Assembly (NCBI RefSeq): GCF_006543045.1
Contig: NZ_RBZW01000010.1
Location: forward strand, 1 to 32,226
DNA from: Salinadaptatus halalkaliphilus
GTDB lineage: Archaea; Halobacteriota; Halobacteria; Halobacteriales; Natrialbaceae
DNA: 32,226 nt
Reading direction: 5' to 3'
This document shows positions 1 through 32,226 of the stretch, in pieces. Positions within the stretch are counted from its first letter, which is position 1. Every line of letters begins with the position of its first letter. Below the pieces are notes generated by a model. That model was not told the origin of the DNA and made no database searches. It saw only the letters and a list, made by a program, of their open reading frames with translations. The position numbers were made by a program, and so were the translations under genes.

Positions 1-50
1 AGATCGTCCTCACTGAGGTGACGGACGATCTCTTTTTCCTGTCCCGCCAT
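1..50 (-). CDS. Start of a truncated gene, possibly an IS630-type transposase (partial)
   Basis: Only the first 16 codons are in the window, beginning with ATG at position 50 and reading MAGQEKEIVRHLSEDD before running off the left edge. From memory this resembles the N terminus of a group of haloarchaeal IS630-family transposases, but 16 residues cannot prove it. It sits next to a truncated TnpB gene, so a second transposon cutting that gene would fit the context. It could instead be an unrelated small regulator. Confidence 0.3.
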   Translation of the reverse strand, partial: MAGQEKEIVRHLSEDD

Positions 51-92
51 TACCCTACCAACTCAAAGCATACCTAAATCTTCTGTGAACCA

Positions 93-776
93 CTAATTGC
101 CGTCGTCGGCCCACAGTCGGGGGCGAACCGGAGAACCGCTCTCGTCGCGGTGACACACCGTGACGAGACTCGCTTCTCCAATGTCCACGCCTATCGGCGT
201 CCTGTCGAGTCCAGCGAGACAGGGCTCGCCAGACTCGTCTGGCGGCGTCCGCTCGTCGGCGGACGCCTCAGATTCGTCCTCCACGTCGCGGGTAGCGGTG
301 AGGTGGAGATACCACGTTCCGTCCCGCTCGAGGAGCCGACTTTCACCCATCTCGGCGTCGTCTGCGTACACCGCTTCGAGCCACTCCCGCTGGTCGGGAT
401 TGGCCCGTGCCGGAATCCAGAGGTGGTAATCCTCGTGGTGGGGAATTTTGACGTACCACTCGATAGCGTTCTGTGGCTGATGGTCGAGTTGCAGTCCCTC
501 GTTGGTGAACCGAACGGGGTGGTCGTCGTGAAGCTCGTTGGCGTCGTAGCTGTTCCCACAGAGTTGTGGGACGTACTTTTTGAGGGCGTTTTTTGCGTAG
601 CCGCTCAGGTCGTACTCGACAACTACGTCGTTGGCCGCTGACTGTGTGTCACAGCCAGCGGCGAAGGCGGCTTGAAGTGCCTGCTCATAACCTTCCTGTG
701 TCTCACGAAGCTTCTGTCGCTTGTGGGCGTTCGGGTCCACAAGCTTCAGTTCGAGCGTTTTCGTGAGTTTACCCAT
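93..776 (-). pseudogene. tnpB: Truncated TnpB-like protein (solo IS200/IS605 type)
   Basis: This is the N-terminal half of a TnpB-like RNA-guided nuclease. The reading frame is open further upstream, but the ATG at 776 (MGKLTKTLELKL) is the natural start because it opens directly into the usual beta-strand of haloarchaeal TnpB proteins. The protein reaches the first RuvC block (GVDIGEASLV, with the catalytic Asp) near residue 200 and stops at residue 227. The second RuvC block with its Glu, the zinc ribbon (CxxC...CxxC) and the last Asp block are all absent; intact relatives have about 400-430 residues. The cut end lies about 40 nt from the start of another partial gene at the window edge, so a later insertion or deletion probably removed the 3' half. 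It cannot encode an active nuclease. Confidence 0.75.
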
Positions 777-902
777 CGTCGCCGTACGATTCCTTTCAGT
801 TGTGATTGATATATAGCTCGGCCATTCGAAGTGGAAGTGAAACCGTGGGAAATCCGGCACTGCAATAGAACGGTGGGTTGTCACACTATGGTGTCCGCTT
901 AA

Positions 903-970
903 CCCCCGCCTGTTCGCTCCTCGGTTCCGACAGAGCGTCGGAACACTCGTCACTCACGGGAAGGCGGGGG
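903..970. mobile_element. Probable left-end hairpin of the truncated TnpB element
   Basis: A long imperfect stem-loop lies upstream of the truncated tnpB. The outer arms are CCCCCGCC (903-910) and GGCGGGGG (963-970); the inner arms are GTTCCGAC (924-931) and GTCGGAAC (937-944). Subterminal hairpins at this place are the signature of IS200/IS605 left ends. The flanking pseudogene reading frame becomes recognisable just to the right, near 984, so the element boundary is probably between 970 and 985. Confidence 0.5.
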
Positions 971-1004
971 TATACGCTCGTATCCCTATCACGACCTGGC
1001 GGAA

Positions 1005-2456
1005 ATGCACCGAGGCCGTGGAAACATTGGCACAGCGACCGAGATCTACCGTGCGCTGGCGGAGACAATCCGCGAAAACATGAATCGGATTGACGACAGT
1101 AGCGGGCACTACGGTCGCGAATTGAGCCGTGCCATCGAGGGATACGCCGAGACGATCGTCGAACAAGACTGTGAACACGCAGCAAAGCAACCCCACATCG
1201 AATATCTCTTCAAGGAATTCATCGTGGCAGACTACGACTTTGCCAGCGAGGACTACGACGAGGCATTACGGACAATCTGTACGACGAGGGCGGATCTCGA
1301 ATACTGGCTCGAGCTGTTGGATGCACACGTTTCAGGTGTCGACCTCGAGCCAGAGGCCCTCGAAACATCAGTCGGTTCTTCGACGGAGACGACTCAGGAC
1401 GAGGTCCAAGAAAACATCTCATCAAGCGAATCGACAGCCGATTCGAACGCGCAGTCGGAAGACGAGACAGACGCAACTGTCGAAAACGAGCGGACCGACG
1501 ATGTCCTCTATACTTCGGATTTCGCGACCGGACCGCTCTCTACGGACGACTTTACTGGCGGAACGCTTGATGTCGAGCATTTAGCGGTCGGACCACTAGA
1601 GATCGGATACTTCGTCGGCGATGCGTTTGACGAGCTTCGCGTGGACGCTCCAACAACCGTCGAACGGCACACTGCAGAGATCAAATCGCTGGAATCCAAC
1701 GCTTCCGAGTCAGACCTTGCCTCGAAGTTCCAGAAACGCCGTGTCCTCTCGACGTACGTGTACGTGCTGGAGGAACTTGGCGAGGAAGATGTTCTGGATA
1801 CGCTGTACGAAGAGATCTATCTCGAAGACAAGCGGTTCTGTAAGGCATACGCCGAGCGGCTGATCGAACAAGACGACGAAGAGCGTGCACTCGAGATCGT
1901 CGAACACGGAATTGACACATTCCGTTCAACGACTGACCTGCGCTGGCTCGCCGTCGATCTCTACCGAGATCGGGAGGCGGACAGATACAAGACGCTGTTG
2001 AAGCAACTATTTCTTGATCACTCCGAGTGAGACGCCTACGACGAGCTAAAGGAGACCTGTACCGATCGCGAATGGGCGTCGATATACGGGGAGTTCGAGC
2101 GTACACTCGACCAGCGTGACCGACAACGGCTGATCTCTATGTACGTCCACGAGATGGATCTTGAGAAGGCATTTTTCGAACTGAAGGAAGCCGAGAATCT
2201 ATTGTGGATTCGTCGCTATCAGGATCCGGTCGCAACAGTCGATCCGATCGAGTATTTCGAGATGTACCGCGAACAGCTGATTCCGTTTGCAGCCGGTGAT
2301 ACTGGGCGTCGTCATTACCGGGAAATTGCAGATCACTTGGAGTCGATGCAGGAATTGGTTTCTGACACCCGGCTCGAAGAGTTCGTCGAGTTCCTGAAGG
2401 AGGAACATTCGAATCGGCCAGCATTCCTCGACGAACTCGAGAAGGCAGGGTTTTGA
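1005..2456 (+). pseudogene. Degraded haloarchaeal protein: 5' end lost, one in-frame stop
   Basis: Two open stretches, 1005-2030 and 2139-2456, lie in the same frame. Reading through the single TGA at 2028-2030 gives continuous, sensible protein (...FLDHSE-stop-DAYDELKETCTDREW...), so one nonsense change, for example TGG to TGA, split the gene. The frame is also open upstream of the first ATG (YPYHDLAEMHRGRGN), and the protein begins in the middle of a helical repeat, so the true 5' part was cut away by the TnpB element on the left. Residues about 100-160 are an acidic low-complexity linker; the rest is helical and repeat-like. From memory, the C-terminal third (helix pairs ending RPAFLDELEKAGF) looks like the tail of haloarchaeal SWIM zinc-finger proteins, but the SWIM motif itself would lie in the lost part. 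It converges on the gene at 2458-3351 with a 1-nt gap. Confidence 0.6.
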
Positions 2457-2457
2457 C

Positions 2458-3351
2458 TCACTCGGTAACCTCCTTGAACTCCCCATCACGACCGGCAAAC
2501 ACTCGAACGTCTGGTCCGTCTGATATCGCGGTCAACTGATCTACAGTCGCCGGAACACCGTCGATATCCAGTTCCCAGGGGACCGTATTGAATACGATCG
2601 CAAGAGTCGTGTCCGTATGCGTGCCTGTATCGAGACGGTAGAGTCGGTCGCGAACAAGAACCTGCCCGAGAACGGTGTCGAACGCCGATGCCTCGAACGT
2701 TTTCGCCGTTTGAACGATCCAGTCACTCTCGTCCGTCTCGATGATGGCATCGACCGTCCGGGTAACTATCTCGCCGACTGAACTGTCCACTCCATGCGCA
2801 GGCGAGTCGGGAAGTTGCGATGTCCCGACAACAACATCTCGATGAACAGTGCCGTCAACGACATCTGCTGCAAGGAACTGCTCGATGACGGTTCGCTCAC
2901 GTTCGTCTTCATCCATGTACTTTTCCTCAATCGCTTCCAGCCCGTGATTGGCGACCTGATCGAGAAATCCGAGCGTGGTATCCGTAGCGTCGACGTCCGG
3001 CCCATAGCCGATTGGATCACCACGATGGGTCGTCGCCCAGACGAGTCCGTCGTCGATGATGCCAACGTACCCATCGATGTTGACGTGTCGACCACTGGCT
3101 TTGAATGCCTGTGACGGCGATTCGTCGATATTCGAGCCGAGCGTCCGGTTGTAGTGGAAATCCCGGTCGTAGACGTCTTCCGGCGAATTCTCGCGTATGC
3201 CTCCCGGGAAGACCTGGATCGACCCATACCGATTGTTCACCCGCTCGATCTCGACTGTGATGCCGTACTTGTCGGAAATCGTGTACAGGAGGTCGATTAT
3301 CTGCTCGTGATCGTCGTAGTTTGGTGCGTCAGCATAGTATCGAAGCTTCAT
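2458..3351 (-). CDS. Conserved haloarchaeal hypothetical protein
   Basis: A 297-residue acidic soluble protein with no signal peptide or membrane segment; I do not recognise its family. The N terminus (MKLRYYADAPNYDDHEQIID) looks like a small alpha/beta domain, followed by two regular alpha/beta stretches and a C-terminal domain with the pattern VRDRLYRLDTGTHTDTTLAIVFNTVPWELDIDG. There is no obvious catalytic motif. Its ATG overlaps the stop of the upstream gene by 4 nt (ATGA at 3348-3351), so the two are translationally coupled and probably work together. It converges on the broken gene on the plus strand. No function can be assigned from the sequence alone. Confidence 0.7.
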   Translation of the reverse strand: MKLRYYADAPNYDDHEQIIDLLYTISDKYGITVEIERVNNRYGSIQVFPGGIRENSPEDVYDRDFHYNRTLGSNIDESPSQAFKASGRHVNIDGYVGIIDDGLVWATTHRGDPIGYGPDVDATDTTLGFLDQVANHGLEAIEEKYMDEDERERTVIEQFLAADVVDGTVHRDVVVGTSQLPDSPAHGVDSSVGEIVTRTVDAIIETDESDWIVQTAKTFEASAFDTVLGQVLVRDRLYRLDTGTHTDTTLAIVFNTVPWELDIDGVPATVDQLTAISDGPDVRVFAGRDGEFKEVTE

Positions 3352-4454
3352 GGCTCTTCAGTCCCCCGTTCGTCGGACGCCCTCGCGTCAGTCAGTCGGT
3401 TTTCGACGTCCTCGAGACAGTCGGCTACCATCGACGCTCCTTCGAGAGGACCCTCAACCTCCAGCGCTGCTCGGTACAGTTCCGCAGTACGCTCCAACTC
3501 TTCCATCGATAGCTCGTCGGGCTCATCGAGCCAGTAGCTATCCGCGAGTTTCTTGTACGCCCAGGGATCCTCGGGGTACTCCTCGATGAGCGCCTCGAAC
3601 TCGGCCCTGCTGTCTGTGGTTCTACCTAGTTCCGCGAGCGAATCGGCGACGAAGTGGCGAAAGTCGAGCAGGAGCTCGTCGTCTGCGTCCGGAAACTGCT
3701 CGCAGACCTCTCGACAGAACTCGAGTCGATGCTCGTGATATGCTGGATCGTCCTGAGCGACGGTGGCAAGATCGCTGTCGAGCGTTCGAATGAACGCCTC
3801 GAGCGAGAGAAACGTCGGTAATGTTCGGTCTGCTTCTTCGATGGTCGTACTGTCGTCGGGTATGACGGCGAGGATGTACTCCCAGGCAGTTAGCCATTGA
3901 TCACAGGCCTCAGCGCGGTTTCCCTTCTCCCGGAGGTCGCGACCCTCCTGTACGAAATCGTAGATCCGTTCTTTATTCGGAACCTCGGGTGCCCAACGGT
4001 CCCAGAGTTCCTGTGCCGCCATCCAAATAAAGTCCTGATCGTAGCCCGTAGCATCAACCTCGTATTCGGCTTCCCACTGCTCAGAAAGTGTTGTCGCCGA
4101 CTCGAAGTCTTCTGCTCGGTTCCGAAACGAGGCCTCGTTTGTTGCAATGCCGTGATCCTCGAGCTTCGCGACGATCTCGTCCGTCGAGAGTGCTTCGACA
4201 TCACTGAGCTCCCATGCATCAGCAGGATAGGTACCGTCTGATGTATTGACTGTTCGTTGTTCACGCTGGATGGATTGATTGGTGTCCGTGTCTGCGTCGT
4301 TATTGCTCTCATCTACGCCGTGTTCGTCGACGTATTGCTCAACACGCTTTCGGTCGATTCGGCTCAGTTCGTCACGTTCGTGGGACTCGTAGAGATGCTC
4401 TCGAAGCGCAGTCTCCTCCTCGAAAGTTTGCTCACAGTAGCGACAGTCGCTCAT
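3348..4454 (-). CDS. C2H2 zinc-finger protein with C-terminal TPR-like helical repeats
   Basis: A 368-residue acidic protein. Residues 4-25 form a clear classical C2H2 finger (CRYCEQTFEEETALREHLYESH), then a charged linker up to about residue 80. Next is an HTH-like or homing-endonuclease-associated-type helical segment (LSTDEIVAKLEDHGIATNEASFR, about 87-110). The C-terminal half carries TPR-like helix pairs, clearest at about residues 250-340 (EFCREVCEQFPDADDELLLDFRH and FEALIEEYPEDPWAYKKLADSYW). The finger suggests nucleic-acid or protein binding and the repeats suggest a scaffold. It is the first gene of a two-gene unit with the 297-residue protein. The start is fixed by the finger, which begins two residues after the ATG at 4454. 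The pairing of finger and repeats is real; any biological role is unknown. Confidence 0.7.
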   Translation of the reverse strand: MSDCRYCEQTFEEETALREHLYESHERDELSRIDRKRVEQYVDEHGVDESNNDADTDTNQSIQREQRTVNTSDGTYPADAWELSDVEALSTDEIVAKLEDHGIATNEASFRNRAEDFESATTLSEQWEAEYEVDATGYDQDFIWMAAQELWDRWAPEVPNKERIYDFVQEGRDLREKGNRAEACDQWLTAWEYILAVIPDDSTTIEEADRTLPTFLSLEAFIRTLDSDLATVAQDDPAYHEHRLEFCREVCEQFPDADDELLLDFRHFVADSLAELGRTTDSRAEFEALIEEYPEDPWAYKKLADSYWLDEPDELSMEELERTAELYRAALEVEGPLEGASMVADCLEDVENRLTDARASDERGTEEP

Positions 4455-4598
4455 TAGCTGGGGCTACGCACGCGGGTGGAAAAAACAACAGGTGTCAACA
4501 GGAAATCGGTGACGAAGCGTCCAGAGAATGCGTGTTAACAGCACTTACACTTCCTCCAATCTTTCAGACCGAACTCGTCGAAGTAGGACAACACCGGA

Positions 4599-4626
4599 GT
4601 CAGCTACCAACGGCTGAAGCCGTTGG
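4599..4626 (-). mobile_element. Right-end hairpin and predicted omega-RNA end of the TnpB element
   Basis: The arms CCAACGGC (4607-4614) and GCCGTTGG (4619-4626) form an 8-bp stem with a TGAA loop. Read on the minus strand, the hairpin is preceded by GACAAGCC and the end is CTGAC, ending at 4599. The same layout (GACAAGCC, hairpin, TTGAC) ends the two other intact TnpB elements in this window, so 4599 is taken as the element's last base. By analogy with known TnpB elements, the guide part of the omega RNA would start at 4598 and run to lower coordinates. Confidence 0.6.
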
Positions 4627-5892
4627 CTTGTCGGTGGACTCCCGTTCTGCCGACACGTAGGCGTCGGACGCCACGTCAGTAGCGTTCACGGTCATCGTCC
4701 CCGACTTCAGGGCGTACTGACAGAACGCCCCTCCAGCGGGGGACTTCTGCCCCCGCTGGAGTTTGAGTGCGAGTTTTCGGGCGACGTTTTTCGCTGCGTT
4801 GTAGTCGGCGTTCGCCGAGTACGAACAGTCGAGACACTGGAAGTGCTGGCCGTCACGATTCTCGTCGAGCGTACAGCCACACTTCGAGCATTGTTGGCTG
4901 GTGTAGGATGGTTCGACTGTTTCGACCACGATACCAGCCAGTTCTGCCTTGTGTTCGGTCTGTTCTTGCAGTTCGCGGAACGCCCACTGTTGGAACTTCT
5001 TGCCGTCGCTGATACGCTCTCGAATCTGCTCCAGGTCCTCGAAGGCGATGTGCGTACAGCCGTGGCGCTTGGCTTCCGCGAGGATCTCTTTGGAACACCG
5101 ATGGAGGTAGTCTCTACTCCAGCGACCGAACCTGTCGCCAATGCGCTGGAAGGTTAGATGTACGCTCCGCGTTCCAGTCTGTTGGAGGCTGGCACGCCGT
5201 TTTTCGAACTCGCGGCGCTGGTGGTTAAGATAGTCAGCGTTGCCGACGAATGCACCTGTCGAGGTCACGGCAATGTGGTCATCAACGTTACAGTCCACGC
5301 CAAGCACGTTCGAATGCTCGGCTTTCTCAGGACGTTCAACGTCGAGTTCTCGTTCCATCACTGCGTGCAGGTAGAACTTGTCGGCTTCGCTGTCATAGTG
5401 GACGGTGCTGGTCGAAAACGAGTAGTCGTCGTTCAGCAGGTATTCGCCGTGTGGTGCGCCGTCTGGGTCGTCAGGTAGGTCGTATTCGCATTCGACTCTG
5501 CCGTTGACGGTGGCGAGGCTCACTTTGTCACGGTAGTAGGTGGCGGCTCGCTTATCGTAGACGATGCTGAACGTGTCGTACCCTGGCTTGCTGGTGGTCT
5601 CGCCGTCAGCAAGCCGATCAACGCAGTTGTCGATGTCGTCGGTGGCGCGTTTGATCGCCTTCTGGACGAGGTTCGCATGCAGGTAGTCTGCTTCTTCACG
5701 AAGGTCGTCGTAGATGGCGGCTTCGGCTTCGCTCTTGCTGGTTACGCAGTCCTCGTCAGGGTAACGCCACGCCCAGTCTGCGGTGCGGTTCGCGCAGTAC
5801 TGGAATTTGTCGTTGGTGGCGTGGAGGTCACTCTTGCGGTCGTCAGGCACGTCGAGACGGACACGAACCGTTCGAGTCACCTCCCACGCCAT
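4600..5892 (-). CDS. tnpB: TnpB, RNA-guided DNA nuclease of a solo IS200/IS605-type element
   Basis: A complete TnpB of 430 residues counted from the ATG at 5892; an in-frame GTG three codons earlier (5901) is the alternative start. All expected blocks are present: RuvC-I GVDCNVD (Asp about 200), RuvC-II AFEDLE (Glu about 285), a zinc ribbon CSKCG...CLDC (Cys about 335, 338, 353, 356) and RuvC-III ADYNAAKN (Asp about 363). Family knowledge: TnpB cuts DNA next to a short transposon-adjacent motif, guided by an omega RNA made from the 3' end of the gene and the right end of the element. No tnpA transposase lies nearby, so the element needs a helper in trans to move. The coding sequence runs through the right-end hairpin, so the last residues (TASAVGS) are encoded by the hairpin itself. 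All catalytic residues are intact, so it may be active. Confidence 0.9.
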   Translation of the reverse strand: MAWEVTRTVRVRLDVPDDRKSDLHATNDKFQYCANRTADWAWRYPDEDCVTSKSEAEAAIYDDLREEADYLHANLVQKAIKRATDDIDNCVDRLADGETTSKPGYDTFSIVYDKRAATYYRDKVSLATVNGRVECEYDLPDDPDGAPHGEYLLNDDYSFSTSTVHYDSEADKFYLHAVMERELDVERPEKAEHSNVLGVDCNVDDHIAVTSTGAFVGNADYLNHQRREFEKRRASLQQTGTRSVHLTFQRIGDRFGRWSRDYLHRCSKEILAEAKRHGCTHIAFEDLEQIRERISDGKKFQQWAFRELQEQTEHKAELAGIVVETVEPSYTSQQCSKCGCTLDENRDGQHFQCLDCSYSANADYNAAKNVARKLALKLQRGQKSPAGGAFCQYALKSGTMTVNATDVASDAYVSAERESTDKPTASAVGS

Positions 5893-5987
5893 GTGCGTCA
5901 CAGTAATATCTACTCTTTATTAGTATTTTTCCGCAACGTTAGGGAGTCGGCAATGCTGTGTTCGGTGGATTGCTTCGCGGAGCGTAC

Positions 5988-6030
5988 GCGCTTCCTCCCA
6001 CGGCTAAAGCCGGTGGGCTTCCGCGCTGTT
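5988..6030. mobile_element. Left-end hairpin of the TnpB element
   Basis: Upstream of tnpB, CCCACGGC (5997-6004) pairs with GCCGGTGGG (6009-6017) apart from one bulged G, around a TAAA loop; GCGC blocks on both sides extend the stem. This is the place and type of structure expected for an IS200/IS605 left end. The interval 5893-6118 holds nothing else I can recognise, and I cannot fix the outer border of the element. Confidence 0.5.
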
Positions 6031-6118
6031 ACCGCTGTGACCTCCCCCAGACACCAGATTGAGCCATCCACACGACAGCTACCAGCGACAGGAGTGTGAG
6101 TCAGTACGTTCCCGAGCC

Positions 6119-6433
6119 CTAGACACAATTGGGGGCCGTCCGAGCACCACTGTAATCGACGTGGACTGCTGGTGGTCTCGGAGAATCAGAAGCCGGGATG
6201 CCATTCCAATCAACGACATGGATATTCGCCATCTCTCCAGAGAACCGAAATCGCATCACACCGGTCTCTACCGCACCTTCAGCGGAGTGGTTTGTCACGA
6301 CAGTTGCCTCCTCGAGCGGATCGGCACCGACCAGTTCGATCTCGCCGTCGACAGTGATTTCGTAGTTCGATGGGACGCCGCTACCGACGATGGTCACGAG
6401 ATGTGGCAGCGTCTCGTCAGCCTCAGCAGACAT
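6119..6433 (-). CDS. Small conserved haloarchaeal protein of unknown function
   Basis: A 104-residue acidic protein, likely soluble and all-beta. The pattern LPHLVTIVGSGVPSNYEITVDGEIELV...ATVVTNHSAEGAVETGVMRFRFSGEMANIHVVDWNGIP is regular beta-strand and recurs, as I remember, in small haloarchaeal proteins of unknown role. No catalytic or metal-binding motif is visible. The ATG at 6433 has a TATA-like box about 28 nt upstream and no Shine-Dalgarno sequence, which fits a leaderless transcript. The next gene upstream on the same strand is the PadR-like regulator; the gap between them (about 90 nt) holds this gene's own promoter, so they need not form an operon. Confidence 0.65.
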   Translation of the reverse strand: MSAEADETLPHLVTIVGSGVPSNYEITVDGEIELVGADPLEEATVVTNHSAEGAVETGVMRFRFSGEMANIHVVDWNGIPASDSPRPPAVHVDYSGARTAPNCV

Positions 6434-6456
6434 ACTTTGACGAGCTAATCCTGCCG

Positions 6457-6464
6457 TTATAAGC
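6457..6464 (-). promoter_or_regulatory. TATA box for the 104-residue gene
   Basis: The minus strand reads CTTATAAC, centred about 28 nt upstream of the ATG at 6433. This is the standard distance for a haloarchaeal leaderless promoter. Confidence 0.5.
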
Positions 6465-6523
6465 CTTCTTTTCGATGGAATCGTTGGAATTAGTGAAGGA
6501 ACAACGATCGAAAATATGGTCTC

Positions 6524-6799
6524 TCAGATGTCTACGTACTCCCGTTCCCATTCTCGTCTGTTCTCGATAGTTCCCTCTCCCGACTCGGTGATAGCGTAGT
6601 AGTTGGTGCGACGGTCGAGTTGCCCTTTCTCGACCAGTTCTTTGTTGACTAGGGTGTCGAGATTTGGGTACAGTCGTCCGTGATTGATTTCGGCGCTGTA
6701 GTATGTCTCGATCTCCTCCTTGACGTCCTGTCCCGACGGCTGATCGGCACCTGCGATGACGTACAACAGGTCGCGCTGGAATCCAGTGAGGTCGTCCAT
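6524..6799 (-). CDS. PadR-family winged-helix regulator
   Basis: A 91-residue protein consisting of one PadR-type winged helix: LTGFQRDLLYVIAG (helix 1), SGQDVKEEIETYY (helix 2), NHGRLYPNLDTLVNKELVEKG (recognition helix and wing) and a final NYYAITESGEGTIENRREWEREYV segment. The motif HGRLYPNLDTL matches the PadR hallmark GxxYPxLxxLE region. Such short PadR proteins are common on haloarchaeal plasmids and viruses and usually repress a neighbouring gene. The target cannot be named from the sequence; the divergent McrB-like remnant and the downstream 104-residue gene are the nearest candidates. Confidence 0.85.
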   Translation of the reverse strand: MDDLTGFQRDLLYVIAGADQPSGQDVKEEIETYYSAEINHGRLYPNLDTLVNKELVEKGQLDRRTNYYAITESGEGTIENRREWEREYVDI

Positions 6800-6981
6800 C
6801 CTACACGAGTCTTCAACGATCCTGCATTTGACTTCTTTTCCGAATACAATTGGATGTATAGATCTTGTGAACGTCTTGTTTGGGTTAATATCTTGTCTGT
6901 ACTAAGTGTCAGTACTCACAGGCAGTTGAGAGTGTCGTATCAGCCAGAGAGATTATTTAGAGAAGGAGCAACAATGAGGGT

Positions 6982-8357
6982 GTGACTCAAGCGGATTTAG
7001 GACCACGACGACAGGAACTTCTCGAAGCATGGGGCACATATGCCGCAACCACGCCTCAGAGCGAATTTCACGATTTCGGGCCGGAAAATCGAAACGAAAG
7101 AGTACGCGATCAACTGGAATCGTTCCTCGAGTCGCCATCCGAGACCCCTTCGAAGAACTGTGGTCACACGACGTCCTGCGAGATGCCGTGATGGGCGGAT
7201 CAGCACTCGTTCTCAATACCTGGCCAGGCACCTTGGACGACTTGGCCGCTCGATTCGAACGAATGCAGACAGCCGAGGAATACGATCCCAGTTGGGAGGA
7301 CGATATTGTAGCCACAAGCGCGATCTGGGAACTCTACGGGCACATGGATCCAGCCAACCGCCCAATCCTGAACAGTCAGGTAATGTCTGGGCTAGACTCA
7401 CTCGGATTCAACAAACCAGCAGACTATCAGAACAGACGGGGATTCGAGCGGTTCGCAGACGCTTACGATTCGATCGTCGGTCACGCCACAGCAGCAACGG
7501 ACCACGAAGTCCCGTGGTATTTCGAACTCGAGCAGTTTCTCGTAATGGCTGGAACTGAGAATCAATACGACATCCATTCAGCGCTCCCAGTCGACCCGGA
7601 GTATCCGAAGGTGGTCGGCTGGGAGGCTGAGGGCCATGCAGGCAAAATCGTATTCAGAGATCTTGCTCCCCTGTTGGAGAAGTACACTGAATCCAAGGCA
7701 GGAGGCGGATTCGAAAAAGGTGAGACCGGCTTGTGGGGAGACTACTGGGAGTCCTGGAAGTGGACCCATGCTGACCACATCCGAACCAACGTCCGAACGG
7801 AGTACGAGATCACAGATCTCAGTGGTGACGAGCTCGAGTCCTTCCTGAAGCAGTTCAAGAACGCCCCAGACGTCGAATTATCGAGTACTGTCCCAACGTA
7901 CTTGCTCGGCGGACGGTCTGGGGGAATTCTCTGGAACGATTTCAAAAATCGATCTCTCGAACACCCGCACGATGCAGCAGAAGTCCTCTCAATGCTCTTT
8001 GACGAGAACAAGCCATTGACTGATCGGCTGGCCCGCTTCAACGATTTCTACGCACCATTAGAAACCTCACCAGGGCCGTTGCTCAGTCTAGCTACGATGT
8101 TTCTCATGCTCACATATCCAACAGAGTACGTGATGTACAAGTACGGCAAATTCAGCTCGTTCTTCGAGGAGTATAGCGATTACAACGTTTCGACCGGCTT
8201 CGAGCCAAAACAATACTGGGTGCTCAACGAGGCGAGTCAGCGAATCGTTCGGCGACTGAATGGGATGTTCGACGAGGATCCCCGTATCGATACTGAAGCA
8301 TCGATGCTTGACGTCCACACGCTGATCTGGGTTACAGTCGGTGTTGAAAACCTTTGA
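6982..8357 (+). pseudogene. Frameshifted remnant resembling the N-terminal part of a McrB-type restriction ATPase
   Basis: Two frames join into one protein. From the GTG at 6982 the frame reads VTQADLGPRRQELLEAWG... to about 7143. The next frame, open from before 7145 to 8357, continues DPFEELWSHDVLRDAVMGG.... Adding one C to the CCCC run at 7145-7148 would give continuous SETPFEELW, so a 1-nt loss broke the gene. The C-terminal part (YVMYKYGKFSSFFEEYSDYNVSTGFEPKQYWVLN...ASMLDVHTLIWV) resembles, from memory, the domain in front of the AAA+ GTPase in archaeal McrB-like proteins. No Walker A motif or AAA+ region follows; the frame stops at 8357 and downstream DNA is noncoding. It is thus a remnant or a stand-alone recognition domain. 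The 1-nt shift could also be a sequencing error, but the missing ATPase is not explained by that. Confidence 0.55.
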
Positions 8358-8642
8358 TAGGGATTAGCAAATTAGTACATAGTTTTCCGCCAGTCCTCTT
8401 CAGAGACTGCCAGATATGCTGTGATGAATATAAAGCACGAGTGCAGCAGCGAGCGAATGCGCCGTATTGCTTGACCGATGGTACAGAAGGAGAACAGAAA
8501 CAATCATATTTCCAATATTAACAGTCGAGCTGAAAGGCCAGTTTACCTAACGTTCCAATCAGCGACTGCTGGTGGTGTCGTCTGATGTTCCAGCGTTCTG
8601 GAGTGGTGAACGTTGTTTGTGCCCTAATTTTAAGTGAGTTGA
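8358..8642. other. Intergenic stretch without genes
   Basis: I see no credible reading frame, tRNA or repeat here. The stretch lies where the ATPase part of a McrB-like gene would be expected. Near its right end (about 8625-8636) an AT-rich TAATTTTAAG is a plausible TATA box for the gene starting at 8669. Confidence 0.4.
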
Positions 8643-8668
8643 GTAACACTGTTACAGTAGATGTAACA
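8643..8668 (+). promoter_or_regulatory. Overlapping palindromes, probable operator of the downstream gene
   Basis: Three GTAAC/GTTAC half-sites are packed directly before the start codon: GTAAC (8643-8647), GTTAC (8651-8655) and GTAAC (8663-8667). They form two overlapping inverted repeats, the better being TGTTACA (8650-8656) with TGTAACA (8662-8668). The block lies between the likely TATA box and the ATG, where a bound repressor would block transcription. The gene product begins with a ribbon-helix-helix-like domain, so autoregulation is the simple guess. Confidence 0.5.
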
Positions 8669-9658
8669 ATGTCACAGACTGTCCGCATTTCGGATGAACT
8701 GTATGACGCCATCGACGAGTATCGGGACAAAGACGAGTCATTCCAAGACATCATTGAAGAGATGGCCGATGAATTCGGTCTGGTGCCGGACACACTCCAG
8801 ACGCCAGCTGAACTCGAACGAAAGCTCCGATCTACCTATAGTTACTCAACAGCCGAAGCTCAGATGGTTCTTGATGCCCTCCAGTACGTCTATATTGGTG
8901 AGGAGAAACCCGAATCAATCGGAGTTCCCCATGCGTTCGCGGATGCAAACTACGAAGACGAGATTGATGCCCTCATCCGACTCGACCTCGTTTCGGAGGA
9001 ACACTACACTGGAAAATACGATTACGGCTATCGGACGACATCCAGAGGTGCCGAAGTTGCGTCCGAGCTGGTGCGGAACCATATGGACCAACACGAGGGC
9101 GAACTCCATCAGCTCCTCGACGGTTACGACGAGGTGTTCCTCGGAGTCATCATTCAGTTCGGGTTCGAGAAGACCGATTCCGGCCACTTCACTGACCGGG
9201 GGGCGACTCTCGCCGGAGCGGCAGTGCCTCCACTATGGGACATCGACGAACTGTTAACAGCGTATCGTAAGTTCATCTCGGAACTCAAAGACCTAAATCT
9301 GGCAGTCCAATACGGGACAGATATCCAGCGGACTGTCGTGGCGCCGGAGTTCAGGGACTATCTCCAGACCAGGGTCGATCCAGATACATCCGCGATGATG
9401 GCAACCGTTGAGGTCTATCAGACGTTGTTGGACTACACCCATGGTGACCTATCGACGCGAGAGGAACTCATAGATAGGCTGGACTTCGCCACGGAAGATC
9501 AATTGGCTGAGGAGGTTGATGCGTTTCACAAGGCCGGGCTCACCTCTAACTACCAACCCAATCAGGAAACCCCCTTCCTCATTCGGGACTCCGGCGGTGT
9601 CGAACAACGCATCGAAACGGAGCTGATGGACGCTCTGGGCGTGCCCACCGAACCTTAG
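8669..9658 (+). CDS. Ribbon-helix-helix-headed protein of unknown function
   Basis: A 329-residue acidic protein. The ATG at 8669 (MSQTVRISDELYDAIDEYRD) is chosen because it opens directly into an RHH/VapB-like N terminus, one beta-strand followed by two helices, as in antitoxins and small repressors; the frame is open further upstream but lacks that support. The following 280 residues are mixed alpha/beta with winged-helix-like stretches (for example LIRLDLVSEEHYTGKYDYGYRTTSRGAEVASELV, about residues 105-138). I do not recognise a catalytic motif. The upstream palindromes overlap the promoter. A short frame 9 nt downstream could be a partner gene, now probably cut short. A regulator or antitoxin-like role is an inference from the first 40 residues only. 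Confidence 0.65.
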   Translation: MSQTVRISDELYDAIDEYRDKDESFQDIIEEMADEFGLVPDTLQTPAELERKLRSTYSYSTAEAQMVLDALQYVYIGEEKPESIGVPHAFADANYEDEIDALIRLDLVSEEHYTGKYDYGYRTTSRGAEVASELVRNHMDQHEGELHQLLDGYDEVFLGVIIQFGFEKTDSGHFTDRGATLAGAAVPPLWDIDELLTAYRKFISELKDLNLAVQYGTDIQRTVVAPEFRDYLQTRVDPDTSAMMATVEVYQTLLDYTHGDLSTREELIDRLDFATEDQLAEEVDAFHKAGLTSNYQPNQETPFLIRDSGGVEQRIETELMDALGVPTEP

Positions 9659-9667
9659 GGGTCAGGT

Positions 9668-9865
9668 GTGGTCCGCATTAATCTCGATGCCGAAGGGATC
9701 GTCAAGGCGGTCTCCCAACAGTACAAGGACGGGACTTACCACCTTGATGAGCAGGGGATTGCGTTCCTGCTAGTAGAGCCTCCAGTTAATTCGTACCCAG
9801 TTGGGCATCCTATCGAAGATAGGCCTGCGCAGCGGTGTCAAAGCACGATTCAGGTGAGCCAGTGA
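9668..9865 (+). CDS. Short hypothetical frame, possibly a truncated operon partner
   Basis: A 65-codon frame opens with GTG 9 nt after the preceding stop. The first about 37 residues (VRINLDAEGIVKAVSQQYKDGTYHLDEQGIAFLL) look like real protein, but the rest overlaps the 3' end of the convergent gene on the other strand and looks random. It may be the start of a gene cut by the rearrangement that brought in the transposon region to the right. Confidence 0.3.
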   Translation: MVRINLDAEGIVKAVSQQYKDGTYHLDEQGIAFLLVEPPVNSYPVGHPIEDRPAQRCQSTIQVSQ

Positions 9866-10175
9866 ACGAGCCGTCGAGCGTAATCGACGGCTCGTATCGC
9901 TCGTCACTATACTTGTAGAACGCAAATACCCACGAGTCCGGATCGCCGGTCCAGGTTAATCGGCACAATTTCGTCGGAGTCTGTCGGATGCGTTCTTTCT
10001 CCTCCTCGCTCGCATCAGGCATCACCCATGGATCGCTCTCGAACGCATCGATGTATGCGTATTCACTACGGAAGCGAACCTGCACACGCGCGCACCGCTC
10101 GCTCCACGCGGTGCGCGCGTGTTTCTCAATCCGGTCTTGGAGGGTTCGACGAACGGACTTGGGGATCGAAGCCAT
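9810..10175 (-). CDS. Small conserved haloarchaeal protein, likely single domain
   Basis: A 121-residue protein: a basic N-terminal helix (MASIPKSVRRTLQDRIEKHARTAW), then SERCARVQVRFRSEYAYIDAFESDPWVMP, a basic helix, and LCRLTWTGDPDSWVFAFYKYSDERYEP...LDGSFTGSPESCFDTAAQAYL. As I remember, this arrangement recurs in a haloarchaeal family of unknown function that is often met beside transposons. No active site is evident. It begins about 25 nt downstream of the IS630-type transposase on the same strand, so it may be co-transcribed with it or be a passenger. The ATG at 10175 is the only reasonable start. Confidence 0.65.
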   Translation of the reverse strand: MASIPKSVRRTLQDRIEKHARTAWSERCARVQVRFRSEYAYIDAFESDPWVMPDASEEEKERIRQTPTKLCRLTWTGDPDSWVFAFYKYSDERYEPSITLDGSFTGSPESCFDTAAQAYLR

Positions 10176-10869
10176 ACGGTCTAGACGACTCCAGCGAGAT
10201 TTACGCTATCGCTGGGTGATCTTCCAACAACAGAGTCAGTTGCTCACTCGTGTAGGACCACTTGATCGGTGTTGGAGCACGATTCCACCGATTTTCGAAA
10301 CCATCGATGCGATCACGAAGTGAACTGACCGAGGCAAAGCTCTCGCCAGCGAGAGCTTTCCGACTCAGTACAGAGAAATACAGCTCGATCTGATTCAGCC
10401 ACGATGCGCCGGTTGGAAGATGCAACCCTTCGACGTTGCGGTACTGCTGTTTCAGCCACCATGTGAACGTATTCGGATGATGGGCACTCCCGTTATCGGT
10501 GATCCAGAACACGCGATCTGCCGCTCGGCAGATCGGGTGTGCCATCACCGTCTCGACGAGGGTTTCAAAATTCGCCCGCGTATTGCGATCAACACACTGA
10601 CCCACAATTTCTCCAGTTCCAACGAGTAGAGCTGCTTGATAAGTACAGGTTCCGTGGCGCTCGTACTGATGTTCGACGTGAGTCCGGGTGTGCGGTCCCG
10701 GCGGCGTCCGTCGCCGGGACCGCGCTTGAATGCCTGTCTTCTCGTCGGCACAAATGACGACGTCACGCTCGGTGAGGTCCTCACCGTCACACAGTCCGTT
10801 GTATAAATCCAACACAGGAGGGGCTTTCTGTTCGAAGTGTGGATCTCTCGGAGTCACCCAGGAGGTGTA

Positions 10870-10877
10870 GGTCCACG
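10870..10877. repeat. Left copy of the 8-bp target duplication (GGTCCACG)
   Basis: GGTCCACG at 10870-10877 recurs at 12455-12462, exactly flanking the IS66-type element. A duplication of 8 bp is the hallmark of IS66 insertions. The site lies inside the reading frame of the split IS630-type transposase. Confidence 0.85.
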
Positions 10878-12454
10878 GTAGTTGGATAGCGTGACCAGGA
10901 TTCACCGGTTAGTGATACCTCTCATCCTGATCTGAGTTCTTTCCCACCGAGGATGGACTGGAGCTGTTCAGGTGGATCAAGTCCTCGCCGTTTCCACGTC
11001 GCTAACATGGTTGTGATCGTCTCGTGAATCTGGACCCCTTCGGTTGAGCGGAGGGTCCGGAACATCTTCCGCAGCACAACTTGCTCGCGCAGAGCGCGCT
11101 CTGCGCGATTATTCGTCGAATCGACGTCTGGCTCTGTGACGAACGTCAGCCAGTGGCCTAACCCGTTCCTGATCTTCTCGATCAGCTTCTGAACCTCCTG
11201 TGACTCATACTCCTCCCTGATCAGCCCTTCCAGGTGTAACGACGCCTCCGCCCGCATCTGTTCGCGGGCGGAGGCGGATGGGTCTCTTTCGTCGAACGCC
11301 GTTAAATCGTCGTGGAGATCGTGCAACTCCGCAGAAAGCCACTCTGCTTCCTCATACCGCTCAGCAACGTACTCCGCCTCCCGCAACAGATGCGCCCAGC
11401 ATCGCTGGAGTTTCGTGTGGTAGCTCCGGTACGCCGACCAGCCGTCACAGCTGAGCGTCGAGTCCTCGGCGAATTCCTCGCCGAGGACGTCCTCTAACAC
11501 CTGGCTTCCACGACTCTCGTCAACCCAGAACAGCACTTCCTCGTCAGTTACGAACGTCCACACCCAGTGCTGTTCCCCATCAACTGGGAATCCTGTTTCA
11601 TCGCAGTAAACGACGTCACTCTCCCGGATACGGGCTTTGACGTCTTCATACGCGGGTCGCAGCCGGTCTGCGACCCGCTTGGTCAGGTTGTAGATCGTCC
11701 GATGGGAGAGGGGAATATCGAGTTCCCACTCAAACAGCTCCGCCTGCTTGCGGTTCGGAAGGCGCTGATGGAACCTTCCAAGGGCGGTTTGGGCCATGAT
11801 ATTTGGCCCAAACCGCCCGGTTTCCGGGCAGTCAGGATGCTCGGCAACGACTTCGTTTCCACAGGAACAGCGGTGTTTGCCGAGTTCGTACTCGGTGACA
11901 GTCGTTGGAATGGGAAGGGGTATGTCGATAATCGTGCGTGAGACGTAGCTGTCCGGGTTAGAGAGTGTCTGCTCACAGTCTGGGCAATATCCCTGATCGA
12001 CTCGAATGGTCTCCTCTGGTTCCGGAGGCGGTCGAGTTGTTCCCTCGTGACCTTTGTCACGTCCTGGAGAGGAGTCGCTGGCGGCGTCAGCGTCGCCGCC
12101 AGCGTCGTCCCCTTGGTCTTCGTTCTCTTCCTCGTCGCTGTCATCGTTGCCAGGTGATCCAGCCGCGCCACCCTGCTTACTGGGTGGTGTGTTTGGGTTT
12201 TCGTACCGTTTGAGGCGAGTCTTGAGTTGTTCGATCTGCTGTTGCTGTACAGCGATTTGACGACGGAGAAGACGGCTCTCAAGCTTTTGAATTACGAGTT
12301 GCTGGCGGAGATGTGTACTGTCCTCAGTGCGGATCGCGGAATCTATCGATTCCGGCGATCCGCCAATCCCCCGCGACACACTTGGTTCACCATTGAGAGA
12401 CCATTCATGAGACTGCTACGAAATCAGTCTGACGGCGGGTCGCTATCCAATTAC
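10878..12454 (-). mobile_element. Complete IS66-type element inserted in an IS630-type transposase gene
   Basis: The element is 1577 bp. Its ends are imperfect inverted repeats: the left begins GTAGTTGGATAGCG and the right, read inward, begins GTAATTGGATAGCG (13 of 14 bases identical). Perfect 8-bp direct repeats flank it. It carries one gene, the large transposase, without the small accessory genes of bacterial IS66 elements, as is common in haloarchaea. Ends, duplication and gene all look undamaged, so the insertion is probably recent. Confidence 0.85.
10922..12379 (-). CDS. IS66-family transposase
   Basis: A 485-residue DDE transposase. Residues about 25-65 are a glutamine-rich coiled coil (IQKLESRLLRRQIAVQQQQ), followed by an acidic low-complexity linker (about 66-120). 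A zinc-binding segment (CPDCEQTL...CSCGNEV) comes at about 134-180. The catalytic core shows Asp in VVYCDETGFPVDG, Asp in LSCDGWSAY and Glu in NNRAERALREQVVLRKMF, the classic IS66 spacing. The start is a GTG at 12379; no nearer in-frame start precedes the conserved coiled coil. It lies inside its own terminal repeats, and the 3' end is about 45 nt from the left end. Confidence 0.92.
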   Translation of the reverse strand: MSRGIGGSPESIDSAIRTEDSTHLRQQLVIQKLESRLLRRQIAVQQQQIEQLKTRLKRYENPNTPPSKQGGAAGSPGNDDSDEEENEDQGDDAGGDADAASDSSPGRDKGHEGTTRPPPEPEETIRVDQGYCPDCEQTLSNPDSYVSRTIIDIPLPIPTTVTEYELGKHRCSCGNEVVAEHPDCPETGRFGPNIMAQTALGRFHQRLPNRKQAELFEWELDIPLSHRTIYNLTKRVADRLRPAYEDVKARIRESDVVYCDETGFPVDGEQHWVWTFVTDEEVLFWVDESRGSQVLEDVLGEEFAEDSTLSCDGWSAYRSYHTKLQRCWAHLLREAEYVAERYEEAEWLSAELHDLHDDLTAFDERDPSASAREQMRAEASLHLEGLIREEYESQEVQKLIEKIRNGLGHWLTFVTEPDVDSTNNRAERALREQVVLRKMFRTLRSTEGVQIHETITTMLATWKRRGLDPPEQLQSILGGKELRSG

Positions 12455-12462
12455 GGTCCACG
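12455..12462. repeat. Right copy of the 8-bp target duplication (GGTCCACG)
   Basis: The partner of the copy at 10870-10877. On the minus strand the octamer encodes part of the Pro-Trp-Thr codons at which the split transposase can be rejoined in frame. Confidence 0.85.
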
Positions 12463-13000
12463 GTCGGATCGCCGCCTGCGCGAGCCAGGCGGCGATCGTG
12501 GACTGTGATGGGCACGGATCAAGCTCCCGTGAGGCCTCCGCATGGATGTCACTGGAACTCAGCCGCGAAAGCGGAAGCTGTCGTGTGGAAGGAAGTTCGC
12601 AGGCAAGGGCGGTGATAACTGCTCGATCAGTGTCACCGTAAGTGGGAGGACAGCCGGGCCGGGGCTCATCGATGAGCCCGGCCCGGCATTCCTTGGCGAA
12701 GCGTCCGCGCCATTTACGGACGGTTTTCCGTGTACACTGGAGCTTTTGTGCGATTTCAGAGTTATTGAGACCAGCAGCAGCGAGGAGGACGATCCGTGCG
12801 CGGAACACTTCTCGTTGAGGGCTGGTCGCTTTACGTGTGACCGCTTCAAGATCGGCTCGATCTTGAGCGGTCAACGTGATTGTAACTGGGTTGGGGCCTG
12901 GAGACACGTTCTTCCTCGGTTAGGTCTGTTCACTCTACGTCAGCTGAGGAGATAACGACTTCAGGCTAACCGGGTACGAACTTCCAAGACGGTCCACTAG

Positions 13001-15151
13001 ATGGCGTTTAGCATCGACTTTCTGGACGACGGCCGCGTCCTGGAGTGGGAGGCAACCGTCGACGGCGCCGTCGCGACCGAGCGCCAAGACTACACCCCAC
13101 GCTTCTACGTCGCCGCTCGCGACCCTGATGCCGACCTCGACCTCACGACGCTCCAATCGGTGTACGACCAGCACCCGGATGTCGTCACGACCGAAATGGT
13201 TGCGCGACGGCCGGGCTTTCGACGGGACGAGGAACCAGTCCTCGCGGTCGACGTCGCCCACATCGACCGTGTCACCCCACTCGCCCGGCAGGCACGCCAG
13301 CTGTCAGCCTTTCCAGTCGGGGATCTCGCCTGTTTCAACGTGGACTTTTCGCGAGAGTTCCGGTACTGTCTGGAGACCGGTGCCGATCCGACGCCGGCGA
13401 GCGAGCTGTCGACGCTCCGGCTCAGCGTTCCGATGACCGAAACGAGCAACGACGTCTACGGAGAGTTGACCGTCGCCGGCGACACTGTCACCGGCTCGCC
13501 GACGGATCTCCTGACCGCCGTCCAGGGGGCGCTCGACGCACACGATCCGGACGTCTTGGTCTGCTCGACGAGCGAGATCGTCCCGACCCTGTACGAAATG
13601 GCGACGGACGCCGGCGTCGACGACTTCTCGCTGAGTCGGTGGCCAGACGTCGATTACCAGCAGCTCGCGAGCCGGTCGACGTACTCGAGCTACGGCCGCG
13701 TCGGTCACTCGCCGGCGCGGTACAACGTCCCCGGGCGGGCGATCATCGACGAGTCGAACACGTTCTTCTACGGGGAGACCAACCTCGAGGGCGTCCTCGA
13801 CCTCGTGTCGCGTTCGAAAAAGCCCGTCCAGGAGCTCGCGTGGGCGTCGATCGGGAACGTCCTCACCGCGATCCAGATCTGTGAGGCCTACGACCGCGGG
13901 GTCCTCGTCCCGTGGAACTCCTGGCGCCACGAGTTCTACAAGCAGATGGGGACGCTCCACGACGCCGACCGTGGCGGATTCATCTTTGCCCCCGAGGTCG
14001 GCCTCCACGAGAACGTCCACGAACTCGACTTCTCCTCGTTGTATCCGAACATCATCTGTACCCAGAACGTCTCGCCGGACGTCATCCGGTGTGACTGCCA
14101 CAGCGACCGCGAGGACGTCCCTGGCCTCGGATACTCGATCTGCGACGACCGGGGCTACCTCGTCGACGTGCTGCAGCCGATCATCGACGCTCGCGACGAG
14201 ATCAAGGCGGCCATCCGTCGCGAGAAGGGTCGGGACACTCCCGACGAGGACCGTCTAGCGGAACTCGAGGGACGGTCGGGAGCGCTGAAATGGATCCTCG
14301 TCGCCTGCTTCGGATATCAGGGGTTCAGTAACGCGAAGTTCGGCCGCATCGAGTGTCATGAAGCAATCAACGCGTTCGCCCGTGAGATTCTGCTGACGGC
14401 GAAGCAGCGACTGGAAGCCGGCGGCTGGCGCGTCGTCCACGGCATCGTGGACTCCATCTGGGTGACCCCGGATCCCGACGTCGACGACGAGGACCGCGAG
14501 GACCTCGGGACGCTCGCGACGGAGATCACGGAACGTGTCGAGATTCGGCTCGAACACGAAGCCCACTACGACTGGGTGGCGTTCGTGCCGCAGCGCGGGA
14601 GCGACGCCGGCACGTTGACGAAGTACTTCGGGAAGGTCGCCGGCGACGACGACTTCAAGATCAGGGGTATCGAAGCCCGGCAACGCTCAACCCCACCGTT
14701 CATCGAGGACGTCCAGCGGGACTCTCTCGAACGGCTCGATGCAACTCGATCTCCGGACGCCGTCCTCGACTGTCTTCAGGACGCAATCAAGCGCCTCCAC
14801 GCTGGGACGGTGCCGGTCGAGCAGCTCGTCAAACGGAATCGTGTCTCCAAGCCACTGGAAGGATATACACAAAACACGCAGAACGTGGCGGCGCTGAAGC
14901 GGGCTCGCGACCAGGACCTCGCCATCCACCCGGGACAGGACATCGAGTACGTGGTCGTCGACGACGAGAAGAGTTCTCGAGAGCGGGTCGCGTTGGCTCA
15001 CGAAGAGATGGAGTCGTACGATGCGTCGTACTACGAGACGCAACTCGTCAGAGCTGTCGAGAGTGTTCTGTCACCGCTTGGGTGGGATCGCACGGAGATA
15101 CAACAAGAACTCGCAGGGGCACGTGAGCCAGAGCTAACCGATTTTCAGTGA
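13001..15151 (+). CDS. polB: Family-B DNA polymerase, short plasmid/viral type
   Basis: A 716-residue polymerase, shorter than the replicative haloarchaeal PolB. Motif A is clear (HELDFSSLYPNII, catalytic Asp 343), as is motif B (LKWILVACFGYQGFSNAKFGR, about 428-448). Motif C reads GIVDSIWV: only the second Asp (484) of the usual DTDS remains, with Ile-Val in place of the first two residues. From memory, relatives on haloarchaeal plasmids share this form, so it is probably a family trait. The N-terminal exonuclease region (about 100-260) is recognisable only by position; the ExoI stretch reads FNVDFSREFRY instead of a DIE motif, so proofreading is probably lost. It may act in repair or translesion synthesis, or replicate an element. 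The neighbouring Orc gene and origin repeats support a link with replication. Start ATG at 13001; no Shine-Dalgarno visible. Confidence 0.85.
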   Translation: MAFSIDFLDDGRVLEWEATVDGAVATERQDYTPRFYVAARDPDADLDLTTLQSVYDQHPDVVTTEMVARRPGFRRDEEPVLAVDVAHIDRVTPLARQARQLSAFPVGDLACFNVDFSREFRYCLETGADPTPASELSTLRLSVPMTETSNDVYGELTVAGDTVTGSPTDLLTAVQGALDAHDPDVLVCSTSEIVPTLYEMATDAGVDDFSLSRWPDVDYQQLASRSTYSSYGRVGHSPARYNVPGRAIIDESNTFFYGETNLEGVLDLVSRSKKPVQELAWASIGNVLTAIQICEAYDRGVLVPWNSWRHEFYKQMGTLHDADRGGFIFAPEVGLHENVHELDFSSLYPNIICTQNVSPDVIRCDCHSDREDVPGLGYSICDDRGYLVDVLQPIIDARDEIKAAIRREKGRDTPDEDRLAELEGRSGALKWILVACFGYQGFSNAKFGRIECHEAINAFAREILLTAKQRLEAGGWRVVHGIVDSIWVTPDPDVDDEDREDLGTLATEITERVEIRLEHEAHYDWVAFVPQRGSDAGTLTKYFGKVAGDDDFKIRGIEARQRSTPPFIEDVQRDSLERLDATRSPDAVLDCLQDAIKRLHAGTVPVEQLVKRNRVSKPLEGYTQNTQNVAALKRARDQDLAIHPGQDIEYVVVDDEKSSRERVALAHEEMESYDASYYETQLVRAVESVLSPLGWDRTEIQQELAGAREPELTDFQ

Positions 15152-15195
15152 CCGGGCAACGAATGGTTCAATAGAGAATTACGGTCGCACTCCCT

Positions 15196-15574
15196 CCCCC
15201 CGTCATCGATGTGTAAAACCATGAGAGGAGGGAGGGGGTGACGAGAACAGAATGGCGAAAACCGGCGATGAGACCATTAACACGAAGGAGAGTGTCTCAG
15301 CGACGCAATCTATATTCTCGTAAGCAATGCATATTGTCTGACAAAGTTTTATATGCAGTGCGTTACAACCTCAGCCGTACTCCATTTAGATGTGAAGGTT
15401 AGGAGAAATGACGCTTCGACTAACCGAACAGGGATGCCCCATATTACGCTTCTCGACCTCCTACACGATCTCTCTTGTTTTCAACCGTCTCGTGGCGTCA
15501 AGCCCGACTTTCGTGATTTATTCTACGTGAGTTCCCCCTTCCACCCCTGCTGTTTACACATCGATGACGGGGGG
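15196..15574. other. Candidate replication origin: inverted pair of Orc-box-like repeats around an AT-richer core
   Basis: A repeat with consensus CCCCCGTCATCGATGTGTAA lies in forward orientation at 15196-15217 and in reverse at 15553-15574, so the G/C strings point outward and the AT-rich sides face the core. The core includes TTTTATATGC and TCTATATTCTC at about 15310-15360, a possible unwinding element. Haloarchaeal origins typically show inverted origin-recognition boxes carrying a G-string around an AT-rich element next to an orc gene, and an Orc gene lies 1.5 kb to the right. The box differs from the common chromosomal type, which would fit its own cognate Orc. I reject the short open frame at 15353-15640 as coding. 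Confidence 0.6.
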
Positions 15575-15617
15575 TGGGGGGTCACGAGACTCCGTGACTT
15601 GATCTCTTTTCTAGTGG

Positions 15618-16894
15618 CTCAGCTTTGCACGTTGAAGTAGGAGCGTAACGTAGGGGGTGGCAAGGACGAATGATGCCGATTACGGACTTCTTGTCGTGTA
15701 CGCGTGTGTTCGACGAGTTCGAGTCGCTGTCTTCTGCCCAACGTCATCACGCCAAAACCTACGCCACAGGTCTTGTTGCGGCCAGCAACAAGACCGTGGC
15801 GGGCATCGCACGCGAAGTCCTTCCAGCCAACAGCAAACGCGCCCTCAACAAGTTCCTCACCGAGTACGACTGGGACGAACAGCAATTCAACCACGAACGT
15901 CTTGAAGAGCTTCAGAAACACGGTGAAACACGCTGGTCAAAGGATGGCTACATCGTCCTTGACGACACGATCACCGAGAAAGCCGGGGACGAAGTCCCCG
16001 GCGTCGGCCACTTCTACGATCACGCCGAAGGTGACACCGTCTGGGGGCAAGATCTCATCTACGCCTTCTACGCTGACGAGAAAACCGCCTACCCGCTCAC
16101 CTTCCGCCTCTACGAAAAACAGGACGAAGACGACCAAGACCACGATACCAAGTACGATCTCGCCCGCGAGATCGTCACCGAACTCGAAGAAGAGGTAGGT
16201 GTGCCTGCGGCCACCTACCTCTTCGACTCATGGTTCGCCCACGATTCTGGCCTTTCTGAACACATCGAATCCTACGGCAAGGACTGGATCGGCCCGCTTC
16301 GGAGCAACCGACAGGTGACCTACGGCGGAGAAGAGATCCGCGTCGATGCGCTCTTCCAGCGCATCGACACGGTTGAGCGCAATATCGAGGACGAGACCTA
16401 CCACATCTGGACGAAGAAGCTTCCCGTCTCCCAGCTGGGAGACGTGAAGCTGGTCATCGCGGAGAAAGAGACCGACGAAGACGAAAAGAATCCGGTCAAG
16501 TACCTCGCTACGAACAAGATCGACGCACCGACCGAGCACGTGATTCGCTCCTACGGGATGCGCTGGCGCATCGAGACGTTCTTCGAGGACTCGAAGCAGG
16601 ATCTCGGCCTAGGAGACTGCGAGATGCAGACCGACGAAGGTGCCAGTCGGCACTGGCACCTTCTGATGGCTGCCTACAGTCTCGTTCGTCTTGATCCTGA
16701 TTCGAGCGCCTTGGGGACGGTTCGCTCGAAGACGTCATCGCTTCGAGCGAACCTTGAACATTCTCTGAAAGAAGCCGTCTACAACCTTCTCTCGTGGGTT
16801 CGAGACAACGATGATCGCGGCGTCGATGACTTGATGACCGAGATCGACCACCTCTTCGTTCACTCAACCGCTGACGCTAACGTGCAAAGCTGAG
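15618..16894 (+). mobile_element. IS701/ISH-type insertion sequence between origin repeats and orc
   Basis: The element is 1277 bp and is bounded by perfect 16-bp inverted repeats, CTCAGCTTTGCACGTT at 15618 and its complement ending at 16894. The 6 bp TAGTGG occur on both sides (15612-15617 and 16895-16900) and look like the target duplication. It carries one transposase gene whose stop codon lies inside the right repeat. It separates the left pair of origin repeats from the repeat at 16999 and the orc gene. Confidence 0.8.
15670..16893 (+). CDS. IS701/IS4-superfamily transposase
   Basis: A 407-residue DDE transposase of the type annotated IS701 in haloarchaea. The N terminus (MMPITDFLSCTRVFDEFESLSSAQRHHAKTYATG) and the segment VAASNKTVAGIAREVLP are typical. 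The catalytic residues are Asp in YIVLDDTITEKAG, Asp in YLFDSWFAHDSG and Glu in RWRIETFFEDSKQDLG (the YREK-like signature of the IS4 superfamily). Two ATG codons stand in tandem at 15670 and 15673; either could be used. The gene fills the element and looks intact. Its length is normal for the family. Confidence 0.9.
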   Translation: MMPITDFLSCTRVFDEFESLSSAQRHHAKTYATGLVAASNKTVAGIAREVLPANSKRALNKFLTEYDWDEQQFNHERLEELQKHGETRWSKDGYIVLDDTITEKAGDEVPGVGHFYDHAEGDTVWGQDLIYAFYADEKTAYPLTFRLYEKQDEDDQDHDTKYDLAREIVTELEEEVGVPAATYLFDSWFAHDSGLSEHIESYGKDWIGPLRSNRQVTYGGEEIRVDALFQRIDTVERNIEDETYHIWTKKLPVSQLGDVKLVIAEKETDEDEKNPVKYLATNKIDAPTEHVIRSYGMRWRIETFFEDSKQDLGLGDCEMQTDEGASRHWHLLMAAYSLVRLDPDSSALGTVRSKTSSLRANLEHSLKEAVYNLLSWVRDNDDRGVDDLMTEIDHLFVHSTADANVQS

Positions 16895-16998
16895 TAGTGG
16901 GTTAGAAAGATCTGATGCGGAAGTGGCTGCTCCGCGTTCGCTGACTCACCACCACCAGTTCAGGACTCTCTCGACTTCTCCCCCGCTACAATCTCGAC

Positions 16999-17020
16999 TT
17001 TACACATCGAAAACGGGGGG
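16999..17020 (-). repeat. Orc-box-like repeat downstream of orc
   Basis: TTTACACATCGAAAACGGGG, with two further Gs, matches the origin repeat with two changes in the centre. It is in reverse orientation, between the IS701-type element and the 3' end of orc. Confidence 0.65.
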
Positions 17021-17051
17021 TGTGTTCTCCACCGGGTGCTCGCCAGGATTC

Positions 17052-18506
17052 TTACTCCTCGTGAAATTCTTTCAGCTGAGCATTCACGACTGAACTGAGG
17101 AGTTCTTCCTGCTGGGCTATTCCTTCCAAGCGTGTATCATCGACGATCCGAGTCATCATCGCTTCAGGATCACCCGTGAATGTGAACTCCATATACATCC
17201 CGCCGCCTCGTCCGCGGCTTTTCCGGGATGTTGAAATCAACCCGTATGTCGAGAGTTCTTTGACATATTTGACGTACGTTTCACGAGTCATCTGGTCCGC
17301 ATCGAGTTCGTTCGTGACCCACTGATAAACTTTGAATCCAACCGGGCTTGGGACGGAACTACCCGTCCGACTCGAGTGATACGCAACGGCTGCGGTTGCG
17401 TATAGTGAAATCTTCTTTTGTGTCGTAAGCCCCTCAACGAGCTTCAGCGACCGGTCTTTGTCAATCTCCTCCTGAGATTCTCGGACGTGGTCCTCCGTGA
17501 CCACTTCATCTCCCCGTTCGTCTGCGAGGTCACCGGCACCGCGGAACAGGTCGATCGCCTTCCGTGCGTCACCGTGACTTTGTGCAGCGAACGCCGCCAC
17601 GAGCGGAATCACGTCGTCCTCGAGAGCATCTTGACGGAACGCATCGCGTCGATTTTCGAGAATTTCGCGCAGCTGGTTTGCGTCGTAGTCAGGGAAGTAG
17701 ACGTCACGTGGATTGAATGAACTCTCGGCACGTCCGTCGATGTCTTCCATAAATTTTGGATCGTTCGTCAGCGCTGCGACGGACACGCGGCCTTCAATTT
17801 CGTTCGTGTTACTCGCCCGTGATAGCTGATAGAGAAGCTTTGAGTATGCGGGTTCGTCGTTTTCGCGCCGGCCAACCAAGAGATCGATCTCGTCGAGAAT
17901 GAAGATGACTGAATCGTAGTGCTTGTTGATGAGTTCGTACAGACGTCGGTACTTGCGCTTCGTCGAGACGCCGGTCTCTGGAACTCCGACTTCCGTCCCA
18001 ACGTCTTGGGCGACAGTTTGGACGAGTTCGTAGACGGCCTGATCGAGCGTATTGATTGGTTGGCAGTTGATATCGACAACGCCGAACCGCTTGCCTTTGG
18101 ATTGACAGAGCTCGATGATCTGTTGCGTGACGGCCCCGATGATGAGTGACTTACCTGTCCCTGCGGGACCGTACAGCAGCATATTCGGCGGCCGATTTCC
18201 CTGGAGAGTCGGTTTCAAAAACGAGACGACGGACTCGAGCTGGTCGTCACGGCCGACGATTCGCTCCTCGTCGATAATCGTGTCAGGCTCGACGAGGTCC
18301 CGGTTGACGAAAACTGATGCCTCCCCCTCATCATCGAGCATATCACGAATCGACCGCTGAGGGCTCTCTTCAGTCGATTCGTGATTTTGACTTGAGTCTC
18401 CGGCAGCATCCTCACGGGCGGATTCTAACTGCTGTCCATCCGATGTAGTACTAGTTCCTTCATCAAGGGTGGATTGGTCCGCCCCTTCTTGATCACTACC
18501 GGCCAT
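17052..18506 (-). CDS. orc1: Orc1/Cdc6-type replication initiator
   Basis: A 484-residue AAA+ protein that would bind origin repeats and help load the MCM helicase. The first about 60 residues are an acidic Ser/Thr/Gln-rich tail. The AAA+ part shows Walker A LYGPAGTGKS (about 111-120), Walker B IFILDEIDLL (about 201-210), sensor 1 VAALTND (about 243-249) and sensor 2 with HGDARKAIDL (about 315). A C-terminal winged helix follows (about 390-484, including YVKYVKELSTYGLISTSRKSRGRGGG). An in-frame GTG at 18521 would add five residues, but the ATG at 18506 lies about 25 nt from a TATA box and is preferred as a leaderless start. Four repeats stand upstream and three downstream of the gene, so it probably recognises them and may control its own expression. 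Confidence 0.92.
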   Translation of the reverse strand: MAGSDQEGADQSTLDEGTSTTSDGQQLESAREDAAGDSSQNHESTEESPQRSIRDMLDDEGEASVFVNRDLVEPDTIIDEERIVGRDDQLESVVSFLKPTLQGNRPPNMLLYGPAGTGKSLIIGAVTQQIIELCQSKGKRFGVVDINCQPINTLDQAVYELVQTVAQDVGTEVGVPETGVSTKRKYRRLYELINKHYDSVIFILDEIDLLVGRRENDEPAYSKLLYQLSRASNTNEIEGRVSVAALTNDPKFMEDIDGRAESSFNPRDVYFPDYDANQLREILENRRDAFRQDALEDDVIPLVAAFAAQSHGDARKAIDLFRGAGDLADERGDEVVTEDHVRESQEEIDKDRSLKLVEGLTTQKKISLYATAAVAYHSSRTGSSVPSPVGFKVYQWVTNELDADQMTRETYVKYVKELSTYGLISTSRKSRGRGGGMYMEFTFTGDPEAMMTRIVDDTRLEGIAQQEELLSSVVNAQLKEFHEE

Positions 18507-18524
18507 ATGCCTGCTGTACACCGG

Positions 18525-18534
18525 AGCATTAAAA
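18525..18534 (-). promoter_or_regulatory. TATA box of the orc gene
   Basis: The minus strand reads TCTTTTTAAT about 25 nt before the ATG at 18506. The spacing fits a leaderless transcript and supports that start over the GTG at 18521. Confidence 0.5.
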
Positions 18535-18646
18535 AGATTAACCCTCGTCGATGTTTATTCGCCCGTTGTATCCAATACTTCCCGTGAATTCAGCTGTTTC
18601 ACGGCTCGTCAGTAAGAACCATCACCGAAGTACATCTGGTGGAAGA

Positions 18647-18819
18647 CCCCCCGTCATCGATGTGTAACGCAAAATCGGCGGCCCTCATGTGAATTTGCGT
18701 ATCTCTGATTGGAACTAGTCGTCCCACCCCCATCATCGAAGTGCAAGCCGCACGTCTGACACCCCCCGTCATCGAAGTGTAAACGCAGGGTCGACTGTCC
18801 CCCCGTCATCGAAGTGAAA
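18647..18819 (+). repeat. Cluster of four Orc-box-like repeats upstream of orc
   Basis: Four direct copies of the origin repeat stand at 18647-18667, 18727-18746, 18762-18782 and 18799-18819. The first carries TCGATGTGTAA, the others TCGAAGTG; the second has ATC for GTC in front and only five Cs. All are in the same orientation, with the C-string toward orc. Together with the copies at 15196, 15553 and 16999 they make seven boxes in 3.6 kb, all outside coding regions. They are probably Orc binding sites and part of the origin, and the group near the orc promoter may also regulate the gene. Confidence 0.75.
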
Positions 18820-18857
18820 ATCGGTTCAGTCTCCGGTTCTCTTGATGTTCACCGTTC

Positions 18858-18905
18858 GAATTTCATAGAGATTGCGAGGCGAATACCGCGACCCTTGGGG
18901 TCGGG
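18858..18905. mobile_element. Possible left end of the second intact TnpB element
   Basis: After GTTCGA (ending at about 18860) comes ATTTCATAG..GCGAGGCG, which resembles the start of the element at 27.9 kb (ATTAGATAG..GCAAGGCG). A hairpin CGACCC/GGGTCG follows at about 18890-18905. The border is a guess based on that similarity. Confidence 0.35.
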
Positions 18906-19006
18906 GCGGAAGCCGATACTCGATGACACAAACAACACGCGATAGAAAGGCTGACTCCTCAGCCCGAACAAATACGTTCAAATATATTTACACATACTGA
19001 TGAAGT

Positions 19007-20236
19007 ATGGAGGTCGTCCGCAACATCCAGCTAAAACTCGACGTCCCCGAGGACGACCACAGCGTTCTCGATAAGACGTTCGAGCAATTCCGCTATGCGG
19101 CCCAACACGTCGCTGACGCTGGCTGGAGCGACGACCCCACGGCGATCGAGGACACGAAGAACACACTCCACGACCAAACCTACACAGAGGTTCGGGAGCA
19201 GACCAGTCTGCAAGCCAGTCTCGTTCAAAGCGCCCGCAACATCGCCGCCGACGCCCTCGGCACCTGTAAAGACCGCATCCTCGACGACGGCAAAAAGGCA
19301 AGCAAGCCCGAGTTCCGAGGCAGTGTCGTCGTGTACAACGGGCGCACCATCACCTACCACGACGATCACGTGACCCTCGCCACTGTAGGCGACCGCGTGA
19401 CCGCCGAGTTCGTCACACCCGAAGACGACGAGGGCACGCCGATTGCGGAGTATTGGACGGACGAATGGAAGAAGAAGGAAGCTACACTACACAAGCGTGA
19501 CGGCAAGTACTACCTTCACATCGCAGTCGAGAAAGACGTCGAACCTGCTGATTCTAGCGACGATTCGACCGAGAACGGAGTGGTTCTTGGTGTCGATTTG
19601 AATGTAGACGGATACCTCGCCGTCACCAGCACGGGAGCCTTCCTCGGTAACGCAGACTACCTCAACCACCGCCGCGACGAGTACGAGCGTCGGCGCGGGA
19701 ACCTGCAACAGACAGGAACTCGTTCCGCGCATCTCACCATCAAGAGCATTGGCTCACGGTTCGCTCGGTGGAGCGCGGACTACCTTCACCGCGTGTCGAA
19801 GGCTATCGTCCGTGAAGCCGTGGAGAACGATTGTACGGCGATTGCGTTCGAGAATTTGAAACACATACGGACGCGTATCTCGAACGCCTCGAAGTTCCAG
19901 CAGTGGGCGTTCCGCGAACTCCACCGCCACGTCGAATACAAAGCCGAAGAACACGGAATCGACGTGGACGATGTTGCTCCAGCGTACACGTCACAGCGAT
20001 GTAGTCACGGCGAGTGTGGCTTCACCCACGAGGATAACCGCGATGGTGACGAGTTCGAGTGCTTGAACTGTGGAAAGGAACTCCACGCGGATTATAACGC
20101 CGCTCGGAACATCGGGTGGCGTCTTGTCCAGCACTGGCTCAAGTCTGGTGCTGGACGGGGCACCAGTCAACTGGCCCTCAAGTCAGGGACGTTGAAAGCG
20201 AACGGCGACTACACGCCTTCCGCCCTGCGCGGATAG
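19007..20236 (+). CDS. tnpB: TnpB, RNA-guided DNA nuclease of a solo IS200/IS605-type element
   Basis: A complete 409-residue TnpB. RuvC-I is GVDLNVD (Asp 197), RuvC-II AFENLK (Glu 282), the zinc ribbon CSHGECG...CLNC (Cys 332, 337, 352, 355; the first knuckle has four rather than two spacer residues) and RuvC-III ADYNAARN (Asp 362). All catalytic residues are present. Over the RuvC half it is very similar to the TnpB at 4600-5892 (shared AVTSTGAF.GNADYLNH), so the two elements belong to one lineage. The ATG at 19007 opens straight into the first strand (MEVVRNIQLKLDV). No tnpA lies nearby. The element sits beside the orc repeat cluster. Confidence 0.92.
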   Translation: MEVVRNIQLKLDVPEDDHSVLDKTFEQFRYAAQHVADAGWSDDPTAIEDTKNTLHDQTYTEVREQTSLQASLVQSARNIAADALGTCKDRILDDGKKASKPEFRGSVVVYNGRTITYHDDHVTLATVGDRVTAEFVTPEDDEGTPIAEYWTDEWKKKEATLHKRDGKYYLHIAVEKDVEPADSSDDSTENGVVLGVDLNVDGYLAVTSTGAFLGNADYLNHRRDEYERRRGNLQQTGTRSAHLTIKSIGSRFARWSADYLHRVSKAIVREAVENDCTAIAFENLKHIRTRISNASKFQQWAFRELHRHVEYKAEEHGIDVDDVAPAYTSQRCSHGECGFTHEDNRDGDEFECLNCGKELHADYNAARNIGWRLVQHWLKSGAGRGTSQLALKSGTLKANGDYTPSALRG

Positions 20237-20250
20237 AGCGGGAGTCCACT

Positions 20251-20285
20251 GACAAGCCTCGGGGCTTGACCCCGAGGCGGTTGAC
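20251..20285 (+). mobile_element. Right-end hairpin and predicted omega-RNA end
   Basis: GACAAG is followed by the stem GCCTCGGGG (20256-20264) / CCCCGAGGC (20270-20278) with a 5-nt loop, and then GGTTGAC ending at 20285. The same sequence-structure-sequence order ends the two other intact TnpB elements. The guide portion would start at 20286. Confidence 0.6.
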
Positions 20286-20655
20286 CTCTTACACGGAGTC
20301 CGGTACGTCCGTGTCATCCCACGGATTGTAGGCCATCTTCAATATGTAAAACCAACCTAATAACTCTCTATCGTCGGAATACGGCACATTTACACTTTGT
20401 ACACGGGGTGTGTGGTGAGAACCTATCAGCGGATACACTCGTGATCAGGGGTGTGGTCCATCACAGATAGAAAAACAGGCTCCAACTACGGAGTCTTGAA
20501 CTACTGTTTGTTCGTTAAATCGCCTCTATCGACTATTTATCGCTTAATTGGATCTGAACCTCGTTCTTCCTCCTCACTGCTTTCAGTCTGGACGAGGGGT
20601 GTGTAGTCAGCACTTTTCCAAGTGCACCAAAATCAAATAGCACACGGGATGTCCA
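20286..20655. other. Intergenic stretch with one degenerate Orc-box-like sequence
   Basis: No credible gene is seen. TTTACACTTTGTACACGGGG at 20389-20408 resembles the reverse-oriented origin repeat (about 17 of 22 positions) and may be a decayed eighth copy. Two GGGGTGTG words follow at about 20450 and 20595, and the stretch 20500-20560 is AT-rich. I see no convincing promoter. Confidence 0.35.
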
Positions 20656-21303
20656 TCAGATCAGCTTCGGGCGGAGCGGGATCCCTTCCCACCGGGTGTG
20701 ACAAGGCTCACAGAGCGAGACTAGGTTTGATGGATCGTGTGCAGCCTCGAGCTCATCCTCGTCGAATTCCGAGAACGGCTGAATATGATGTACTCGCGGC
20801 GTATAGCCGAGTTCATTTTCGTTACGGCCACACCCTTGGCAGGTTCGATTATCTCGCTCCAAGACCTGTTCACGCCGCTCTTTCCACAGTGGTCCATAGT
20901 TCGGAGTTGATTCCCAATCGTAGGTCGCTGTTTCCTGCTGCCATTCCCACTTACACTCTCGACTACAGAAATGGCGATTTGCTGGTTCGATATCGTACTG
21001 AATTCGCCTGATGGTCTCGCCGCAGTTTGTACATTCCGTCTGCGGACGATTGTCTATCTGCCATCGCCCTCTACACTCCTTGCTACAGAAATGGTTTGTC
21101 TGATCGTCTCTAAGCTTCTTTTCGTATCGTTTGAAGTCCGTCCCACAGTAGTCATATTGGAGGACGATTCTGCTGTCCATTTGTTCAGACCGCCACTTCC
21201 CGTGACATATTTTATCACAGAAGTGGTGCTCTGCACGCTCCACTACCGACGGCGGTCTTGAGACTGTATCTCCACAGAAGTCACACTCAACTTCGACGGG
21301 CAT
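20656..21303 (-). CDS. HNH endonuclease with three N-terminal zinc ribbons
   Basis: A 215-residue protein. Three similar treble-clef/zinc-ribbon units come first: CDFCGDTV...HFCDKICHGKW (about 7-37), a second with YCGTDFKR...HFCSKECRGRW (about 52-81) and CTNCGETIRR...HFCSRECKWEW (about 91-120). The second unit has Tyr where the first Cys is expected, so it may bind zinc weakly. The C-terminal HNH domain reads WKERREQVLERDNRTCQGCGRNENELGYTPRVHHIQPFSEF...NLVSLCEPCHTRWEG, with both CxxC pairs and the catalytic HH...N...H pattern. HNH proteins nick or cut DNA in restriction, homing and phage systems. There is no methylase next to it, so a restriction role is not supported. The nearest upstream gene on the same strand is 55 nt away. 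Confidence 0.85.
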   Translation of the reverse strand: MPVEVECDFCGDTVSRPPSVVERAEHHFCDKICHGKWRSEQMDSRIVLQYDYCGTDFKRYEKKLRDDQTNHFCSKECRGRWQIDNRPQTECTNCGETIRRIQYDIEPANRHFCSRECKWEWQQETATYDWESTPNYGPLWKERREQVLERDNRTCQGCGRNENELGYTPRVHHIQPFSEFDEDELEAAHDPSNLVSLCEPCHTRWEGIPLRPKLI

Positions 21304-21357
21304 AGATCGGCATCTCGCCGACCATTAGCAACCGTCATCACTGATGAATGTCAGGGG

Positions 21358-21681
21358 TTACTCGTCCGGGTTGACCGGTCCTTTATATTTGGACTTCACC
21401 GATTTACCTTCTCGCCACTGCCAGTAGTAGTAGCGGTTGTCGTTAATCTCCTTGATCGTGATCGTGGCCTTCGCCGGGACGTCGTCCGGCAGATCGTCGG
21501 GGCGTTCTTCGATTTCGCTTTCATCTGAGTCCTCTTCGAGACGGGCCTCGCGAGCTTTGTGCTCAGCTAACTCTTCAGCGTAGCGGGCAACGTGCTGGAG
21601 CTGCTCAGAAGAGGATTCGTTAAGCGTATTGACGAGGTCTGACGGGAGTTCCGCCGGCGGCGTCGGTGGCTCGTAGGACAT
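21358..21681 (-). CDS. Small conserved haloarchaeal protein (DUF6788-like)
   Basis: A 107-residue protein starting at the ATG at 21681 (MSYEPPTPPAELPSDLV); an in-frame start 14 codons earlier would place translation inside the upstream palindrome and is not preferred. An acidic helix (SSEQLQHVARYAEELAEHKAREARLEE) is followed by an acidic linker and a conserved tail, ATITIKEINDNRYYYWQWREGKSVKSKYKGPVNP. From memory this is a widespread haloarchaeal family, possibly DUF6788, common on plasmids. No function is known to me. A 12-bp inverted repeat directly upstream points to tight regulation. Confidence 0.7.
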   Translation of the reverse strand: MSYEPPTPPAELPSDLVNTLNESSSEQLQHVARYAEELAEHKAREARLEEDSDESEIEERPDDLPDDVPAKATITIKEINDNRYYYWQWREGKSVKSKYKGPVNPDE

Positions 21682-21697
21682 CAGCGGTCGCCTCGTG

Positions 21698-21738
21698 TTA
21701 ACCAACAAAGTGCGTATCGGCATAGATTTGTTGGTTAA
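21698..21738. promoter_or_regulatory. 12-bp inverted repeat, probable operator (TTAACCAACAAA type)
   Basis: TTAACCAACAAA (21698-21709) and TTTGTTGGTTAA (21727-21738) are perfect inverted copies 17 nt apart, just upstream of the ATG at 21681. The same half-site TTAACCAAC recurs at about 30488 and at 31995-32034. Confidence 0.65.
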
Positions 21739-21768
21739 TCAGATATCGACTCGTCACGGGTTGAAGAG

Positions 21769-21790
21769 TATGAATAGCAAACTATTCATA
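21769..21790. promoter_or_regulatory. 9-bp inverted repeat
   Basis: TATGAATAG (21769-21777) and CTATTCATA (21782-21790) are perfect inverted copies around CAAA. They lie in the promoter region of the small gene to the left and after the stop of the gene to the right. The repeat could be an operator or a weak terminator hairpin. Confidence 0.4.
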
Positions 21791-21885
21791 AATAGCAACC
21801 CGGGAACGCTGTCGATGTCAAACCAACGGCAATCAATTACACCTCACCGTGGAGGAGGTCGATAATTCAATTGCTGCTGTGAAAC

Positions 21886-22560
21886 TCACGAGCATTCTCT
21901 TTCTGACTCACGGTAGGAAACATCGAGATCGAGATCGTCGTACATGCGATCGAGCATAGCGAGTGCTGACTGAAACGTCGCATAATGCTTCCGCATGAAC
22001 TCTATCGTCTCGCGCCGAGAGATGACTGGATATCCTTCGACGTGGTCGGGGTTGAGCATCGAACGCTCGTTGAGGACGACTTGGAGAGGACCTTCAAACG
22101 ATTCCTCCGGTTGTCGCTCAAATCCTGTTGGGATTCCAAACCGTTCGAAAAAACGCTGCCAGGCGTCGATGTCCTTCTCAAGGACGGCAAGAAAGAGCGG
22201 GTAGTCTCCGGGCTCGCGACCAACCTGATAGCCCCCTTGGGTCCACACGTAGACGGCGTCCACCTGTGTAAAGGCGAAGGGCCAGTCACCGAACTGTGGG
22301 AGTACGTACGCCTCTTCGATGGACGGTGGATTCACAGCAGCACTCGTGGCTAGCAGGTCTCGTGTCGCCTTACGGACGCGATCGTCGGTCACGAACAGTC
22401 CGTCATCATATCGAAGATACCCTGCATCCTCTAGTTGATTGACTGCTTGACGAACCGTTTCGTAGGGGGTGTGGAGATGTTGGGCTACCGTTCGGATCGA
22501 ATCCCCAGGATTGACTGCGAGCAACACTCTAACAGCAGTCTCATCAAACGGTCCGTACAT
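21886..22560 (-). CDS. Winged-helix protein with a conserved haloarchaeal C-terminal domain
   Basis: A 224-residue protein. Residues 5-60 form a MarR/ArsR-like winged helix (AVRVLLAVNPGDSIRTVAQHLHTPYETVRQAVNQLEDAGYLRYDDGLFVT). The remaining part (IEEAYVLPQFGDWPFAFTQVDAVYVWTQGGYQVGREPGDYPLFLAVLEKDIDAWQRFFERFGIPTGFE, then HVEGYPVISRRETIEFMRKHYATFQSALAMLDRMYDD) is, from memory, conserved in haloarchaea in proteins that pair with a nucleotidyltransferase-like gene in a toxin-antitoxin layout. No such partner is adjacent here, so this may be an orphan antitoxin or regulator. A palindrome directly upstream suggests autoregulation. The ATG at 22560 opens into the conserved N terminus. Confidence 0.7.
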   Translation of the reverse strand: MYGPFDETAVRVLLAVNPGDSIRTVAQHLHTPYETVRQAVNQLEDAGYLRYDDGLFVTDDRVRKATRDLLATSAAVNPPSIEEAYVLPQFGDWPFAFTQVDAVYVWTQGGYQVGREPGDYPLFLAVLEKDIDAWQRFFERFGIPTGFERQPEESFEGPLQVVLNERSMLNPDHVEGYPVISRRETIEFMRKHYATFQSALAMLDRMYDDLDLDVSYRESERECS

Positions 22561-22568
22561 CTAATAGA

Positions 22569-22584
22569 TACCAATATTTTGGTA
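22569..22584. promoter_or_regulatory. Palindrome TACCAA-TATT-TTGGTA before the winged-helix gene
   Basis: A perfect 6-bp inverted repeat with a 4-nt spacer lies 8 nt upstream of the ATG at 22560. A TATA-like stretch (TAATTTATTT on the minus strand, about 22590-22600) lies just beyond. The position fits an operator for the encoded winged-helix protein. Confidence 0.5.
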
Positions 22585-22631
22585 ACAGTCAAATAAATTA
22601 CTACACTTTCGGCTATGACGCTCTGAACGGC

Positions 22632-22925
22632 CTATGCAATCCGTCTGACTGACTCAAGTCCCGAGACACCAGCCAGTCTGTCTCTGACCTCCTCCTCGCC
22701 AATCGCCGTAGTCCACAGGACCGTAATTTCGACGGTGATGAGTGTGGCTGACAGCTGTGGCTCGATACTATCCAATTCGTCAATCGTGACGTCATCGATA
22801 GTTTCGGGCCGCGAGAGACGCTTCTCAGCGTCAGTGACGAGGTCCCCATCCGCGCCGCAGGGGATTCGAATCGTCACGACGGCAATTGTCGTCGAGTCTA
22901 GGTCGGTGGTATTGGATACTGCCAT
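22632..22925 (-). CDS. Small hypothetical protein downstream of the Ro60-like gene
   Basis: A 97-residue acidic protein beginning at the ATG at 22925. The frame extends further upstream, but this start has a good ribosome-binding site (GGAG, 8 nt before the ATG). The sequence is two alpha/beta halves: TTIAVVTIRIPCGADGDLVTDAEKRLSRPETIDDVTIDELDSIEPQLSATLITVEITVLW and a final helical EEEVRDRLAGVSGLESVRRIA. The fold could be ferredoxin-like; I do not recognise the family. It lies about 150 nt downstream of the Ro60-like gene on the same strand and may be the last gene of the tRNA/Ro60 transcription unit. Confidence 0.6.
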   Translation of the reverse strand: MAVSNTTDLDSTTIAVVTIRIPCGADGDLVTDAEKRLSRPETIDDVTIDELDSIEPQLSATLITVEITVLWTTAIGEEEVRDRLAGVSGLESVRRIA

Positions 22926-23077
22926 ATTATCATCTCCGTTGAGGCGCGTCTCACGGGCCAGATGTTCGACAACTGTACTCCGAGTGCACGAGGGACGATT
23001 CGAACGCCCGTCTCGGTCGTGGCACAACCGCGTGTTTCCGAACTCCACCACTCGCGCATCCTCAAATCCGAACTGGG

Positions 23078-24607
23078 CTAGGTCGGGTCGAACGCCTCGA
23101 TCTCATCGATGATCTGTTTCGGATTCTCGGCGTGTTCGATGAACGAGAGGACGTTCTCCGACCATCCCGAGATGTTGTAGACGTTTTCGTAGCCTTCTGG
23201 CGTCACCAGGTCGCCGTAGGCCGCGAGATCGACGAGATACAGCGCGGTGTCCGCAGACACCTCGTCTCGATACGCATCGAACGCGTCTTTGACCGTCTGG
23301 GAATCGCGGGCCGTGAACGGCGTGTTGTCCCAGATCTGCATATCGGTGAAGACGACGATGCGTTCAACAGCATCCCCTCGGTCGTGGAGGTGCTTGATCG
23401 CCCTCCAGCCGTTCGTCGAGTTTCCGACATCCTCGTCGATCGCCAACACCGCCGCTTGGCGCTGCAGGACTGGCGTGTCGACGTGCATCGGAACGGTCTG
23501 GAAGTCGTCGCCGAACCCGCCGACGTCAGCACCCTGGTCGGCCAGGATCGCACCGAACAATGCACCGATCTCCTTCAGTCGGAGCGTGCTGTTCGCGGAC
23601 AGCGGCTGATCCATCGATCCCGACAGGTCGACCGCGACAAAGGTATCGCCGAATCCGCCAGGCACCGTCTCGACCGCGACATCAATTGCGTCTTCGAGCC
23701 ACTGCTCGACCGTCGGTGCCTGGACATCCGCGTCTTGCAGCGCGGTGTAGGCCTGGTAGTACCGGAACGGGTACAGCGGCGCGTGGCGGATGGCCTCCAG
23801 GTCGAGGTGATCCACGACGGTGTCCTCCGGAACGCCGGCTTCGAGCATATTCCGGAGGTTCCGGATCGACGCGAAGATGGGCAGCGTGTACTCGTCGTCC
23901 TCGATGAGCAGTTCCCAGGCGGCTTGGGTGTTGCCGCGCTCGGAGATAACCGTCTCCCACGTGTTCGGCGCCGGCAACGGGTCGACGTCGGGATAGTCGT
24001 CGAGGCCACCACGCATGAACCGCTCGAAGAGCGCTTCCTGCTCGGCGTCGATGGGCGTGGGGTGGACGCGGTTGAAGACGTCGTGCAGCGTCACCTCGCG
24101 CTGCGACAGCTCGTACTTGCCCAGCGTGTAGGCGTCGGCCATCTCCACCAGCGCGTCCTCGATCCCGCGTCGAAGCGGCCACGGCGCAGTCCCGCCGAAC
24201 AGCTGATCGTGGACCGCGAGCGCGGTGGCCGTCTCGTCCATCCGCTGGATGATCGCCGGCGCCCATTCGCGGATGAGCGACTCGGGGGAGTCGTCCTTGA
24301 ATCGGTCGTCGTTGGCTGCCAGTACGAGTAGCACTTGTGGGATGTCCCGCAAGTAGAGCTCCTGGCGCGCATAGGCCGCGAGCTTCAGGACGAACTCCGG
24401 GTCCTCGTTTGCGGCGGCATCGAACTGGCGAACGACAGCAGCGAGCTGTTCGTCATCGGTCTCGTAGAACGAGCCCTCCAGCAGCTGGTTGATCGTGCGC
24501 TTGTACAGTGCGAGTCGGGGGTCGGCAGGCTCGAACGCTTCGCCACCCTCGTAGTTGGTGGTCCGCGTTGCCTCCGCGACCGTTTGCTTTGGCGTGTTGA
24601 ATTCCAT
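23078..24607 (-). CDS. Ro60-like RNA-binding protein (TROVE plus von Willebrand A domain)
   Basis: A 509-residue Ro60 (Rsr) homologue. Residues about 10-300 are the HEAT-like helical TROVE domain, which in known relatives forms a ring that holds Y RNAs on its surface and passes the ends of misfolded RNAs through its centre. Diagnostic pieces are YKRTINQLLEGSFYE, FVLKLAAYARQELYLRDIPQVLLVLAA and HAPLYPFRYYQAYTAL. The vWA domain follows with a complete MIDAS site: D327-x-S329-x-S331 in AVDLSGSMDQ, T398 and D422 in VVFTDM. The ATG at 24607 has GGTGAT just upstream, complementary to the 16S rRNA 3' end; the frame further upstream runs into tRNA-Arg and is not coding. It lies at the downstream end of a 14-tRNA array on the same strand and directly after two structured tRNA-like RNAs that are candidate Y RNAs. 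Family members act in RNA quality control and stress survival; mycobacteriophage Bxz1 is a known case of a Ro homologue next to a large tRNA set. Confidence 0.92.
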   Translation of the reverse strand: MEFNTPKQTVAEATRTTNYEGGEAFEPADPRLALYKRTINQLLEGSFYETDDEQLAAVVRQFDAAANEDPEFVLKLAAYARQELYLRDIPQVLLVLAANDDRFKDDSPESLIREWAPAIIQRMDETATALAVHDQLFGGTAPWPLRRGIEDALVEMADAYTLGKYELSQREVTLHDVFNRVHPTPIDAEQEALFERFMRGGLDDYPDVDPLPAPNTWETVISERGNTQAAWELLIEDDEYTLPIFASIRNLRNMLEAGVPEDTVVDHLDLEAIRHAPLYPFRYYQAYTALQDADVQAPTVEQWLEDAIDVAVETVPGGFGDTFVAVDLSGSMDQPLSANSTLRLKEIGALFGAILADQGADVGGFGDDFQTVPMHVDTPVLQRQAAVLAIDEDVGNSTNGWRAIKHLHDRGDAVERIVVFTDMQIWDNTPFTARDSQTVKDAFDAYRDEVSADTALYLVDLAAYGDLVTPEGYENVYNISGWSENVLSFIEHAENPKQIIDEIEAFDPT

Positions 24608-24721
24608 CCTATCACCCGGAGCCGCAACAGGCGACTCCGATCGTAGCTGCCCACAAGCTCTGTGAGCAGCGAGTCTCGGGAGAGAAACTTCCCGAACCAG
24701 CCTCGCATCGCTCGGCTGGAC

Positions 24722-24795
24722 GTTCCCGGCACGATTCGAACGTGCGACACCCGGCTTCGAAGGCCGGTGCTCTGTCCTGACTGAGCTACGGGAAC
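24722..24795 (-). tRNA. tRNA-Arg (anticodon UCG)
   Basis: A full cloverleaf of 74 nt: acceptor GTTCCCG/CGGGAAC, D-arm GCTCAGTCAGGACAGAGC, anticodon stem CCGGC/GCCGG with loop CTTCGAA (anticodon TCG, codon CGA) and T-arm GCACG-TTCGAAT-CGTGC. All stems pair fully. It is the array member nearest the Ro60-like gene. Confidence 0.92.
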
Positions 24796-24803
24796 ACGAG
24801 TGG

Positions 24804-24954
24804 CCGGACAATTTCTGGAGCGAACGACGGGATTCGAACCCGTAATGTGCCATCGACGTAGCGCTCCAGATCGACGGTCACTGGCGACACGACGACCGGA
24901 AAACTGTCGGAGCGGGACCGGTGTCGAGCGTCCTCTCGTACGCTCTTTGTCCGG
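24804..24954 (-). ncRNA. Structured tRNA-like RNA A, candidate Y RNA (YrlA-like)
   Basis: No anticodon arm can be drawn, yet the 3' part has a perfect T-arm (ACGGG-TTCGAAT-CCCGT) followed by an acceptor-like strand CGTTCGC that pairs with GCGTACG at the 5' side (6 of 7 pairs). This helix continues outward into GA/TC pairs and then, after an internal loop, an 8-bp terminal stem CCGGACAA/TTGTCCGG that closes the whole 151-nt RNA. A D-arm-like GGAC/GTCC hairpin follows the 5' strand. Where an anticodon arm should be, there is a long irregular arm (CGCTCC/GGAGCG, then CGGTC/GACCG). Bacterial YrlA RNAs combine a tRNA-like T/D module with a long closing stem that binds Ro60. The Ro60-like gene starts about 200 nt downstream on the same strand. 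That this is a Y RNA is inference. Confidence 0.5.
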
Positions 24955-24973
24955 GATGTTCTCGATGGGTTGT

Positions 24974-25169
24974 GCCACCGACAGGATTTGAACCTGCGAG
25001 TTCCTGGCGAAGCAACGCTCCGACTCGACGGTCGCCACGTGCGGTCGAGCAACTGGTGGTGCGACGGGCTATGACTCCCGTTGGTGTGCTTTGCGGGCGA
25101 AGAAACGCACCACCTCGTCGACCACACGCTTGGGGAACGCTGACCGTGACAGCGTCACGGATCCGTGGC
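24974..25169 (-). ncRNA. Structured tRNA-like RNA B, candidate Y RNA (YrlA-like)
   Basis: A second RNA with a perfect T-arm loop (GCAGG-TTCAAAT-CCTGT) and acceptor strand CGGTGGC, which pairs with GCCACGG about 195 nt upstream (6 of 7). No anticodon arm with T33 and good stems can be found. Instead, a very long hairpin fills the middle: CGTGTGGTCGA with TCGACCGCACG (11 bp, one G-U; plus-strand positions 25118-25128 and 25038-25048), an internal loop, then GGTGGTGCG with CGCACCACC (9 bp; 25106-25114 and 25055-25063). The 5' side also carries a 7-bp hairpin (25144-25160). A long stem interrupted by an internal loop is what Ro60 binds in Y RNAs. It lies next to RNA A and the Ro60-like gene. Exact ends are uncertain, and an intron-bearing or decayed tRNA is the alternative. 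Confidence 0.45.
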
Positions 25170-25221
25170 TGCCCGCTATGTCAGACACGGAAAAACGCTG
25201 TCAGGGCCAGCCTCCCCGACT

Positions 25222-25296
25222 GCTCCCGAGGGGAATCGAACCCCTGGCCTCCAGTTTGAAAAACTGGCGTCTCTCGCCAACGGAGACTCCGGGAGC
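25222..25296 (-). tRNA. tRNA-Glu (anticodon UUC)
   Basis: A 75-nt cloverleaf: acceptor GCTCCCG/CGGGAGC, anticodon stem CCAGT/ACTGG with loop TTTTCAA (anticodon TTC, codon GAA) and T-arm AGGGG-TTCGATT-CCCCT. All stems are perfect. Confidence 0.92.
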
Positions 25297-25338
25297 GCTG
25301 GAGAGTAAATCAAGCACCGAGGTGTGGGCACGCACGGG

Positions 25339-25743
25339 TCACTGCAGCCGTTCGAAGCCCTCGAGTTGCCCGTGCGTGAACGTTACTTGATACGTGACGA
25401 GTGTCTCGAGACCCTCGAAGGAGTGTTTGAGCTTGAAGCGGCCGTGGTAGTCGTCTCGTTCGATCCAGCCGTCGTGGACTCGGTTCCGACTGCCGGCCAT
25501 GTAGCGAAAATCGTCCTCGTCGACGTCGTCACGGCTCGCGTATGGCCGGTCTTCCGGCGGGACCGCTTCGGTGTGCCACTCCTCTTCGAGGAGCCGACCG
25601 TCCGCCGTAATCCGAAATGTGGTCATGGTCGGTCGATCGATGCCTTTCGTCTGCCAGTCGACATCCTCGGCAGGAGTAATCCCTTCGGGGTACTCTGGCA
25701 GGTGGACGTCGTCGTAGAGTTCGACTGTATCGAATAGTCCCAT
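25339..25743 (-). CDS. Phage-like hypothetical protein inside the tRNA array
   Basis: A 134-residue acidic protein from the ATG at 25743. The frame extends upstream only into tRNA-Met sequence, so this start is right. The N terminus MGLFDTVELYDDVHLPEYPEGITPAEDVDWQTKGIDRPTMTTFRITADGRLLEEEW resembles, as I remember, small proteins of unknown function in tailed phages and prophages. No catalytic motif is seen. It lies between tRNA-Glu(UUC) and tRNA-Met on the same strand, as small orphan genes do within phage tRNA arrays, and supports a viral origin of the array. Confidence 0.7.
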   Translation of the reverse strand: MGLFDTVELYDDVHLPEYPEGITPAEDVDWQTKGIDRPTMTTFRITADGRLLEEEWHTEAVPPEDRPYASRDDVDEDDFRYMAGSRNRVHDGWIERDDYHGRFKLKHSFEGLETLVTYQVTFTHGQLEGFERLQ

Positions 25744-25756
25744 TGTTGTCCTCCAT

Positions 25757-25826
25757 TGCGGGACCAGGAGTCGAACCTGGGCCTCGGGGATATGAGCCCC
25801 GTGGACTGCCATTATCCTATCCCGCA
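25757..25826 (-). tRNA. tRNA with anticodon CAU (Met, or Ile2 if modified)
   Basis: A compact 70-nt cloverleaf: acceptor TGCGGGA/TCCCGCA, anticodon stem CGGGG/CCCCG with loop CTCATAT (anticodon CAT) and T-arm CCAGG-TTCGACT-CCTGG. The first pair is U1-A72, unlike archaeal initiators (A1-U72), so it is an elongator Met or an AUA-reading Ile tRNA; the sequence alone does not decide. The variable loop has only 4 nt. Confidence 0.88.
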
Positions 25827-25930
25827 GCACACAATTCGGAACTCACTCATGGGCATCTCTCAGTTCTCCACAGCTGTCCGTCCCTCAGTCTCGTCGGCTG
25901 GAAGTGAGAGGTCTCGGACTGTTGGAGAAT

Positions 25931-26002
25931 GCTCCAGCCCGGATTCGAACCGGGGGCTCGGCCGTGAGAGGGCCGTGAGTTTGGCCGCTACTCCACTGGA
26001 GC
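25931..26002 (-). tRNA. tRNA-Glu (anticodon CUC)
   Basis: A 72-nt cloverleaf: acceptor GCTCCAG/CTGGAGC, anticodon stem CGGCC/GGCCG with loop CTCTCAC (anticodon CTC, codon GAG) and T-arm CCCGG-TTCGAAT-CCGGG. It is the second Glu isoacceptor in the array. Confidence 0.9.
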
Positions 26003-26037
26003 GGGTTGGCCTCGTCTGGAACGGGTCGTCGGCCAGT

Positions 26038-26169
26038 GGGACGGGCAGGATTCGAACCTGCGTGTTCTCGTTACAAGTGAGATGAAGGAACTCTCACCGT
26101 CGCACCGGGTCTCCGGTGAAAACTCGGTGAGTGTGTGTGTGTGTGAATGCCAGGCTCTTCCACCGTCCC
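26038..26169 (-). tRNA. tRNA-Thr (anticodon UGU) with a 61-nt insertion
   Basis: The acceptor is perfect (GGGACGG/CCGTCCC), as is the T-arm (GCAGG-TTCGAAT-CCTGC). The anticodon arm is TCTCA/CGAGA (one A-C mismatch) with loop CTTGTAA (anticodon TGT, codon ACA). The D-arm (GAAG...ATTC) is separated from the anticodon arm by about 61 extra nt (26083-26143) that fold on themselves: CTCACCG/CGGTGAG around a CACCGG/CCGGTG hairpin, preceded by a CA dinucleotide run. Canonical archaeal introns sit one base after the anticodon; this one would lie between the D- and anticodon arms. It may be a non-canonical intron, a permanent extra arm, or decay. Confidence 0.7.
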
Positions 26170-26173
26170 GCAG

Positions 26174-26246
26174 TCTCCCCGGCACGACTCGAACGTGCGT
26201 CTCCTCCTCTACAGGGAGGTATCGTAGCCGCTAGACCACAGGGAGA
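26174..26246 (-). tRNA. tRNA-Tyr (anticodon GUA)
   Basis: A 73-nt cloverleaf: acceptor TCTCCCT/GGGGAGA (last pair U-G), anticodon stem CCTCC/GGAGG with loop CTGTAGA (anticodon GTA) and T-arm GCACG-TTCGAGT-CGTGC. It starts only 4 nt from tRNA-Thr, so both must be cut from one precursor. Confidence 0.88.
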
Positions 26247-26250
26247 AAAT

Positions 26251-26332
26251 GTCGCCGCGAGGATTCGAACCTCGGAAGGACCTACGCCAGCGGGTCTGAG
26301 CCGCTTCTCGTTGACCACTTGAGTACGGCGAC
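26251..26332 (-). tRNA. tRNA-Leu (anticodon CAG)
   Basis: An 82-nt class II cloverleaf: acceptor GTCGCCG/CGGCGAC, anticodon stem AGCGG/CCGCT with loop CTCAGAC (anticodon CAG, codon CUG), a long variable arm, and T-arm CGAGG-TTCGAAT-CCTCG. The base after the acceptor is A, the Leu discriminator. Confidence 0.9.
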
Positions 26333-26375
26333 GTAACGGTGAAGCGAGAATTGTCTCCCGGCACGATGGCCGGAT

Positions 26376-26456
26376 GCCGCCACCAGGATTCGAACCTGGG
26401 AAGGACTAACCACACGGGTCTCGACCGTGTCCGTTCGACCACTCTGGCATGGCGGC
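26376..26456 (-). tRNA. tRNA-Leu (anticodon GAG), unusual C33
   Basis: An 81-nt class II cloverleaf: acceptor GCCGCCA/TGGCGGC, anticodon stem CACGG/CCGTG, long variable arm and T-arm CCAGG-TTCGAAT-CCTGG. The loop reads TCGAGAC: the central triplet is GAG (codon CUC), but position 33, almost always U, is C. A73 and similarity to the Leu-CAG neighbour favour Leu over a shifted reading as Ser(CGA). Confidence 0.75.
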
Positions 26457-26518
26457 GCAATTCGAGAATCGCCGGCGACTCTGCGAATCACTTCGGCACG
26501 CAGCGGCGGGAGAGCGAT

Positions 26519-27906
26519 GTCAACTGCCCCGCGCACGGTGGCGCGGGGCTTGTCAGTGAACTCGGCCTCTGCCGACCATAGTTAGTCGGACGAGACAAAG
26601 CCCCGGTTCGGCGTCACCGTTCCTGACTTCAGGGCGAGTTGACTGTCGCCCGTCCGCCGCGACGACTGTAGGCCGCGACGGACATACCGCCACCCAATAT
26701 TCTTCGCTCCAACATAGTCCGCGTTCGCTGTCGTATCACACCTCTCGCACTCAAACTCTGCCTGTGTTACGCGGTTCCCTTTACTCGTGTGTCCACATTC
26801 GGGACACCGACGACTCGTATTCTCCGGATCGACGTACTCTACGCAGATGCCTTCCGTCTCGGACTTGTACTCCACGAGATCAACGAGTTGCCGATGCGCC
26901 CACTGGTGGAACTCTTTGACCGGCGGCACACGGTCTCTGATGTGGGTCAGATTCTCGAATGCAATGTATTCACAGTCGTGATTCAACGCTTCTTCGATAA
27001 TGTCGTTGGCCACGCGATGCAGGACATCCCGAACGTAGCGGGACTCTCTGCCGCTCATCTGCTGGATGGTGCGGTGTGCGGACTGCGTACCGGTCTGTTG
27101 GAGACTGCTTCGAATCCGCTCGAACTCCCGGTGTCGATGTCTGACTTCTCTGCCGGACGCGAAGTACGCCGTTGAGGTTGTGGCGATGTTGACGATGCCG
27201 AGGTCGACGCCGAGAACTGTCCTGTCCTCGTCGTCGCCCTGTTGTTCGACCTGTTTCTCGGGCTTCGGTTTGCGAAAGCCGAGATGCAGGTAGTAGTCGC
27301 CATCACGCCGAGAAAGCGTGGATTCGGTGAGCTCCCAGTCCTCATCGTTGAGGTACTGGTGTTGGTAGCCGTCTTCGTCGTCCGGCAACGCGAGATCGCA
27401 CCGGATGCGGTCGTCAACCGTTGTAAGTGAGACTGTTTCGTCGTCGAACAGCGTCATCGTCCGGGTGTCGTATTTCACCGTGGTGGCGGTGAACTCCGGA
27501 CACGAGGTTTTGTATTTCTCGTCTAGTTCTTTGATTTCTTCGACGCCGGAGAGTGCGGCTGCGGCTTGGTGGGTGGCGAGGATTGCGTGTTGGCTCCCGA
27601 GACGCGTCTCCTCCAGCACCTCGTCGTAGGCGAGGTCTTGGAGGTATGTCTTCCGCGTTTCACCCGTTTGCCATCCGATCCGACTGCTGATGTTGCAGGC
27701 ATCTTGCCACTCGTTGATGGTGGCGTCAAGCAGATCTTGTTGCTCGGTGGTGAGGATGGGGCGGGTGATTGCGGTGCGTCGCAGGTAGTCGTCCGCCACG
27801 GTTTTCAATAGATATATGAGGTACTTAGTAATCGGTGGTTTGTGGCAGTGGGTGTTGGTTTCCTCCCCGCCCACCGGTGGGCGGGGAACCCGCCTTGCTA
27901 TCTAAT
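26519..27906 (-). mobile_element. TnpB element inserted in the T-loop of tRNA-Ser(GGA)
   Basis: The element is 1388 bp, and its borders are fixed by the reconstructed tRNA. The left end follows TTCAA, the presumed transposon-adjacent target, and contains a perfect 22-bp palindrome with arms CCCCGCCCACC/GGTGGGCGGGG (about 27866-27887). The right end carries GACAAG, a GCCCCGCGC..GCGCGGGGC hairpin (about 26525-26550) and GTTGAC, ending at 26519. No target duplication exists, as expected for IS200/IS605-type transposition. The only gene is tnpB. Confidence 0.8.
26582..27799 (-). CDS. tnpB: TnpB, RNA-guided DNA nuclease (element in tRNA-Ser)
   Basis: A complete TnpB of 405 residues from the GTG at 27799 (reading MADDYLRRTAITRPIL); the open frame upstream passes through left-end palindrome sequence and is unlikely to be coding. 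RuvC-I is GVDLGIVNIA (Asp about 199), RuvC-II AFENLT, the zinc ribbon CPECG...CERC and RuvC-III ADYVGAKN. All catalytic residues are there. It is more distant from the other two intact TnpBs here (first RuvC motif GVDLG rather than GVD.NVD), although the right-end hairpin design is shared. By analogy its omega RNA would carry a guide that reads from 26518 into the 3' end of tRNA-Ser(GGA), and so would match the empty target site next to TTCAA. No tnpA is present. Confidence 0.9.
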   Translation of the reverse strand: MADDYLRRTAITRPILTTEQQDLLDATINEWQDACNISSRIGWQTGETRKTYLQDLAYDEVLEETRLGSQHAILATHQAAAALSGVEEIKELDEKYKTSCPEFTATTVKYDTRTMTLFDDETVSLTTVDDRIRCDLALPDDEDGYQHQYLNDEDWELTESTLSRRDGDYYLHLGFRKPKPEKQVEQQGDDEDRTVLGVDLGIVNIATTSTAYFASGREVRHRHREFERIRSSLQQTGTQSAHRTIQQMSGRESRYVRDVLHRVANDIIEEALNHDCEYIAFENLTHIRDRVPPVKEFHQWAHRQLVDLVEYKSETEGICVEYVDPENTSRRCPECGHTSKGNRVTQAEFECERCDTTANADYVGAKNIGWRYVRRGLQSSRRTGDSQLALKSGTVTPNRGFVSSD

Positions 27907-27980
27907 TTGAACACTCGTGTCCTTGCGGACGCTGCGGTTCCAACGCAGTCCCTTGACCAAGCTAGGGAAACCCCGCCAAC

Positions 27981-28061
27981 GGTGAGATGGAGAGTCGAAC
28001 TCCGAAGCCTCGCGGCTCTCGGTTTCACACCGAGCGCGGTCGTCTATCCGCATGTCTCACC
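27981..28061 (-). tRNA. tRNA-Ser (anticodon UGA), unusual G33
   Basis: An 81-nt class II cloverleaf: acceptor GGTGAGA/TCTCACC, anticodon stem CTCGG/CCGAG, variable arm GCCGCGAGGC and T-arm CGGAG-TTCGACT-CTCCA (the pair furthest from the loop is mismatched). The anticodon loop is TGTGAAA: the central TGA fits Ser (codon UCA), but position 33 is G instead of U. The discriminator is G, as in Ser tRNAs. Confidence 0.75.
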
Positions 28062-28203
28062 ATCTCCGTCGGAACTTGCTCCGACAAGCCCGCCTCGCGT
28101 TTCTCACCGGGACACCGGAAGACGCGCATTACTCAGCTTCTGCCCCTCACTACCGAGGCGAATGTGCTCATCAGCATCCAGTCACAGCAGGGATGGATGG
28201 TGG

Positions 28204-28344
28204 TCACCTCGTTCCGTGGAAGTATGCGCCGTCCTCGGTGACGCAGATTTCCACGCTTCCAATCGTGTCGATAGACGTTGTTTCACCGATCGGGACGTGA
28301 CGGAACGCTTCCTCCTCGCAGGCAGGGCAGACATTCGTTGTCAT
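28204..28344 (-). CDS. Very small CxxC protein inside the tRNA array
   Basis: A 46-residue frame starting at the ATG at 28344, three nt after tRNA-Ser(GCU): MTTNVCPACEEEAFRHVPIGETTS and so on to DGAYFHGTR. One CPAC knuckle and a later single Cys (VEICV) and His may make a small zinc site. I do not recognise a family. Such mini-genes are common between phage tRNAs. Coding is supported by the acidic composition and the start position only. The 140 nt from 28062 to 28203 hold nothing I can name. Confidence 0.45.
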   Translation of the reverse strand: MTTNVCPACEEEAFRHVPIGETTSIDTIGSVEICVTEDGAYFHGTR

Positions 28345-28347
28345 GAC

Positions 28348-28433
28348 GCCGCGACCCGGATTCGAACCGGGAGACCGGTAGCAGACGGTCACGGCATAGC
28401 AGGCCGCTGGGTTCCCCAATACCCAGTCGCGGC
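28348..28433 (-). tRNA. tRNA-Ser (anticodon GCU)
   Basis: An 86-nt class II cloverleaf: acceptor GCCGCGA/TCGCGGC, D-arm CTGGGT...ACCCAG, anticodon stem GCGGC/GCCGT with loop CTGCTAT (anticodon GCT, codon AGC), variable arm GACCG...CGGTC and T-arm CCCGG-TTCGAAT-CCGGG. The discriminator is G. Confidence 0.9.
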
Positions 28434-28438
28434 ACAGT

Positions 28439-28510
28439 GAGCCGACGCGGATTCGAACCTCGGTCCTGTGCGCCCAAGGCACAGATCGTCGTCCGCTGGA
28501 CCATCGGCTC
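28439..28510 (-). tRNA. tRNA-Pro (anticodon UGG)
   Basis: A 72-nt cloverleaf: acceptor GAGCCGA/TCGGCTC, anticodon stem TGTGC/GCACA with loop CTTGGGC (anticodon TGG, codon CCA) and T-arm CGAGG-TTCGAAT-CCGCG with one A-G mismatch in the stem. Only 5 nt separate it from tRNA-Ser(GCU). Confidence 0.85.
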
Positions 28511-28760
28511 ACTGGACTGCCGAGCGTTCGGCAGTTGATTATCTATCTGTACGACTTTCCAACTGCGCAACCGCGACCGAGTAGTCGTGGTTGCGCGTCT
28601 CATCGCGGGGGCGTACTTCGGGTGTTCCCGGGAATACCACACCGGCTTATGTAGGTTGCAGACCCTGCTGGGCCCAGCATCGTCGGAACGATCCAGCTGA
28701 TCGCACCAACGGGCTGCCTACCTCGATGGGTATCCCCACGTGGTTTATCCACGCGTCCAC
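28511..28760. other. Gene-free stretch with strong hairpins between tRNAs
   Basis: No gene or tRNA is recognisable. An 8-bp hairpin ACTGCCGA/TCGGCAGT lies at 28516-28535. A 13-bp helix follows at 28565-28596: GCGCAACCGCGAC pairs with GTCGTGGTTGCGC around CGAGTA, complete (one G-U) if read as plus-strand RNA and with one A-C mismatch if read on the minus strand. Palindromes GCTGGGCCCAGC and CCACGTGG follow. A processed spacer or an unknown small RNA are both possible. Confidence 0.4.
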
Positions 28761-28833
28761 GCCGACGCCGGGATTCGAACCCGGATCACGGCCGTGACAG
28801 GACCGTATGCTCGCCGGATTACACCACGTCGGC
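28761..28833 (-). tRNA. tRNA-Asp (anticodon GUC)
   Basis: A 73-nt cloverleaf: acceptor GCCGACG/CGTCGGC, anticodon stem CGGTC/GGCCG (one U-G) with loop CTGTCAC (anticodon GTC, codon GAC) and T-arm CCGGG-TTCGAAT-CCCGG. Confidence 0.92.
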
Positions 28834-28841
28834 ATGCAGTC

Positions 28842-28914
28842 GCCCCGGCCGGAATCGAACCGGCGACCTCCGGATTCAAAGTCCGGCGTCCCTCGCCAGC
28901 GGAGACTCCGGGGC
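28842..28914 (-). tRNA. tRNA-Gln (anticodon UUG)
   Basis: A 73-nt cloverleaf: acceptor GCCCCGG/CCGGGGC, anticodon stem CCGGA/TCCGG with loop CTTTGAA (anticodon TTG, codon CAA) and T-arm GCCGG-TTCGATT-CCGGC. It is the first tRNA of the array in the direction of transcription. Confidence 0.92.
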
Positions 28915-29627
28915 TAGGCGTAGCCGCAGCTATCGCTGCGGGGCTGTTGGCTAACGACTTCCGTGCGCTCAGCGCGGACGGAGCCCGTTCTCCCCTGTAT
29001 CGGAACGAACGGAAACCAATCAGCCGCGAGCCTGGCACCCCACACTCGCTTCACGCTGTGTACTGAGCGAGTACTGGGCAAAGGCAGGCGGCAATCCCGT
29101 GTTCCCCGATCCCTGACGGGTAGTCCGTATGGGGGCCGAGTTATGCGGGTGAGAGTGTCCGGCCGTCGCCGGATTGCGTCGAACTCTCGTATTCGAAGCC
29201 GACGTGGATCCGGCGGTTTGCGCCCGGTCTCTTCGCACGCTGATCTTGTAGGCACTCGCCGAACACAGGACCCGCGGCTAAGCGAGAACGAGCACGCCGC
29301 GGGGTGAGGCGAGTGATAATCATCGTGTTGAACGCTCCCAGTTTGAGGGGTGTATCGGACGTCAACCTGGATTATCGTGGCAATTGTATTAAAATTAGTC
29401 AGGGTGTGGGTAACACACCCATAGTGGTGGACAGTCGAATGTCATACTCAGCTTTTTGAGCGCCGAACATACTCCCCACCTGCGTTGTCTCTCGGCTTAA
29501 GGGGTGATCCAATACGGAGTGTTTCCGGGAGGCCGCACAGAAACTATAGCCACCCTACCAGCAACGGCGCAAATTAGGTTCGGCGTCTACTGTAAACGGC
29601 GGGATTCTCTCCTCGCAGAAAGATAGT
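28915..29627. other. Gene-free leader of the tRNA array
   Basis: No reading frame here looks like protein and no further tRNA is found. A perfect hairpin CCGCAGC/GCTGCGG (28924-28941) stands just before tRNA-Gln. A TATA-like box on the minus strand lies at 29387-29394, so the region 28915-29365 would be a long leader RNA. Further right, GGGTGTG/CACACCC (29402-29420) is an inverted repeat. The leader could hide another structured RNA that I cannot identify. Confidence 0.4.
29387..29394 (-). promoter_or_regulatory. Candidate promoter of the tRNA/Ro60 array
   Basis: The minus strand reads TTTTAATA, preceded by CTAA, in an otherwise GC-rich region. It is the most AT-rich spot upstream of the first tRNA. 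Transcription would begin near 29365 and run through the tRNAs toward the Ro60-like gene. Internal promoters are not excluded. Confidence 0.35.
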
Positions 29628-30428
29628 TCACCGTTCTCCCCCCTCTTCCCACTCCGGACGTGGCGTCGGGGACGGGAGTTCGTCAACCACAGTTCGGAGT
29701 TCGTCCTCTGTCGTCCACGGGAAGCACCGATCGTGGAGTTCGAATTTGCGGAACTTGTTGAGATGGACCCAACTGTACGTTGCCGGCGCTTCGCCCTCCT
29801 CTGCCCGGTCGTCGATCACACCCCAAATCTCCTGTTCGTCGATGTCGAGACCCCTCTTTTGGGCGCGGTCAACGAGTGACTCGACTTTTGATTGGACTTC
29901 ATCCGCCGACAAATCGTCTGCGAACGCAATCTCGAGGGCGGCCTGAACGACGTGCTGTGTCGAGTCAAGGTTCTCGTCAGTCACCCACGCGTAATCACGC
30001 GGGAACACGTACGACTTGTCGAAATACGGGCGGTCATCGATCTCACCCAACTCAGGCGCCTCCCCACCACTCTCCTTCTCGAAGATACCGACGATGTAGT
30101 CGCTGTATGTCGCGAGCAATGAAAACATGATATCGAACGTATTGAGCCGGTCAGTCGGGAGTTCGAGGAGATCACCCATGATGAACGGATAGGCACCGAG
30201 CTGCTTCGTGAGTTCGTTCTGGACGGCGCGAAGTCGGCGGATATAGGGGTCGCGATAGCTTCCCAGGATGAAATACGATGTCCGCTGACTCCAGAGATAC
30301 GGCAATTCACGCTGGGTGAACCGCCAGATCTCCCGTTTCTCTGCGGGCTCAAGTTCGATGCCCCCGACGGCCTCGTGAACAACGGTCATAATCTCCCCAG
30401 CGTCCGGCGGCGGGCTTGAGTCGGTCAT
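29628..30428 (-). CDS. Haloarchaeal protein with a possible TIR-like/nucleotide-binding fold
   Basis: A 266-residue protein from the ATG at 30428; a TTG five codons earlier is the alternative. Residues about 45-150 look like a Rossmann-type domain: a strand (SYFILGSYRDP), a long helix, then LLATYSDYIVGIFEKESGGEAPELGEI, a strand, a loop and YVFPRDYAW. The order of a strand, a Ser/Gly-rich turn and an ExGE helix recalls predicted nucleotide-binding proteins related to TIR and nucleoside deoxyribosyltransferase folds, used as NAD- or nucleotide-degrading effectors in defence. That match is from pattern memory and is weak. The C-terminal 80 residues (YSWVHLNKFRKFELHDRCFPWTT) are conserved-looking but unknown. 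It is divergent from an ArsR-like regulator, with a palindrome between them. Confidence 0.6.
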   Translation of the reverse strand: MTDSSPPPDAGEIMTVVHEAVGGIELEPAEKREIWRFTQRELPYLWSQRTSYFILGSYRDPYIRRLRAVQNELTKQLGAYPFIMGDLLELPTDRLNTFDIMFSLLATYSDYIVGIFEKESGGEAPELGEIDDRPYFDKSYVFPRDYAWVTDENLDSTQHVVQAALEIAFADDLSADEVQSKVESLVDRAQKRGLDIDEQEIWGVIDDRAEEGEAPATYSWVHLNKFRKFELHDRCFPWTTEDELRTVVDELPSPTPRPEWEEGGER

Positions 30429-30487
30429 TAGCTGCCGATTCAAACTACACCACCTTATCCCTTCTGAATCACTTTGGTTTTTTCTGA

Positions 30488-30506
30488 GTTAACCAACTTG
30501 GTCAAC
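30488..30506. promoter_or_regulatory. Palindrome GTTAACCAA-C-TTGGTCAAC between divergent genes
   Basis: Nine-base arms with one mismatch around a central C. It lies just upstream of a TATA-like GTTATAG (about 30513-30519), which is about 27 nt before the ATG at 30544. It shares the TTAACCAAC half-site with the repeats at 21698-21738 and 31995-32034. Confidence 0.55.
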
Positions 30507-30543
30507 CCTAACTGTTATAGCGCCCTCCCTCGTACCATCACGT

Positions 30544-31032
30544 ATGAGCGAAACCGACACTGGCACGGCCGATGCAGGGCCGTTCGCGGAACAGCAGCGG
30601 CTGTTCAAGCTGCTGTCCCAGGATACGCGCCATCTCATCATCCAGGAGCTGCTGGGCCATCCCGCCCATCTGATGTCGCTCGCCGAACTCGAGTATATGA
30701 CTGGGAAGAGTCAGGCGGCCATCAAAGACCAGTTGGAGACGTTGATCGACGCCGGGCTCCTCACACGCTACACGTACGACCCAAGCGAGGGGAAACGTGA
30801 CCTCCCCTCCCAGTTCTACGGATTCACTGAGCGGGGCGTCGAGGTCCTCCACGACTACAAGTATCTCCGTGGGCTTCCGGTCGCACGCGCGCTCTACGAA
30901 AACACGCGCAAGACCGAGAAAATCGAGCGCCACGAATCGGCCCCTCGACCGGAGCTTCCAGATGCCGTCGCGGCAGCCCTCGAATTCGACGAGCCCGACC
31001 TCGACGCCGTCGATGGTGGCACGAACCCATAG
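30544..31032 (+). CDS. ArsR-like winged-helix regulator
   Basis: A 162-residue protein. After a short acidic tail, residues about 15-85 form a winged helix: EQQRLFKLLSQDTRHLIIQELLGHPAHLMSLAELEYMTGKSQAAIKDQLETLIDAGLLTRYTYD, then a wing and GFTERGVEVLHDYKYLRGLPVARALYENTRKTEKIERHESAPRPELP. From memory this form is highly conserved on haloarchaeal plasmids. No metal-binding Cys cluster is present, so it is not a classical metal sensor. The promoter is leaderless in style with a palindrome directly upstream, which fits autoregulation and control of the divergent gene. It converges on the AbiEi-like gene. Confidence 0.8.
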   Translation: MSETDTGTADAGPFAEQQRLFKLLSQDTRHLIIQELLGHPAHLMSLAELEYMTGKSQAAIKDQLETLIDAGLLTRYTYDPSEGKRDLPSQFYGFTERGVEVLHDYKYLRGLPVARALYENTRKTEKIERHESAPRPELPDAVAAALEFDEPDLDAVDGGTNP

Positions 31033-31094
31033 TTCGTCGTCGAACAGCACCGTTCTCGACGCTGCAGAGAAGGTACGCCGACTTCGTACCTTGG

Positions 31095-31925
31095 TCAGGA
31101 CTCCGTTGGCTCCAGCGTGGCTGGCTCGACGTTGATCCGGAGGCGATACGTGCTGTCGGTCGACCCGGTGTCGGGCCGCGTCGGGTCCAGCAGCGAGTAG
31201 CCACTCGTGAACGACGCGACGAGTTCCTCGCGGGCGGGGAGGTCGATGCCGAGCTGGTCGGCGAGGTAGACGATTCGCTTGGTCGCCGCCCCGTTGTCGA
31301 GGCGCTCGAGGTACTCGCCGACAGTGTCCCAGTCGCAACCACGGTCGTCGGCAGTACGCATCGCGGTTGCGAGTTCCCGAACGCCACCGCAGAACTCGGG
31401 ATGGTCCGCACAGTCGACCAGCGTCTTCTCCAGGTCGCTGACCTGAACGGTCGTACCCTCGATCGATGTCGGCTCAAGGCCGAAGAATTTCTGCTCGGTG
31501 ATCGTCGTGACGCGGTACGGGACACCGTGGATCTCTCGGCTTTGCGCTCGGGTCGGCGTGACGACGTACACCGTCCGGGGGACCTGTTCGGTCAGCCCGT
31601 GGTGGCTGAGGGCGCTGTAGTAGCCGATGTACATCGGCTCGGCGACGTGGGCGGCGATGAGGTACTCGTGGGTGGTGTACACGGCCTTCTCGCCGGCAGT
31701 GAGTGGAATGATGAGATACGTGCCCGGGAAGAGACGGTCGAGCCAGCCCTTCTCGGTGAGCCGGGAGGCAATCTCTCGGGCGGTGTTCGGGGGGACCTCC
31801 AGCGTCGTCTCGATGTCGTCGATGGAGATGATTTGGTGACCCGCGCCAGCGAGTCGTGCAAGGAGTCGACTTTCTCGAGTCGAGAGGCCCTGGCGTATAT
31901 TTTGTGATTGTTCTATAGTACTCAT
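31095..31925 (-). CDS. AbiEi-family antitoxin-like protein, without visible toxin partner
   Basis: A 276-residue protein of the AbiEi type (antitoxin of type IV systems). An N-terminal winged helix (LSTRESRLLARLAGAGHQIISIDDIETTLEVPPNTAREIASRLTEKGWLDRLFPGTYLIIP, about 14-75) is followed by the conserved core HEYLIAAHVAEPMYIGYYSALSHHGLTEQVPRTVYVVTP and SDLEKTLVDCADHPEFCGGVRELATAM. AbiEi represses its own operon and opposes AbiEii, a nucleotidyltransferase toxin normally encoded directly downstream. Here the downstream space ends after 60 nt at a convergent gene, so no AbiEii is present. The ATG at 31925 is certain from the family start, and a long palindrome lies upstream as expected for AbiEi autorepression. 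Confidence 0.85.
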   Translation of the reverse strand: MSTIEQSQNIRQGLSTRESRLLARLAGAGHQIISIDDIETTLEVPPNTAREIASRLTEKGWLDRLFPGTYLIIPLTAGEKAVYTTHEYLIAAHVAEPMYIGYYSALSHHGLTEQVPRTVYVVTPTRAQSREIHGVPYRVTTITEQKFFGLEPTSIEGTTVQVSDLEKTLVDCADHPEFCGGVRELATAMRTADDRGCDWDTVGEYLERLDNGAATKRIVYLADQLGIDLPAREELVASFTSGYSLLDPTRPDTGSTDSTYRLRINVEPATLEPTES

Positions 31926-31994
31926 ACCTGCGTTTCTTACATAGAGTATGAATTTTGGGCCTGCTTTATCCTTGTCCCATCCCTCTTAGCCTCC

Positions 31995-32034
31995 TTAACC
32001 AACACAAATCACCCGATAGATATGTGTTGGTTAA
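31995..32034. promoter_or_regulatory. 12-bp inverted repeat, probable operator (TTAACCAACACA type)
   Basis: TTAACCAACACA (31995-32006) and TGTGTTGGTTAA (32023-32034) are perfect inverted copies 16 nt apart; one further pair outside also matches. The repeat lies about 70 nt upstream of the AbiEi-like start. AbiEi proteins are known to bind inverted repeats in their promoter, but the same half-site also occurs before two unrelated genes in this window. Confidence 0.65.
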
Positions 32035-32226
32035 GAACCGTGAAGACTGTGAATGAACAAATCGGATGTTGCAAGTACTCACGTCTTCCTGTGGACGTAT
32101 TCTACAAGGTGTGTGGGGTGAAAGACTGGAAGTATGTGTTTACCCCGAAGGCTCAACAGCCGGTACAGCGTGACTCCGTGAGATCATCTCATTGGTGCTA
32201 ACGACTCGACGAAGTTCTTCGTAGGG
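32035..32226. other. Right edge without recognisable gene
   Basis: A plus-strand open frame (31908-32201) crosses the palindrome, is rich in Cys, Tyr and Trp and lacks the acidic composition of the other proteins, so I do not call it a gene. Nothing else is visible up to the window end. Confidence 0.4.

Follow-up and report, generated by a model that had tools for sequence, protein, structure and literature searches.

A stretch on the minus strand of a haloarchaeal tRNA array, beside a gene for a Ro60-like protein, was originally predicted to be a tRNA mimic without an anticodon arm and a candidate archaeal Y RNA. This raises the question as to whether haloarchaea have Y RNAs and, if so, how many of them the locus encodes and where each begins and ends. 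To our knowledge, all Y RNAs known so far come from animals, bacteria or bacteriophages, and the searchable literature gives the same picture. A search of 5.39 million open papers, with the key Wolin-group papers on Y RNA lying outside it, found no description of an archaeal Y RNA or an archaeal Ro60, and the literature on Borgs and jumbo phages mentions TROVE and no archaeal Y RNA. Archaeal tRNA clusters were surveyed in 2019 (PMC6333295): TROVE was noted in 20 of the 29 clusters, tRNA pseudogenes were numerous, and the passages available to us hold no mention of Y RNAs. Judging from the comparative analysis below, the locus very likely encodes a haloarchaeal Ro ribonucleoprotein system, in which four RNAs of the array are predicted to carry one Ro-type stem and one of the four, Y0, is permuted.

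A Ro60 gene inside a tRNA array

The window (the whole 32,226-nt stretch that was analysed, from Salinadaptatus halalkaliphilus) is part of a 4.5 Mb haloarchaeal assembly and carries a minus-strand array of 12 tRNAs as called by ARAGORN (Table 1). The Ro60-like gene predicted on the same strand as the RNA is borne out. Its product matches Pfam TROVE with 74.6 bits (cut-off 23), and an AlphaFold model (pLDDT 78) matches Ro60 and Rsr in Foldseek, the closest protein fold being Ro60 of Thermus phage phiLo (9l5y; E 3e-20), followed by Xenopus Ro (1.5e-13) and Deinococcus Rsr (4e-13). Both parts expected of a Ro60/TROVE protein, a TROVE ring and a vWA domain, are present, the vWA_Ro60 match scoring 26.0 bits, below its cut-off of 27.7. 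Since tRNA-Gly starts 20 nt past the Ro60 stop codon, the gene is located inside the tRNA array. At least 80% of the Ro60-Y block is found on ten plasmid records. The hairpin before the Ro60 gene is present in nearly all loci and its stem covaries (e.g. GGCGTCG/CGACGCC), and it may be a cis-regulatory element that controls Ro60 translation.

Two ORFs of the window, 19007-20236 (+) and 26582-27874 (-), resemble IS200/IS605-type TnpB by eye, and the second lies within the array with tRNA-Leu and tRNA-Ser on either side. An insertion of ~52 nt, likely an intron, sits at the anticodon of tRNA-Arg in six loci (L011, L014, L019, L024, L035 and L040); the window copy is without it.

Table 1 Features of the Ro60 locus, in window coordinates
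Feature	Position	Strand	Description	Basis
tRNA-Gly(GCC)	22984..23057	-		
Ro60/TROVE protein	23078..24607	-	509 aa; HEAT-like ring part and vWA domain (DLSGSM)	Pfam, AlphaFold, Foldseek
Hairpin GGAGTCG-CCTGTTG-CGGCTCC	24618..24638	-	conserved; immediately 5' of the Ro60 ribosome-binding site GGTGATAGNATG	leader alignment
tRNA-Arg(TCG)	24717..24796	-	array member, between Ro60 gene and Y3	
Y3	24800..24881	-	reduced form: Ro stem and T-arm only (24843-24827)	R1 42.4 bits
Y2	24891..25036	-	Ro stem, T-arm, closed acceptor-like stem and a further arm	R1 60.5 bits; alignment A2
Y1	25039..25127	-	Ro-stem RNA without T-arm	own fold; R1 44.3 bits; conserved in related loci
tRNA-Glu(TTC)	25221..25296	-	upstream of Y1	
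Y0	26037..26169	-	tRNA body with open acceptor and inserted Ro-type stem-loop	alignment A5, model R3

Three tandem units share a core

We compared 41 related loci from haloarchaeal genomes, one viral contig and the virus HGTV-1, with their leaders aligned. Three tandem units, Y1 to Y3, have a common core. Inside an outer stem lies a 4/7-nt internal loop (NCGA/RRUUUUC); a 9-bp inner helix follows, and after it UUNCUUC. In all three, as in YrlA RNAs, the two ends pair with each other, and the stem that they form is interrupted by an asymmetric internal loop. The motif after the inner helix reads NUNCUUC in the window units, with CGUC in Y3. In Y1 the parts are a 9-bp outer stem, the loop ACGA, the inner helix GGTGGTGCG/CGCACCACC, TTTCTTC and the loop AGTTGCT. 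The pattern of helix and loop also emerges from single-sequence folds of the window units; the fold energies of Y1 and Y2 are unexceptional (z -0.6), so that the case rests on comparison.

Across 87 candidate units, a few of which are chance matches, the helices vary, but NCGA, RRUUUUC and UUNCUUC hardly do. Units chosen by their loop motifs alone form 8.62 of 9 inner pairs, versus 6.98 ± 0.11 with shuffled partners (33 distinct inner strands). The alignment of Y2 (A2) has 30 counted pairs with 98.3% of cells paired and 15 compensatory pairs (0 of 500 shuffles), and that of the full-length form of Y3, Y3-long (A1, 17 divergent sequences), has 31 pairs with 99.2% of cells paired and 12 compensatory pairs. 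No more than 1 of 500 shuffles reaches the compensatory-pair counts of Y3-long, Y2 and Y0, which also lie far above slid controls.

What lies between the inner-helix strands differs among units. In Y3-long we find a T-arm, a loop-closed acceptor stem and a D-arm, in that order; this permuted module, typical of YrlA, is present in Y3 of the 17 divergent sequences and in the viral contig L146. The YrlA architecture proposed for the window therefore holds for Y3 of divergent relatives, but the window's own Y3 is reduced to the T-arm. The module is better kept in Y2, with a T-arm (24997-24981) and a closed acceptor-like stem (CGGTGG/CCATCG, 24980-24963) that has 6-9 bp in 20 of 20 sequences. Y1 has neither in the window, although a T-arm does occur in Y1 of L029, L030 and L033. 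The T-loop TTCRAAT is kept in Y2 and Y3. The D position of Y2 is taken by an arm (24954-24918) of the form CCGG-ACAAA-hairpin-GACA-CCGG; its ACAAA/GACA internal loop, inspected by eye, does not seem to have the kink-turn pattern. The outer stem of the window's Y3 has one A.C mismatch, which is peculiar to this genome.

The linker CAYCACTCA recurs between adjacent units of divergent loci (e.g. GGTCGCCATCACTCATCC) and is possibly a processing site. Automatic annotation mislabels Y RNAs: ARAGORN reports a tRNA-His within the Y3 unit of L030 (5728-5792).

The 151-nt fold joins parts of Y2 and Y3

The original prediction took 24954-24804 as one 151-nt RNA with a perfect T-arm, an acceptor-like helix and an 8-bp terminal stem. 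The T-arm is indeed found, at 24843-24827, and a 9-bp helix exists around it (TCTGGAGCG/CGCTCCAGA), but its membership in a single 151-nt RNA is unsupported. The terminal stem likewise exists as a match, CCGGACAA/TTGTCCGG, between 24954-24947 and the 3' strand of Y3. It closes the minimum-energy fold of 24960-24800 (-64.7 kcal/mol, z -3.0 versus shuffles), which speaks for a single RNA, yet it fails in divergent relatives: among 36 related loci the stem is complete in only 19 close copies, and its pairing drops to 79% in 15 divergent loci, compared with 100% for the outer helix of Y3, which passes from GTGGCCG/CGGCCAC to GTGGTCG/CGACCAC to ATGGCCG/CGGCCAT by compensatory change. Loss of the one stem and compensation in the other indicate that the stretch is the 3' half of Y2, forming its 5' half, joined to Y3. 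Because the closing stem is unconserved while the own helices of Y2 and Y3 covary, a single RNA closed by CCGGACAA/TTGTCCGG is almost certainly wrong, and the long irregular arm thought to replace the anticodon arm is an artefact of fusing Y2 to Y3. The idea of a candidate archaeal Y RNA survives as that of YrlA-type RNA beside Ro60; its boundaries, its closing stem and the number of RNAs (three in tandem and a permuted fourth) had to be revised.

Unit presence tracks the Ro60 gene

A covariance model of Y3 (R1) and the TROVE family (PF05731) were searched in the same 391 Halobacteria. TROVE occurs at 48 loci in 44 genomes, and R1 units lie 662-973 nt upstream of the TROVE domain match, on the same strand, in 44 of the 48 (Fisher 2e-52); no R1 match above 40 bits lies away from TROVE loci in the 391 genomes. 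The four loci without an R1 match have one truncated gene (282-aa frame) and three divergent TROVE genes. By inspection, divergent cores are present just upstream of TROVE in G022 (three units), G234 (two, one with a T-arm) and G329 (one), so that a position beside Ro60/TROVE, as for YrlA, is found at 44 of 48 loci by model and at three more by inspection. L036 and L037 likewise carry units. The number of Y units per locus varies from 1 to 5. A second TROVE copy without Y units occurs near an intact copy with units in two cases, L032 (N-terminally truncated) and G268 contig 3 (282-aa frame); L032 and L040 are on one contig, about 12 kb apart.

These data bear on two other explanations. The units could be decayed, functionless tRNA genes of a mobile tRNA array, in which they do lie; in the tRNA-cluster survey nearly every cluster was scored as having tRNA pseudogenes (PMC6333295), tRNA arms are missing from Y1 and Y3 of the window, and there is the tRNA-His call in L030. 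Decay is, however, already contradicted by covariation, with compensatory change keeping the stems, and the internal loops and UUNCUUC stay near invariant in more than 80 units whose presence tracks the TROVE gene, which makes pseudogenes highly improbable. Alternatively, Y1-Y3 could be, instead of separate RNAs, parts of a structured leader of the Ro60 mRNA and regulate it in cis, e.g. through Ro60 binding its own transcript. This would agree with units that are always upstream on the same strand and with the conserved hairpin before the start codon. It is unlikely in view of the varying unit number, of Y0, which lies about 1.4 kb further upstream, past other tRNAs, and of the intervening tRNA-Arg, the obligatory excision of which separates Y3 from the gene. 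We thus prefer to regard Y1-Y3 as RNAs of a Ro ribonucleoprotein system.

A fourth RNA has the order of a tRNA

An RNA in YrlA order ends in the Ro stem, whereas one in tRNA order ends in the acceptor and has the Ro stem after the D region and before the anticodon position. Y0 is of the second kind. Its acceptor, GGGACGG/CCGTCCC-A, is open, a T-arm is present, and the insert after the D region reads CACTCACCG-AGTTTTC-ACCGG-AGAC-CCGGT-GCGA-CGGTGAGAG-TTCCTTC, i.e. the Ro core with its strands exchanged (inner 3', AGTTTTC, outer 3', 4-nt loop, outer 5', GCGA, inner 5', TTCCTTC). By this arrangement Y0 is a predicted circular permutation of the Y3-long fold, its chain ends lying in the acceptor stem and its Ro stem being closed. 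A sequence-only profile test gives most Y0 sequences 6-10 bits and does not distinguish the rotated from the unrotated form, and the claim of permutation therefore rests on the order and pairing of the parts; in the profile test Y3-long resembles the array tRNA-Asp with 36 bits when rotated, other tRNAs giving 15 or less.

Y0 is conserved, with 28 distinct sequences. Its alignment (A5, 26 sequences) has 31 pairs with 96.5% of cells paired and 5 compensatory pairs (0 of 500 shuffles). As in an ordinary tRNA, acceptor, discriminator and T-arm are present, the 7-bp acceptor being 99.5% and the T-stem 100% paired; the D-arm is weak, and Rfam sees in the region a weak tRNA of 35 bits. The model built from Y0 (R3) scores above 45 bits in 28 of the 391 Halobacteria, all with TROVE, and in 0 of the 347 without it. 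R3 matches of up to 41 bits in TROVE-free genomes were rejected as mostly ~76-nt tRNAs, the one in G174 being a plain tRNA-Thr. Such tRNA-order RNAs occur in G022 (two), G234 and G329 (three each), HGTV-1 (one) and the genomes of a second family, f16 (one each, just before the Y RNA); in these genomes they are built on different tRNA bodies.

One reading of such genes is that they encode ordinary tRNAs in permuted or intron-containing form, with splicing of the transcript and the Ro-like arm as the intron. The tRNA bodies of Y0 and Y3-long are nearly complete, a 7-nt loop CTTGTAA is kept in Y0 of most loci, and the Y0 of HGTV-1 was deposited as a tRNA-Asp plus intron. The consensus structures, however, have a 9-bp helix followed by the 4/7 loop and contain no bulge-helix-bulge. 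A conserved anticodon loop with U33 is likewise missing from Y0: its 'anticodon' loops are CTTGTAA (15), CCTGTAA (3), CCTTTAA (2), CATTTAA, ACTTTAA and others, CCTGTAA and CATTTAA lacking U33, and are short in L029 and HGTV-1. In addition, the arm has the loop motifs of Y1-Y3 and is found on unrelated tRNA bodies too. With the loop not maintained, no bulge-helix-bulge and the motifs of Y1-Y3, we take the Y0 insert as an arm and consider an intron very unlikely. Y0 as a Ro-arm RNA would mean that one Ro-stem/tRNA fold exists in two circular permutations within the same array, and that the tRNA-order form is the link from tRNA to Y RNA, by insertion of an arm and then permutation; we see the case for this reading as a whole as evenly balanced, and the tRNA-order form offers a concrete route from one to the other.

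A CA repeat at ~26131-26145 (-) lengthens the Y0 linker in this genome relative to all relatives. In L027, the 'tRNA-Thr' that ARAGORN reports at 4722-4791 is part of a Y0 RNA.

Viruses and a second archaeal family

Both forms are present in HGTV-1 (NC_021328; L044). A core at 7894-7985 ends 9 nt before the TROVE gene, and 5022-5153, deposited as 'tRNA-Asp gtc + Intron', has the core of a Ro arm and lacks a normal anticodon arm. Of the 36 tRNA genes that this virus carries, one is thus probably a tRNA-order Ro-arm RNA, which would correct its annotation; in the literature that we found, the RNA partners of HGTV-1 are undescribed. Two haloviral contigs from IMG/VR with a related TROVE protein (L146 and L147) have two units each, one unit of L146 having a T-arm, a closed acceptor and a D-arm.

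TROVE is also found in five more genomes of another family (f16) of the same phylum. In four of the five, a Y-like RNA with the loop version TGT/TTATT precedes the TROVE gene, two of these RNAs having a T-arm and closed acceptor. The fifth genome (G554) has, ahead of its TROVE gene, a YrlA-like RNA at 3997-4115 of L144 (R1 34.3 bits, Rfam YrlA 33.0), which, together with its more bacterial-looking TROVE gene, may be contamination of an archaeal assembly. HGTV-1, L146/L147 and f16 supply independent copies of the arrangement. Y RNAs beside Ro60 in haloarchaea, haloviruses and a second archaeal family would extend the system to the third domain.

Relation to known RNAs

How close are the units to the Y RNAs of other organisms? 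The proposed comparison with Rfam YrlA (RF02553) gives an end-to-end alignment (model 1-114) with Y3 of L040, with 40.6 bits and E 1.7e-5 in 64 kb, but this lies under the gathering score of 69 bits, which is reached nowhere in 292 Halobacteria. The score is the best at a Ro60 locus; the best in the 292 genomes, 44.9 bits, is at a site without TROVE. The matches of 43-45 bits in G112 and G189, which have no TROVE in a PF05731 search and give R1 scores of 18.5 and 13.4, are probably chance or tRNA-related. Within the window, an Rfam search returns tRNA and chance matches and no specific YrlA match to the units; a YrlA match of 19.8 bits lies in the wrong register over tRNA-Arg.

Like bacterial YrlA (e.g. 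Salmonella YrlA, 6CU1), which is circularly permuted relative to tRNA (PMC11472068, PMC8394870), the fold has the order Ro stem, T-arm, loop-closed acceptor, D-arm, Ro stem, and the gene is beside Ro60; the 5-nt/8-nt internal loop of the bacterial model equals 4/7 with one closing pair more. Unlike it, the units are archaeal, in tandem sets of 1-5 within a tRNA array and below the Rfam cut-off, and they have motifs of their own (NCGA/RRUUUUC and UUNCUUC), a different arm in the D position of Y2 and reduced forms in Y1 and Y3 of the window.

In metazoan Y RNAs the paired ends form a stem that has an internal loop or bulge close to where Ro60 binds. The units share such a stem, but have no detectable sequence similarity to these RNAs, and the metazoan model RF00019 does not match at E<=1 or at E<=10. 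Y0 can also be compared with tmRNA, with which it shares the acceptor end, the T-arm and the replacement of the anticodon part; in contrast to tmRNA it is without a tag reading frame, its insert is a Ro-type stem, and Rfam detects only a weak tRNA.

Possible mechanism and role

The mechanism that we propose starts with transcription of Y0-Y3 as part of a polycistronic tRNA transcript, from which the RNAs would be cut by tRNA-type processing. Ro60 would then bind them, with the NCGA/RRUUUUC stem docking on the outside of the ring, as suggested by Ro-Y structures of other organisms, and the tRNA-like end may gate the ring and/or tether it to a tRNA-handling enzyme or nuclease. In YrlA-type RNAs the terminal stem binds the Ro60 ring, and PNPase is attached to the tRNA-like end in Deinococcus (PMC8394870). 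The Rsr-Y RNA-PNPase complex of Deinococcus (RYPER) resembles the present system in having a Ro60-type ring and Y RNA from one locus. However, no RNase PH-family protein (PNPase, exosome), and hence no PNPase partner as in YrlA, was found in any of ten TROVE-bearing haloarchaea, a difference in the partner and not in the RNA fold, whereas an RNB/RNase R-type protein is present in all ten; Haloferax volcanii is reported to lack an RNA exosome (PMC10470531). A nuclease tethered in such hosts would therefore be RNase R or another enzyme rather than PNPase, and the apparent absence of PNPase makes the question of what a Y RNA tethers testable in culturable organisms. Finally, HGTV-1 carries genes of tRNA metabolism (PMC8651126), which, with the location in a mobile tRNA array, suggests that the system may help to survey or repair tRNAs when mobile elements and their hosts are in conflict.

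What the first reader, a model, noticed from the sequence alone, without database searches (positions are those of the whole stretch)
24974..25169. RNA B: second tRNA-like RNA with a 20-bp interrupted hairpin in place of the anticodon arm
T-arm GCAGG-TTCAAAT-CCTGT and an acceptor-like pair (6 of 7) enclose a hairpin of 11 bp plus 9 bp split by an internal loop (25038-25128). Y RNAs use a long stem with an internal loop for Ro60 binding. Two such RNAs side by side, both upstream of the Ro60-like gene, make chance less likely.
Basis: partly seen in the sequence, partly recalled or inferred. Interest (0 to 1): 0.7.

Follow-up and report, generated by a model that had tools for sequence, protein, structure and literature searches.

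The report
Tandem tRNA-like Y RNAs in archaea
Upstream of a Ro60 gene on a mobile element of salt-loving archaea lie several small tRNA-mimicking RNAs that look like the Y RNAs known from animals and bacteria, which would extend Ro60-Y RNA partnerships to the third domain of life.

Summary
All share a lower stem, an asymmetric internal loop (5' UCGA, 3' RRUUUUC), an upper stem, UUNCUUC and a T-arm or its remnant.

The re-drawn helices are 98-99% paired with compensatory changes. A covariance model finds this RNA in 44 of 391 Halobacteria genomes, exactly the 44 with Ro60.

Relatives carry the whole tRNA module: T-arm, looped-off acceptor, D-arm, sometimes an anticodon-like arm. One matches Rfam YrlA end to end (40.6 bits; cut-off 69). 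A non-permuted form, a tRNA with the same stem between D- and anticodon arms, lies at 26037-26169, in halovirus HGTV-1 (annotated tRNA-Asp with intron) and in ANME-1 archaea.

They are most likely archaeal Y RNAs of Ro60, one topology matching bacterial YrlA. Expression and Ro60 binding are untested.

The parts
25037..25129 (-). Lower stem GCGUGUGGUCG/CGACCGCACGU, loop 5' ACGA / 3' AGUUGCU, upper stem GGUGGUGCG/CGCACCACC, UUUCUUC, pseudo-T-arm ACGGG-AGUCAUAG-CCCGU
   Evidence: descriptor; 65.6 bits, E 1e-13 at 25040-25126; this copy is in the model's training set; 98.6% cells paired, 17 double-sided changes in 22 loci
24887..25040 (-). Y2: second RNA. Lower stem ACGUGGCGACCG/CGGUCGUCGUGU, UCGA / AGUUUUC, upper stem GUCGGAGCG/CGCUCCGAC, UUGCUUC, T-arm, acceptor-like hairpin, GC hairpin
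   Evidence: 59 bits, E 4.7e-12 at 24891-25036, not in the training set; 99.1% cells paired, compensatory changes
24981..24997 (-). T-arm of Y2, GCAGG-UUCAAAU-CCUGU
   Evidence: invariant or wobble-only in 22 loci
   Evidence: invariant in 22 loci; relatives have 6-8 bp with different sequences
24926..24945 (-). GC hairpin of Y2 (GAGCGU/ACGCUC) in the place of the D-arm
   Evidence: two pairs with compensatory changes (AU to CG in 9 and UA to CG in 10 of 22)
24799..24882 (-). Y3: third RNA. AGUGACCG/CGGCCACU (one A.C mismatch here), UCGA / AAUUGUC, UCUGGAGCG/CGCUCCAGA, T-arm ACGGG-UUCGAAU-CCCGU
   Evidence: 68.4 bits, E 2e-14; this copy not in the training set
26037..26169 (-). non-permuted tRNA-Y chimera: acceptor GGGACGG/CCGUCCC + A, D-arm, closed Y stem (CACUCACCG-AGUUUUC-ACCGG-AGAC-CCGGU-GCGA-CGGUGAGAG), UUCCUUC, anticodon-like arm (loop CUUGUAA), T-arm
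   Evidence: Rfam tRNA 35 bits on its 3' part
23078..24607 (-). Ro60 (TROVE + vWA) gene, 509 aa
   Evidence: PF05731 E 1.1e-20; PDB TROVE entries E 1.6e-32; top 13 fold matches all Ro60/Rsr/TROVE
24717..24796 (-). tRNA-Arg(ucg) between Y3 and Ro60
25221..25296 (-). tRNA-Glu(uuc) upstream of Y1; start of the tRNA array that runs to about 28915

Best explanation
The locus makes a set of archaeal Y RNAs: Y1, Y2 and Y3 in tandem upstream of Ro60, plus a tRNA-Y chimera at 26037-26169. Each has a two-part stem whose internal loop (UCGA opposite RRUUUUC) is the likely Ro60 site, joined to a tRNA-like module that mimics tRNA but does not decode. In the full form the RNA is a tRNA circle opened between the D-arm and the anticodon arm, with the Y stem attached there. 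If the acceptor is looped off and the stem open, the result is the YrlA-like permuted form; if the acceptor is open and the stem looped off, the result is the chimera. Proposed working, inferred: Ro60 binds the stem and is stabilised and gated by it, while the tRNA-like end tethers a tRNA-binding enzyme. In bacteria that partner is PNPase. This host has no RNase PH-family protein but has an RNase R-type enzyme, so an RNB exonuclease or tRNA-repair enzymes are more likely partners. On these elements, which carry large tRNA arrays, the RNP would survey or repair tRNAs. Shown by sequence: structure, covariation, linkage and co-occurrence with Ro60, resemblance to YrlA. Inferred: transcription, Ro60 binding, partner, function.
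For: Covariation: on 21 diverse RNAs, 96% of cells paired versus 35.6-54.6% when slid, 19 of 24 pairs with changes on both sides, score 0.540 versus 0.144 shuffled. On 22 loci aligned by homology, Y1 98.6% and Y2 99.1% paired. Conserved motifs in 79 distinct cores: C 78/79, A 79/79, RRUUUUC, UUNCUUC. Co-occurrence: model R1 hits below E 1e-4 in exactly the 44 TROVE-positive genomes of 391, beside TROVE on the same strand; 27 of 27 after removing the 17 training genomes (log10 p about -41). The RNA persists beside Ro60s of 48-53% identity and, with a related motif, in ANME-1. YrlA model hit of 40.6 bits, E 4.5e-8, full length 1-114 with stem, T-arm, acceptor and D-arm. Ro60 is genuine. No RNase PH family, RNB present.
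Against: No RNA-seq, northern or binding data. YrlA hits stay below Rfam's cut-off of 69 bits, and no window RNA reaches it. The three window RNAs lack a D-arm. The effector and function are guesses. Y1 and Y2 stems overlap by 4 nt as drawn, so true ends are unknown. The sequence sets partly descend from closely related mobile elements, and A1 was drawn from descriptor hits that required pairing.
Confidence: 0.87

Rival explanations
1. One reading: one RNA of about 196 nt with a tRNA-like acceptor stem (25169-25163 with 24980-24974) enclosing the hairpin in place of the anticodon arm.
For: Six of seven bases pair in this sequence, and the minimum-energy fold of the excised stretch pairs its ends.
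Against: The helix is not conserved: pairs broken in 12 and 20 of 22 loci, no covariation. The sequence 5' of 25129 diverges. The 3' half of the conserved Y2 stem lies outside the proposed RNA.
Confidence: 0.02
2. Intron-containing or decaying tRNAs: the stems are introns to be spliced out, or the units are tRNA pseudogenes of the array.
For: ARAGORN and GenBank annotate some relatives as tRNAs with introns, HGTV-1 among them. The chimeras have intact acceptor, T- and anticodon-like arms. A published survey lists tRNA pseudogenes and introns in such clusters (PMC6333295).
Against: Y1-Y3 lack an open acceptor stem and an anticodon arm. The stem has one asymmetric 4x7 internal loop, not two 3-nt bulges 4 bp apart. 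The stem is under strong constraint, which an intron or a decaying gene would not be expected to show. In chimeras with the same acceptor the would-be anticodon reads UGU, UUU or UCU, so no decoding identity is kept. Decay does not give covariation or a perfect link to Ro60.
Confidence: 0.05
3. The structures are a cis-acting leader of the Ro60 mRNA that Ro60 binds to control its own expression, rather than free Y RNAs.
For: All units lie on the Ro60 strand directly upstream, in HGTV-1 just before the start codon, so co-transcription is likely.
Against: A canonical tRNA-Arg sits between Y3 and Ro60 and must be excised by tRNA end-processing enzymes, cutting the leader off. Copies also lie deep in the tRNA array. 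One to five copies per locus suggest free RNAs.
Confidence: 0.06

Closest known systems
YrlA, bacterial Y RNA (Rfam RF02553; Salmonella rsr-yrlBA-rtcBA)
   Same: Stem from both RNA ends broken by an asymmetric internal loop; then T-arm, looped-off acceptor, U8-A9 and D-arm in permuted order; next to a Ro60 gene. L083 Y3 aligns over the whole model, E 4.5e-8.
   Different: Below Rfam's cut-off (40.6 versus 69 bits). Different internal-loop sequence; many copies per locus; some relatives keep an anticodon-like arm; window copies are reduced (no D-arm). Sits in a tRNA array of a mobile element, not an rtc operon.
Vertebrate Y RNAs (hY1-hY5)
   Same: Stem of two helices around a conserved bulged C (PMC4030889). 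From memory, 5' CGA facing a U-containing strand, close to UCGA / RRUUUUC here.
   Different: No tRNA-like module, and no match to Rfam's Y_RNA model in the window.
Intron-containing archaeal tRNA genes, e.g. HGTV-1 'tRNA-Asp + intron'
   Same: The non-permuted chimera has the acceptor, D- and T-arms of a tRNA.
   Different: The insert is the Y stem with UCGA-type and RRUUUUC-type loops; no bulge-helix-bulge seen; anticodon drifts.
Archaeal tRNA gene clusters with a TROVE gene (PMC6333295)
   Same: The same genomic setting: TROVE in 20 of 29 clusters, mostly haloarchaeal.
   Different: That paper reports the gene and tRNA pseudogenes but no Y RNA in the passages read.

Membership tests
Y RNA (Ro60-associated small RNA, general) | stem of two helices with a conserved internal loop or bulged C | tested here: met
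   covarying stem, UCGA with C 78/79 and A 79/79
Y RNA (Ro60-associated small RNA, general) | genetic association with a Ro60/TROVE gene | tested here: met
   44 of 44 TROVE genomes, 0 of 347 others
Y RNA (Ro60-associated small RNA, general) | physical binding by Ro60 | not testable with these tools
   needs pull-down or gel shift
Y RNA (Ro60-associated small RNA, general) | expressed as a discrete small RNA | not testable with these tools
   no transcript data
YrlA (Rfam RF02553) | score at or above the curated cut-off of 69 bits | tested here: not met
   best relative 40.6 bits; window RNAs not found
YrlA (Rfam RF02553) | permuted tRNA module: T-arm, looped-off acceptor, D-arm | tested here: inconclusive
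   met in relatives (L083, L049, L080); in the window Y2 has T-arm and acceptor hairpin but no D-arm, Y3 has only the T-arm
intron-containing tRNA | open acceptor stem conserved across relatives | tested here: not met
   for RNA B; met for the separate chimera at 26037-26169
intron-containing tRNA | bulge-helix-bulge at exon-intron borders | tested here: not met
   only a single 4x7 internal loop in the conserved stem; by inspection, no dedicated program run
intron-containing tRNA | constant anticodon for a given tRNA body | tested here: not met
   chimeras with acceptor GGGACGG carry UGU, UUU or UCU; Y1-Y3 have no anticodon arm

The most novel reading that the evidence does not exclude
Archaea have a Y RNA system in which one tRNA-Y chimera exists in two circularly permuted topologies side by side: an open-acceptor tRNA form, with tRNA-like ends and discriminator A, and a closed-acceptor form matching bacterial YrlA. 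This would suggest that tRNA-mimicking Y RNAs arose from a real tRNA that gained a Ro60-binding stem between D- and anticodon arms and was then permuted, and that viruses and plasmids spread the system.
Probability: 0.5. Interest if true: 0.9.

Novelty: new variant of a known kind. Interest (0 to 1): 0.8.

Why it matters
Y RNAs are described from animals and bacteria; no archaeal one was found in the searched literature. Finding them in haloarchaea, a halovirus and ANME-1 would put Ro60-Y RNA pairs in all three domains. The permuted and non-permuted forms in one array make the origin of tRNA mimicry by Y RNAs testable. Public annotation currently labels such RNAs as intron-containing tRNAs or pseudogenes, or misses them. 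The host lacks PNPase and exosome-type (RNase PH family) proteins, so the effector that bacterial Y RNAs tether must be something else, which is a concrete question for experiments in haloarchaea.

Tried and rejected
Rfam on the whole window found only tRNAs, and permissive Rfam on the region gave only weak matches for these RNAs (YrlA 19.8 bits spanning Y3 and tRNA-Arg is chance). The Ro60 search of viral contigs found nothing. Single-sequence folding of RNA A alone is no better than shuffles (z -0.27), because its boundaries are wrong. Reading the B3 module as a tRNA 3' half with an anticodon arm failed: no 5-bp/7-nt arm in Y2. The first descriptor scan without motif scores gave many chance stems in tRNA-rich DNA; motif scoring and then a covariance model fixed this. 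R1 does not find the HGTV-1 or ANME-1 RNAs significantly; these were found by descriptor and by eye, so they rest on weaker statistics. The AlphaFold model is mediocre (mean pLDDT 62.6) and used only for fold assignment. Key reviews on bacterial Y RNAs were not held, so novelty is judged from a partial library. L130 (YrlA hit 33 bits near TROVE) is probably a bacterial contig in a MAG and was not used.

Full report
**What was claimed.**

**Setting.** The window is part of a haloarchaeal genome (G000 contig 5). ARAGORN finds 12 tRNAs, all on the minus strand at 22984-28915, most of them in one array. The gene at 24607-23078 (minus) encodes a 509-aa protein with TROVE and vWA domains. It matches solved TROVE proteins over its whole length (E 1.6e-32), and the top 13 fold matches are all Ro60, Rsr or TROVE (the model itself is mediocre). 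Copies 96-98% identical lie on plasmids of Halorussus, Halosimplex, Haloplanus, Natrinema and Halobaculum, a 74% identical one on a Haloarcula plasmid, and a 45% identical one in halovirus HGTV-1. Tandem tRNAs, orc1/cdc6 and a type B DNA polymerase gene recur beside it.

**Re-parsing the RNAs.** Aligning the region across relatives showed that the sequence 5' of 25129 diverges, while everything from 25129 to about 24887 is conserved. A search for the 3' module found that it recurs: relatives have up to five such units upstream of Ro60. Each unit has a lower stem, a 4-nt 5' loop, an upper stem of about 9 bp, the motif UUNCUUC, an apical part, the upper 3' strand, a 7-nt 3' loop and the lower 3' strand. 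In the window these are Y1 (25129-25037), Y2 (25040-24887) and Y3 (24882-24799).

**Test of the two readings.** Y1 has 98.6% paired with 17 double-sided changes. Y2 has 99.1% paired with 28. The slid controls of Y1 and Y2 fall to 15-53%. The acceptor-like 3' strand CGGUGG pairs with CCAUCG just downstream, as in a circularly permuted tRNA.

**Family features.** Among 79 distinct cores the 5' loop is UCGA in 56, with C in 78 and A in all. The 3' loop is RRUUUUC-like and the motif after the upper stem is UUNCUUC-like. Helix positions use up to four Watson-Crick pair types, for example UA 24, GC 16, CG 14 and AU 11 at the second upper pair. On 21 diverse compact members, 19 of 24 pairs change on both sides, and the covariation score is 0.540 versus 0.144 for shuffles. 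These 21 were found by a descriptor that requires pairing, so the homology-based test above is the stricter one.

**Link to Ro60.** A covariance model (R1) searched in 391 Halobacteria genomes gives hits with E below 1e-4 in 44 genomes. TROVE is found in 44 of the same 391. The two lists are identical, and the hits lie upstream of TROVE on the same strand. Without the 17 genomes that contributed to the model, 27 of 27 remain (log10 p about -41). In the window Y3 scores 68.4 bits and Y2 59.0 bits (neither copy was in the training set), and Y1 65.6 bits (in the training set).

**tRNA mimicry.** Of 116 motif-bearing hits, 77 carry a canonical T-loop, 16 of them also a D-arm, and 28 a conserved pseudo-T-arm (AGUCAUAG loop, as in window Y1). 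The fullest relatives run stem, T-arm, acceptor helix closed by a loop, U-A, D-arm (GUGUAACCUGGUAGCAC), stem. Rfam's YrlA model aligns to one of them over all 114 positions (40.6 bits, E 4.5e-8) and to another at 25.9 bits. Both are below the curated cut-off of 69, so they are not filed as YrlA. Acceptor helices differ in sequence but pair (CGGUGGA/UCCACCG, GAGCGG/CCGCUC, GGGCGGA/UCCGCCC). Several keep an anticodon-like arm between the stem and the T-arm (UUCGC-CUGUGGA-GCGAG), so the Y stem is attached between D- and anticodon arms.

**A second topology.** At 26169-26037 the window has a tRNA with an open 7-bp acceptor stem (GGGACGG/CCGUCCC, discriminator A), D-arm, T-arm and an anticodon-like arm, plus the same Y stem, here closed by a short loop, between the D- and anticodon arms. 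The same layout recurs in about two dozen loci. It includes HGTV-1's annotated 'tRNA-Asp + intron' (70440-70571), the divergent loci L075 and L089, and ANME-1/Methanophagales and Methanoxibalbensis MAGs. The two forms are circular permutations of one molecule. In chimeras with the same acceptor the would-be anticodon reads UGU, UUU or UCU, which argues against a decoding tRNA. HGTV-1 also has a simple Y stem just before its Ro60 start codon (read by eye), and an RtcB gene nearby, which recalls the Salmonella rsr-yrlBA-rtcBA operon (PMC7790460).

**How it may work.** In bacteria the basal stem of YrlA binds Rsr and the tRNA-like domain tethers PNPase (PMC8394870). In animals a bulged C in the stem is the main Ro60 site (PMC4030889). 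The archaeal UCGA / RRUUUUC loop is the obvious candidate site (inferred). The host genome has no RNase PH-family protein (exosome core or PNPase) but has an RNB (RNase R-type) protein, so the tethered partner must differ. RNase R-type decay or tRNA repair is my best guess, at roughly even odds. That these elements carry tRNA arrays fits a role in tRNA surveillance or in replacing and repairing tRNAs during conflict (inference).

**What is known.** A 2019 survey noted TROVE in 20 of 29 archaeal tRNA clusters and counted tRNA pseudogenes and introns, without Y RNAs in the passages read (PMC6333295). No held paper joins Y RNA and haloarchaea. The library is partial, so I call this a new variant of a known kind rather than claim absolute priority.

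**Limits.** There are no expression or binding data. RNA ends are unknown. The HGTV-1 and ANME-1 members are below significance with R1 and rest on architecture, not on model scores. The vertebrate sequence comparison is from memory.

Noticed in passing
window 26037-26169 (-): Non-permuted tRNA-Y chimera with intact acceptor, D-, anticodon-like and T-arms and the Y stem between D- and anticodon arms; Rfam sees only part of it as a tRNA (35 bits).
   Followed up: yes
L091 10441-10572 (HGTV-1, KC292026 70440-70571): GenBank 'tRNA-Asp + intron' of halovirus HGTV-1 has the same chimera layout and is probably a misannotated Ro60-associated RNA; a further possible Y stem lies just upstream of it.
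   Followed up: partly
L126, L127, L128, L129: ANME-1/Methanophagales and Methanoxibalbensis MAGs carry TROVE with an adjacent tRNA-Y chimera and one or two simple or permuted Y-like RNAs with a variant loop (UGU / UUAUU).
   Followed up: partly
L051, L054, L062, L070, L082, L083 (tRNA-Arg before Ro60): The tRNA-Arg next to Ro60 carries a hairpin insertion of roughly 55 nt between D-arm and anticodon arm, flanked by a repeated CACCG, in several relatives; absent in the window. Not Y-like; may be an intron or a small mobile insertion.
   Followed up: no
L049 (-2075), L070 5540-5692, L068 (-2544): Further Y-like RNAs deep inside the tRNA array, without a T-arm but with a D-arm-like part.
   Followed up: no
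L060 (G268 contig 3): A second, truncated Ro60 copy (open frame 282 aa) without any Y RNA next to it.
   Followed up: no
L054: Most of Y1 is separated from its 3' end by an insertion of about 1.5 kb; Y2 and Y3 are intact.
   Followed up: no
Y1 apical part, window 25037-25129: Pseudo-T-arm loop AGUCAUAG is invariant in 22 aligned loci although it is not a T-loop; its role is unexplained.
   Followed up: no
window 31095-31925 (-): AbiEi-type antitoxin domain protein (PF09407).
   Followed up: no

What the first reader, a model, noticed from the sequence alone, without database searches (positions are those of the whole stretch)
26505..27977. TnpB element inserted precisely in the T-loop of tRNA-Ser(GGA)
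Joining the bases on both sides of the 1388-bp element (ends 26519 and 27906) rebuilds a complete tRNA-Ser with a correct T-loop, T-stem, acceptor stem and G73. This fixes both element borders to the base and shows TTCAA as the adjacent target motif. TTCAA/TTCGA is part of the universal tRNA T-loop, so an element with this preference could use tRNA genes as landing sites. The tRNA array would be a rich target.
Basis: seen in the sequence. Interest (0 to 1): 0.85.

Follow-up and report, generated by a model that had tools for sequence, protein, structure and literature searches.

The report
TnpB nucleases aimed at tRNA genes
A jumping RNA-guided DNA cutter sits inside a plasmid tRNA gene in a salt-loving archaeon, and its relatives have settled several times beside ordinary tRNA genes with guides that copy the neighbouring tRNA yet never make the host's own gene a full target, which looks like a natural cleave-and-rescue system.

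Summary
A 1388-bp TnpB-only IS200/IS605-type element (26519-27906, minus) splits a plasmid tRNA-Ser(GGA) after TTCAA of the T-loop; six related array plasmids carry the uninterrupted gene. TTCAA is the family's adjacent motif. Mobile relatives do not favour tRNA genes (1 of 19 joined sites, the window's own), and TTCAA is in no other array tRNA, so 'TTCRA' and 'rich target' fail.

Relatives led to something larger. Of 130 distinct TnpB loci collected, 32 sit beside a tRNA gene, their predicted guide a near-copy of its 3' half. The resident tRNA is never a full target: all 26 with a TTCAA T-loop have a non-wobble mismatch at guide positions 1-12; all four without one have TTCGA. Several guides equal other alleles: three of eight Thr guides equal a tRNA-Thr sequence present in 152 of 242 genomes and in none of eight sampled carriers. 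In the best-studied group, the guide is identical at saturated synonymous divergence (dN/dS 0.10-0.22) while the flank is randomised.

Best reading: nucleases kept beside tRNA genes, aimed at non-self tRNA alleles, with a resistant resident tRNA (cleave-and-rescue or attachment-site immunity). Cleavage is untested.

The parts
26519..27906 (-). TnpB-only IS200/IS605-type (IS1341-like) element, 1388 bp
   Evidence: Borders from aligned ends of relatives and empty sites
26582..27799 (-). tnpB gene (predicted RNA-guided nuclease; RuvC D-E-D intact); start placed at the GTG used in an annotated homologue, the longer ORF runs to 27874
   Evidence: Pfam OrfB_IS605 and Cas12f1-like_TNB; start 25 codons in, as in the annotated homologue; catalytic residues
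27907..27977 (-). 5' part of tRNA-Ser(GGA), ending in TTCAA of the T-loop
27907..27911 (-). TTCAA, target-adjacent motif at the left end
26504..26518 (-). 3' part of tRNA-Ser(GGA) (end of T-loop, T-stem, acceptor, G73); also first 15 nt of the predicted guide
26499..26518 (-). predicted 20-nt guide; matches the empty tRNA-Ser(GGA) of pNVE500 (L081) 20/20, L085, L086 and L088 with one mismatch, L091 with 5 and L087 with 6
26519..26550 (-). right end: GC-rich hairpin then GTTGAC, predicted 3' part of the omega-RNA scaffold
   Evidence: hairpin read from sequence
27860..27906 (-). left end with TAGATAGC and a GC-rich inverted repeat
22984..28915 (-). tRNA array beside a TROVE gene, the host context

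Best explanation
Window: a TnpB-only IS200/IS605-type element inserted after TTCAA in the T-loop of a plasmid tRNA-Ser(GGA), splitting it and programming TnpB with the tRNA's 3' half; TnpB should then cut empty sister plasmids. Family: relatives have settled several times beside tRNA genes. There the guide copies a version of the neighbouring tRNA's 3' half, while the resident tRNA escapes by a mismatch in the guide region or by TTCAA changed to TTCGA. SHOWN: junctions, linkage, self-avoidance in 32 of 32 loci, conservation of TnpB and guide at tRNA-Ser(GGA), guide alleles in other genomes for some tRNAs. INFERRED: that TnpB cuts DNA carrying the other allele (uninserted tRNA genes met in mating or transfer, or attachment sites of integrating elements), so that the locus persists as a cleave-and-rescue-like unit. 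The changed tRNA allele may come from integrase exchange at tRNA 3' ends.
For: Insertion and TTCAA. Linkage: 32 of 130 distinct TnpB loci have a guide like a nearby tRNA's 3' half (27 with at least 10 of 14; plus 5 weaker Thr loci); in the first set 18 of 24 loci match 12 or more of 15 against 11 of 1200 shuffled tails. Self-avoidance: 26 of 26 linked tRNAs with TTCAA have a non-wobble mismatch at guide positions 1-12; the 4 without one all have TTCGA (6 TTCGA of 32) (one-sided Fisher 4e-4, relatedness ignored, rule set after seeing the mismatches). Allele opposition at tRNA-Ser(GGA): 9 group-A loci carry a CCCTG tRNA and CCCAG guide, 6 group-B loci the reverse. Thr: TTCAA plus the guide of L223, L228 and L229 is exact in 152 of 242 genomes and in 0 of 8 sampled Thr carriers; 28 of 30 inspected loci are tRNA-Thr(GGT). 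Arg guide allele in 24 of 28 genomes with the pattern. L406 guide is exact for the tRNA-Ser of G014, same genus. Conservation: group-B guide identical in all 15 pairs at dS 0.95-2.25, dN/dS 0.10-0.22, flank identity 0.07-0.43. Same site between tRNA-Ser(GGA) and an SRAP gene in 15 of 15 carrier regions. Tree: 9 label changes, at least 7 by starred branches, against 24 shuffled. RuvC DED in 27 of 27 linked rows.
Against: No cleavage, expression or mating data. Six of 24 first-set matches (11 or fewer of 15) are within reach of the shuffled control. Five of eight Thr guides differ from the common tRNA-Thr by one (L033, L034, L189, L043) or three (L230) positions. Absence of the Thr allele is not tied to TnpB alone: 4 of 57 other f1 genomes and 19 of 26 other Halorubrum (g33) genomes lack it too. 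L406 is not of the opposite allele; it relies on TTCGA. The Lys pattern was absent from 104 genomes; Pro, Gly(GCC), Ser(TGA) and Ser(CGA) alleles were not searched. Two linked loci (L193, L210) are inverted relative to the tRNA, which T-loop insertion does not give. How linked loci formed is unclear: no mobile left end was recognised there, and 22 of 60 inspected tRNA-Ser(GGA) loci have a partial tRNA tail downstream, a neutral source of near-copies. L300 is a pseudogene.
Confidence: 0.6

Rival explanations
1. Defence: the linked TnpBs are host-domesticated and cut mobile elements whose attachment sites or tRNA genes carry the non-self tRNA allele; the altered resident tRNA both spares the host and removes the integration site.
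For: Haloviruses HF2 and Serpecor1 carry tRNA-Thr 3' fragments annotated as probable attP. Plasmid pHGLR3 has a tRNA-Thr-like stretch (query positions 12-71, no tRNA called by ARAGORN) with TTCAA and the exact 14-nt guide of L223, L228 and L229. IMG/VR contigs carry a tRNA-Ser(GGA) of the A allele, one wobble from the group-A guide, and a tRNA-Arg(GCG) with the guide allele.
Against: Of 86 phage records with a match four were inspected: three tails are identical to a linked resident tRNA and one differs by a base, so none carries the guide allele. Of 38 plasmid records three were inspected and only pHGLR3 is an exact target; the Thr target was not found in IMG/VR. A guard that cannot hit viruses adapted to its own host is weak.
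Confidence: 0.25
2. Neutral relic: TnpB elements land in partial tRNA-tail copies lying near tRNA genes; near-matches only reflect where they landed, and self-matching ones die out.
For: 22 of 60 inspected tRNA-Ser(GGA) loci have a second, partial tail with TTCAA 113-248 bp downstream, 4 of 23 copies differing from the tRNA; in G069 and G073 it has the substitutions seen in guides.
Against: TnpB and guide are conserved at saturated synonymous divergence while the flank is not; joined sites of mobile copies are rarely tRNAs (1 of 19).
Confidence: 0.12
3. Site-specific integration: the guide-like repeat is an attachment site kept for recombinase excision of a TnpB-bearing mini-element.
For: Direct repeat of tRNA 3' halves flanking the gene, as in integrative elements.
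Against: The two repeats differ at the same positions across loci, and two loci have the repeat inverted; no recombinase gene was seen between the repeats, though none was searched for by profile at the linked loci.
Confidence: 0.05

Closest known systems
IS200/IS605-family TnpB elements (IS1341-type, TnpB only; type name recalled)
   Same: TnpB with OrfB_IS605 and TNB domains and RuvC DED, fixed adjacent motif, no target duplication, guide position at the right end
   Different: TTCAA motif; one member splits a plasmid tRNA; 32 relatives lie beside tRNA genes without a recognisable mobile left end
TnpB gene drive of insertion sequences in plasmids (Mears et al. 2025, PMC11870625; abstract and passages read)
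   Same: TnpB records its insertion site and cuts IS-minus copies, which is the expected behaviour of the window's element
   Different: that work concerns IS copies in plasmids; the words tRNA and rescue do not occur in its main text
Cleave-and-rescue and home-and-rescue gene drives (engineered; recalled)
   Same: nuclease aimed at an essential gene, with a linked resistant functional copy
   Different: natural, archaeal, the gene is a tRNA, and drive is not shown
TldR, nuclease-dead TnpB-derived repressors (recalled)
   Same: fixed TnpB-like protein with a conserved guide
   Different: the catalytic triad is intact here
Integrases that use tRNA genes as attachment sites (recalled; attP annotations)
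   Same: same part of the tRNA gene, displaced 3' halves
   Different: the effector found here is an RNA-guided nuclease

Membership tests
IS200/IS605 (IS1341-type) element, the window's insertion | TnpB with OrfB_IS605 and Cas12f1-like_TNB domains | tested here: met
   catalytic residues
IS200/IS605 (IS1341-type) element, the window's insertion | conserved motif beside the left end and conserved right end | tested here: met
   TTCAA in 36 of 41 rows, GTTGAC right end in nearly all
IS200/IS605 (IS1341-type) element, the window's insertion | no target-site duplication | tested here: met
   empty sites equal the joined flanks; the AT on both sides is element plus target, by relatives' ends
IS200/IS605 (IS1341-type) element, the window's insertion | mobilised by a Y1 TnpA, here in trans | not tested
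   three other ORFs inside the element have no Pfam match at E 0.1; no search for a TnpA elsewhere was made
IS200/IS605 (IS1341-type) element, the window's insertion | RNA-guided DNA cleavage | not testable with these tools
   inferred from family
TldR-type nuclease-dead repressor (tRNA-linked loci) | RuvC catalytic residues lost | tested here: not met
   DED in 27 of 27 tRNA-linked rows
Cleave-and-rescue unit (tRNA-linked loci) | guide matches an allele of the gene next door, present in other genomes | tested here: inconclusive
   met for three Thr loci, Arg, Gly(CCC), Ser L406 and the first group-A and the group-B Ser guides in a few genomes; not found for Lys or the second group-A guide; other tRNAs not searched
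Cleave-and-rescue unit (tRNA-linked loci) | linked functional copy that is not a full target | tested here: met
   32 of 32 by motif loss or non-wobble mismatch; function of the tRNA itself not tested
Cleave-and-rescue unit (tRNA-linked loci) | biased inheritance or killing of non-carriers | not testable with these tools
   needs mating or plasmid assays

The most novel reading that the evidence does not exclude
Haloarchaea carry natural cleave-and-rescue units: a TnpB nuclease fixed beside an essential tRNA gene, guided to the tRNA allele of its relatives, with the resident tRNA changed (motif or seed) to resist. Two such cassettes at the tRNA-Ser(GGA) locus have opposite tRNA alleles and opposite guides, as if mutually exclusive.
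Probability: 0.4. Interest if true: 0.93.

Novelty: new variant of a known kind. Interest (0 to 1): 0.85.

Why it matters
TnpB is known as a selfish aid to transposon retention and as the likely ancestor of Cas12. Here close relatives look captured, more than once, as standing RNA-guided nucleases aimed at alleles of tRNA genes, with the resident copy altered to escape. If they cut, this would be a natural chromosomal toxin-antidote or attachment-site immunity in a domain that mates by cell fusion (recalled), with targets short enough to test directly. The window's insertion is the young, plasmid-borne counterpart.

Tried and rejected
ARAGORN as proof of the exact border: rejected, it tolerates shifts. 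tRNA-linked TnpBs as nuclease-dead regulators: rejected. Tandem full tRNA copies as origin: not supported, no second copy in L233-L292 was called a tRNA. Stops in L406, L038, L298, L229, L230 and L192 lie upstream of the likely start; L300 has two internal stops; the L303 stop lies at the C-terminal end. Exact Ser guides in IMG/VR: none. Lys pattern in 104 genomes: none. tRNA-Ser(GGA) in phage records: no match; in plasmids only two short Rhizobium matches. Terminal stem before the guide: kept with changed sequence in some loci, but others gave only 4-5 bp or implausibly distant arms, so it is not used as evidence. Literature: none of the titles or abstract starts listed reports tRNA-linked TnpB, nor do the passages seen of PMC12558985 (12 of 23 places); the library lacks most subscription journals.

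Counts to read with care: the 130 loci are those fetched (best hits plus chosen regions), not a random sample, and were made distinct by a 100-residue key. The 32 linked rows include near relatives (L033, L034 and L189 among them). L192, with a damaged tRNA-Thr 5' end, was left out. 'Non-carrier' means no linked TnpB among the loci inspected, not proven absence. Chromosomal position was shown only for tRNA-Ser(GGA) by its neighbours; other linked loci were not placed.

Full report
WHAT THE WINDOW HOLDS. The window is one whole contig of a haloarchaeal genome (G000, 4.52 Mb, 77 contigs). It carries a TROVE gene, a type B DNA polymerase, an Orc1/Cdc6 gene and a tRNA array. The region 22900-32226 matches plasmids of Natrinema, Halobaculum, Haloplanus, Halorussus, Halosimplex and others; the seven best records cover 52-81% of it at 94.4-95.7% identity. 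A TnpB gene with OrfB_IS605 and Cas12f1-like_TNB domains lies in the array.

THE INSERTION. Joining 26518 to 27907 gives tRNA-Ser(GGA). ARAGORN also accepts shifted joints, so it does not fix the border. Aligned relatives do: TTCAA at the left end in 36 of 41 rows, mostly followed by AC or AT and TAGRTAGC, and a right end of GTTGAC in nearly all, followed by unrelated DNA. The uninterrupted gene is found in six of the eleven array records inspected (L081, L085, L086, L087, L088, L091); the other five lack the segment. Halobiforma haloterrestris (L009, and L052 with the same sequence) has the same insertion. The predicted 20-nt guide matches the empty gene of pNVE500 perfectly, L085, L086 and L088 with one mismatch, L091 with five and L087 with six, so by the plasmid gene-drive work of Mears et al. 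(PMC11870625; abstract and passages) the element could favour occupied plasmids. The other tRNA-Ser(GGA) of this genome (contig C66) has a different tail, so it should be safe.

DO MOBILE RELATIVES SEEK tRNA GENES? No. In 391 genomes the left end with TTCAA was found at 43 places in 31 genomes. Of 37 distinct left flanks among the loci then held, 19 could be joined to a right end, and one, the window's, is a tRNA. TTCAA occurs about 0.6 times per kb in 15 stretches of this genome and relatives. In the window array 11 of 13 rows read TTCGA; the other two were misread by the script but show TTCGA in the printed sequence.

THE LARGER FINDING. The second closest TnpB of the same genome (68%) starts beside a tRNA gene. 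Looking at the relatives, many lie within about 330 bp of a tRNA on the same strand. The DNA after their right end, the guide position, is a near-copy of that tRNA's 3' half starting just after the T-loop motif. In the first set of 24, 18 match 12 or more of 15 positions, against 11 of 1200 shuffled tails; the other six are not clearly above the control by this measure. After further fetching there were 130 distinct TnpB loci: 27 with a guide match of at least 10 of 14, anchored at a right-end motif, to a tRNA within 1.5 kb, plus five Thr loci with weaker matches (L033, L034, L043, L189, L230); 36, the window's insertion among them, had the mobile left end by a pattern, none of them in the linked set. 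The tRNAs are Ser(GGA), Ser(TGA), Ser(CGA), Thr(GGT), Gly(CCC), Gly(GCC), Arg(GCG), Pro(TGG) and Lys(CTT). Two loci, Lys and Ser(CGA), are inverted relative to the tRNA.

SELF-AVOIDANCE. Counting U-G pairs as wobble, 26 of 26 linked tRNAs that keep TTCAA have at least one true mismatch at guide positions 1-12. The four loci with no true mismatch (L038, L062, L210, L406) all have TTCGA in the tRNA; two more (L223, L419) have both protections. The rule was set after the mismatches had been seen, and the Fisher value of 4e-4 ignores relatedness. L406 is telling: its guide is identical to its tRNA, whose T-loop is TTCGA, while the tRNA-Ser of another genome of that genus (G014) has TTCAA and is an exact target.

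GUIDES AND OTHER ALLELES. At tRNA-Ser(GGA), nine group-A loci have tRNA CAGGG/CCCTG and guide CCCAG; six group-B loci have tRNA CTGGG/CCCAG and guide CCCTG. Of the two further Ser(GGA) loci, L410 resembles group B and L406 has no allele difference. Both tRNA alleles are common in genomes without a known linked TnpB. Some genera hold both cassettes (g10, g17, g22). The Ser guides carry one further C-to-T change, a wobble to the common allele. Within capped lists, exact matches with TTCAA were seen for the first group-A guide in G163, G240, G249, G396 and G073 and for the group-B guide in G176, G335 and G069, tRNA-Ser(GGA) being confirmed in L250 and L262; the second group-A guide was not seen. 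The Thr sequence TTCAA plus the guide of L223, L228 and L229 is in 152 of 242 genomes, tRNA-Thr(GGT) in 28 of 30 inspected, and absent from the eight Thr carriers in that sample. The other five Thr guides differ from it by one or three positions. Within family f1, 4 of 4 carriers lack it against 4 of 57 others (Fisher 1.3e-4); in Halorubrum (g33) only 7 of 30 genomes have it, so there its absence is not tied to TnpB. The Arg guide allele is in 24 of 28 genomes with the pattern, of 104 searched, tRNA-Arg(GCG) in 10 of 14 inspected occurrences. The Gly(CCC) guide allele occurs in other genomes, for example G059 of the carrier's genus g16; the Gly loci inspected for a tRNA call were all of the other allele. 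The Lys pattern was found nowhere in 104 genomes.

SELECTION. Among the six group-B loci every pair has an identical 15-nt guide although dS is 0.95-2.25, with dN/dS 0.10-0.22, while DNA 20-50 nt past the right end is 0.07-0.43 identical. Group A has two guide variants, each invariant, with dN/dS 0.09-0.32 where defined; its closest pairs share the flank too. The 15 Ser(GGA) carrier regions all have the TnpB between the tRNA and an SRAP gene; four of the five other regions fetched show the same neighbours without TnpB. In the tree of 102 proteins the tRNA label needs 9 changes, at least 7 by starred branches, against 24 for shuffled labels; long branches make some placements unsure. All 27 linked rows keep the RuvC D-E-D; L300 has two internal stops.

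HOW IT MAY HAVE ARISEN. In 22 of 60 inspected tRNA-Ser(GGA) loci a partial tail, TTCAA plus the tRNA 3' end, lies 113-248 bp downstream in a MITE-like unit; 19 of 23 such copies are identical to the tRNA tail. In G073 the partial tail with TTCAA equals the first group-A guide. Haloviruses and a Haloferax plasmid carry tRNA-Thr 3' fragments, two annotated as probable attP. Of four virus tails inspected (of 86 records) three are identical to a linked resident tRNA and one differs by a base; the plasmid tail equals the guide. So an integrase exchange could both swap the resident allele and leave the old tail where TnpB then landed. This is inference.

VERDICT. The insertion is real and exact, an IS200/IS605-type TnpB element. 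The tRNA-linked relatives are best explained as retained RNA-guided nucleases aimed at non-self tRNA alleles, with resistant resident tRNAs. Whether that serves the locus (cleave-and-rescue), the host (attachment-site immunity), or both is open. No cleavage was tested.

Noticed in passing
window 13001-28915; L081-L091: A plasmid module with a TROVE gene and a tRNA array (up to 23 tRNA genes called in L091, there next to a type B DNA polymerase and Orc1/Cdc6) is shared by many haloarchaeal plasmids.
   Followed up: partly
window 22984-28915: Array tRNAs carry TTCGA in the T-loop while the hit tRNA-Ser(GGA) had TTCAA; 19 of 39 distinct tRNAs in loci L134-L163 of this genome have TTCAA.
   Followed up: partly
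window 27988-28071: tRNA-Ser(TGA) is called in L009 but not in the window; the two differ by a substitution in the D-arm.
   Followed up: partly
window 26037-26171: A tRNA-like gene found by Rfam at 26037-26103 but not by the default ARAGORN run, apparently interrupted, perhaps by an intron.
   Followed up: no
L236-L240, L267, L281-L284, L290, L292: MITE-like units with inverted GGGATTTGAA and a 3' tRNA-Ser tail directly downstream of tRNA-Ser(GGA) in many haloarchaea.
   Followed up: partly
L368-L371: Haloviruses carry tRNA-Thr(GGT) genes or 3' fragments, annotated as probable attP in HF2 and Serpecor1; the 5' part in L192 (genus of Halorubrum) resembles the HF2 fragment.
   Followed up: partly
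window 93-953, 4600-5901, 19007-20236: Two further TnpB genes (Pfam) and a possible remnant at 93-953 without a Pfam match on the same contig.
   Followed up: no
L376-L381: Six IMG/VR contigs carry tRNA-Gly-like tails outside any ARAGORN tRNA call, possibly attachment sites.
   Followed up: no
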